A stretch of DNA of 45,556 bases from Mollicutes bacterium (GCA_003557505.1 PWOH01000069.1:1-45556), one strand, 5' to 3'. Shown: positions 1 to 45,556, numbered from the stretch's first letter. A program made the numbers and translations. The notes: generated from the letters alone by a model not told the origin.

Positions 1-1
1 T

Positions 2-3000
2 GCAACGTTAGGGGCGGTTGTCAATTTTCTATGGCGAATGCCCATGCCGTTTTTAGCTGATGCACTCAGTGGTATTGATAGTGCGTTTGCAGGGGTTTCT
101 TCTTTGCAAGAAGCAATGCCCATTGCTTTGGAAATGATGCTTGGGGACACACTTGATGCCACCTTGGCCAATGAAAATTTCTTGGCGTTTGTGACCGCGC
201 TCTCATTATTTGTTATTAAGATTGTTTATACGATATTTTACTTTACGGTCTTTTTAGTGTTTTATCGATTCGTCTTCTTTATTATTCGAATTATTTTCTT
301 CAGAACCAAAAAAGAAGACAAGTTTAAATCCAAAAAACGTTTGCCTGGCTTAGCCGTTGGTGCCGCAAGTGGATTGCTAAGTGTCTTTATGGCACTCATC
401 TTATTAGGCGGTATGATGGATGTCACCACGAACTTTGTGGCTTTATTAGATGAGGCGGATGACGATACGACTGAGGTTGCTTTTACTTTAGATAATGGCA
501 ACAACAATAATGGAGGTATCATTGAAGTTCCTGAGGAAATGGAGGATGCGGTAGCAGACATGCGTGCACTCAGTAGCGCTTATAACAATAATGCACTTGT
601 TCGCATGTTTAGCGCATGGACCCATACAGATAGTGAAACAGAAAGAGAAACGCCGCAGAATCTGCGACTTTTTGACATGATTTTTTCCATTGATTACGAA
701 GATACTTCAATTCGTTTCCGTCATGAAATTTCAGTGGTAGCGGACATGGCGGGTGTTTATTTAAATAGTGATTTTGCCAGAACCAATAATTTAAGTGATC
801 TATCCGGTGATGAGTTTAGAGATGCATTTAGTTTCTTATCATCCAGTGATTTATTTGTGGCGATTTTACCACTCGCCATTGAAATTGGGGCGGATTACAG
901 TGATATGGAACTTCCTGTTGACCGTGAGACATTATATAGTATCAACTGGGCTCAAGAAGTCGCCAAAATGGGCGCTATTATTGGAACCACCGTTGATATT
1001 CTTCATGGCGCTGGCGTCTTTGATGAGGACGATGCCTACGAGACTGCCACATTTGATGGCGATATGATTCGCGACATTTTCAACGATATTTCCGAAACAG
1101 AAGTCTTTACACTAGGTGCCCATGTAGGTATGGATGTACTATTGAACGCTGCAGGCGAAGATATCAGCGTTATTTTAAGTGTGCCCGAAGGCGTTGTTTG
1201 GGAAGATGAATTCAAAGCCTTTGGTGAAATCATCGGCTCATTTGCTGATACTGAGTTGACCTTACGTGATGTACAAGACCAAGATTATAATACGATTTTC
1301 GTAAAATTATCTACCATGGATTTACAGGTTATTTTACAATCACAGTTTATCAGTGAAGCGATGATTAATGTATTAAGTGGTAAAGGGAATCTGATGAACG
1401 TTGATGAAATTTTAATCCCTGATGATATTTTATGGCGTGATGTTTATGAAGACGATACCCTTGATACAGAAGGTGAACTACGTAAAATACTTAATGCGAT
1501 GAATGCGATTGCCGCTGAAGCAGCTAATCTTGATTTGGATTCTTTCGACTTAGAAAATTTAGATTTAAATCTCTTTATGGACTTTGACGATGATTTATTC
1601 GATACGGTTTTTGAATCAGAAATTCTTGAAGCATCCATTGGAAATTTAGTCTATGAATTAGCTGGTGATGTTTCCGAACTAAGAATTCCTAGAAGCGTGT
1701 TAAAAGAACTCATGATTAATGGCACTGCACGTGACATTGTCATGAAAGAAGAAATTATCTCGATGATTGATACGATTAAATTGTTGAATATCGATGATTT
1801 TGATAATTTAGAATTTTCGGCTAAAATCTTAGATGGGTTAAAAGATGAGGATATTGAATCCTTGTTTGACTCGAAAATCATTCATGCGACCCTATCAAAT
1901 GTTATGTTTGATTTGATGGAAGGTGAAGAAGCGTTCATGGTTGTTCCTTACTATGACAGTGATGATGACCCCGTTCGTGTTTATGATAGTTTCGATGAAA
2001 TTGAATACATCACTACGGGTGAACTCAGTAGTTTACTTAGAGCGTTTTTAGCCCTCGATATTACCGATAACTTTGATGATTTGTCAAACTTGGATTTATT
2101 GACAATTAATGAAAATATTACTGAGATCCTTAATTCAGCTATTCTTCACGCCAGTATTTCCAACCAACTTATGGAAATTGGGGATGAGACAGTCGTTGTG
2201 CCATTTTATGATGAAGATGGCGAACCCGTTCGCTTAACAAGTGGTGAAAACGATGAGGCGACTGATTATATTGTAAAAGATGAACTGATTGCGACATTGG
2301 ATGCGCTTGAAGCCCTCAATATGACAGATGTCGATGGCTTTGAAGGTGGCATCAATTTAGCAACGCTTGAAGATGCGTCTAATCGTGAGCGCGTATTAAA
2401 TTCAAGTATTCTTCAGGCAACTGTCTCTAAACAGCTGCTCGATATGCATAATGATGGCGGTAGTGTTGTTGTACCGACTTACGCTGAAGATGATTCGACT
2501 GAGATTCGCAAGATTGTTGGTTCAGATGATAGTGAGACTGAATATGTCCTTGCGGCTGAACTTGATATTTTGCTTGAAGCCTTAGTCATCTTAGGGGTAA
2601 CCGATGATGTTGATGGTTTTGATGGCGGTGTGAATCTGGATGCGTTCAGTGAAGATAGAGCCAATATTGATATTGTGCTATCTTCTTCAATCTTACAAGC
2701 AACAATCTCTAAGCAATTGATTGATATGGCTGAAGGCCCTGAAGAAAACATTGTGATACCATTCTTAGATGCGGAGAATACAATAGATATTCGTTTTACT
2801 GTTGATGGGACTGACTATGTTTTACGCGATGAACTTATTTATCTCCTTAATGCGATGGTAACATTAGAACTTACTGATAATATCGATACATTTGATGGCA
2901 ACGTGGATTTAATGATTTTAGCTGATGCTACGAACCGTAGTGAAGTGTTGGATTCAAGCATTTTACAAGCAACAATCTCTAAACAACTCTTCGATATGCA

Positions 3001-5029
3001 TGACCAAGGCACAATTCAAGTTCCATTCTTTAAAGAAGATGACGCGACATCCATCCGTATAAGTAGTGGTAGTGGCGCCTCAGAGACAAACTTTGTTATT
3101 CGTGATGAACTCGACAATGTTATTCATGCGGTTATCCGTTTACTTAGTGATGATGAAACGGAAGAACTACTTATAGATTCCTTTGATGGAAATGTTAACT
3201 TGCTTGTGTTTGAAGATGATGAGGACAGAGAAGATATTTTAACATCTGCAATTATCCAAGCTACAATTAGTTCGCAAATTATCGACATGCATGACCAAGG
3301 CTCTATTAGCGTCCCAAGACTTGAAGAAGATGATTCAAGCTTAATCCGCTTACTTGTTGGTGATAGTGTCAATCAAACCGATACGGAGTATATTGATTTC
3401 AATGAACTGAATCATTTACTTAAAGCCGTTGTATTACTCTTAGCGGATGAAACCAGTGAAACGCTTTATATTGAAGACTTCGATGGAAATGTTAATCTTG
3501 AAGTGCTCGGAGAAACTCCAGAGACAGGTGAAGATTCGAATCGAGATATTGTCTTAGCATCCAACATTATGAGAGCAACAATGTCTAAACAAATGATAGA
3601 TAGTGCTTCACTGCATATTCCTGATCGCGATTATGAAGATTCTCGCGATATTCACAGAACCGTTGATAGTGGTGAAACCTTAGAATTCACGTATATATTA
3701 AATACAGAACTTGAATTTTTTATTGATGCGCTTATTTTACTTGAAGCCTACGATATTGAAGGGTATGGTGGACAGTTTGACCTTAGCAAACTCGACAATG
3801 AAACTGCACAATCTGAATTACTGGCCTCTGCGATTATGCATGCGACGATAACCAATACATTAACTGACCTTGATGATGCGGTTTTAATTATCCCAACCTT
3901 GATGAGTGATGATGCGACAATCTTACGTGAAACCATTAACGCAACTGAATTTGTTATTACGGATGAAATTAAAGCCTTAATCAATGCCTTCTTGGCTATG
4001 GGCTATACAACACTCGATGACTTTGGCCTTGAAATTGAAAGCGACAAATTCTTTGATAACCGTGAAGTCCTTCTTGAGTCCTATGCGATTAGAGCAACGA
4101 TCTCTGATAAGATGATCAATGATACACAAGGCAATCTTTTAATTCCAGACGAGGATATAGAATCGAACACTATCCGCATTAGTGTCGATAGTGGTGCTTA
4201 TCTCTACATTGATATCGACGAGATGAACGCAATCTTCGATGCGCTTGACTTACTAGGATTATATACATTCAGTGAAGTTGAGTTAACCGCAGACCTTGTC
4301 CTGGGTGGCGTTGATATTTCGGCATTACTTGAAAGTGTATCTGTACAGTTGACGCTAAGTGATACGCTTCTAGCCAATACGCAGGATGAAAACGATCTAC
4401 CGAACACTGATATGACCTTGGTTGTTACTACAAACTTCCATGAAAGCATCACCGCAGGTGGCGTTTCCTATACCCAAATCGAACTCAGTGAACTCTTTAA
4501 CTTGCTGACTGCCTTAGAACTCCTTGGCGCAGATTTTGATGGCGGTATGGATGCAAGTGCCATCAGCAATGCGGTTGATGATATGGAAACAATCTTGGCA
4601 AGTGGTTCAATGCACATTACCATTGACAATATGATTAAATCGAACCCGAATATCAGTGTGCCTGATTTAGCAACCAAAGATACATCATTCAATAATGTTA
4701 ACAATGTAACAACCGCTGAAGAAATTGAAGCCTTTATCAAAGCGGCAGACGTTATTGTCAGTGAAACAGGCAGTGGCGACTTTACCAACATTCAATTCTC
4801 TGTAAGTGCAGTTAACAACCTTGATGAAACACAAGAAGCAATTGTCTTAAGCTCAATGATCGTTAGAAATGTTCTGACGGATGAAATTGAAACCTTTATC
4901 GAAAATACGTTAGGACAAGACCCACAAGATTACTTCGACGCGGAAGACTACGAAGAAGATGATTATGATACCTTCTTAACACAACCAGCAATCGAAGCAT
5001 TCTTAGATGAATATGGCAGCCAGTTTTAA
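2..5029 (+). CDS. Giant acidic membrane-anchored repeat protein (5' end probably outside window); N-terminal TM segments possibly CvpA-like, followed by about 12 degenerate ~100-aa repeats
   Basis: Frame is open from base 2 (ATLGAVVNFLWR before the first ATG at 38). Hydrophobic stretches FVTALSLFVIKIVYTIFYFTVFLVFYRFVFFIIRIIFF and LPGLAVGAASGLLSVFMALILLGG. Recurrent motif (S)SILQATISKQL-DM...VP...DD...IR...EL..LL.AL..L..-D-FDG-VNL. Confidence 0.8.
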   Translation, partial: ATLGAVVNFLWRMPMPFLADALSGIDSAFAGVSSLQEAMPIALEMMLGDTLDATLANENFLAFVTALSLFVIKIVYTIFYFTVFLVFYRFVFFIIRIIFFRTKKEDKFKSKKRLPGLAVGAASGLLSVFMALILLGGMMDVTTNFVALLDEADDDTTEVAFTLDNGNNNNGGIIEVPEEMEDAVADMRALSSAYNNNALVRMFSAWTHTDSETERETPQNLRLFDMIFSIDYEDTSIRFRHEISVVADMAGVYLNSDFARTNNLSDLSGDEFRDAFSFLSSSDLFVAILPLAIEIGADYSDMELPVDRETLYSINWAQEVAKMGAIIGTTVDILHGAGVFDEDDAYETATFDGDMIRDIFNDISETEVFTLGAHVGMDVLLNAAGEDISVILSVPEGVVWEDEFKAFGEIIGSFADTELTLRDVQDQDYNTIFVKLSTMDLQVILQSQFISEAMINVLSGKGNLMNVDEILIPDDILWRDVYEDDTLDTEGELRKILNAMNAIAAEAANLDLDSFDLENLDLNLFMDFDDDLFDTVFESEILEASIGNLVYELAGDVSELRIPRSVLKELMINGTARDIVMKEEIISMIDTIKLLNIDDFDNLEFSAKILDGLKDEDIESLFDSKIIHATLSNVMFDLMEGEEAFMVVPYYDSDDDPVRVYDSFDEIEYITTGELSSLLRAFLALDITDNFDDLSNLDLLTINENITEILNSAILHASISNQLMEIGDETVVVPFYDEDGEPVRLTSGENDEATDYIVKDELIATLDALEALNMTDVDGFEGGINLATLEDASNRERVLNSSILQATVSKQLLDMHNDGGSVVVPTYAEDDSTEIRKIVGSDDSETEYVLAAELDILLEALVILGVTDDVDGFDGGVNLDAFSEDRANIDIVLSSSILQATISKQLIDMAEGPEENIVIPFLDAENTIDIRFTVDGTDYVLRDELIYLLNAMVTLELTDNIDTFDGNVDLMILADATNRSEVLDSSILQATISKQLFDMHDQGTIQVPFFKEDDATSIRISSGSGASETNFVIRDELDNVIHAVIRLLSDDETEELLIDSFDGNVNLLVFEDDEDREDILTSAIIQATISSQIIDMHDQGSISVPRLEEDDSSLIRLLVGDSVNQTDTEYIDFNELNHLLKAVVLLLADETSETLYIEDFDGNVNLEVLGETPETGEDSNRDIVLASNIMRATMSKQMIDSASLHIPDRDYEDSRDIHRTVDSGETLEFTYILNTELEFFIDALILLEAYDIEGYGGQFDLSKLDNETAQSELLASAIMHATITNTLTDLDDAVLIIPTLMSDDATILRETINATEFVITDEIKALINAFLAMGYTTLDDFGLEIESDKFFDNREVLLESYAIRATISDKMINDTQGNLLIPDEDIESNTIRISVDSGAYLYIDIDEMNAIFDALDLLGLYTFSEVELTADLVLGGVDISALLESVSVQLTLSDTLLANTQDENDLPNTDMTLVVTTNFHESITAGGVSYTQIELSELFNLLTALELLGADFDGGMDASAISNAVDDMETILASGSMHITIDNMIKSNPNISVPDLATKDTSFNNVNNVTTAEEIEAFIKAADVIVSETGSGDFTNIQFSVSAVNNLDETQEAIVLSSMIVRNVLTDEIETFIENTLGQDPQDYFDAEDYEEDDYDTFLTQPAIEAFLDEYGSQF

Positions 5030-5043
5030 CAAATAGTAAAAAG

Positions 5044-5075
5044 CCCTCGTCCCCTTAGTGACATCGGGACGAGGG
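5044..5075. repeat. Perfect 10-bp GC-rich inverted repeat between ORF1 and the lipoprotein gene
   Basis: CCCTCGTCCC (5044-5053) pairs with GGGACGAGGG (5066-5075); no T-tract follows on the + strand. Confidence 0.8.
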
Positions 5076-5105
5076 AAACAATAAAAAAATAAAGGGGTGA
5101 ATTAG

Positions 5106-6848
5106 ATGAAGAAATTATTTACAATCATGATATTTTTTGTAATGTTATTTACGCTCGCAGCTTGTAACCGGACCTCCATGTATCTTGTTGAACTTTCTAG
5201 TAATAATACTAGTGCAGTATTAACCATTACGCCCGATGAGTTTGTAGCCGCAGGAACCGAAGTTACCATTAGTGCTTCGGATGTTGATGGATATAATTTT
5301 GTCCACTGGTTTGACCGGGATGAGGAAGTTGTTTTTACGACTAATGCAAGCCATACATTTTCAGTCCAATCAGATTTACAACTACGAGCCATCTATGAAG
5401 CCGTAGAGCCAGATCCTGTTGACAATGGTGACAATGGCGATAATGGTGATAACGGAGATCCAGATGTTAGTGCACCTCTCGCAGCTGCTCAAGCCGTGTA
5501 TGATGATTTTGATGGTGATATGGCGCATATGGCCAGTGTGTTTAGTGTCATGGAAAGCGCTGAGGCATCCACGCTCAATTTCACCATGAGTGTTGTTGAA
5601 AAACTTTGGGATGAATCAACCAGAACAACGACTATGCATGTCGAACAAAGAATTATTCAAAACGGAAACACCATATTAACTGAAACTATTCTTCATATGG
5701 TGAATGATGAAGTTGACCTGACAATATCAATGGTGATTCAGGAAGATGAATATTTCTATACACTGTTTATTGACCCTACAGATATTTTTGATGCAATGGA
5801 AGCCGATGGCCTAGACGTCGATTTCCGTGTGATTTTTGATTTTGATCAATACGTCTACTTACAATTACCAAAAGCGTTGGTCGATGAACTATTTGATGAT
5901 GCGATGGATATGTTACAAGAACTTCTTGCGGAAGAATTGGGCATGGACGCCGAAGCTTTTGACGCTGTTATCAGTGAGTTATCTCGATTCGAAAAATATT
6001 TAAATCTAGACTATTTAAACAGTCATGAAGATTTGGATGTTAGTATGGAAATAGTGGATGATAGCTATATCTCGACACTAATGACTATGAATTCTAGCAT
6101 GATGCAAGCTTTATTCGAAGATGTATTCGAAGACATCTATGCCATTGCCTTTATGGTTGCACCTGAGGGAGAACTGCCAGATTATGAAACCTTCAAAGCG
6201 ACAGAAGATTATCAAATGATGCTTACCCAACTTGGTGTACTTGGTGACATTCATTTCACTATCTTGTATGAACCCTATACAATGGATTCGTTTAATATGA
6301 GTGTTGATTTTACTGACTTCCTAGCTGCTATTGATGCTGAGAATACAATGAATTTAGTCAGTATCGATCTTTCAATGCATTGGGAAGATAATGCCGATAT
6401 CGACAGTGTTGCCCTTGAAGATGCGCGTAATTTAGTGGATATTGCTGAGGAAGTTGCGCAAGTATTAATTTTACAAGAAGCCATTAATGTAGGTCGCATG
6501 GTCATGAACAACACCAATATTGAAGCGGGAACGTATACATTTAGTGATCTTGAAACTCACTTCATCTATACTAATTTCCCAATGATTAATAATGATTTAA
6601 GCACAGTAATTGTTTCATATGAAGATATCGAGCGTATGGTAAAAATTGATCTTGTTGGTTTTAATGAAGAACACTTATTTGTTGAACCTATCGATTATGA
6701 TTACTTGAGTAACTTGATGGATACACCACCTGAGAGTCGTGAAGACGCTTTAGTTATCCTAGGAATTATTGATAATGATGCCCTTGATTTTGAAGGGTTT
6801 ATTCAGTATCTTTTTGAAATGATTGCATCAGAGATTACCCTGGAATAA
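5106..6848 (+). CDS. Secreted lipoprotein with InlB-like repeat domain and acidic C-terminal region
   Basis: Lipobox signal peptide MKKLFTIMIFFVMLFTLAAC; GYNFVHWFDRDEEVVFTTNASHTFSVQSDLQLRAIYE resembles a Listeria-Bacteroides type repeat; DNGDNGDNGDNGD linker; ribosome-binding site aaaggggtga upstream. Confidence 0.8.
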   Translation: MKKLFTIMIFFVMLFTLAACNRTSMYLVELSSNNTSAVLTITPDEFVAAGTEVTISASDVDGYNFVHWFDRDEEVVFTTNASHTFSVQSDLQLRAIYEAVEPDPVDNGDNGDNGDNGDPDVSAPLAAAQAVYDDFDGDMAHMASVFSVMESAEASTLNFTMSVVEKLWDESTRTTTMHVEQRIIQNGNTILTETILHMVNDEVDLTISMVIQEDEYFYTLFIDPTDIFDAMEADGLDVDFRVIFDFDQYVYLQLPKALVDELFDDAMDMLQELLAEELGMDAEAFDAVISELSRFEKYLNLDYLNSHEDLDVSMEIVDDSYISTLMTMNSSMMQALFEDVFEDIYAIAFMVAPEGELPDYETFKATEDYQMMLTQLGVLGDIHFTILYEPYTMDSFNMSVDFTDFLAAIDAENTMNLVSIDLSMHWEDNADIDSVALEDARNLVDIAEEVAQVLILQEAINVGRMVMNNTNIEAGTYTFSDLETHFIYTNFPMINNDLSTVIVSYEDIERMVKIDLVGFNEEHLFVEPIDYDYLSNLMDTPPESREDALVILGIIDNDALDFEGFIQYLFEMIASEITLE

Positions 6849-6856
6849 TATAATAA

Positions 6857-6901
6857 ATAATCCCTGAAAGTCACCATTACATGGTGCTTTTGGGGATTTT
6901 T
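6857..6901 (+). terminator. Putative rho-independent terminator
   Basis: AATCCC..GTCACC ATTACAT GGTGC..GGGGATTTTT. Confidence 0.6.
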
Positions 6902-6924
6902 ACATTGACGATTGGGAGGGAATT

Positions 6925-7452
6925 ATGAGACTATTTATTGCCTGTTATTTATCCAGTACATCACATCAAGCACTAATCGGCAAAAAACAAAATTTTGAAC
7001 ACCATCTAAAAGGTAAGTTTGTGCCAGATAACCAACTACATATCACGATTACTTTTTTAGATGAAGTTGAGCCTTCCTACGTACCGACCATCATCGAAGT
7101 AGTTAAAAATACGCCTTTGAAGCATACAACATTAAACTTCAAACAATTTTTTACGTTCATTGTGCATAAAAAAAATACCTTAATCGCTGAGTTAGAAAAT
7201 GATCAATCTTTAACTGCGTTCAAGGTTGCCTTGGACAAACAATTACAAGCAATAGGACTTACGTTTAACCAAAGACAGTTCATACCACACATAACATTGG
7301 CAAGACGAATTGTTGATCACGAACGCTTAAATTCCTTGCAAAAAAGTCTTTTCGAACCTCTAAGTTTGGACATATCTCATGTAGCGATTATGAAAAGTAC
7401 ATTGCATCAAAACGGGGCTTATCATGAAGAACTCTATAAAAAAATACTATAA
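6925..7452 (+). CDS. thpR: RNA 2',3'-cyclic phosphodiesterase (2'-5' RNA ligase family)
   Basis: Two HxTx motifs, LHITITFL and PHITLAR; about 175 aa. Confidence 0.85.
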   Translation: MRLFIACYLSSTSHQALIGKKQNFEHHLKGKFVPDNQLHITITFLDEVEPSYVPTIIEVVKNTPLKHTTLNFKQFFTFIVHKKNTLIAELENDQSLTAFKVALDKQLQAIGLTFNQRQFIPHITLARRIVDHERLNSLQKSLFEPLSLDISHVAIMKSTLHQNGAYHEELYKKIL

Positions 7453-7526
7453 AACCTTGAAAAATTCACAATTTATCATTAGAATTGTAAAAGCAACCTA
7501 ATTTGTTTACAAAGGCGGGGAATACT

Positions 7527-9233
7527 ATGAAGGAAAAACCGAAGCAAAAACGGAAACCCAAAAAACAAACAGAAGTGATTGCCGAAACCCTCGAAGAAAA
7601 ATTATATAGTCGGAATTTCAAAAAATGGGGCTTTGATTTAAATCCATTTGTCTCATTTATCGCTGGTGGCTTAATTTTGCTACTGACGATTTATGCGTTT
7701 ATATCAAACCTAGGCTGGTTTGGATTAGCGCCTGCCATCGAAGTGTTTGAACGAATGACGATGTTCATCGTTGATTACTTTGATTGGGTCTTTATCTTTA
7801 CAACCAATTTCTTTATTATTTTAGCGATTTATCTAGCCTTTTCACGACTCGGTCGTGTCAGAATAGGCGGTTTGAAATCTAAACCTGAGTTTACCAATTT
7901 TGCTTGGTACTCGATGTTGATTAGTGCCGGGATGGGAATTGGGTTAATGTTTTATGCGGTTGGAGAACCGCTTTCACATATTGAACAAATTCCACCAATC
8001 TATCGTGGAGATAATGAAGCCATTGGTGCAATGGCCTCAACATTCTTACATTGGGGACTTCATCCTTGGGCTATCTACGCCATTATGGCATTGTCATTAT
8101 CGTATTTTGCTTATAATAAAAAACTGCCGCTCTCACTACGTTCGATTTTTTATCCTTTATTTAAAGAACGTGTCTTTGGACGTTTAGGGGACGTTATTGA
8201 CTTGCTTGCTGTATTAGCAACTTTGTTCGGACTCGCCACTTCACTGGGCTTAGGCGTCCAACAAATGAACAGTGGACTTAATTATTTAGTAGGTATTCCC
8301 TTTAGTGTCACGGTTCAAGTGATATTAATAGCACTGATTACTATGATTGCGACTATCTCAATTATTACCGGTATTCAAAAAGGCGTTAGATTTCTCTCCG
8401 AGATGAACATGCGGATTGCCTTTACCTTCATGGTCTTAGTATTGATTTTTGGTCCGACACTTTATATTTTGCGGTTGTTTGCCTCATCACTAGGCGCTTA
8501 CCTTGGTGGCTTCATGAATGCGACAATGTTTTTGTCATTGGAAGATGAATCTTCAAGAGCATGGCAAGGTGGATGGACTATCTTTTATTGGGCCTGGTGG
8601 ATTTCATGGAGTCCGTTTGTCGGGATGTTTATTGCCCGCGTTTCCAAAGGGCGTACCATTCGTGAACTCATCACAGCCGTCTTATTTATTCCTTCACTGT
8701 TAAGTTTCTTTTGGTTATCAGTGTTTGGTGGAACAGCATTCAGTGTCAATGCGGCGATGGAGGGTGGTCTATATGAAATTGTCGGCGATGATCTTCCAGT
8801 TGCCATGTTTGCGATGTTCAGAGAAATCGATTACGCCTTTTTAAGTGGTTTCTTTGTTGTTCTTTTATCGTTTGTGGCGACATTATTAGTAACCTTCTTT
8901 TTCATTACCTCATCGGATTCAGGGTCCATTGTAGTTAATGCGATTACTTCTGGTGGTAAAACAGATACTAAATCTCGTCAACGTGTCTTTTGGGCCGCAA
9001 TGGAAGGACTAGTGGCCGCGATTTTACTCGTCATAGGAGGCTCACAAGCATTAGAAGCGTTACAATACGCTGTTATCATGTCTGGGTTACCGTTTGCGGT
9101 CGTTTTATTTGTGATGAGTATCTTATTACTATTTAGTTTACAAGTTACCTATAGACGTCAAAAGTATCGTCGTGATGCCAGTATGGTTAAAGAAATTCTT
9201 GAAGATGAGGATATTACCATCTATATTACGTAA
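7527..9233 (+). CDS. BCCT family (betaine/carnitine/choline-type) transporter
   Basis: GMGIGLMFYAVGEPLSHI, WAWWISWSPFVGMFIARVSKGRTIRE, about 12 hydrophobic segments. ATG at 7527 behind aaaggcgggg preferred over TTG at 7503. Confidence 0.9.
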   Translation: MKEKPKQKRKPKKQTEVIAETLEEKLYSRNFKKWGFDLNPFVSFIAGGLILLLTIYAFISNLGWFGLAPAIEVFERMTMFIVDYFDWVFIFTTNFFIILAIYLAFSRLGRVRIGGLKSKPEFTNFAWYSMLISAGMGIGLMFYAVGEPLSHIEQIPPIYRGDNEAIGAMASTFLHWGLHPWAIYAIMALSLSYFAYNKKLPLSLRSIFYPLFKERVFGRLGDVIDLLAVLATLFGLATSLGLGVQQMNSGLNYLVGIPFSVTVQVILIALITMIATISIITGIQKGVRFLSEMNMRIAFTFMVLVLIFGPTLYILRLFASSLGAYLGGFMNATMFLSLEDESSRAWQGGWTIFYWAWWISWSPFVGMFIARVSKGRTIRELITAVLFIPSLLSFFWLSVFGGTAFSVNAAMEGGLYEIVGDDLPVAMFAMFREIDYAFLSGFFVVLLSFVATLLVTFFFITSSDSGSIVVNAITSGGKTDTKSRQRVFWAAMEGLVAAILLVIGGSQALEALQYAVIMSGLPFAVVLFVMSILLLFSLQVTYRRQKYRRDASMVKEILEDEDITIYIT

Positions 9234-9236
9234 AAA

Positions 9237-9264
9237 AATGCAAATCCCTCGGGATTTGCATTTT
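9237..9264. terminator. Bidirectional terminator between convergent genes
   Basis: AATGCAAATCCC-tc-GGGATTTGCATT with flanking A7 and T-run. Confidence 0.8.
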
Positions 9265-10180
9265 ACTTTTGGGTAGTTTCCTGGTAAGGACGGTCCAAGA
9301 AGACTTCAATAAAGTTAGTTGTTGTTTTTAAGTCATCAATGAATGGAATATGCGATACACCGTTTAGAATATGTGTTTCTACATTGCGTCCAATGGCTCG
9401 TTCGTTAAACTTAGCGACACCAACTGGCACGGCTTGGTTTTTATCGCCATGTAAGTTGAGCACAGGGATATTGATATCTTTGGCTTTATGTTCACCATCT
9501 ACAAGGCCGTTATCATCACTGAAAATATTGAAATAACTCATTGCAATATAGACATCAGCCAAGTTTTGTTGATTGATGACATCATCGATAAACATTTCAT
9601 AAAGTTTCTCAGAAGGTTTATCGACTGTGAATATATCACGATTCAACATTTGTTTAATAAACCAACGTTGGTTTTTTGATTTGTATAGTTCGACGGGTTT
9701 AATGAAGGCTTTCATATCTTCAGCACTGCGAATGAGTTGTTTACTTTTGAATAGATTAAACATGACACGTTTGCGAATCGGTCGACCTGCGGCACTGATT
9801 GAAGAGACCAATAGAAGACGCTTAACATGCTTGGGGTAATCAACGGCTAAGCGCATCGCCACCAACCCACCGAATTCCAATCCCAAGACATTGTAGGTGC
9901 TAATATTAAGGGCCTCACAAAAGATAGCGATGTCGTTGGCGTAATCTTCAACACGGTTGATGGATTTGTGATAACTCGATTTTCCAAACCCGCGCATGTC
10001 AGGGGCAATGATGCGATATTTTTCATCGATATGATTCATCAAGGGTTCAAAGACGCTTGATGAAAACAGGTTATTATGCAATAGAATTAACACTTTCTGT
10101 TCATCTTTTCCTGGGCGTTCTTTGTAAAATAACGTTTCGTCGTTTTTTAAAGTCATTTTATGCATCATAATGTCACTCAT
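9263..10180 (-). CDS. Alpha/beta hydrolase
   Basis: LLHNNLFSSSVFEPL, APDMRGFGKS, late GVSHIPFIDD His region; about 305 aa. Confidence 0.8.
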   Translation of the reverse strand: MSDIMMHKMTLKNDETLFYKERPGKDEQKVLILLHNNLFSSSVFEPLMNHIDEKYRIIAPDMRGFGKSSYHKSINRVEDYANDIAIFCEALNISTYNVLGLEFGGLVAMRLAVDYPKHVKRLLLVSSISAAGRPIRKRVMFNLFKSKQLIRSAEDMKAFIKPVELYKSKNQRWFIKQMLNRDIFTVDKPSEKLYEMFIDDVINQQNLADVYIAMSYFNIFSDDNGLVDGEHKAKDINIPVLNLHGDKNQAVPVGVAKFNERAIGRNVETHILNGVSHIPFIDDLKTTTNFIEVFLDRPYQETTQK

Positions 10181-10298
10181 TATTTCACGCTCACTTTTAT
10201 AGGTTTTCTCCTATTATAGTATGAAATGCCTAGCTTTGCAATTTGTGTAGTTATAGAATTGAAAACTACGGTATAATGGAAACTAAGGAGTTGGTATC

Positions 10299-12113
10299 AT
10301 GAAAAAAATCAAACAAAAGCTCTCCACGATTCGTTCAGCATTAAGCGTTAAAACACATAAAATGCCAAGAGTCTTCATTATTTTGATGATGTTGGGTGTC
10401 AATGTGTTAATTTTATTGATTGCGGCTTTTATAGCTTTAATCATCGATGATGGTTTTAATTCCTATATTGAGGCCTTGGCACTTGGAAGTATTACTTGGT
10501 TGTTAGCACCAAACGCGATTTTAGCAATTGAAAATACGCAGACCTTGTTTTTGGCAGTCTTTGTATTGTTGATTGGGATTATCCTTTTCTCAGGAACAAT
10601 TATTGCTTTAATAACGAATGGATTAAAAGATTATTTTGAGCGTAAACAAAATTCTTCAGGTAAAGTCTATCTTCAAAATCATATCGTCGTGCTCAATTAT
10701 AATAATAAAGTCCCTGAACTTGTGGCGGATTTACTTTATGTAAAGAGCAGGAAGATTACCGTACTTGTGTTAGCGGATGTCAATAAACATATGGTAGAAG
10801 AAAAAATCAAGAGTGCTTTACTGAGTAAAAATGTCAAGAAAGATAAACTCAAACAATTCAATGTGTTAATTAAAAAAGGTGATCCACTCAATTATAGTGA
10901 ACTAAATGATGCATCGTTGCCCGCCGCTGAAACGATTATCATCATGAATGACCAACGTTTTGAAACAAACGAAGGAGTCATGACCGCTGGAGATTTAAAT
11001 GTTATCAAAATCATATTGACGCTCGCAAAACTTTCTTTTAAAGCATCGCCAACGATTGTCAGTGAAGTCAAAGCGTTTGATTCCAAAGAGAAAATACTCA
11101 CCTTGCGGAATAAAGTGCATGCACTCAAAAACCACAAACTCATTCCAGTCTGTTTTGATCGACGACTGGGACAAATCATGGCACAAACCATAATGCAAAA
11201 ACATACGGAAGATGTCTATTTAAGTATGTTTTCATTTGAAGGAGCAGAGGTCTATCCGGTAGAGAATAGTGACTTTGAAACGTGTTTGCATACGTTTACC
11301 CATGCCATCCCCTTAGAACAAACCAAAGACCATATGTTTGCTTTAAGTGATACCTATCATCACGCGCAATTGCGTACCACAAAAAGATTTATAGAGCCGA
11401 TTGAATTATCGTTAAAACCGCTTAATGAAAAACACCGCCAATCGATTCTTATTGTAGGGTCCAATAACAAATTGAGTTATATCAAAGAAACCTTTTTCGC
11501 CTATGAAAATTTGCATGGCAGTGACTTTAGTATCCAACATATCACCCATGATGCCATTCGAGAGACCGTCCCTACACTCAATAAAAATGAAGAATTAACG
11601 ATTCTCTTACTGAGTGATGAAACCGCTGATGACGACATGGTGGATGCCAAAGTAATTGATACCTTACTCTATTTGAAAAAAACGCTTGATCGAGACAATA
11701 TTCATTTGATTGTTGAATTATTGGATCCTAAAAATGACAGTCTAATCAAAGATTTAAATATTGATAATACCATAATCTCTAATAAGATTATTTCACTGTT
11801 ACTGGGAAAATTAGCTCTATTTCCAAGAACCGAAGCGTTTTATGATGATTTACTAACGCTTTGTCCCCACCGCAATGATACCGATGATAAAGCATTACTT
11901 ATTCAGGATGCTGGTTTGCTTTTAGATGAAAAACTGCCAATGGACTTTCGCAATGCGAAAACATTTATTAACGCCTTTTATCAGGCATCTAACCAAAAAT
12001 TAATGCCTATTGGCATCATTCGTAGTGATGAAGTTAACTTATTCCATGGTGGGTTACATGAGGAGACCTTGCAAATTGCACCCACTGATTTATTGATTAT
12101 TTATAAAGTCTAA
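10299..12113 (+). CDS. CASTOR/POLLUX-like ion channel protein (TM region plus RCK/Rossmann-like domain)
   Basis: N-terminal TM pair, ITWLLAPNA segment, NHIVVLNYNNKVPELVADLLY start of Rossmann-like domain, long cytoplasmic region. Confidence 0.6.
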   Translation: MKKIKQKLSTIRSALSVKTHKMPRVFIILMMLGVNVLILLIAAFIALIIDDGFNSYIEALALGSITWLLAPNAILAIENTQTLFLAVFVLLIGIILFSGTIIALITNGLKDYFERKQNSSGKVYLQNHIVVLNYNNKVPELVADLLYVKSRKITVLVLADVNKHMVEEKIKSALLSKNVKKDKLKQFNVLIKKGDPLNYSELNDASLPAAETIIIMNDQRFETNEGVMTAGDLNVIKIILTLAKLSFKASPTIVSEVKAFDSKEKILTLRNKVHALKNHKLIPVCFDRRLGQIMAQTIMQKHTEDVYLSMFSFEGAEVYPVENSDFETCLHTFTHAIPLEQTKDHMFALSDTYHHAQLRTTKRFIEPIELSLKPLNEKHRQSILIVGSNNKLSYIKETFFAYENLHGSDFSIQHITHDAIRETVPTLNKNEELTILLLSDETADDDMVDAKVIDTLLYLKKTLDRDNIHLIVELLDPKNDSLIKDLNIDNTIISNKIISLLLGKLALFPRTEAFYDDLLTLCPHRNDTDDKALLIQDAGLLLDEKLPMDFRNAKTFINAFYQASNQKLMPIGIIRSDEVNLFHGGLHEETLQIAPTDLLIIYKV

Positions 12114-12189
12114 AACTCTGAAAAATAACCTTTTAAATTCAAGTGGAATTTGTTACAATTGTTAAGAAAGAAAAAAGGAAGGTGAAGCT

Positions 12190-12732
12190 ATGTTAGTCAT
12201 GGTCGGTGCATCTGCTAGTGGTAAAACAGAAATCGCTAAGATTCTCATCAATGATTATCGCTATCAGAAAATGATCACATACACTACCCGTCCTGCCCGT
12301 GAGGGTGAGATTAACGGGGTTGACTACCATTTCCTCACAGAAGAAGCCTTCCAAATGCAACGAAACAACCGTGAGTTTTTAGAGACCGTGGAATATAATG
12401 GTTATCATTACGGGACTGCTTTTAGTGACACGTTCGGCCAAAAAGTTTTGATTGTTGATCCAAAAGGTGCCAATGTTTTACATGAAAAATTAAACGGACT
12501 TGCCGTGTTTTTCTATTTAGAAACTCCTGAGGCCATCCGTGCGGATCGCATGAAAACCCGCGGTGACGCTGAAGCCACAATTACCGAACGCATCAATAAA
12601 GATCGTCTTCGTTTTAAGCGTGAATCTCTAAACCATATCGATTATATTGTCGATACTGCTGAAGCGACCCTTCAAACGCTTGCTAAAACAATTCATGATT
12701 TATATATGTCCCATAAAAAAAAGACTATTTGA
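12190..12732 (+). CDS. gmk: Guanylate kinase-like protein
   Basis: Walker A GASASGKTEI; YTTRPAREGEINGVDYHFL is the hallmark guanylate kinase region. Confidence 0.8.
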   Translation: MLVMVGASASGKTEIAKILINDYRYQKMITYTTRPAREGEINGVDYHFLTEEAFQMQRNNREFLETVEYNGYHYGTAFSDTFGQKVLIVDPKGANVLHEKLNGLAVFFYLETPEAIRADRMKTRGDAEATITERINKDRLRFKRESLNHIDYIVDTAEATLQTLAKTIHDLYMSHKKKTI

Positions 12733-12750
12733 GCCAAAGTAGTCTTTTTT
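12717..12750. terminator. Bidirectional terminator
   Basis: AAAAAAGACTA ... TAGTCTTTTTT; overlaps the 3' ends of two convergent genes. Confidence 0.75.
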
Positions 12751-12968
12751 CATGCTAAGATTTTGATGTCTTTGAATACTAATATACTGATAATATCGAT
12801 GACAAACACCAATGGATTCAATAAAATCCAGGCCACACCAAGAATGACATAGCCATTCATGATGCGATAACTCCCCCAAACCAACCCATCAATGAGCGGT
12901 AAAGCAAACACTATTTTTACCCACCAAGGCCAACGTTCCATGTGTTTACATATCAGCATGGCAATCAC
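12750..12968 (-). CDS. Small membrane protein of unknown function
   Basis: 72-aa ORF with two or more hydrophobic segments, convergent with gmk across a shared terminator; gagtgattgccATG context. Confidence 0.55.
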   Translation of the reverse strand: MIAMLICKHMERWPWWVKIVFALPLIDGLVWGSYRIMNGYVILGVAWILLNPLVFVIDIISILVFKDIKILA

Positions 12969-13054
12969 TCCTTTGGTTGATTATAGCACTAAAAACTTGT
13001 TTAAGTCTTTATAAAAACTTATAATAAAATTGAAAATAATAGAAGAGGTGTATT

Positions 13055-13678
13055 ATGCAAACATTTGTAATTAACCATCCCTTGATTCAAACCAAATTGA
13101 CCAAGGCCAGAAGTAAAGACACGGATACGAAGATGTTCCGTGAAACCATCAATGAAATTGCCGGATTGATGTGTTATGAAGCCACAAAAGACCTTAAAAC
13201 CAGTCCCATTGACATTGAAACACCGATGAGTAAAACCACCGGATACGTCTTGAGCAGTGGCATTGTAATCGCCCCAATCATGCGGGCAGGGCTTGGGATG
13301 GTTGATGCCATCCATATGTTGATGCCTAACGCAAAGGTTGGACACATCGGGCTTTATCGTGATGAAACTAGTTTTCAACCTGAAACCTATTACTCCAAAC
13401 TCCCTAAAGACCTCTCAGAATCCACTGTATTATTATTAGACCCAATGCTTGCAACAGGTGGTTCAGTGATACAGTCATATAAAATATTGAAAGAAGGCGG
13501 TGCCAAAGATATTCGCTACCTAGGCATTGTCGCAAGCCCAGAGGGCATTGAAACCATTGAGAAAAACTGTCCAGACATGAAAATTTTTGTTGCAGCAGTA
13601 GATGAAGGACTCACTGACAATAAATTTATCACACCAGGACTTGGTGATGCGGGCGATCGTTTATTCGGAACAAAATAA
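13055..13678 (+). CDS. upp: Uracil phosphoribosyltransferase
   Basis: VLLLDPMLATGGSVIQSYKILKEGGAKDI PRPP motif; APIMRAGLGMVDAI; C-terminal GLGDAGDRLFGT. Confidence 0.97.
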   Translation: MQTFVINHPLIQTKLTKARSKDTDTKMFRETINEIAGLMCYEATKDLKTSPIDIETPMSKTTGYVLSSGIVIAPIMRAGLGMVDAIHMLMPNAKVGHIGLYRDETSFQPETYYSKLPKDLSESTVLLLDPMLATGGSVIQSYKILKEGGAKDIRYLGIVASPEGIETIEKNCPDMKIFVAAVDEGLTDNKFITPGLGDAGDRLFGTK

Positions 13679-13694
13679 CACGTATTAAAGGAGA

Positions 13695-15182
13695 ATGCTC
13701 ATGAATATTTTTCATCCTAACGAAATGACTTTATGCGATCAAGCGACATTGAAAAGAGAAGGCATCAGTGATTTTCAACTTATGTGGCGCGCTGGTGAAG
13801 CCGCTTATGAGAAACTTATCCGTCAGCAATTGGTGAACAAACTCGATAGTATTGGTGTCATTGCTGGACTCGGAAACAATGGCGGAGATGGGGTTGTGAT
13901 TGCGAGTGCTCTTCAGAAAAACGGTTATGATGTTACGTTGTATCTCGTGGGTCCCTCTCATAAACGCTCCAGCGCTTTGAAAGAAGCTATTGATGTATTT
14001 AAAGCTTATGAAAAGCCAATCGAGGTTAATGATGAACCAACGATGAAAACGATGAAATCAGCCTTTCAAAACCACAGCATCTTTATTGATGCTTTGTTTG
14101 GTATTGGCCTTTCAAAACCACTTAAAGGTATCTTTGAACTGTGTGTAAGCATGCTTAACACTAGCAACAAACCTATTGTAGCAGTCGACATTCCTTCTGG
14201 ATTAAATGCTGATAATGGGTTGGCATTTGGCCCAACAATTAAAGCGCGGGACACACTGATTATCCAAAACTACAAAACCGGAAACTTACTTAATGATGCT
14301 GCGGATCACCACGGTCAGTGTCATCTCGTCGATGCTGGCATTTTACCGATTGAAACAACTCCTAAAAAACAGTTGCTGGATAATACGTTTACCATTCCAC
14401 CACGTCGTAACAATACTCATAAGTATGATTACGGCTCACTACTTATTTTTGGAGGTGCCCATAGCATGGAAGGAGCACCTATCCTCTCAGCTACCGCAGC
14501 GATGCGCAGCGGAGCGGGACTTGTAAGTATTGCGTTTGACAAAACAGCAGATCTTCATAAATCTATCCCACTTGAAATCATGAGTACACGATTTTCAGAT
14601 ACTTCACAACTAGATGACCTACTTGCACGTAAAACTGCTATTATCTTTGGGGTTGGCTTAGGAAAAGAGTCCCCAGAATATATCGATGTGCTCCGCCAAT
14701 TAATTGCCTCAAAAATCCCCTTGTTAATTGATGCGGATGGGCTTTCTTACTTAAAGCCATTGCTTGCAGAATCCCTTGATTTCTCAAACATAGTCATCAC
14801 GCCCCATATCGGAGAGATGGCACGTCTCTTAGATACAAAAAGTCATCTCATTAAAAATTCACCATTACAACATATAAAACAATTAAGCGAAAAAGGATTA
14901 ACTGTTTTATTAAAAGGTCCAACCACGCTCATTGGTGATACGCAAACCATTTATTTCTCAAACACACCGAATCCCGGCCTTGCCAAAGCAGGTTCTGGTG
15001 ATGTCTTAAGTGGTTTAATTGCAGCTTTTATGAAATCACATTCACCACTTGAAGCGGCTAAAAGAGGCGTTATACTCCAAGCAAAGAGTGCGACTATTTG
15101 TAAAGCACAATATGGCGAAAGTGCCTTTTTACCTTCAGACATTATAAAACACTTGCCAGATGTTATAAAAATGTTACAATAG
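13695..15182 (+). CDS. nnr: Bifunctional NAD(P)HX epimerase / ADP(ATP)-dependent NAD(P)HX dehydratase
   Basis: N-terminal GLGNNGGDGVVIA and VAVDIPSGLNAD; C-terminal GAHSMEGAPILSATAAMRSGAGLV and AGSGDVLSGLIAAFM. Confidence 0.95.
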   Translation: MLMNIFHPNEMTLCDQATLKREGISDFQLMWRAGEAAYEKLIRQQLVNKLDSIGVIAGLGNNGGDGVVIASALQKNGYDVTLYLVGPSHKRSSALKEAIDVFKAYEKPIEVNDEPTMKTMKSAFQNHSIFIDALFGIGLSKPLKGIFELCVSMLNTSNKPIVAVDIPSGLNADNGLAFGPTIKARDTLIIQNYKTGNLLNDAADHHGQCHLVDAGILPIETTPKKQLLDNTFTIPPRRNNTHKYDYGSLLIFGGAHSMEGAPILSATAAMRSGAGLVSIAFDKTADLHKSIPLEIMSTRFSDTSQLDDLLARKTAIIFGVGLGKESPEYIDVLRQLIASKIPLLIDADGLSYLKPLLAESLDFSNIVITPHIGEMARLLDTKSHLIKNSPLQHIKQLSEKGLTVLLKGPTTLIGDTQTIYFSNTPNPGLAKAGSGDVLSGLIAAFMKSHSPLEAAKRGVILQAKSATICKAQYGESAFLPSDIIKHLPDVIKMLQ

Positions 15183-15198
15183 AGAAGGTCACTTTCGC

Positions 15199-15289
15199 GG
15201 AGGGGTACCCAAGTGGCTGAAGGGGCTGGCTTGGAAAGCTAGTAGATCGTTCGCGCGATGCGGGGGTTCGAATCCCCTCCCCTCCGCCA
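15199..15289 (+). tRNA. tRNA-Ser (anticodon GGA), encoded CCA
   Basis: Acceptor GGAGGGG/CCCCTCC, long variable arm, GGGGGTTCGAATCCCC T-arm, anticodon loop TTGGAAA; G discriminator and CCA. Confidence 0.95.
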
Positions 15290-15303
15290 TAATTTTAATG
15301 ATG

Positions 15304-15331
15304 AACAAGGTAAATGTGCCTTGTTTTTTTT
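15304..15331 (+). terminator. Terminator after tRNA-Ser
   Basis: AACAAGG TAAATGTG CCTTGTTTTTTTT. Confidence 0.8.
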
Positions 15332-15403
15332 ATGTTATTCAAAAAAGAAAGCATATCAAAATCACAGCCTTGTGATAAACTATAAGTAAGATGAGGTGGG
15401 ATT

Positions 15404-16888
15404 ATGCTGAAGCGACTATTTAAACGTTTAATAAACCGACTAACGTTCATCATGCTATTTTTAATCTTTCAGATTATGCTGTTTTTATGGTTAATTTATT
15501 CGATGACCGCATATTGGCAATGGAATATAATATTTTTACTATTATCTATCGCAATTGTGTTCTTTTTAATTGCGAAAGAAGAAAACCCCTACTATAGAAT
15601 GGGCTGGATTATTCCAATCTTATTATTTCCGGTGTTTGGTGGGGCTTTTTATATACTCTACAGACGGCGTAACGTAAAACCAAAAGATTTAAAAAGACAC
15701 CTTGAAATAGAGAAAAACCGACAATATTATCTCAAAGAATACACCGATGTACTGAATAATCGTGACGCCAAATATCTTATCAATTTTGGCTGGATGAGTT
15801 ATAATCAAACCGCGTGTGAATTTTTATCGAGTGGTGAGGCCATATTTGAGCGCATGCTTGATGATATTAAATCTGCTAAAAAATTTATCTTTTTGGAGTT
15901 TTTTATTATCAGAAAAGGGCAGATGTTGTCACGGTTGTTAGATGTGCTTAATCAAAAAGCACAAGAAGGCGTTGAAATTAAGATAATATATGATGATTTT
16001 GGGAGTTCTTCACTGGGAAAAAAGTTTATTTCAACCCTAAAATCTGATGGTATAGATGCTTATATTTTTAATCCTATTAAACTGCGTTTAAATTTCAGTG
16101 GGAATTATCGTGATCACCGTAAAATAGTCGTTATCGATGGTCAGTACGGATATTGTGTTGGTAACAATATTAGTGATGAATACATCAATATAACAAAACC
16201 ATTAGGCCATTGGTGTGATACCGGCGTCCGATTAGATGGCTTAGCCGTTTGGTCATTAACATTGGCGTTTTTAGATGTGTTGACGTTTATTAGTAATAAA
16301 ACCATAGACTATGATCGCTACAACACTGCTAAAAGCGTTGAAAGTGATGGTATTGTCATTCCTTTTGCAGATACACCACTTGATGATGAGGAGGTCACGA
16401 AAAACACCTATTTATCACTTATTTCAGCGGCGAAGAAAACCATCAAAATTACGACCCCCTATCTAATTATTGATCCTGAGTTCAAAAATGCTTTACGAAC
16501 AGCTGCCAAAAGCGGGATTGATGTTTCAATTATCATCCCTAAAATTCCAGATAAGAAAATTGTATATATGGTCACAGAATCTCACTTGAACTTATTAATG
16601 AAAGACGGTGTAAAAATCTATCGTTACACACCAGGATTCATGCACGCTAAGATGATGATAATTGATGACAATCGTGCAATGATAGGCAGTGCTAATCTAG
16701 ATTATAGAAGTCTATATCTTCATTTTGAAAACAGCGTTTATCTTTATCACAATCGTGCCATCAAAGCGATGCGGGATTTTTATTTTGAAACCTTAGAACA
16801 ATGTGAACTTGTTCATTTGTCTCATAAACCTGCCCTGCATTACCGATTTTTACAAATGTTTTTCCGCATTTTTGCCGGTATTATGTAG
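15404..16888 (+). CDS. cls: Cardiolipin synthase (phospholipase D family)
   Basis: Two HKD motifs, DHRKIVVIDGQYGYCVGNNISDEY and MHAKMMIIDDNRAMIGSANLDYRS; N-terminal TM segments. Confidence 0.93.
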   Translation: MLKRLFKRLINRLTFIMLFLIFQIMLFLWLIYSMTAYWQWNIIFLLLSIAIVFFLIAKEENPYYRMGWIIPILLFPVFGGAFYILYRRRNVKPKDLKRHLEIEKNRQYYLKEYTDVLNNRDAKYLINFGWMSYNQTACEFLSSGEAIFERMLDDIKSAKKFIFLEFFIIRKGQMLSRLLDVLNQKAQEGVEIKIIYDDFGSSSLGKKFISTLKSDGIDAYIFNPIKLRLNFSGNYRDHRKIVVIDGQYGYCVGNNISDEYINITKPLGHWCDTGVRLDGLAVWSLTLAFLDVLTFISNKTIDYDRYNTAKSVESDGIVIPFADTPLDDEEVTKNTYLSLISAAKKTIKITTPYLIIDPEFKNALRTAAKSGIDVSIIIPKIPDKKIVYMVTESHLNLLMKDGVKIYRYTPGFMHAKMMIIDDNRAMIGSANLDYRSLYLHFENSVYLYHNRAIKAMRDFYFETLEQCELVHLSHKPALHYRFLQMFFRIFAGIM

Positions 16889-16982
16889 TAAATTGACCGA
16901 TTAAAAGTTATAAAAGTGAAGCCTTTGTGAAATAAAATTAGTTAACAATACTCTATTTATAATCTTTATTTATAATTCTATT

Positions 16983-17026
16983 TACCGTAATCAAGGCTTT
17001 TTATGATAATTAAGTGATTTACGGTA
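16983..17026. repeat. Imperfect inverted repeat upstream of the purine/Mo-hydroxylase operon
   Basis: TACCGTAATCA (16983-16993) versus TGATTTACGGTA (17015-17026), complementary with a single-base bulge. Confidence 0.6.
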
Positions 17027-17037
17027 CTGTCACACTA

Positions 17038-17066
17038 TTTTCAAATAAAGTACTCTGTGGTACAAT
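17038..17066 (+). promoter_or_regulatory. Candidate sigma-A promoter of the operon
   Basis: TTTTCA - 17 nt - TACAAT, located 66 nt upstream of the first operon start codon. Confidence 0.5.
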
Positions 17067-17081
17067 TAACAGTTAATAAGA

Positions 17082-17095
17082 AGCAAGCGTTTTCA
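17082..17095. promoter_or_regulatory. Candidate cre (CcpA-like catabolite control) site
   Basis: AGCAAGCGTTTTCA matches 12 of 14 positions of TGWAANCGNTNWCA, just downstream of the candidate -10. Confidence 0.35.
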
Positions 17096-17131
17096 TTACA
17101 ACATATTTATAAAAAATGTTGAGGTGGTTGT

Positions 17132-17689
17132 ATGGCAGAAGGCATTATTCTTGCGGGGGGAAAAGCTTCGCGAATTGGTGAAAATAAGCTATTATTACCA
17201 TACAAGGGAAAACCAATTATAATGCATGTTATTGATGCGATGCGACAACATACCACAAAGATATTCATAATTAGCGGCAAATACCATCAATCCTTACAAC
17301 AAGCTTTATCCAGTGAACAAGATGTTAGAGTAATCTATAATGAAGACTATGAAAAAGGCATGTTCACCTCAGTGCTAAAGGGCATCGCGAATGCCAGTGA
17401 AGACTGTTATATCATGCCAGGTGACATGCCAAAGATTCAAGTAAAAACCTTTGAAATCCTTAGAACTCTCCAAAGTGATTCTCAAATATATGTTCCCAGT
17501 TATAATTATAAAAGAGGACACCCGATATTCATTAAACAATCTTTGTTTCCTGCATTATTAAAGGAAGACCAATCATCCAATCTAAAACGCTTCAGAAACA
17601 ATCAGGGGTTTATCACTGTTCCTGTAGATGATGAAGGCGTGTTGATTGATATAGATACCCACAAGGATTACTCCATGCTCAGCAAATAA
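17132..17689 (+). CDS. mocA: Molybdenum cofactor nucleotidyltransferase (MocA/YgfJ-like)
   Basis: AEGIILAGGKASRIGENKLLLPYKGKPII nucleotidyltransferase signature; YIMPGDMPKI; first gene of the Mo-hydroxylase array. Confidence 0.85.
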   Translation: MAEGIILAGGKASRIGENKLLLPYKGKPIIMHVIDAMRQHTTKIFIISGKYHQSLQQALSSEQDVRVIYNEDYEKGMFTSVLKGIANASEDCYIMPGDMPKIQVKTFEILRTLQSDSQIYVPSYNYKRGHPIFIKQSLFPALLKEDQSSNLKRFRNNQGFITVPVDDEGVLIDIDTHKDYSMLSK

Positions 17690-17704
17690 AAGAGAGGAGC
17701 ACGT

Positions 17705-18508
17705 ATGAATATCAAACATTTTCATAAGGCTGCGTCCCTTGATGATGCTTATGAGCGAGTAAATAAATCTCGTCATCATGCCATCATTGCCGGCGGCGCA
17801 TGGATGAAGTTTTCAAGTCGTGAACTTGAAGAAGTCATCGATCTAAGCGACCTTGGGTTAGATGCCATTGAAGAAACAAAGAATGAAGTTATCATCGGTA
17901 GTATGACCACTTTACATGCTATTGAGACTTCAGAGATTCTCCAAGCTTTATTCAATGGGATTTTACCAGAAGCGGCCGCACAAATCGTTGGCGTTGGCCT
18001 TCGAAACGTCCTTACAATTGGAGGCAGTATCATCGGCAAATACGGATTTTCCGATTTGCTTGGTCCTTTATTATGCATGGATGCCCAGCTTAATTTTCAC
18101 CAAGCAGGGAAAATGTCTCTAGAAGCTTTTTTAGATGCAAAATCATCAATTAACGATGTGTTAGTTTCGGTGCATATTCCCAAACAAAACGGCAAAGGCT
18201 ACTTTAAAAAGGTCCGTAAAACCGCTTTGGATTTTGCGGTATTAAATATTGCCATTACCAAAACTACTGACCAATTTAAAATAGCCCTAGGTTCAAGACC
18301 CGCTCGAGCCATATTAGCCATGGACGCCATGGCTGTTTTGAACGGGTATGAATCTTTAGATAACAAACAAATAGAAAATGCTGCTAAAATTGCTGCTGAT
18401 GCAACAACTTTTGGTGACAATCACCGCGCCTCTAAGGCGTATCGCAAGGAACTTGCGTACGTCTATGTTAGGCGCGGTCTTTTTATGCTTAATAAGGAGG
18501 CGTCATAA
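17705..18508 (+). CDS. Xanthine dehydrogenase family FAD-binding subunit (set 1)
   Basis: AGGAWMKFS FAD-binding region, VGLRNVLTIGGSIIGKYGFSD; 267 aa; next to FeS and Mo subunits. Confidence 0.85.
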   Translation: MNIKHFHKAASLDDAYERVNKSRHHAIIAGGAWMKFSSRELEEVIDLSDLGLDAIEETKNEVIIGSMTTLHAIETSEILQALFNGILPEAAAQIVGVGLRNVLTIGGSIIGKYGFSDLLGPLLCMDAQLNFHQAGKMSLEAFLDAKSSINDVLVSVHIPKQNGKGYFKKVRKTALDFAVLNIAITKTTDQFKIALGSRPARAILAMDAMAVLNGYESLDNKQIENAAKIAADATTFGDNHRASKAYRKELAYVYVRRGLFMLNKEAS

Positions 18509-18960
18509 TGAATGTAACTTTTACGTTAAATGGACGACTTCGTAACGTTAATATTGAGCCTGGAGACTATTTAGTAGATACTTTACGCCAACTCGGCTTG
18601 CGTAGTGTCAGACGAGGGTGTGATTCGAGTAGTTGTGGAGTATGTACGATTCTTGTTGATAATAAGCCAGTTCCTTCATGTACGACACTGACTGCACGCA
18701 TGGACAATAAAACCGTGACGACGGTTGAGGGGATTCCCAAAGAAGCGTCACTGTTAGCAGATGAATTTGGCAAACAAGGCGCTGATCAATGTGGCTTTTG
18801 TAATCCCGGAATCGCCTTATCAGCCTATGCCCTTAAATTGAATCATCCCAACGCAGATGAAACAATGATTCGACATTTTATGGTTGGTCACTTATGTCGG
18901 TGTACTGGCTATGTTTCGCAAACTACAGCGTTAAAAGCGTATTTGGAGGGAAAACGATGA
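18508..18960 (+). CDS. Xanthine dehydrogenase family [2Fe-2S] subunit (set 1)
   Basis: GCDSSSCGVCTILVDNKPVPSC and QCGFCNPG...GHLCRCTGY motifs for two 2Fe-2S clusters; overlaps previous gene by 1 nt (TAATG). Confidence 0.95.
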   Translation: MNVTFTLNGRLRNVNIEPGDYLVDTLRQLGLRSVRRGCDSSSCGVCTILVDNKPVPSCTTLTARMDNKTVTTVEGIPKEASLLADEFGKQGADQCGFCNPGIALSAYALKLNHPNADETMIRHFMVGHLCRCTGYVSQTTALKAYLEGKR

Positions 18961-21281
18961 AAAACCATCATGTCGTGAATCATCAAACGCCCTCTGTAGA
19001 TGGCAAAGGAATCATGATGGGCCGCGATGCATATAGTGATGATTTTGCCCATAGTGATGCCTTAATTATAAAAATCATGCGTTCTCCGCACGCTTTCGCA
19101 AAGATTGTATCGATCGATACACGGCGTGCTGAAGAAATTCCTGGAGTTGAATTAATTCTTACACATAAGGATTTTAAGCGTAATGCGTATACACGTGCTG
19201 GTCAGGGTTATCCTGAACCATCACCACACGATAAGTTTGTATTAGATGAATATGTCCGCCATGTCGGTGATGAAGTTTGCGCGGTCGCAGCGGTTGACGT
19301 TAAAACCGCAGAGAAAGCCTTACATGCAATCAACGTTGAATATGAAGTGTTAACGCCTGTATTAGACTTTGAAACAGCGAAAGACAATGACCAAAGGGTT
19401 CATCCTGAAGCAGACATATATGAAATGTTTCCCATTGGCTTTGACCCGAAACGCAATCTTGCGGCGGCTTATCACATGGAAATTGGTGATGTTGAACAAA
19501 CTTTACGTGACAGTGATGTCGTTGTCAAAGAATCATTTTATACGACTCCGCAAGCGCATGCGATGATGGAGCCTCATACTGTCAATGCACGCATTGATTA
19601 TAACGATCGCTTGTTGATCTATTCATCAACGCAAACGCCTTTCCATGTCCGTAGAATACTTTCACAAGCCTTGGAAGTCCCTTTGCGAAAAATACGTGTC
19701 ATTAAACCTCGTGTTGGGGGTGGCTTCGGCGGGAAACAAGCCTTACATGGCGAAATGCTTTGTGCGGCTGTAACGCTTAGAACCGGCAAACCATCAAAAG
19801 TCATTTTTACCCGACAAGAAGTGTTTGAATCCACGTATTCAAGACACCCAATGCGGATTGATTTACGGATCGGTGCAATGAAGGATGGTCGGATTACAGC
19901 AATAGATTGTTACGGGTTGAGCAACACCGGTGCGTATGGAGAGCATGCACTCACCGTCTTTATGGTAACCGGTTCAAAAGTCTTACCGCTTTACAACAAA
20001 GTGGAAGCGGTCCGTTTCCATGGTGATGTGGTCTACACAAATCACACGCCTGCCGGCGCATTCCGTGGATATGGAGCGATTCAAGGCAATTTTGCCTTAG
20101 AAAGTATTATTGATATGCTGGCTGAGAAACTTGATATCGACCCTATTGAACTGCGTATGAAAAACATGATTAAAGAAGGCGAAACATCTAAGATTTTTGA
20201 AGTGATGGGCGAAGGAACTGAAGGGACCGCAATGGATATGGAATCCTGTAAACTCGATTATTGTCTGAATCGTGGGTTAGCACTTAGTAAATGGAATAAG
20301 ACCTATCCACGTCAAATGATATCTGATGATAAAGTGCGTTCAGTAGGTATGGCTATCGCCATGCAAGGCAGTGGGATTCCTTTTATTGACATGGGCGCTG
20401 CAACCATAAAACTGAATGATGATGGTTTTTATAACTTAACGGTTGGTGCGACTGAAATCGGCCAAGGGAGTGATACAATTCTTGTCCAGATTGCCGCAGA
20501 GGCATTAATGACTGAAGTCAGTAATGTTGCTGTGTATTCATCGGATACTGATTTGACACCTTTTGATACAGGTGCATATGCTTCAAGTACGACGTATGTC
20601 AGTGGCAATGCGGTTTTAAAGGCTGCCACAAAATTGCGGGAAATGATGATTGAAGAAGCAGCGAGAGTCTTACAGTGTGACTCGGATGCAATTACTTTTG
20701 ATGGTATAACATTCACCGATGATAAAACCGATAGTATCAGCCTAAAAGATTTATCTAATAAACTGTACTATAACGACGAACAAAAACAATTAACTGCCAC
20801 CGATTCTTATGTTGGGCACAAGTCACCACCGCCATTTATGGCTGGCTTTATTGATGTTGAAGTTGACCTTTGCACTGGGGAGTTTGACATCCTCAATTAC
20901 ACGAGTGTTGTTGATTGTGGGACTACAATCAATCCGATGTTGGCGCGTGGTCAAATCGAAGGTGGTGTTGTCCAAGGCATCGGCATGGCAACTTATGAAG
21001 AAACCCATCATAACAAGAAAGGACGTCTTATTACCAATAGTTTTCTAAACTATAAAATTCCTACAACCAAAGAGATTCTTAAGCTGACAACAGAATTTGC
21101 TGAAAGCTATGAAGAAAGTGGACCTTATGGTGCCAAGTCAGTCGGTGAAATCGGTATTGACACCCCACCAGCCGCTTTAGCCAATGCAATTTATAACGCA
21201 ACGGGTGTCCGCATTACTAAACTACCTATTACCCCTGAAAAAATACTTCAGGGTATAAAAGAAAAGGAGAATAAACGATGA
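18957..21281 (+). CDS. Xanthine dehydrogenase family molybdopterin-binding subunit (set 1)
   Basis: GGGFGGKQALHGEM, GAFRGYGAIQ, TEIGQGSDT, YGAKSVGEIG; ATG at 18957 (ATGA overlap with FeS gene) preferred over ORF-track start 18894. Confidence 0.95.
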   Translation: MKNHHVVNHQTPSVDGKGIMMGRDAYSDDFAHSDALIIKIMRSPHAFAKIVSIDTRRAEEIPGVELILTHKDFKRNAYTRAGQGYPEPSPHDKFVLDEYVRHVGDEVCAVAAVDVKTAEKALHAINVEYEVLTPVLDFETAKDNDQRVHPEADIYEMFPIGFDPKRNLAAAYHMEIGDVEQTLRDSDVVVKESFYTTPQAHAMMEPHTVNARIDYNDRLLIYSSTQTPFHVRRILSQALEVPLRKIRVIKPRVGGGFGGKQALHGEMLCAAVTLRTGKPSKVIFTRQEVFESTYSRHPMRIDLRIGAMKDGRITAIDCYGLSNTGAYGEHALTVFMVTGSKVLPLYNKVEAVRFHGDVVYTNHTPAGAFRGYGAIQGNFALESIIDMLAEKLDIDPIELRMKNMIKEGETSKIFEVMGEGTEGTAMDMESCKLDYCLNRGLALSKWNKTYPRQMISDDKVRSVGMAIAMQGSGIPFIDMGAATIKLNDDGFYNLTVGATEIGQGSDTILVQIAAEALMTEVSNVAVYSSDTDLTPFDTGAYASSTTYVSGNAVLKAATKLREMMIEEAARVLQCDSDAITFDGITFTDDKTDSISLKDLSNKLYYNDEQKQLTATDSYVGHKSPPPFMAGFIDVEVDLCTGEFDILNYTSVVDCGTTINPMLARGQIEGGVVQGIGMATYEETHHNKKGRLITNSFLNYKIPTTKEILKLTTEFAESYEESGPYGAKSVGEIGIDTPPAALANAIYNATGVRITKLPITPEKILQGIKEKENKR

Positions 21282-21916
21282 ATAAACAACAATTTCTGAA
21301 ATTTGCAACGCATATTATTTTCTTTGGAGCCCTTTGGGGACTCTTAGAAGCAACTCTGGGATTTTTTCTGCACATGATTCCTGTTCCATTTATTGCCGGC
21401 AGTGTAATGTTTCCAATTGCCATGGTCTTATTGATTACTGCGTATAAACGTGTGCCTAATCGACAAACATTGCTTTATATCGCATTGGTTGCTGCGGCGA
21501 TAAAATCGGTGAATCTTTTATCGCCATTGCCACACTTTAGTGTCATCAATCCGATGATTGCAATGATTGTTCAGAGTCTTGTTGTGTTTGGAACCATCGG
21601 ATTTTTATCCAAAAAGCCACACCCCACAATGATTACTGCCATCCTCATCACGACTTTGGCGTGGCGTGTCATATTTATTGCCTGGCAAAGTCTTTTAATT
21701 GCTTCACCTATTGTGTTTTTCAGTCCTCACCTTGCAAGTTTACAGGCATTTAGTAACTTCGTCATCATTGAAGGGGCACTTAGTGCGGTCATTGGGATAG
21801 CCTTTGTTAGTGCACTTCATTATCTAGCGCCACATAATAAAATCAGGGTTGCTTTAAAACCGTTTTATGCCCTCAGTATACTGATGGTTGCCATAACGTT
21901 GTCATATCTACTATAA
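21278..21916 (+). CDS. Uncharacterised polytopic membrane protein within the operon (possible transporter or ECF S-component-like)
   Basis: About 6 hydrophobic segments in 212 aa; ATGA overlap with the Mo-subunit gene. Confidence 0.6.
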   Translation: MNKQQFLKFATHIIFFGALWGLLEATLGFFLHMIPVPFIAGSVMFPIAMVLLITAYKRVPNRQTLLYIALVAAAIKSVNLLSPLPHFSVINPMIAMIVQSLVVFGTIGFLSKKPHPTMITAILITTLAWRVIFIAWQSLLIASPIVFFSPHLASLQAFSNFVIIEGALSAVIGIAFVSALHYLAPHNKIRVALKPFYALSILMVAITLSYLL

Positions 21917-21945
21917 AACCTACAACAGGAAAAGGATTGAGATCA

Positions 21946-22788
21946 ATGAATAATATTTACGAAACGATCATTTCATTTAAAAAACAAGGCAAAGATGCCG
22001 TATTAATTACCGCTGTTGATAAAACTGGGGAAGGCCCTGTGGACGTTGGCAAGAAATTGCTAGTCGGTGAAGATGGGTCCATGATTGGCACGGTCGGCGG
22101 GGGTTCATTAGAATATCATGCAGTCGATAAAGCGAAACGTTTGTTCAAGACACGTGAAAATGCCTTGGAGAGGTACTTGTTAAATGAAGGGAAGGTAACG
22201 CCAAATGTTAAGACACTTCCAATGGTCTGTGGTGGTGTGGTTACGTTGTTTTATGAATTTATTGGTGCCAAAGAATATGTTTATTTATTTGGCGCAGGTC
22301 ATGTATCTCAAGCATTAGCGAATGTACTAAAGACAATGGACTTTCATTTAACGGTGATTGACGACCGTGAAGCAGTCATTGAGAAATTTCAAGGTGCCAA
22401 CCGTAAAGTCCAACAATCCTTTGCGGACTTTATCGATCAAGAGCCCATCAAAGAAAACAGTTTTATTGTAGTGTGCACCCCCAATCATCAATATGATTAT
22501 CACGTGATAAATAAAGTTTTGGAACGCGAGCTTCAGCCAAAATATATGGGTATGCTGTGTTCACTTAAAAAATTACGAGAATACATTGATAAAACGTATG
22601 AAACATTTGGAACAGATGTAGACTTGAAAAATTTCTATTCTCCCATTGGTTTAGATATCGGTGGCGGCTCACCAGAAGAAATTGCGATTTCTATTTCTGC
22701 GGAAATGCTTGCTATTGCACATGGTAAAAGCGGGCACTCGCATATGAGGGAGCAAGCCGATGATAAGCATCGTTACTGGGAAGATTAA
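21946..22788 (+). CDS. XdhC/CoxI family Mo-hydroxylase maturation protein
   Basis: VGGGSLEYHAVDKA, MVCGGVVTLFYE, YLFGAGHVSQALANVLKTMDFHLTVIDDRE, GLDIGGGSPEEIAISISAEMLA; ATG at 21946 preferred over TTG at 21937. Confidence 0.92.
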   Translation: MNNIYETIISFKKQGKDAVLITAVDKTGEGPVDVGKKLLVGEDGSMIGTVGGGSLEYHAVDKAKRLFKTRENALERYLLNEGKVTPNVKTLPMVCGGVVTLFYEFIGAKEYVYLFGAGHVSQALANVLKTMDFHLTVIDDREAVIEKFQGANRKVQQSFADFIDQEPIKENSFIVVCTPNHQYDYHVINKVLERELQPKYMGMLCSLKKLREYIDKTYETFGTDVDLKNFYSPIGLDIGGGSPEEIAISISAEMLAIAHGKSGHSHMREQADDKHRYWED

Positions 22789-23236
22789 CGGCGGAAAGAC
22801 AACCAAGTTAAAATCATTATATGATGAGTCCAAAATTGGTGATGGGTTCATCAGTCTCAAAACAATGCAAGATAACCACCCTATCGCTTACCATATGTAT
22901 CGTTTAACAACCGAAGAGAAACATTTGTTTATCTGTCGTGATAAAACGTGCAAGCCTGAAATGCTCATTCATGAGACGATTGGACCTTATCACATTAGTG
23001 CATCTACTTATGCGTGGGTCAATGAAATCATTCAGGAATTGATTGAACAAAAAATAGAACCACTTTATTTTGATGAAGTCGGGTTACTGGAAGTCAATAA
23101 AAAAGGTTTTTATCCCCTCATCAAAACAATGATTGATTCTGAATTAGATGTTGTTTTTGTGGTTCGAAAAGACCTGTTAAAACGCTTTGAAAAAACTTTT
23201 GGTATCTCGAACTATACACTCAGAAAGGTGGAGTGA
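22760..23236 (+). CDS. P-loop NTPase (THEP1-like nucleoside-triphosphatase)
   Basis: MISIVTGKINGGKTTKL Walker A-like; PLYFDEVGLLEVNKKGFYPL Walker B-like; 29-nt overlap with XdhC-family gene. Confidence 0.65.
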   Translation: MISIVTGKINGGKTTKLKSLYDESKIGDGFISLKTMQDNHPIAYHMYRLTTEEKHLFICRDKTCKPEMLIHETIGPYHISASTYAWVNEIIQELIEQKIEPLYFDEVGLLEVNKKGFYPLIKTMIDSELDVVFVVRKDLLKRFEKTFGISNYTLRKVE

Positions 23237-23238
23237 CC

Positions 23239-24537
23239 ATGTATGATTTACGCATTATCAATGGGAAGGTCTATCAAGAAAATCAATTTCATGAGGTCAA
23301 TGTTTATATTGACAACCAGGTGTTTTCGCGCACTACAAAAGACCGGCTTCCCGCTAAAGAAACCATCGATGCCCAAGGCAACTTGATCATCCCTGGTATC
23401 ATCGATCCCCATGTCCATTTTGCGTTGGATCTGGGGCACGTGGTATCTCGCGATGATTTCAAAAGTGGTTCCACGGCCGGTGTTTACGGCGGAGTAACAA
23501 CTTTTATCGACTTTTTGGACCCTACCGATCATGCCGCGGATTTAAAAAAAGCTTACGCAAAACGGCGTAAACAAGCAGAAGAATCCTTGGTTGACTATGC
23601 CTTTCATGCGACGCTAAAAAACCCACGCGATGACCTTGAACATTACATTCAAACGATGAAGACGTTAAACATTTCAACCTTAAAATTATTCACGACTTAC
23701 TCTGATTCTAACCGACGTACGGATGATGAAAACATTGCAACATTGTTAAGGCTACAAAGTCGCTATGAGTTTCTGATATTAGCACATGTAGAAAATGATG
23801 CGATGATTACCTTAGATCCTACATACACACATCTTGATTTACCGATCAGCCGTCCTTCATTGAGTGAAACCTCAGAAGCGTTGAAGTTGGAACGACTTGT
23901 TGATGAAACGAGGGGAGAATTATACATGGTTCACACCAGTAGCGGTGAAACCATTGAACAGCTAAAAAGTTTCTTTCCCAGTTTACTGAATACGCGGTTT
24001 CACATAGAGAGTTGTCCGCAATATTTTTCCTTCACTTCTGAAATGTTAACGGGAGAAAACGGCCATCTGTATACTTTTGCGCCACCGCTTAGAAGTACTA
24101 GCGAACGGAAGTTATTATTTAAACATATCGGTGATGTCGCAACCATCGGAACCGATCATTGTGCCTTTAACAAGGCCGATAAGGAAAACAAACCTTTAGT
24201 GAAAATGCCACTTGGCGTTGGTGGGATTGAACAGTCTTTTGATATTATGTTTGCGTTATTTGGAGAATCCGTTATTCCTAAAATGACAAAAAATGTCGCT
24301 GCCAGGATGAAACTTAGTAATAAAGGGGAAATCAAAGAAGGCTTTGATGCTGATTGTTTTATCTATTCTTTAAATCCACGCACACTTTTTGATACCCATA
24401 ATACTACTGATTATAACATTTACACAGGCATCAATGTTGCAGGGAAAGTCATTACGACGATTGCACGTGGCGATATAGTGATGCTTGATGGGCAAGTTAA
24501 ACCACGTAAGGGGAGATGTTTACATGAGATTACCTAA
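23239..24537 (+). CDS. Dihydropyrimidinase/hydantoinase/allantoinase family amidohydrolase
   Basis: IIPGIIDPHVHF, STLKLFTTY (candidate carboxylated Lys), AHVEND, VHTSSGE, IGTDHCAF; 434-aa ORF. Confidence 0.85.
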   Translation: MYDLRIINGKVYQENQFHEVNVYIDNQVFSRTTKDRLPAKETIDAQGNLIIPGIIDPHVHFALDLGHVVSRDDFKSGSTAGVYGGVTTFIDFLDPTDHAADLKKAYAKRRKQAEESLVDYAFHATLKNPRDDLEHYIQTMKTLNISTLKLFTTYSDSNRRTDDENIATLLRLQSRYEFLILAHVENDAMITLDPTYTHLDLPISRPSLSETSEALKLERLVDETRGELYMVHTSSGETIEQLKSFFPSLLNTRFHIESCPQYFSFTSEMLTGENGHLYTFAPPLRSTSERKLLFKHIGDVATIGTDHCAFNKADKENKPLVKMPLGVGGIEQSFDIMFALFGESVIPKMTKNVAARMKLSNKGEIKEGFDADCFIYSLNPRTLFDTHNTTDYNIYTGINVAGKVITTIARGDIVMLDGQVKPRKGRCLHEIT

Positions 24538-25837
24538 AGCTATAATCAATGCGATGATTTATGATTATAAAAGTTTTTACCCAAAAGGCTATGTTATTTT
24601 TAGTGACACTATTATTGATTGTGGCCCAATGGAATCTTTTGATGATCAGGGCTTTGAAATCATTGATGGCACCGATATGTTGGTTATGCCTTCGCTGATT
24701 GTTGGCCATACCCATATTTATTCTACCTTCGCAAGAGGGTGGCTTAACAGTTTTAATTATGAAGGGTTTATGGACATTTTGGAAAAACAGTGGTGGCGTC
24801 TGGATAACGCTTTGCATAAAGATGCCATGTATTATAGTGGCATCGTTAACGCCATCGATCATTTAAAAAATGGGGTCACAACCCTCATAGATCATCATGC
24901 CTCTTCCGATGTGTATGGATCACTTTATACATTAAAAAAAGCCGTCACCGATACGGTCGGTTTGCGTGGATTATATGCATTTGAAACGTCTGATCGTTTC
25001 GATGTGAAGGCGTGTATACAAGAAAATGTGGAGTTTGCGGCGAAAAAATCCAATTTCCATAAAGGACTTTTCGGATTGCATGCGTCATTGTCACTAAGTG
25101 AAGAAACGTTAAAACAAGTTAAAGCCAATTTAGGAAGAAGCCCTATCCATATTCATGTTGCTGAGGATAAGTTAGATCAGGAAGACTGTTTAAAACGATA
25201 TGGTGAGCGTGTCATTGAACGGCTTGATCGTCATGGTTTATTGAATCCTGATAGCATTATCACCCATGCGCTTTTCATCGATGAAAATGAAGCGGATATC
25301 CTTAAAAAGCGACAATGTGTTGTTGCGCTCAATCCGAGTTCAAACATGAACAATGCTATTGATGTACCAAATTATAAATTACTGAAAGCTAAAGAGATTC
25401 CTGTCATTGTCGGTAATGACGGTATCTCTTCATCAATTACCACTGAATATCTCAATTTGTTTTATACGCAACATCTAAGAGAAAACCATCCCGGTGCTTT
25501 CACATTAAATGATTTAGCCACCATCATCGATGATACCTACGCTTATGTTAGCCGCCAACTGGATATCAAACTTGGTCGTTTTCAAACCGATTATGTTGCC
25601 GATATCATGATGGTGCCTTACGTCCCTCCAACGCCCATAAACAAAGACAATATACTTGGTCATCTCTTTTTTGGGATGTATAACAGTTTCAAACCCCATA
25701 CAGTATTCATTCAAGGTGAACGCGTACTTAATGCTTACAATGTCTCACCTTCTTTGATGAATACGTATCGTCAAGCCTCATCCCATGCGTTAAAGGTATG
25801 GGAAAAAATCAAAGAAGAATTGGGGGAAAAGTCATGA
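24524..25837 (+). CDS. ssnA: SsnA-like amidohydrolase
   Basis: LIVGHTHIYSTFARGW, LIDHHASSDV, IHIHVAEDKLDQEDCLKRYG, SSNMNNAIDVPNY, VGNDGIS; Yge/Ygf-like neighbourhood. Confidence 0.85.
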   Translation: MRLPKAIINAMIYDYKSFYPKGYVIFSDTIIDCGPMESFDDQGFEIIDGTDMLVMPSLIVGHTHIYSTFARGWLNSFNYEGFMDILEKQWWRLDNALHKDAMYYSGIVNAIDHLKNGVTTLIDHHASSDVYGSLYTLKKAVTDTVGLRGLYAFETSDRFDVKACIQENVEFAAKKSNFHKGLFGLHASLSLSEETLKQVKANLGRSPIHIHVAEDKLDQEDCLKRYGERVIERLDRHGLLNPDSIITHALFIDENEADILKKRQCVVALNPSSNMNNAIDVPNYKLLKAKEIPVIVGNDGISSSITTEYLNLFYTQHLRENHPGAFTLNDLATIIDDTYAYVSRQLDIKLGRFQTDYVADIMMVPYVPPTPINKDNILGHLFFGMYNSFKPHTVFIQGERVLNAYNVSPSLMNTYRQASSHALKVWEKIKEELGEKS

Positions 25838-26925
25838 AACTAACCACTACATTTGACGGTCTTTATCTAAGCAACCCACTGATGCCAGCGAGTGGTCCAC
25901 TTGTTGGTGATTTGGAAAAACTCTTATTTATGCGTGAGGAGGCGAATTGTGGGGCGGTGGTTACGAAAACAATATCCACAAAGTTACCGAAAATTCCCAA
26001 ACCATGTATCAAAGCGGGGAAAAACCTCATCATGAATTCTGAGTTATGGAGTGAACACGACTATAAAATCTGGCTTAATGATTTTTTACCAGGTTATCAA
26101 AAAAACAATGACCGACCGTTAATTATCTCTGTAGGATATTCACAAGAGGACATGGAAGTTTTAATCCCATTATTGGATGTTTATGCCGATGCATTTGAGA
26201 TTTCGACGCATTATGTCGGCACCGACCTTGAGCGTATTAAAGCGACTGTTTCGACCATTAGAAGCCATACAAAAAAGCCCTTTTACATGAAAATATCGCC
26301 CCATCTCCCTGACCCTGAAGGATTCGCAAAAGTGATTGCGGAGGCTGGAGCTAATGGGGTTGTGGCGATTAATTCATTGGGGCCTACCTTGAATATCAAT
26401 ATCAATAATCGCAAAATCGAATATGGCGCCGATGATGGCTATGTGTGGACCACCGGTCCAGTGATTAAACCACTGGCTTTGGCGACGGTCTATAAAATCA
26501 AACAAGCCGCCCCAAACTTAACAGTAATTGGCGTAGGAGGTATCACGTCCGCTGAAGATGTTTTGGAGTTTTTATTGGCTGGTGCGTCCGCAGTTCAAAT
26601 GCTTTCAGGTGCTTTGTTAAAGGGGAAACAGTTATATAAAAAAATCATTGATGATCTGCCGAAAACGCTTGATAAATATGGCTTTTCATCGATTGAGGAA
26701 GTAATTGAAACGTCGCTTAAAAATACGGTTTCCTATGATGAGAGACTCCCTGAACTTATCGAAGATAAATGTATAGAATGTATGTTGTGTGTGAAAACTT
26801 GTCCTTACTTTGCGATTGCTTTTAAGGATAGAATTACCTTTAATCCTGATCAATGTTTTTCTTGTGGGCTTTGTGTTTCCATTTGTCCAACCAATGCCAT
26901 TACGATGGAAGGGGTGGGCGAATGA
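25834..26925 (+). CDS. Dihydroorotate/dihydropyrimidine dehydrogenase (PreA)-like flavoprotein with C-terminal 2x[4Fe-4S] ferredoxin domain
   Basis: LSNPLMPASGPL; IGVGGITSAEDVLEFLLAGASAVQM; C-terminal CIECMLCVKTCPYFAIAF...CFSCGLCVSICP. ATG at 25834 (ATGA overlap). Confidence 0.85.
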   Translation: MKLTTTFDGLYLSNPLMPASGPLVGDLEKLLFMREEANCGAVVTKTISTKLPKIPKPCIKAGKNLIMNSELWSEHDYKIWLNDFLPGYQKNNDRPLIISVGYSQEDMEVLIPLLDVYADAFEISTHYVGTDLERIKATVSTIRSHTKKPFYMKISPHLPDPEGFAKVIAEAGANGVVAINSLGPTLNININNRKIEYGADDGYVWTTGPVIKPLALATVYKIKQAAPNLTVIGVGGITSAEDVLEFLLAGASAVQMLSGALLKGKQLYKKIIDDLPKTLDKYGFSSIEEVIETSLKNTVSYDERLPELIEDKCIECMLCVKTCPYFAIAFKDRITFNPDQCFSCGLCVSICPTNAITMEGVGE

Positions 26926-29021
26926 AAGAAAAGCAGAATATTTCGGTAGGCATTGACAATGTTGAAGCGGCGGATAAAATAGCGGGCTTGGCCAAATACA
27001 CATCTGATATTGTTATTGAAGGGATGCTGTATGCGAAAACAGTGCGCTCAACCATACCAAGAGGGACTATTCGAGAAATCAAGATTCCAACCCTGCCAAA
27101 AGGCTATTATACTGTCGATGCGACTGATATTCCCGGTGACAATATTGTCGGCATGTTGCGTGATGACTGGCCGGTATTTGCTGCGCACCATGTCAATCAT
27201 ATCGGTGAGCCGATCATGTTGATTGTCAGAGAAGACAAAGCAATCATTACTGAGATTGTCAATAAAATTACCATTACTTATGATGAAGCAGAACCAACGT
27301 TTGATTTTACCGATTCTTGTGAACAACTTTCTTTTCAAAAGGGCAATACCAAGAAAGCTTTTAAGGAAGCTAAAAAAATAATTGATTATACCTATGAAAC
27401 CGGCTACCAGGAACAAACTTACATCGAACCTCAAGGCTTTATTGGTTATCCCGAAAATGATGGCGTTACATTGATTGGCTCGATTCAATGTCCCTATTAT
27501 GTAAAACACGCAGTGATGCAGACGCTTGGTGCAAGCGAAGATTTAGTCCGTGTCATTCAAGCAACTGTCGGAGGTGCCTTTGGCGGGAAAGAAGAATTTC
27601 CTTCGCTGATGGCGTGTCAGTTGGCCGTAGCGATTCATAAAATTGCTCGACCGATTAAAATGATTTATGAACGCGAAGAAGACATGGAAGTGACCACCAA
27701 AAGACACCCTGCGAAAATCACAATGTCAGCCGCGATTGATGCAGACAATCGTGTGATGGCCATAAAAAGTCACGTTGGCCTCGACGGTGGAGCTTACATT
27801 GGATTATCCAAAGTCGTCTTATCACGTGGCATGCTTGCCTCCACCAACGCTTATACCATTGAAAACGTTACTGCACGTGGTGATGTCTACCGGACCAATA
27901 CGGTTCCCAATGGTGCTTTTCGTGGTTTTGGTGCCCCACAGATGATTTTTGCGATTGAAATGTTTATGCATCATATCGCCAAAGACTTAAATATTGATCC
28001 TTTAACATTTCGCAAGGCACACATGGTCAAACAAGGAGATCTAACCGCTACGAGCGGTGTCTTTAGAGACCCAGTTATTATGAACAGTATGCTTGAGGAA
28101 GTCCTCAAACAGTCAAATTATATTGAAAAAGTCAAACAATACCAACACCCTGAATCTAATAAAGGGATTGGCATGAGTTGGTTTTTACATGGGTTTGGGT
28201 TTACCGGTAGTGGTGAAAAAGACAAAATCAAAGCCCGCGTTCGTTTGAAAAAAGACGAACAGGACAATGTGCATATTTTAATCGCGGCTGTCGATATGGG
28301 ACAAGGCCCTAAAACAACAATGCGCAAACTCGTCGCTAATCTGCTGGACTATCCAATAGAAAAAGTTATATTCAATAATCCCGATACCCGTTATGTTCCT
28401 GACTCAGGGCCGACGGTCGCTTCACGGACCATGATGATTGTCGGAGGATTACTAGCCCGTGCGACTAAGAAACTCCAAGACCAATGGGTCGCGCATCAAG
28501 AAGTGGTAACGGAAGAATCCTACGAACAACCTTCCTATGTTCAGTGGGATAATGAGGCGATGCATGGTGATGCATATCCAGCCTATTCATGGGGCATTAA
28601 TGTGTGTGAAGTTGAAGTAGACCGACAAACCTATGAGGTCAGAGTGCGCAATATGTGGAATATCTATGATGTAGGAAAAGCCATTGATGAGCGTATTGTC
28701 CTCGGGCAAGCTGATGGTGGCCAAGCACAAGGCATTGGCTATGGGTATTTGGAAGTGATGAATCACCGTGAAGGTAAGATTATGCAAAAAAATATGACCG
28801 ATTATATTATTCCTACCGCCGCCGACACGCCACCAATGGAAAACACTTTAATGGACAATCCCTATCCGCTCGGACCTTATGGGGCGAAGGGCGTCGGTGA
28901 GTTAACGCTAGTGGGTGGTGCACCAGCCGTCGCCTTGGCAATTGAACAGGCCATCGGCAAAAAGGTCCATACTATTCCTGTGACCCCCGAGCGTATAATG
29001 GAGTTGATTGATAATGAGTGA
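26922..29021 (+). CDS. Xanthine dehydrogenase family molybdopterin-binding subunit (set 2)
   Basis: VGGAFGGKEEFPSLMACQ, NGAFRGFGAPQ, VDMGQGPKTT, YGAKGVGELT; ATG at 26922 preferred over ORF-track 26853. Confidence 0.95.
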   Translation: MKEKQNISVGIDNVEAADKIAGLAKYTSDIVIEGMLYAKTVRSTIPRGTIREIKIPTLPKGYYTVDATDIPGDNIVGMLRDDWPVFAAHHVNHIGEPIMLIVREDKAIITEIVNKITITYDEAEPTFDFTDSCEQLSFQKGNTKKAFKEAKKIIDYTYETGYQEQTYIEPQGFIGYPENDGVTLIGSIQCPYYVKHAVMQTLGASEDLVRVIQATVGGAFGGKEEFPSLMACQLAVAIHKIARPIKMIYEREEDMEVTTKRHPAKITMSAAIDADNRVMAIKSHVGLDGGAYIGLSKVVLSRGMLASTNAYTIENVTARGDVYRTNTVPNGAFRGFGAPQMIFAIEMFMHHIAKDLNIDPLTFRKAHMVKQGDLTATSGVFRDPVIMNSMLEEVLKQSNYIEKVKQYQHPESNKGIGMSWFLHGFGFTGSGEKDKIKARVRLKKDEQDNVHILIAAVDMGQGPKTTMRKLVANLLDYPIEKVIFNNPDTRYVPDSGPTVASRTMMIVGGLLARATKKLQDQWVAHQEVVTEESYEQPSYVQWDNEAMHGDAYPAYSWGINVCEVEVDRQTYEVRVRNMWNIYDVGKAIDERIVLGQADGGQAQGIGYGYLEVMNHREGKIMQKNMTDYIIPTAADTPPMENTLMDNPYPLGPYGAKGVGELTLVGGAPAVALAIEQAIGKKVHTIPVTPERIMELIDNE

Positions 29022-29490
29022 AAAAATATCGTTTGAATTAAATGGACAGTCAATCACAATCACGCTTTCACCCGATCATCGTTTTTTAGATGTGTTACGT
29101 AAACATTTAAATATTGTTGGGCCTAAAGAAGGGTGCGGTGAAGGTGAATGTGGTGCGTGTAGTGTCTTGATGGATGGTTATATTGTCCAAAGTTGTATCT
29201 TACCCCTTGGCAGTGTTCATGGTAAAAAAATCATGACCATTGAAGGCTACCGCGAAACGAAACGTTTTAAAGCATTACAAGACGCATTTTTAACTGAAGG
29301 CGCCTCTCAATGTGGGATTTGTACACCGGGCATGATTATGGCTACGGAGTATTTACTATCCCACAACCCTCATCCCACCGATGAGGAAATTCGTCATGGC
29401 TTGGCGGGTAATCTCTGTCGGTGTACCGGGTATAACATGATCATCAAAGCCATAAAAAGAGCCGCGAAAGAGGGTGAAGGCTTATGGTAG
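29014..29490 (+). CDS. Xanthine dehydrogenase family [2Fe-2S] subunit (set 2)
   Basis: GCGEGECGACSVLMDGYIVQSC; QCGICTPGMIM; GNLCRCTGY. Confidence 0.96.
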   Translation: MSEKISFELNGQSITITLSPDHRFLDVLRKHLNIVGPKEGCGEGECGACSVLMDGYIVQSCILPLGSVHGKKIMTIEGYRETKRFKALQDAFLTEGASQCGICTPGMIMATEYLLSHNPHPTDEEIRHGLAGNLCRCTGYNMIIKAIKRAAKEGEGLW

Positions 29491-30335
29491 AGAATAAGAT
29501 TCCCACATCCTATAATGAAGCCCTTAAGATTTTAGCTACTGGTAGTTATCAAGTGCTCAATGGTGGGACTGATCTGATGGTTCGCTACCGAGGCTGGTCA
29601 GAAACACGGGTAAAATTTAAAAAGAACATGCTTCATATTCATAATTTAGATGAACTGAATTATATAACCAGCAAGGATGAATATATTCACATTGGGGCCA
29701 CAACGACCCATGAAACAATATTGCATCATCCATTGATTCCTGAAATTATGAAAAAATGTCTGCGTGTGTTCGCCTCACCGGCTATCCGCAACATGGGGAC
29801 GTTAGTAGGCAATATCGGCAACGCTTCTCCGGCTGGTGATGCAGTATTAATTGCCTATTTACTTGAAGCCAGGCTTGTAGTAGAAAGCCTGCGTCATCAA
29901 AGAGAAGTCCCAATTGAGGATTTTATTAAAGGACCGGGATCGATTGCGCTTGCGCCTGATGAAATCATTAAAGAAATCTATTTTAAAAAGCTTAATTTTA
30001 ATGCCACGTATTTTACAAAAGTTGGCGGGCGACAATCCGATGCCATCTCGAAGGTTATGTTTGCGGCCGGATACCGTTTGGACGCAGACAAAATTGTCGA
30101 TATAAGAATAGCGATCGGGGCTGTTAGTCCCACTATCATTAAAGATAAAACCATTGAAAAATCCATAAAAGGATACACCTTGAAAAACTTATCTAACCAA
30201 AAATCGATGATTTTATCTCAATATGCGGCCCATATCAACCCAATTGATGATCAACGCTCCAACAAACACTACCGTAAAAAAGTAGCGCTTAATCTTTTAG
30301 AAGCCTTTTTAAATGACATCATTACAAGGAGTTAA
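29484..30335 (+). CDS. Xanthine dehydrogenase family FAD-binding subunit (set 2)
   Basis: LNGGTDLMVRYR; IRNMGTLVGNIGNASPAGDAV; 7-nt overlap with FeS gene. Confidence 0.93.
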   Translation: MVENKIPTSYNEALKILATGSYQVLNGGTDLMVRYRGWSETRVKFKKNMLHIHNLDELNYITSKDEYIHIGATTTHETILHHPLIPEIMKKCLRVFASPAIRNMGTLVGNIGNASPAGDAVLIAYLLEARLVVESLRHQREVPIEDFIKGPGSIALAPDEIIKEIYFKKLNFNATYFTKVGGRQSDAISKVMFAAGYRLDADKIVDIRIAIGAVSPTIIKDKTIEKSIKGYTLKNLSNQKSMILSQYAAHINPIDDQRSNKHYRKKVALNLLEAFLNDIITRS

Positions 30336-30339
30336 TGGG

Positions 30340-32061
30340 ATGGATAAAAAAACACTAATGAAAAAAGCCAAGGGCGAAATGCCTGCACAAACTGTCTTTA
30401 AAAACGGTCGAGTGATTAATGTCTATACCCATGTCATCGAAACCGTGGATATTGCGGTAGAAGACGGGATCATTATAGGGATTGGGACGTATAAGGGTGA
30501 AGAAGAGATTGATCTTCAAAACCGTTATGTCTCGCCGGGATTTCTTGATGGTCATGTTCATATTGAATCATCGATGGTAACGCCTCCACAATTCGCTAGT
30601 ATTATCTTACCAAAAGGCACCACTACGATTATCGCAGATCCGCATGAAATTGCGAATGTGAGTGGCGTTGCCGGGATAGAATTTATGATTAATGCCGCAA
30701 AAAATAGTTTGATGGATGCTTATTTTATGCTTCCATCGAGTGTCCCCGCCACAACGTTTGAAACCGCTGGTGCAAAGATAGGTCCCGAAGATATTCTTGC
30801 TTTGAAAGATAAAGACAACGTTTTAGGCTTAGGTGAAGTTATGAATTATCCCGGCGTTTTATCCGGTGAAAAAGACATTCATGAAAAAATCCAGATTATG
30901 CAAGGAAGACCAATTGACGGTCATGCTCCTAGTGTGATTGGCAATGAACTGAATGCCTATATCCTTGCGGGTGTACAAAGTGATCACGAATGCTCAAGTG
31001 TAGAGGAAATGGAAGACCGTTTGCGCAAAGGCATGTATGTGCATTTACGTGAAGGCTCAGTCACCCGTAATGTCGCAACACTGCTAAAAGGTATAACGCC
31101 TCATAATATGCGTCGAACATTATTTTGTACGGATGATAAACATCCTGAGGATATCAAGCGAGAAGGTCATATTAATTACAACGTGAACTTAGCCATTAAG
31201 ACTGGTATTGATGCGATTGATGCCATTACAATGGCGACTCTCAATGCGGCGGAATGTTATGGTTTAAAACACCTTGGTGCGATTGCCCCAGGAAAACAAG
31301 CAGACTTTTTCACCTTTAATTCACTTGAATCAATCACTCCGATTGATGTTTATAAAAAAGGGACGTTAGTTGCAAGGGAAGGGAAACTATTGATCACGCC
31401 ACAAGCATCAATGGCGCATAACGATGTTCAAGACAGCGTTCATATTGATGCTAAAGCTATAGATTTTACATTGAAACTCTCACAAGATGATGTCCGAGTA
31501 ATCGGACTGATTAAAAACAACATTACAACGAATCATTTAATTCGTAAGGTCAGTGTTGCTCAGGGTGTTTATCACAATAATCCTGAGGATGATATTTTAA
31601 AACTCGCCGTTATCGAACGTCATAAACAGACTAACAATGTCGGTCTTGGCCTTGTTGAGGGATTTGGTATCAAAAATGGCGCCTTGGCAATGACGATTGC
31701 CCATGATTCCCATAATCTTGTGATCGTTGGTGATTCTGATGATGCCATGCGCAAAGCTATGGAGAAAATTATCGCAATTAAAGGTGGCATTGTACTAGTC
31801 AAAGATAATAAAGTAGTGCATGCCTTACCGCTTGAAATTAGTGGAATTATGACTGCTTCATCGCCCGATGATGTTGCTAAAATGCTAGAAAAAATGAAAC
31901 AAACCACAAGAGAAATGGGTCTGAATAAAGCCATTGATGATCCGTTTATTCAGTTGGCTTTCTTATCGCTCCCCGTCATTCCAAAATTAAAACTAACCGA
32001 TCAAGGACTATTTGATGTTGAAACCTTTCAACATGTATCGATTGAATGTGATTCATCATGA
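30340..32061 (+). CDS. ade: Adenine deaminase
   Basis: YVSPGFLDGHVHIESSMVTPPQFA, GTTTIIADPHEIANV, IDGHAPSV, SDHECSS; about 574 aa. Confidence 0.93.
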   Translation: MDKKTLMKKAKGEMPAQTVFKNGRVINVYTHVIETVDIAVEDGIIIGIGTYKGEEEIDLQNRYVSPGFLDGHVHIESSMVTPPQFASIILPKGTTTIIADPHEIANVSGVAGIEFMINAAKNSLMDAYFMLPSSVPATTFETAGAKIGPEDILALKDKDNVLGLGEVMNYPGVLSGEKDIHEKIQIMQGRPIDGHAPSVIGNELNAYILAGVQSDHECSSVEEMEDRLRKGMYVHLREGSVTRNVATLLKGITPHNMRRTLFCTDDKHPEDIKREGHINYNVNLAIKTGIDAIDAITMATLNAAECYGLKHLGAIAPGKQADFFTFNSLESITPIDVYKKGTLVAREGKLLITPQASMAHNDVQDSVHIDAKAIDFTLKLSQDDVRVIGLIKNNITTNHLIRKVSVAQGVYHNNPEDDILKLAVIERHKQTNNVGLGLVEGFGIKNGALAMTIAHDSHNLVIVGDSDDAMRKAMEKIIAIKGGIVLVKDNKVVHALPLEISGIMTASSPDDVAKMLEKMKQTTREMGLNKAIDDPFIQLAFLSLPVIPKLKLTDQGLFDVETFQHVSIECDSS

Positions 32062-33305
32062 AATATGTCAGTCATTATGAATGTGTATTATGTGAAACAC
32101 GCTATCCCAAAACCTATACAGGCAATACCTGTGAACAATGTAGCGATCAAGGAATCCTTGATGTAATCTATGATTATGAGGCCATGAAAGAAACAGTAAC
32201 TTTGCAATATTTTAAGAATAATCCTAAACGATCGCTATGGCGCTATGCCCCGCTAATGAGTGTAGAGCTTAATGATTTTTCACAAACACTAATGGTGGGA
32301 TGGACACCACTATATCGGTCTTATAAACTTGCAAAATCACTAAATATAAACACGCTATATATTAAGGATGACGGTCTGAATCCCACCGGATCCCTAAAGG
32401 ATAGGGCCTCAGTGGTTGCGTGTATGAAAGCCATTGAACAAAACAATCGCATTATTGCCTGTGCCTCAACTGGTAACGCCGCCTCTTCACTGGCTGGGAA
32501 TGCGGCACGTCTTGGGTTAAAAACTGTGATTTTTGTTCCTAAGCGTGTGCCTAAAGGAAAATTGGCACAACTGTATAGTTATGGTGCAGAAGTCATTAAA
32601 ATCGATGGTGATTATCGCGAGGCTTACGCACTATCCAAATCAGCGATTAATACTTTTGGATGGATGAACCGTAATGCCGCAATCAATCCACATTTAGTAG
32701 AAGGTAAAAAAACTGTTGCGTTAGAAATTGCTGAACAATTAGACTTTAACCCACCAGATTGGGTGGTGTGCAGTGTTGGAGATGGGTGTACGATTGCGGG
32801 GGTTTATAAAGGGTTTTACGATTTGATACAACTTGGTCTTATTGAAAAAATACCGCGTTTACTTGGCGTTCAAAGCGAAGGGTGTAACCCGATTTACAAG
32901 GCATTTAAATATGCTAGACCATTGGAGCTAGCATTAGAAAATACGATTGCGGATAGTATTGCCGTGGGTATTCCGCGCAATCCTTTAAAAGCGCTAAAAG
33001 CGATAGAAGCGTCCGGAGGCGCCATGATGAGTGTGAGTGATAACGCCATTTTGAAGGCAGGCAAGATTCTATCATCCCAGGAAGGCATATTTAGTGAACC
33101 TGCCTCGGCGGCTGCTTTAGCCGGACTCATCAAAGCACTGGAACAAAACATCATTACTTCCGATGAAAGGGTTACGATTATCAATACTGGCAATGGGTTA
33201 AAAGATACAGATGCTTACACAGCACAGATGGAGGAGATTCCTTTAATGAAAAATGATCTTGAAACATTTAAAGAGTATTTACAGCGGAAGGGGAGAAAAT
33301 TATGA
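32058..33305 (+). CDS. Threonine synthase-like fold-type II PLP enzyme with N-terminal zinc ribbon
   Basis: CVLCETRY...CEQCSDQG; PLP lysine motif NPTGSLKDRAS; CASTGNAASSLAG. Confidence 0.8.
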   Translation: MKYVSHYECVLCETRYPKTYTGNTCEQCSDQGILDVIYDYEAMKETVTLQYFKNNPKRSLWRYAPLMSVELNDFSQTLMVGWTPLYRSYKLAKSLNINTLYIKDDGLNPTGSLKDRASVVACMKAIEQNNRIIACASTGNAASSLAGNAARLGLKTVIFVPKRVPKGKLAQLYSYGAEVIKIDGDYREAYALSKSAINTFGWMNRNAAINPHLVEGKKTVALEIAEQLDFNPPDWVVCSVGDGCTIAGVYKGFYDLIQLGLIEKIPRLLGVQSEGCNPIYKAFKYARPLELALENTIADSIAVGIPRNPLKALKAIEASGGAMMSVSDNAILKAGKILSSQEGIFSEPASAAALAGLIKALEQNIITSDERVTIINTGNGLKDTDAYTAQMEEIPLMKNDLETFKEYLQRKGRKL

Positions 33306-34666
33306 AACAGATACCTTTTGGTCCTAATTATGATGAAATGCTTCATCCAGAAAAAATTCCAAAGTCCCTCCGACAAAAAGTATTAAATGCTAAATCTGAT
33401 GAATTTAATCCATTAAATTTATTCAATATTACCTGGCGAAAACCGGATGGCGATATTAACCGTGTCGTCTTACCGAAGGCACTTACAGGTATTGAAGCAA
33501 ACATTATTGTGCTTGTGGGCAAAGATTTTCCCAGTGGATCTCATAAAGTCGGCCCAGCTTATTCAACACTTATTGAGGGTGCTGTGGATGGCACCATCAT
33601 ACCAGGAAAACATCATATCTTAGGCCCTTCAACGGGTAATTTCGGCATAGGCGTCGCTTATATTTGTCATTTAATGAAATATGATGCAACAGTCATTATG
33701 CCCGATACAATGAGTAAAGAACGTTACGCCAGAATAAAGCATTATGGTGCAAATCTTGAATTGACACCTGGAACGGAATCCGATGTTATCTTAACATTGG
33801 AGAAGACGCATGAGTTAAATAAAAAAGCGGGAAATGTAGCGCTCGCTCAGTTTGAATTGATGCCAAATTATCGTTTCCATCGTCATGTGACTGGCTACAG
33901 TGCCATTGAAGCGGTTCAAGGCATTGGAAATTCACGGATTGCTTTGTTTGCATCAGCGCCTGGTAGTGCAGGCACACTGGCAGCGGGAGACCAAATTAAG
34001 CAAGCGTTTCCCGAAGCAAAAATCGCCGCACTAGAACCGTATGAATGTTCCACATTAGCGGACGGTGGCAGAGGTCAACATCGCATTGAAGGCATAGGCG
34101 ATAAGATGTGTACGTTAATTCATAACGTATTGAATACCGATTTTATCGCGTTGATTTCAGATGAAGATGCGGTGAAAGGATTAAAAATTCTTCGTGATGG
34201 TAAGTCAGTCTTAGAAAACTACGGGATTAAACCTTCAACAGTTGATGCATTGCGTGATGTTTTTGGTGTGAGTGGTGTTTGTAATGTTTTAGGCGCGATT
34301 AAGATGGCGAAATACTTACGGCTTGGTCCTGAGGAGAACATTGTGACAGTCGCTACCGATGGTTTTGATCGTTATGACAGTGTGATTGAGAGCCTGGATA
34401 AGCGTACGCTGGAAATCAATGATAGTGTGCTCAATCGTTGGTATCAAGACATCTATTTAAAAGCGGATACGTTTAATATTCTCGATACAAGAAGTGATAA
34501 AGCCAAACAACGACTATTTAAACAAAAGGAAGATGATTGGTTGAAATTCGGGTATGAAAAATCATACCTTGATGCAATGAAATCGATGAAATTTTGGGAT
34601 GATGAATATGCCAAACTTCACCATTATAATGAAATGATTCAAAATATGCGGAAAGAGGATGATTAA
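33302..34666 (+). CDS. Fold-type II PLP-dependent enzyme of uncertain substrate
   Basis: [16 protein letters not shown] (PLP lysine), [39 protein letters not shown] overlap with the ThrC-like gene. Confidence 0.75.
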
Positions 34667-34668
34667 GC

Positions 34669-35883
34669 ATGGACTTTAATAAAGTACTTATTCAAGCGAA
34701 AAAGTATCAAACGGAGATTAATGCGTTTTTGCGAGACATGGTCAGAATTCCTTCGGAATCATGCGAAGAAGGCAAAGTTATCGAGCGAATCAAACAAGAA
34801 ATGGAAAAGGTTGGCTTTGATAAGATTGAAATCGATAAGATGGGCAATATCTATGGCTATATCGGAAAGGGTTCAACGTTGATTGCGATGGATGCTCATG
34901 TTGATACGGTAGGCATTGGTGAAAAGAAGAACTGGACATTTGATCCTTATGAAGGATTTGAAGATGACCGCTATATTGGTGGACGTGGCACGTCTGACCA
35001 AGAAGGTGGTATGGCATCAATGGTTTATGCCGGTAAAATCATCAAAGATTTAAAACTTGAGGAAGATTATACGTTATTAGTGACTGGAACGGTACAAGAA
35101 GAAGATTGTGATGGACTTTGTTGGCAGTATATTATCGAAGAAAACAATATCCGGCCTGAATTTGTGGTTATTACTGAACCGACCTCTCTCAATATTTATC
35201 GTGGACAGCGTGGTCGTATGGAGATCCAAGTTTCGACTTCAGGCATTTCTTGTCACGGGAGTGCGCCGCATCGCGGTGATAATGCGATTTTTAAAATGGG
35301 ACCGATTCTTAATGAACTTCAAACCTTGCATCAGCAATTAAAAGATGATCCGTTTTTAGGCAAAGGGACACTGACAGTGAGTGAAATATATTCTCAATCT
35401 CCATCACGGTGTGCGGTTGCGGATGGCTGCAGTATTTCTATTGATCGCCGTTTAACACATGGAGAAACACATGAAGGAGCCCTTGAGGAAATCCGTAATT
35501 TGCCTTCGGTTAAAGCCGCAAAAGCGACGGTGGAAATGTATCGTTATGAAAAACCTGCCTACACAGGATTAGTCTATCCGACCGATTTATATTTTCCAAG
35601 TTGGCTCATCCCTGAAAACCATGATGCAACGCAGACATTGAAGGAAGGTTATGAGGGATTATTTAAAGATAGTCCCCTCATCGATAAATGGACCTTTTCA
35701 ACCAACGGTGTATCTATCATGGGCCGTTACGACATTCCTTGTATTGGTTTTGGCCCCGGTCATGAAGAAGAAGCGCATGCACCCAATGAAAAAACCGAAA
35801 AAGAACATCTTTGGAAAGCCGCCGCTATGTATGCGGTCATTCCTACCCTATACGTTAGAAACAAAAAGGAGAAAAACAAATGA
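34669..35883 (+). CDS. ygeY: YgeY-like M20 metallohydrolase
   Basis: [52 protein letters not shown]; adjacent to YgeW-like gene. Confidence 0.85.
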
Positions 35884-36863
35884 AACCACTTTTTAAAGGC
35901 AAACATTTTATTACACTCGAAGAATGGGAAAAATCAGAAATTGATAAACTTTTAGAAGTTTCTTTAGAATTGAAAGAAAAGTTCAAAACGAATGTATTAA
36001 CCGACTTTCTCAAAAATAAAACGTCTTTCCTCATGTTTTTTGAACAATCAACCCGGACCAGAAATTCCATGGAAGCCGGGATCGCACAACTCGGCGGTCA
36101 CGCAAACTTTTTGGATACTTCAACCATGCAAATATCCCATGGAGAGACCGGAAAGGATACCGCCATTATATTATCGAGTTATGGACACGGCATTGCATGT
36201 CGGAACTGTTTTTGGACCCTCGGCAACAAATTTATCCGTGAAATGGCTCAGCATGCCACAGTGCCTGTGATGAACCTTCAATGTGATTTATATCATCCTT
36301 TCCAAGGCTTGGCTGATCTGATGACAATCCAAGAAGTCAAACCAAAGTTAAACAACTTAAAAGTGTCGATTATCTGGGCTTACGCAACATCTCACAAAAA
36401 ACCTATCAGTGTCCCCTTAACCCAAAGTTTATTATTCCCGCGGTATGGCATGGATGTAGTTTTAGCGCATCCTAAGGGTTATGAACTGCCTGAATGGGTC
36501 ATCGCCAAAGCGAAACAAAATGCCCAGGAAAATGGTGGACGTTTCACAGTTACCAATGATATGGAATCAGCGTATAAAGATGCGGATATTGTGATTCCGA
36601 AAAACTGGGGGTCTTGGGCGTCCAATACGTCCGATGACGTCATCGATGAAGTCTTAGAAGCCAATAAGCATTGGAAATGTAGTGAAAAAATGATGAAACT
36701 TGCTAAAAAAGATGTTAAGTATATGCATGCGTTGCCAGCTGACCGTGGCAATGAAGTTGAAGATAGTGTCATTGATGGGCCGCAATCGATTGTCTATCAA
36801 GAAGCGGAAAACCGATTACATACTGCCAAAGCTGTCATGGCAATGACAATGGGTGATAAATAA
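35880..36863 (+). CDS. ygeW: YgeW-like (knotted) carbamoyltransferase
   Basis: [75 protein letters not shown]. Confidence 0.85.
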
Positions 36864-36864
36864 T

Positions 36865-36901
36865 AAAAACGATGACTACACAATTTGTAGTCATCGTTTT
36901 T
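36865..36901. terminator. Strong bidirectional terminator at the end of the operon
   Basis: Perfect 16-bp stem AAAAACGATGACTACA / TGTAGTCATCGTTTTT with 5-nt loop. Confidence 0.9.
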
Positions 36902-37389
36902 CAATAAAGCGTCTTATTTTTTGATTGGTACTCTTCAAATAATTTCAGGCACTCATCCCGATGCTTTTCTTTAATACTCAATACACTGTGATCGCTGCGA
37001 CCTTTTTCGATAAAAGAATAGATGAAATCATCACGAAATCCAATCGCATCGGCATCTTCAGGCCGACAGCCATAAACAAGGGTTTTAATGTTTGCCCATA
37101 TGATGGCGCCTAAACACATTGGGCATGGGTAAGCTGTGGTATATAGCACACACCCACTTAAATCATGGGAGTTTTTCTTTTGTCCTGCCATTCTAATGGC
37201 GTTAACTTCTGCATGGGCTGTTGGGTCATGATCGCCTAACACAGAATTTGATGAAACGCTTAAAATGGTGCCATCCGCATCAATAATAGCAGCACCAAAA
37301 GGCCCGCCCAAATCTTCATTCATTGTCTTTTTTGCTTGCTTGATTGCTTGTTGCATAATCGATTGGTCATTATGAAGCGTTTTAATCAT
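36901..37389 (-). CDS. guaD: GuaD-like guanine/nucleoside deaminase
   Basis: HAEVNAIR and PCPMCLGAIIW zinc motifs; GGPFGAAI; DADAIGFRDDFIY. ATG at 37389 preceded by gaggtgatc. Confidence 0.75.
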   Translation of the reverse strand: MIKTLHNDQSIMQQAIKQAKKTMNEDLGGPFGAAIIDADGTILSVSSNSVLGDHDPTAHAEVNAIRMAGQKKNSHDLSGCVLYTTAYPCPMCLGAIIWANIKTLVYGCRPEDADAIGFRDDFIYSFIEKGRSDHSVLSIKEKHRDECLKLFEEYQSKNKTLY

Positions 37390-37517
37390 GATCACCTCAA
37401 TTCGGTTACACTTTATTATATCGTTATTTGCAAAAAAGCGCAATGAGTAGCCGTAATCTTAAATTAGCCATTCAATTTTGGGTAATGTATTGGTATAATA
37501 CAAATTGAGGCGATAGT

Positions 37518-38075
37518 ATGAAATCAATCTTAACAAATGTTCATGAAACCATAAAACCTGTTTTACATGATCAAGCAATTGTTATCGATGCGACGATGGG
37601 CCGTGGGAATGATACTTTGTTTTTGGCTCAAAACGCCCAACGTGTTTTTGCCTTTGATATTCAAAAAGAGGCGCTTGAAAGTACTAAGTCATTGTTGGAT
37701 TCTCAAGGGTTAACTAATGTTCATCTCATTAATGATGGTCATGAAAACATGGCGATTCATATCGCTGAGTCCATTGATGTAATTATTTTTAATTTTGGGT
37801 ATTTGCCTAATGGGAACCACCAAATAACGACACAAGTTGATACATCGCTTGAAGCAATTAAACAAGGTCTTGAGTTACTCAAAGTTGGTGGTATAATGGC
37901 GTTGACAATGTACCGTGGTCATGGTGAAGGCTTTAAAGAAAGTAAAGCCATTGAAAACTATTGTCAAGCTTTAAACGCTGGTGTGTATCATGTTTTGAAA
38001 TATCAGTTTATCAATAAGACAAAAAGTCCGTACACATTGTTTATTAAAAAATTGAGGAGTGAAGATAATGCGTGA
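37518..38075 (+). CDS. Class I SAM-dependent methyltransferase (YtqB/rRNA methylase-like)
   Basis: VIDATMGRGNDTLFLAQ motif I; VIIFNFGYLPNGNHQITT. Confidence 0.85.
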   Translation: MKSILTNVHETIKPVLHDQAIVIDATMGRGNDTLFLAQNAQRVFAFDIQKEALESTKSLLDSQGLTNVHLINDGHENMAIHIAESIDVIIFNFGYLPNGNHQITTQVDTSLEAIKQGLELLKVGGIMALTMYRGHGEGFKESKAIENYCQALNAGVYHVLKYQFINKTKSPYTLFIKKLRSEDNA

Positions 38076-38592
38076 ACGTATCGTTGCCGCAACACCGTTA
38101 ATTAGTATGTTTATGTTTTTGTTTAGTGGGTTTGTATTAGATTCTTGGGTAATGGGAATGACCTTTTTCTTATTAATTCCATTGTCGTGGATATTATTGA
38201 GTCGTAATTTCAAACGTCGAATCAATCAAATGATGCCGTTAATTGCCTTGTTGGTATTTTTATGGCTACACTTCGGGTTTGATATGGCGCACCCTGGCTG
38301 GGTGGTGTTTTTCGCCATTCCTATCTCTGATATGGTCCTGAATGGCAAACTCGATGCCAAAAAACTGGTTACGCTTTCGATAACAATTGGGTATATTGTC
38401 CTCGGATTAACACTAGATGATTTTTGGCATCCGGGGTGGTTAATGTTTTTATTGATACCAATCATTAACACATTGTTTTTCCCGGGTCAATCCATTAAGA
38501 TTTATACGCAAGGATCAAAAACCTTCCGCAGCAGTTTCTTTGAATTTGTTGATAAAGATGACACAATTATCGACGATGATGAGCGTTTCTAA
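38068..38592 (+). CDS. Membrane protein of unknown function with three internal repeats
   Basis: Repeats around FGFDMAHPGWVVFFAIPIS and LTLDDFWHPGWLMFLLIPII plus a degenerate first copy; ATG at 38068. Confidence 0.65.
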   Translation: MRERIVAATPLISMFMFLFSGFVLDSWVMGMTFFLLIPLSWILLSRNFKRRINQMMPLIALLVFLWLHFGFDMAHPGWVVFFAIPISDMVLNGKLDAKKLVTLSITIGYIVLGLTLDDFWHPGWLMFLLIPIINTLFFPGQSIKIYTQGSKTFRSSFFEFVDKDDTIIDDDERF

Positions 38593-38650
38593 GCATGATT
38601 TCACACCACCTAAGCAAGCAATGTTACACTATACTTAGGTGGTGATTTTT

Positions 38651-39589
38651 ATGGAAAAAGCAATCTTCGCAGGTGGGTGTTTTTGGTGTATGGTAGAACC
38701 TTTTGACTCGCTGCCTGGCATCGAGAAAGTCGTATCGGGTTATACCGGTGGAACGACAAAACATCCAACCTATCAAGATGTAAAATATGGGGGTCATGGT
38801 CATGTAGAAGCCGTAGAAATAACCTTTGACTCCACTGTAATGCCTTATGAAAAACTCTTAGATATGTTTTGGCGCCAAATTGACCCTACGGATGATGGGG
38901 GGCAGTTTGCGGATCGTGGCAAAAGTTATCAAACAGCGATTTTTTATACAACCAGCGAACAAAAGAAAAAAGCGCAGCAATCCAAGAAAGCCTTAGAAAA
39001 ATCCAATATATTTTCTAAGAGGATTGTAACCCCCATTGTAAAAGCTAAGCCCTTTTATCCTGCCGAAACAGAACATCAAGATTTTTATAAAAAAAATCCT
39101 TATCATTACAAACAGTATAAAAAAGGGTCAGGCCGCAGTGAATTTTTAAATAATACCTGGGTAAAACCCTCTAAAAATCAACTGCGTAATAAGTTAACTC
39201 CAATGCAGTTTTATGTGACCCAGGAAAACGGCACAGAACCCGCGTTTGATAATGAATATTATAATAATGATCAAGAAGGTATCTACGTCGATCTTATCAG
39301 TGGGGAAGTCTTATTTACGACCAATGAACAATACGATGCTGGATGTGGCTGGCCTTCATTTACAAAGCCAGTTAAACGAATGGATGAAAAAAGTGACTTA
39401 TCCCATGGTATGCGTCGTGTGGAGATTAGAAGTCCATCTTCAGATGCTCATTTAGGCCATGTTTTTGATGATGGCCCTAAAGAATCTGGGGGCTTAAGAT
39501 ATTGCATTAACTCCGCATCGCTGCGTTTTATTCCTAAGGATGATTTAGAAGACGAAGGCTATGGAGAGTATCGTCGTTTATTTGATTAA
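38651..39589 (+). CDS. msrAB: Bifunctional peptide-methionine (S/R)-S-oxide reductase
   Basis: [12 protein letters not shown] (MsrA); [33 protein letters not shown] (MsrB). Confidence 0.96.
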
Positions 39590-39611
39590 AAACACCGCAT
39601 TGCGGTGTTTT
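39588..39611 (+). terminator. Terminator after msrAB
   Basis: AAAACACCGCA-TTGCGGTGTTTTATTT. Confidence 0.8.
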
Positions 39612-39660
39612 ATTTAAATTCAAAGCATTCTATGATAATATAATGTAAACAGGTGATAAA

Positions 39661-40119
39661 ATGATCAAAGAAATTATAGATTCAGTTGAGAAACGCAAGA
39701 TTACCAAAGATATTTTAAATTTGTTGCCTGAATATTTTGGCATTGAAAGTGCAACACAACATTATATTGAAAGTGTTGCTGATTTGCCTTTTTTTGTCTA
39801 TTATATTGATTATAAAGCAGTTGGCTTTGTTGCGTTAAAACCCCATCATACAATCCATATGGAGCTATATGTCATGGGGGTCATAAAAGAATATCATCGC
39901 CAAGGCATTGGCAAAGCACTGGTTGATGCAGCGAAAACTTATTGCCAAAAGCATCATATAAAGTATTTTAGTGTGAAGACCTTGGATGATGCTCACAAAG
40001 ATCCCCATTATCAAAAGACACGATTGTTTTACCGGAAAATGGGATTTGAACCTTTGGAGACCTTTCCGACCTTATGGGACCAATCAAATCCTTGTCTTTA
40101 TAGCATCATGGTAATATAA
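39661..40119 (+). CDS. GNAT family N-acetyltransferase
   Basis: VMGVIKEYHRQGIGKALVDAAKTYC acetyl-CoA binding motif; MGFEPLETFP. Confidence 0.88.
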   Translation: MIKEIIDSVEKRKITKDILNLLPEYFGIESATQHYIESVADLPFFVYYIDYKAVGFVALKPHHTIHMELYVMGVIKEYHRQGIGKALVDAAKTYCQKHHIKYFSVKTLDDAHKDPHYQKTRLFYRKMGFEPLETFPTLWDQSNPCLYSIMVI

Positions 40120-40139
40120 TCTTTTTAAGGAGTTTTAAA

Positions 40140-40844
40140 ATGAAGATTGTAATTGCACCTTCAAAAACAATGGTAACGACTAAAATAAAACCAGATAGAG
40201 AGGCATTGTTCGATTATCGCAAGGAGATTATCAAAGGGTTAAAAGCACTTTCGGTGGATGATTTGATAACACTCTTTGATGTTAATCAAAAAATTGCGTT
40301 ACAAAACTATGAACGTTTCCAAAACTTCGAAGAGAATAATATTGCTATATTTGCTTATACTGGACAACAATTCAAACATCTTGACGCAACTAGTTTAGAG
40401 GATAAAAGTTTAACGTATCTAGATGATCACTTATTTATTATGAGTGGATTGTATGGTCTTGTCAGACCATTTGACGGCGTTGGCTTATACCGTTTGCCTA
40501 TGGGGGTTAAATGGGATGGAACGCTTCACAAAAACAACTGGAAACCAATCATTTCTAATTATCTGGAAGGTGAGGTTGTGATTAATCTTGCCAGTAAAGA
40601 ATATTCTGATGCCATCGATACCAAAAAAGTCAAGATGATTACAATTGACTTTATGGTTGAGAAAAACGGTAAAATGAAAAAAGCCCCAGCAATGGAGGCC
40701 AAACGTTTACGGGGATTAATGGTCCGTAAAATGGCAGAAGAAAAAATTCAAAGCATTGATGCGTTAAAAACATTATCAATTGATGGTTATGGTATTATTG
40801 AAAACTTATCGGATTCAAATACTTTAAAATATAAACGAAATTAG
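40140..40844 (+). CDS. yaaA: YaaA-family peroxide stress protein
   Basis: MKIVIAPSKTM, FAYTGQQFKHLDA, SGLYGLVRPFDGVGLYRLPMG. Confidence 0.88.
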   Translation: MKIVIAPSKTMVTTKIKPDREALFDYRKEIIKGLKALSVDDLITLFDVNQKIALQNYERFQNFEENNIAIFAYTGQQFKHLDATSLEDKSLTYLDDHLFIMSGLYGLVRPFDGVGLYRLPMGVKWDGTLHKNNWKPIISNYLEGEVVINLASKEYSDAIDTKKVKMITIDFMVEKNGKMKKAPAMEAKRLRGLMVRKMAEEKIQSIDALKTLSIDGYGIIENLSDSNTLKYKRN

Positions 40845-40852
40845 GAGACCCT

Positions 40853-42367
40853 ATGATTATCTTCCAAACCGCCCTGTTAATCGGTGTGGCCTTCATTTCA
40901 TTGATTCCCATCATAGAGATGTGGGTGCATCACGAAAGTAATCAGTTTATTAACATACGTATCTTTATGATACTTATTTTCGTATGGTCGGTTGCGATGA
41001 TTTTTAAATACATGACAGGTTCTATGCTTGCTGCTTATTTTGTACACTTCGCCTCCTATACATTAGTATTAAGTATTGCTTATTTCTTGCTACGGACAAT
41101 TTATGAGTTTTTCTCACAGCCTTTTCCCAAGGTGATAAAATACATCATGCGCGTTGCGCTTCCTTTGCATTTACTATGGATGCTAAGTAACGAATGGACG
41201 GGGCATATTCTCAATGTGACCTTAAGTGAAGTAGAGACACTCCGTGATATCATCTATGCCGATATTGGATCATTAATGTTGTTACATTATATTATGGCTT
41301 ATTCATTCTTATTTTGGGCGATTGCAAAACTTTTTATTGGTTACCGCGATATGCCGTTTAAAAAACATTACAAAAAACCGGTGCTATTATTTGCGGCCTC
41401 ACTAGTGATTGTCTTTCCAGTCAATATGTGGCATTTAATCACTGGGAGTATGTATGTCGATCCCACTTATCTAAGTGTTGTGTTACTTTCTTATATGGTT
41501 TACATGGTTGTTTATAAACGAAACATTGTCTTCGTTTTAAGTGCAGAGGGGAGAAAAAACTTACTGTCAAATATGCGTGAACATTATGTGCTTGCGAAAG
41601 AAGACGGTCGTATTGTTGAGATTTCACCATCTATGCTTAAACGGTTCAATCTTAAAGCACCGACTCATGTTGAGGCCTTGCTAGAGATTATGAAAGATCA
41701 TGCAGTGCTATACACAAATATTGATGAGGTTGAAGATAAATCTATCGATAAACCGTATTTATTTACCGTAAAGAAACAGTTCTCCCTTGATCGATACAAT
41801 GCAAGAGGAGAGGTATATCTGTTTTATGATGAGTCAAAGTTTGTTAAATTAGTAGAAAGACTTGAATCCTTACAAAATATGGATATTATGACAGAATTAT
41901 TAAATCGTAACTTTTTAGAACATAATGTTGAAGAGTTTGAAGCCAACTATGATAATTTTGGGATTGTGTTAAGCGATCTAAATGGTTTGAAACTATTTAA
42001 TGACAATTTCGGGCATAAAAAGGGCGATGAACTATTACTTAAGTATACAGAAATTCTTAAACAACTAAGCATTCACTATCCTGAAAGTTATATTATCAGA
42101 AGTGGTGGCGACGAATTTATGATTGTGCTTAAAGATTCAACGCCGCAAATACTTGAAGAAATCAAACAGTCATTATTGAAACAAACCAGCTGTGAAGATC
42201 CACTCGATTGTGTGAGTATTTCAGTAGGGATTGCCCAACGTCGCAATAATGAAGCATTCGAAGTGGTTTATAAACGTGCTGATCAAGCGCTTTACAAAAT
42301 GAAAGATGAGGTCAGTCACCCTTATCAAGAAGCGTTACTGAAGGCAATAAACAAACAAAAAGAGTGA
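40853..42367 (+). CDS. Membrane-bound GGDEF diguanylate cyclase
   Basis: About 7 N-terminal hydrophobic segments; DIMTELLNRNFLE; IIRSGGDEFMIVL. Confidence 0.9.
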   Translation: MIIFQTALLIGVAFISLIPIIEMWVHHESNQFINIRIFMILIFVWSVAMIFKYMTGSMLAAYFVHFASYTLVLSIAYFLLRTIYEFFSQPFPKVIKYIMRVALPLHLLWMLSNEWTGHILNVTLSEVETLRDIIYADIGSLMLLHYIMAYSFLFWAIAKLFIGYRDMPFKKHYKKPVLLFAASLVIVFPVNMWHLITGSMYVDPTYLSVVLLSYMVYMVVYKRNIVFVLSAEGRKNLLSNMREHYVLAKEDGRIVEISPSMLKRFNLKAPTHVEALLEIMKDHAVLYTNIDEVEDKSIDKPYLFTVKKQFSLDRYNARGEVYLFYDESKFVKLVERLESLQNMDIMTELLNRNFLEHNVEEFEANYDNFGIVLSDLNGLKLFNDNFGHKKGDELLLKYTEILKQLSIHYPESYIIRSGGDEFMIVLKDSTPQILEEIKQSLLKQTSCEDPLDCVSISVGIAQRRNNEAFEVVYKRADQALYKMKDEVSHPYQEALLKAINKQKE

Positions 42368-42390
42368 TTTAATTTAATCACTCTTTTATT
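42356..42390. terminator. Bidirectional terminator
   Basis: AAAAGAGTGATT ... AATCACTCTTTT. Confidence 0.8.
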
Positions 42391-42394
42391 ATGC

Positions 42395-44032
42395 TTATTC
42401 TTCGAAACAACTGCCGCCGATGAACTCTCTTAGTAAGGAATTATTAGGTACATATTTGTCATCGACATCTTTGAAATATTTCAAGAATTTTATCAGACGG
42501 TTTGCGGTGATAAAATGTTCACTGTCGCGAGGGATTTCCATAAGCGTATCAAGGGCATATTTTTTCATTACCCCAAGTTCATAGGCAAGCGAGCTATTAT
42601 AAATATAATCAGCGCCTTCTTGATGTGGATAAATCCAATGGAATTCGCCGCGACGAACAGAAGGCCACATGCCAATAGTTTTTGAAGCTGGTGCATTACG
42701 GAACTTGCGATCACGTACGATTCTTCTGAGTAAACGTAAGTTGGTAATGCTGATTGGGTTTTGATGGTCAATATTGATTTGGAGTTGTGGTGAGATAAAA
42801 ATTTTGTATTTTTGATGTTGTGGGATGAGTTCGGTCAATTGTTCGTTTAAGGCATGAATCCCTTCAATAATGATGGGGTTATCTTCAGAAATACGGAATT
42901 TTTTGTATCCGCTACGTTTTTTCTCCATAAAATCAAAAATTGGAATATCAACTTCTTTACCTTGGATTAAATCGAGCATGTTTTGGTTGAAAAGATCAAT
43001 ATCAAGGGTATTGATATGTTCAAGATCAATATTACCATTTTCATCAGGTTCAATCGCATCACGATCAAGATAATAGTTATCAAGGGAAATCATTACAGGC
43101 TTTAACCCTTGTGTCATCAGTTCGATACGCAAGCGATTTGAGAAGGTTGTTTTCCCACTTGAAGAAGGGCCAGCAATGGCAATTAAGCGAATATCATCAC
43201 GGTTTTTCGCCACAGTACGGCCAATTTCTGCAAGCATTTGATTATGACGGCTTTCATTGATTTGCACAAACTCGTTAGCATCTTTTTCCGCTTTACGGTT
43301 GATTTTAGCGATCGTACCGGCATCAATACGTTCAGCCCAACGATTCGCTTCCCGAAGCGTGCGACCATAAATTGGTGCATCCTCAAAGTTAGGGATTTCT
43401 CCGCCAGTTTCTGCACGCGGATATTGAATGAGGAATCCTGGTGGATAGGCTCTTAGTTTAAAGTCTGATAGATATCCAGTTGAGGGGACCATTAAGGCAT
43501 ACATATAGTTGATGTAGTTTCCGCACTGATAAAAGTGGACGGTATCCTCAGGGCGATAGCGGATAACATCGATTTTGTCATGGTATCCGTGTTTTTCATA
43601 AAATGTAATGGCTTCATCTTTATCCATTTCTAAACGTGTAATTGGTAAATCTTGAGCAATTAGACGCTTCATTTCCGTTTCAATCTCAGTTAGAATTTGG
43701 CGCAAGTCATCATTTTTGTCTAAATTGGTGATATGACAAAAAACACTGCGTGAAATGGAGTGGTTGAATTTGAAGTCATACTTAGGGTATAGTTTGTGAA
43801 ACGCCATTGAAATTAAATAACGCAATGATGCTTCATAAGCAAACACCGCTTCGGAATGGGTTGTGTCCAAAAATTCTACTGTCGCATCATGGTCGACAGT
43901 ATAGTGTAATTCTCGTAAACGATTATTAACAAGCGCAATGAAGTAATTATGGTCCTTATCTTCGATTAAATCGAGTAACCTCACTTTATTGTTATACGTT
44001 TGTTTGTTTCCGTTGATTGTTATTGTAAACAT
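42395..44032 (-). CDS. TGS-domain nucleoside (uridine) kinase-like protein
   Basis: N-terminal TGS-like MFTITINGNKQTYNNKVRLLDLI; Walker A AIAGPSSSGKTTFSNRL; DNYYLDRD; ATG at 44032 preferred over ORF-track start. Confidence 0.85.
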   Translation of the reverse strand: MFTITINGNKQTYNNKVRLLDLIEDKDHNYFIALVNNRLRELHYTVDHDATVEFLDTTHSEAVFAYEASLRYLISMAFHKLYPKYDFKFNHSISRSVFCHITNLDKNDDLRQILTEIETEMKRLIAQDLPITRLEMDKDEAITFYEKHGYHDKIDVIRYRPEDTVHFYQCGNYINYMYALMVPSTGYLSDFKLRAYPPGFLIQYPRAETGGEIPNFEDAPIYGRTLREANRWAERIDAGTIAKINRKAEKDANEFVQINESRHNQMLAEIGRTVAKNRDDIRLIAIAGPSSSGKTTFSNRLRIELMTQGLKPVMISLDNYYLDRDAIEPDENGNIDLEHINTLDIDLFNQNMLDLIQGKEVDIPIFDFMEKKRSGYKKFRISEDNPIIIEGIHALNEQLTELIPQHQKYKIFISPQLQINIDHQNPISITNLRLLRRIVRDRKFRNAPASKTIGMWPSVRRGEFHWIYPHQEGADYIYNSSLAYELGVMKKYALDTLMEIPRDSEHFITANRLIKFLKYFKDVDDKYVPNNSLLREFIGGSCFEE

Positions 44033-44158
44033 AAAATTCTCCTTTCGATATCGGTGTATCATATTATTATAACAGCGAAATCAAATATTTCAAGAAACTT
44101 CTAAAAGGGCTTACAAAAATGTTATAATAAGATTATATTATACGAGGAGGAAGGATAA

Positions 44159-44485
44159 ATGGAAAAATATTTGGTTGCAGAATTAGAAGCGGTCAAGGAA
44201 CAGAAAAAAATACGCGTTCATCTTGATAAAAGAGCGATTATGTTGGCGTATTATAATGATAATGTTTATGCCATTGACGATCAATGTCCACATTTGAAAG
44301 CGTCACTCACTCAAGGCTCATTAGATGAGAATATAATCACGTGTAAATCGCATAAGGCACAATTTGATATTACAACCGGAAAAGTGGTTGATAAAGCTAA
44401 ATTGTTGTTTATAAAGATGCCAACAAAATCTGCAAAAACTTATGAAACACTTATAGAAGATGAAAAAGTATATATACTGAAGTAA
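44159..44485 (+). CDS. Stand-alone Rieske [2Fe-2S] protein
   Basis: CPHLKASLTQG...CKSHKAQFDITTGKV; 108 aa. Confidence 0.8.
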   Translation: MEKYLVAELEAVKEQKKIRVHLDKRAIMLAYYNDNVYAIDDQCPHLKASLTQGSLDENIITCKSHKAQFDITTGKVVDKAKLLFIKMPTKSAKTYETLIEDEKVYILK

Positions 44486-44573
44486 CCAAGGATATCCTCG
44501 TTTTGAAATAATTAAAAAATGGGCTTTTTTTCCGTTGCCTTTCGTGTTAAAATAGAAAAGGTCTTTATGGAAC

Positions 44574-44650
44574 GCCGCTTTAGCTCCAATCGGTAGAGCA
44601 ATTCCATGGTAAGGAAGAGGTTGCTGGTTCAAGTCCGGCAAGCGGCACCA
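44574..44650 (+). tRNA. tRNA-Thr (anticodon GGT), encoded CCA
   Basis: Acceptor GCCGCTT/AAGCGGC, D-arm GCTC..GAGC, anticodon loop ATGGTAA, T-arm GCTGGTTCAAGTCCGGC, A discriminator and CCA. Confidence 0.92.
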
Positions 44651-44662
44651 TTTTGTTTATTC

Positions 44663-44688
44663 AAAGCTTGCCTTGCAAGCTTTTTTTA
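44663..44688 (+). terminator. Terminator after tRNA-Thr
   Basis: AAAGCTTGC CTT GCAAGCTTTTTTT. Confidence 0.85.
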
Positions 44689-44723
44689 TTATAATAGGGT
44701 ATGAATAGGATAGGAGAGATTTC

Positions 44724-44813
44724 ATGATTGAAAAATATGCAGTGATTAAAAAAATAGCCTTTATTGTTATTGTGCTCTTTTTGATGTTACTTGGATTACT
44801 GGTGGTAGCATGA
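44724..44813 (+). CDS. Putative 29-aa single-span membrane peptide
   Basis: MIEKYAVIKKIAFIVIVLFLMLLGLLVVA*, preceded by aggagag; ATGA overlap with the following SDR gene. Confidence 0.5.
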   Translation: MIEKYAVIKKIAFIVIVLFLMLLGLLVVA

Positions 44814-45556
44814 GTGCCAAACGTATCGTAATCACTGGGGCAACGAGTGGGATAGGAAAAGAGTTATGTTTACAACTGCTAATGCGAGGAGAAGATGTTA
44901 TTGCGATTGGCAGAAGTGCTGAAAAACTCTCCGCACTTAATGAATCATCTAAAGGTTTTCCCGGCAGACTTCATGTCTATAAGGCGGATTTCAAATCGTT
45001 AAAAAGTGTTGTAAAAATGGTTGAAAGTTTAAAGTCCGATTATCAAAGTGGCATAGATGTCTTAATTAATAACGCAGCCATTGTCCCTAAAAAAAGAACA
45101 CTGAGTGATGATGGCATTGAGATGCAGTTTCAAGTCAATCATCTTATTCCTTTTTATATGTCAATGGCATTAAAAGACTTGCTACAAAAACGTAAGGGTA
45201 TTATTATTACAACGAGTTCGAACGCCCACAAAAAAGCACGTTTTGTTGGAACCGATATTGAAGTAAAAAACAATTATCACGCATTACGTGGTTATGCCCG
45301 CACCAAACTGTATAATGTGATGTTTACAAAAAGCTTGAATGAACACTTAGACAATACTTCAATCAAAGCCTATGCGGTACACCCTGGTGTGGTATCAACA
45401 GAAATCGGTACGAAAAACACGTCAAAACTTTATGCAGCGATGTGGAAACTTTATACAAAACGTGGTATGAAGCCAGATGAAGCTACTAAAACGTATCTTG
45501 ATTTAATGTATGGAACCATTGAAACCAATAAGCATTTTTACTTTTATAAATCTCAA
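44810..45556 (+). CDS. Short-chain dehydrogenase/reductase, truncated by window end
   Basis: Translated from sequence: MSAKRIVITGATSGIGKELC (TGxxxGIG) and later LINNAA (NNAA). Frame open to the window edge; not in the supplied ORF track. Confidence 0.88.
   Translation, partial: MSAKRIVITGATSGIGKELCLQLLMRGEDVIAIGRSAEKLSALNESSKGFPGRLHVYKADFKSLKSVVKMVESLKSDYQSGIDVLINNAAIVPKKRTLSDDGIEMQFQVNHLIPFYMSMALKDLLQKRKGIIITTSSNAHKKARFVGTDIEVKNNYHALRGYARTKLYNVMFTKSLNEHLDNTSIKAYAVHPGVVSTEIGTKNTSKLYAAMWKLYTKRGMKPDEATKTYLDLMYGTIETNKHFYFYKSQ

What the first reader, a model, noticed from the sequence alone, without database searches (positions are those of the whole stretch)
32058..34666. Adjacent, translationally coupled pair of fold-type II PLP enzymes in place of YgeX
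A zinc-ribbon ThrC-like protein and a second PLP protein (SGSHKVG lysine) overlap by 4 nt just before YgeY and YgeW. E. coli has YgeX (diaminopropionate ammonia-lyase) beside YgeY/YgeW, but from recall neither protein resembles YgeX. No homoserine pathway genes are nearby, so threonine synthesis is unlikely. The pair may perform or replace the amino-acid lyase step releasing ammonia and a keto acid, possibly as a complex.
Basis: inference. Interest (0 to 1): 0.62.

Follow-up and report, generated by a model that had tools for sequence, protein, structure and literature searches.

The report
Two-enzyme exit of anaerobic urate breakdown
Two vitamin-B6 enzymes, one of them mislabelled 'threonine synthase', travel with the oxygen-free uric-acid breakdown genes of many sediment bacteria and probably do the last carbon step that E. 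coli does with a single different enzyme (YgeX); which of the two does what is still a guess.

Summary
The two genes are real. ThrC-like 'ThrCl' (32058-33305) and CysK-like 'PLP2' (33302-34666) overlap by ATGA and are genes 15 and 16 of an 18-gene operon (17132-36863) encoding the reductive urate pathway. ThrCl is not a threonine synthase: in six relatives read, the true thrC sits in a hom/thrB operon; 114 of 114 ThrCl orthologs lack a Ser and an Arg that all ThrC examined have; no homoserine dehydrogenase was found in this genome. Across 71 genomes of the order, the pair and YgeY occur together (all three in 48, none in 18) and YgeX occurs in none. 'Replaces YgeX' is not general: seven clusters in other Bacillota carry the pair plus YgeX, and two carry PLP2 plus YgeX without ThrCl. 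PLP2 is the constant partner; it is followed directly by L-serine ammonia-lyase genes (sdaAB) in 5 loci, and glyA lies nearby in 11. I propose that PLP2 turns 2,3-diaminopropionate into L-serine and ThrCl deaminates serine to pyruvate; the step assignment is inferred. Published transcriptomics of Hujiaoplasma nucleasis very probably shows this operon induced by DNA/RNA. It is a variant of a known pathway, hidden because a survey scored YgeX by PF00291 alone.

The parts
32058..33305 (+). ThrCl: zinc-ribbon ThrC-like fold-type II PLP enzyme (415 aa); proposed amino-acid ammonia-lyase, not threonine synthase
33302..34666 (+). PLP2: CysK-like fold-type II PLP enzyme (454 aa), subfamily A; proposed beta-replacement or elimination enzyme acting on 2,3-diaminopropionate
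34669..35883 (+). YgeY family hydrolase
   Evidence: TIGR03526 690.6 bits, cut-off 321.5
35880..36863 (+). OTC-like carbamoyltransferase in the YgeW slot (not a member of the knotted YgeW family)
   Evidence: TIGR03316 185 bits, cut-off 500; 34% to a true YgeW
30313..32061 (+). adenine deaminase
   Evidence: TIGR01178 628.7 bits, cut-off 472.5
26853..30335 (+). second xanthine-dehydrogenase-like Mo, FeS and FAD subunits
   Evidence: below the equivalog cut-offs
25798..26925 (+). DHO-dehydrogenase-like flavoprotein with ferredoxin domain (UacX/PydA-like)
   Evidence: TIGR01037 151 bits
24485..25837 (+). SsnA-like amidohydrolase
   Evidence: NF005540 342.7 bits, cut-off 444
23233..24537 (+). HyuA/dihydropyrimidinase-like amidohydrolase
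   Evidence: TIGR02033 211 bits, cut-off 393
17132..23236 (+). MocA-like protein, first xanthine-dehydrogenase-like FAD/FeS/Mo subunits, unknown orf, XdhC chaperone, NTPase
36901..37443 (-). nucleoside/guanine-deaminase-like protein, frequent convergent neighbour of the operon

Best explanation
The pair is the carbon-exit module of the reductive urate (purine) pathway in these anaerobes. Upstream genes reduce and open urate to 2,3-diureidopropionate, and YgeY plus the carbamoyltransferase strip the two ureido groups to leave 2,3-diaminopropionate (steps from published work on E. coli and C. difficile; gene matches shown here). The pair then handles diaminopropionate instead of, or alongside, YgeX. 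Most likely division of labour (inferred): PLP2, CysK-like, replaces the beta-amino group by water, giving L-serine plus ammonia; ThrCl, a threonine-synthase relative that has lost the Ser/Arg pair seen in every ThrC examined, acts as a serine-type ammonia-lyase giving pyruvate plus ammonia. Serine could also leave through GlyA (glycine and methylene-THF) or SdaAB (pyruvate) where those genes join the cluster. The confidence given is for the exit-module claim; the step assignment alone is about 0.3.
For: Shown: 18-gene operon with reductive-urate genes. In 71 genomes of the order PLP2, ThrCl and YgeY are all present in 48 and all absent in 18, YgeX over cut-off in 0. ThrCl is not ThrC: separate hom-thrC-thrB operons in six relatives, ThrCl and those ThrC separated by a 100/100 branch, Ser and Arg of SVNPxRxEGQKT replaced by Ala/Gly and Leu/Met in 114 of 114, no homoserine dehydrogenase found. 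Serine link: PLP2 followed directly by sdaAB-sdaAA in L120, L157, L159, L163, L164 (L120 and L159 genes over cut-off); glyA within 8 kb in 11 of 155 PLP2 loci against about 0.9 by a crude chance estimate; one cluster with PLP2B, SdaAB, GlyA, YgeY and OTC has no ThrCl within 20 kb on either side. RidA genes were found only at YgeX loci (3 of 9 against 0 of 146), as if the pair did not release free aminoacrylate. Folds: PLP2 nearest CysK structures, ThrCl nearest ThrC, then threonine/serine deaminases. Expression: the Hujiaoplasma nucleasis operon is very probably the cluster reported as induced by DNA/RNA.
Against: No member of either family found here has a measured activity. Seven clusters carry the pair plus YgeX, so the pair may do something additional. 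L157, L159 and L163 carry ThrCl together with SdaAB, so a serine-lyase ThrCl would be redundant there. glyA and sdaAB adjacency covers few lineages, and both genes also serve general metabolism. PLP2 relatives occur without purine genes. Nothing here tells L- from D-diaminopropionate. SsnA-like and HyuA-like matches are below their curated cut-offs.
Confidence: 0.5

Rival explanations
1. ThrCl alone is the functional YgeX analogue (diaminopropionate ammonia-lyase to pyruvate), and PLP2 is a helper, for instance a racemase or a beta-replacement enzyme for diaminopropionate of the other configuration.
For: ThrCl is missing in the two genomes that have PLP2 plus YgeX; the ThrCl fold lies near serine/threonine deaminases and serine racemase; [quoted passage not shown]
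Against: ThrCl and YgeX coexist in 7 loci; PLP2, YgeY and OTC occur without ThrCl, YgeX or SdaAB in the stretch read of L141, L143, L144; E. coli YgeX is reported equally active on both isomers, so a racemase beside it would be idle.
Confidence: 0.25
2. The pair is not the diaminopropionate step at all: it converts another amino acid made in purine or serine/glycine metabolism, and diaminopropionate is removed by an enzyme that I did not recognise.
For: Coexistence with YgeX; pair or PLP2 in molybdenum-hydroxylase clusters without YgeY or carbamoyltransferase nearby (L131, L136, L113, L133-L139); PLP2 relatives outside purine clusters.
Against: Order-wide gene-by-gene co-occurrence with YgeY and no YgeX; the operon otherwise lacks any enzyme for the last step.
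Confidence: 0.2
3. ThrCl is the organism's threonine synthase and its place in the operon is accidental.
For: Best and only over-cut-off thrC match in the genome.
Against: the genome is 91% complete, so the missing hom is not proof by itself.
Confidence: 0.04

Closest known systems
Reductive uric acid pathway of E. coli and C. difficile (XdhD, YgfK/UacX, SsnA, HyuA, YgeW/UacY, YgeY, YgeX; PMC12507026)
   Same: Same kind of gene set and probably the same steps up to 2,3-diaminopropionate; the window uses the UacX-like reductase
   Different: No YgeX and no knotted YgeW; a ThrC-like plus CysK-like pair and an OTC-like carbamoyltransferase fill those slots
Diaminopropionate ammonia-lyase YgeX (NF006058, TIGR03528)
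   Same: Fold-type II PLP superfamily, same pathway position in this order
   Different: Curated scores 54 and 24 bits against 276; two genes instead of one; coexists with YgeX in some Bacillota
Threonine synthase ThrC
   Same: Nearest fold and sequence of ThrCl (34-38% identity to solved ThrC in the structural alignments)
   Different: Ser/Arg of SVNPxRxEGQKT lost, GDGC in place of GNAGN, separate clade, not in a homoserine operon
Cysteine synthase CysK / O-ureidoserine synthase
   Same: Nearest fold of the PLP2 core (about 30% identity)
   Different: 138 bits against a cut-off of 351; N- and C-terminal extensions; a separate CysK-like gene lies on C62
'Xanthine-degradation loci' of Ca. Izemoplasmatales (PMC8289736, Extended Data Fig. 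9)
   Same: Most probably the same chromosomal locus, judged by its xanthine dehydrogenase and purine deaminase genes
   Different: No function for a PLP pair is discussed in the main text searched

Membership tests
Reductive urate gene cluster | SsnA with molybdenum hydroxylase, YgfK/UacX, HyuA, YgeW/UacY and YgeY in one neighbourhood | tested here: met
   All present as homologs in 17132-36863; SsnA and HyuA below curated cut-offs, carbamoyltransferase outside the YgeW family
Reductive urate gene cluster | YgeX, diaminopropionate ammonia-lyase | tested here: not met
   No match over cut-off in the genome or in 71 genomes of the order
YgeX (diaminopropionate ammonia-lyase) | NF006058 score over 276 bits | tested here: not met
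   54 and 24 bits
YgeX (diaminopropionate ammonia-lyase) | Turnover of 2,3-diaminopropionate | not testable with these tools
   Needs an enzyme assay
Threonine synthase | TIGR00260 score over cut-off | tested here: met
   220 bits, cut-off 167; the model is broad
Threonine synthase | Ser and Arg of SVNPxRxEGQKT (substrate-phosphate contacts, from recall) | tested here: not met
   Ala/Gly and Leu/Met in 114 of 114 ThrCl; present in five solved ThrC and six hom-operon ThrC
Threonine synthase | Homoserine pathway in the organism | tested here: not met
   No PF00742 match in the 91%-complete genome
Cysteine synthase CysK | TIGR01139 score over cut-off | tested here: not met
   PLP2 137.7 bits against 350.95
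Knotted carbamoyltransferase YgeW | TIGR03316 score over cut-off | tested here: not met
   185 bits against 500; relative G038 carries a true YgeW, 765 bits
OrtAB, 2-amino-4-ketopentanoate thiolase | Small OrtA plus ThrC-like OrtB beside a diaminopentanoate dehydrogenase | tested here: not met
   That layout lies elsewhere, on C95 (gene names from recall); neither member of the pair is a small OrtA-like protein

The most novel reading that the evidence does not exclude
Anaerobic urate breakdown has a second, serine-based exit: a CysK-like enzyme converts 2,3-diaminopropionate to L-serine without releasing aminoacrylate, and a repurposed threonine synthase, SdaAB or GlyA takes serine onward, so that urate feeds one-carbon metabolism directly in sediment Izemoplasmatales and in Moorella-type anaerobes.
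Probability: 0.3. Interest if true: 0.72.

Novelty: new variant of a known kind. Interest (0 to 1): 0.52.

Why it matters
The reductive urate pathway was worked out only in 2025, and its commentary leans to a recent origin in the gut. The same kind of gene set with a different terminal pair in sediment Izemoplasmatales and in Moorella- and Desulfosporosinus-type anaerobes suggests that it is not confined to guts and has at least two terminal solutions. A survey that scored YgeX by Pfam PF00291 would have counted either member of the pair as YgeX. A family that scores as threonine synthase here is something else, which affects predictions of amino-acid auxotrophy in uncultured bacteria.

Tried and rejected
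OrtA/OrtB: rejected; that layout is elsewhere in the genome. Threonine synthase: rejected. Straight replacement of YgeX: too simple. Overlap as evidence for a complex: rejected because the whole operon overlaps. A tree with YgeX and OrtB rows was unusable because of very long branches; rebuilt without them. A plasmid search for PLP2 gave only Rhizobium and Bosea relatives at about 35% identity and no functional name. Literature searches found no description of the pair. The 2025 Nat Microbiol paper on C. sporogenes was not held. Several region requests failed on a one-base length error and were repeated.

Full report
WHAT IS THERE. The two ORFs exist at the stated places: 32058-33305 and 33302-34666, + strand, sharing ATGA. 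Both are PALP fold-type II PLP proteins. They are genes 15 and 16 of an 18-gene run from 17132 to 36863 in which nearly all genes touch or overlap: a MocA-like gene, two xanthine-dehydrogenase-like molybdenum hydroxylases, XdhC, an NTPase, a HyuA/dihydropyrimidinase-like and an SsnA-like amidohydrolase, a UacX/PydA-like flavoprotein, adenine deaminase, the pair, YgeY and a carbamoyltransferase. This is the kind of gene set of the reductive uric acid pathway worked out in E. coli and C. difficile (PMC12507026), the UacX variety. The genome is a 1.53-Mb, 91%-complete draft; the closest named relatives are Mollicutes/Izimaplasma metagenome bins.

CORRECTIONS. The last gene is not YgeW by the curated models (185 bits against a cut-off of 500). 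The overlap is ordinary for this operon. A locus laid out like ornithine-pathway ortAB, which also has a ThrC-like subunit, is separate.

NOT A THREONINE SYNTHASE. ThrCl passes the general thrC model, but (i) homoserine dehydrogenase was not found in the genome; (ii) in Moorella, Syntrophomonadaceae and others that also have ThrCl, a different ThrC (38-41% identical) sits in a hom/thrB operon (neighbours named by sequence); (iii) at the motif SVNPxRxEGQKT, Ser and Arg are present in all five solved ThrC and the six hom-operon ThrC but are Ala/Gly and Leu/Met in 114 of 114 ThrCl orthologs. From recall, these residues bind the substrate phosphate; I found no held paper to cite. (iv) ThrCl and ThrC fall on the two sides of a 100/100 branch.

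CO-CONSERVATION. A scan of GTDB contigs for PLP2 found 350 stretches that encode a relative; the best 80 loci were read. Of the 44 with at least 6 kb on both sides, 42 have ThrCl, 39 YgeY, 42 the carbamoyltransferase, 42 a molybdenum hydroxylase and 4 YgeX. In 71 genomes of the order at least 80% complete, PLP2 (or its subfamily B), ThrCl and YgeY are all present in 48 and all absent in 18; Fisher p values are below 1e-11, but genomes are related, so these are descriptive. Several of the exceptions lie at contig ends (G009, G014, G017, G031); G040 is a real one. YgeX over cut-off: 0 of 71.

WHERE THE SIMPLE STORY FAILS. Among 155 PLP2 loci read, nine have a YgeX-like gene; seven of these also have ThrCl, and in two genomes (G073, G079) no ThrCl ortholog exists in the genome held. 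So ThrCl seems dispensable beside YgeX, PLP2 does not, and the pair is not a strict substitute. Three operons (L141, L143, L144) have PLP2, YgeY and the carbamoyltransferase without ThrCl, YgeX or SdaAB in the stretch read. PLP2 falls into at least three subfamilies by similarity: A (window), B (488 aa, next to a true knotted YgeW in G038) and C.

SERINE LINK. In L120, L157, L159, L163 and L164, PLP2 is followed at once by sdaAB and sdaAA; the genes of L120 and L159 score over cut-off as iron-sulphur L-serine ammonia-lyase. These are at least two different arrangements. glyA lies within 8 kb of PLP2 in 11 of 155 loci against about 0.9 expected from a crude density estimate, not corrected for relatedness. 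The G201 cluster has PLP2B, SdaAB, GlyA, YgeY and the carbamoyltransferase, and no ThrCl within 20 kb on either side. A ridA gene lies near YgeX in 3 of 9 loci and near PLP2 in none of the 146 others.

MECHANISM. Shown: location, conservation, absence of YgeX in the order, loss of ThrC signatures, intact PLP motifs in both proteins. From published pathway work: YgeW and YgeY leave 2,3-diaminopropionate. Inferred: PLP2, whose model (pLDDT 86) is closest to cysteine and beta-cyanoalanine synthases, does a beta-replacement with water to L-serine; ThrCl, whose model (pLDDT 91) is closest to ThrC and then to threonine/serine deaminases, deaminates serine to pyruvate. The assignment of steps could be otherwise; I give it about 0.3, and about 0.5 to the pair being the diaminopropionate exit module.

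EXPRESSION. Its copy of the operon is 18 genes in the same order. An ORF count puts its first gene at index 184 with a 60-aa threshold (171-188 with other thresholds); HF295_00920 would be gene 184 and HF295_00920 to HF295_01005 is 18 tags if tags step by five. The paper reports that cluster as induced by DNA plus RNA. The match is an inference: the figure was not readable.

NOVELTY. The locus was very probably drawn before as a 'xanthine-degradation locus' (PMC8289736). I found no text on the pair. The 2025 survey scored YgeX by PF00291, which the pair also matches, so it would hide this variant. I file it as a new variant of a known pathway, not a new kind of system.

Noticed in passing
L184 (G040:C133), 6079-7504: ThrCl (with an internal stop) is followed directly by a short stretch matching the carbamoyltransferase; PLP2, YgeY and the rest of the carbamoyltransferase are missing, as if deleted together.
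   Followed up: partly
L183 and L098 (G036): One genome has a decayed subfamily-A PLP2 beside ThrCl and an intact subfamily-B PLP2 beside a YgeY split over two frames, perhaps a replacement in progress.
   Followed up: partly
L109, L110 (Rhizobium and Bosea plasmids): A PLP2 relative (about 35% identity) near M20 peptidase and TauE/SafE genes (RidA also in Bosea); possibly a lyase for a sulphur-containing amino acid in aerobes.
   Followed up: no
L158, L173, L175, L180: PLP2-like genes near a creatinase-like M24 gene and an FAD protein, in some also a LarA-like gene, without purine genes; function unknown.
   Followed up: no
L188 (Moorella, G072:C12), 3479-5097: A third ThrC-like protein (33% to ThrCl) sits beside a ridA gene, with a DauR-like regulator and a transporter close by; looks like another amino-acid lyase that would be annotated as threonine synthase.
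   Followed up: no
L133-L135 and L137-L139: Subfamily-C PLP2 next to SsnA-like and molybdenum-hydroxylase genes without ThrCl, YgeY or a carbamoyltransferase in the stretch read; several also have a NuoG-like and an aldehyde-ferredoxin-oxidoreductase-like gene nearby.
   Followed up: no
L097 (G038), 7997-11354: Subfamily-B PLP2 sits between a DauR-like regulator and a true knotted YgeW, so the two PLP2 subfamilies here go with two different carbamoyltransferase types.
   Followed up: partly
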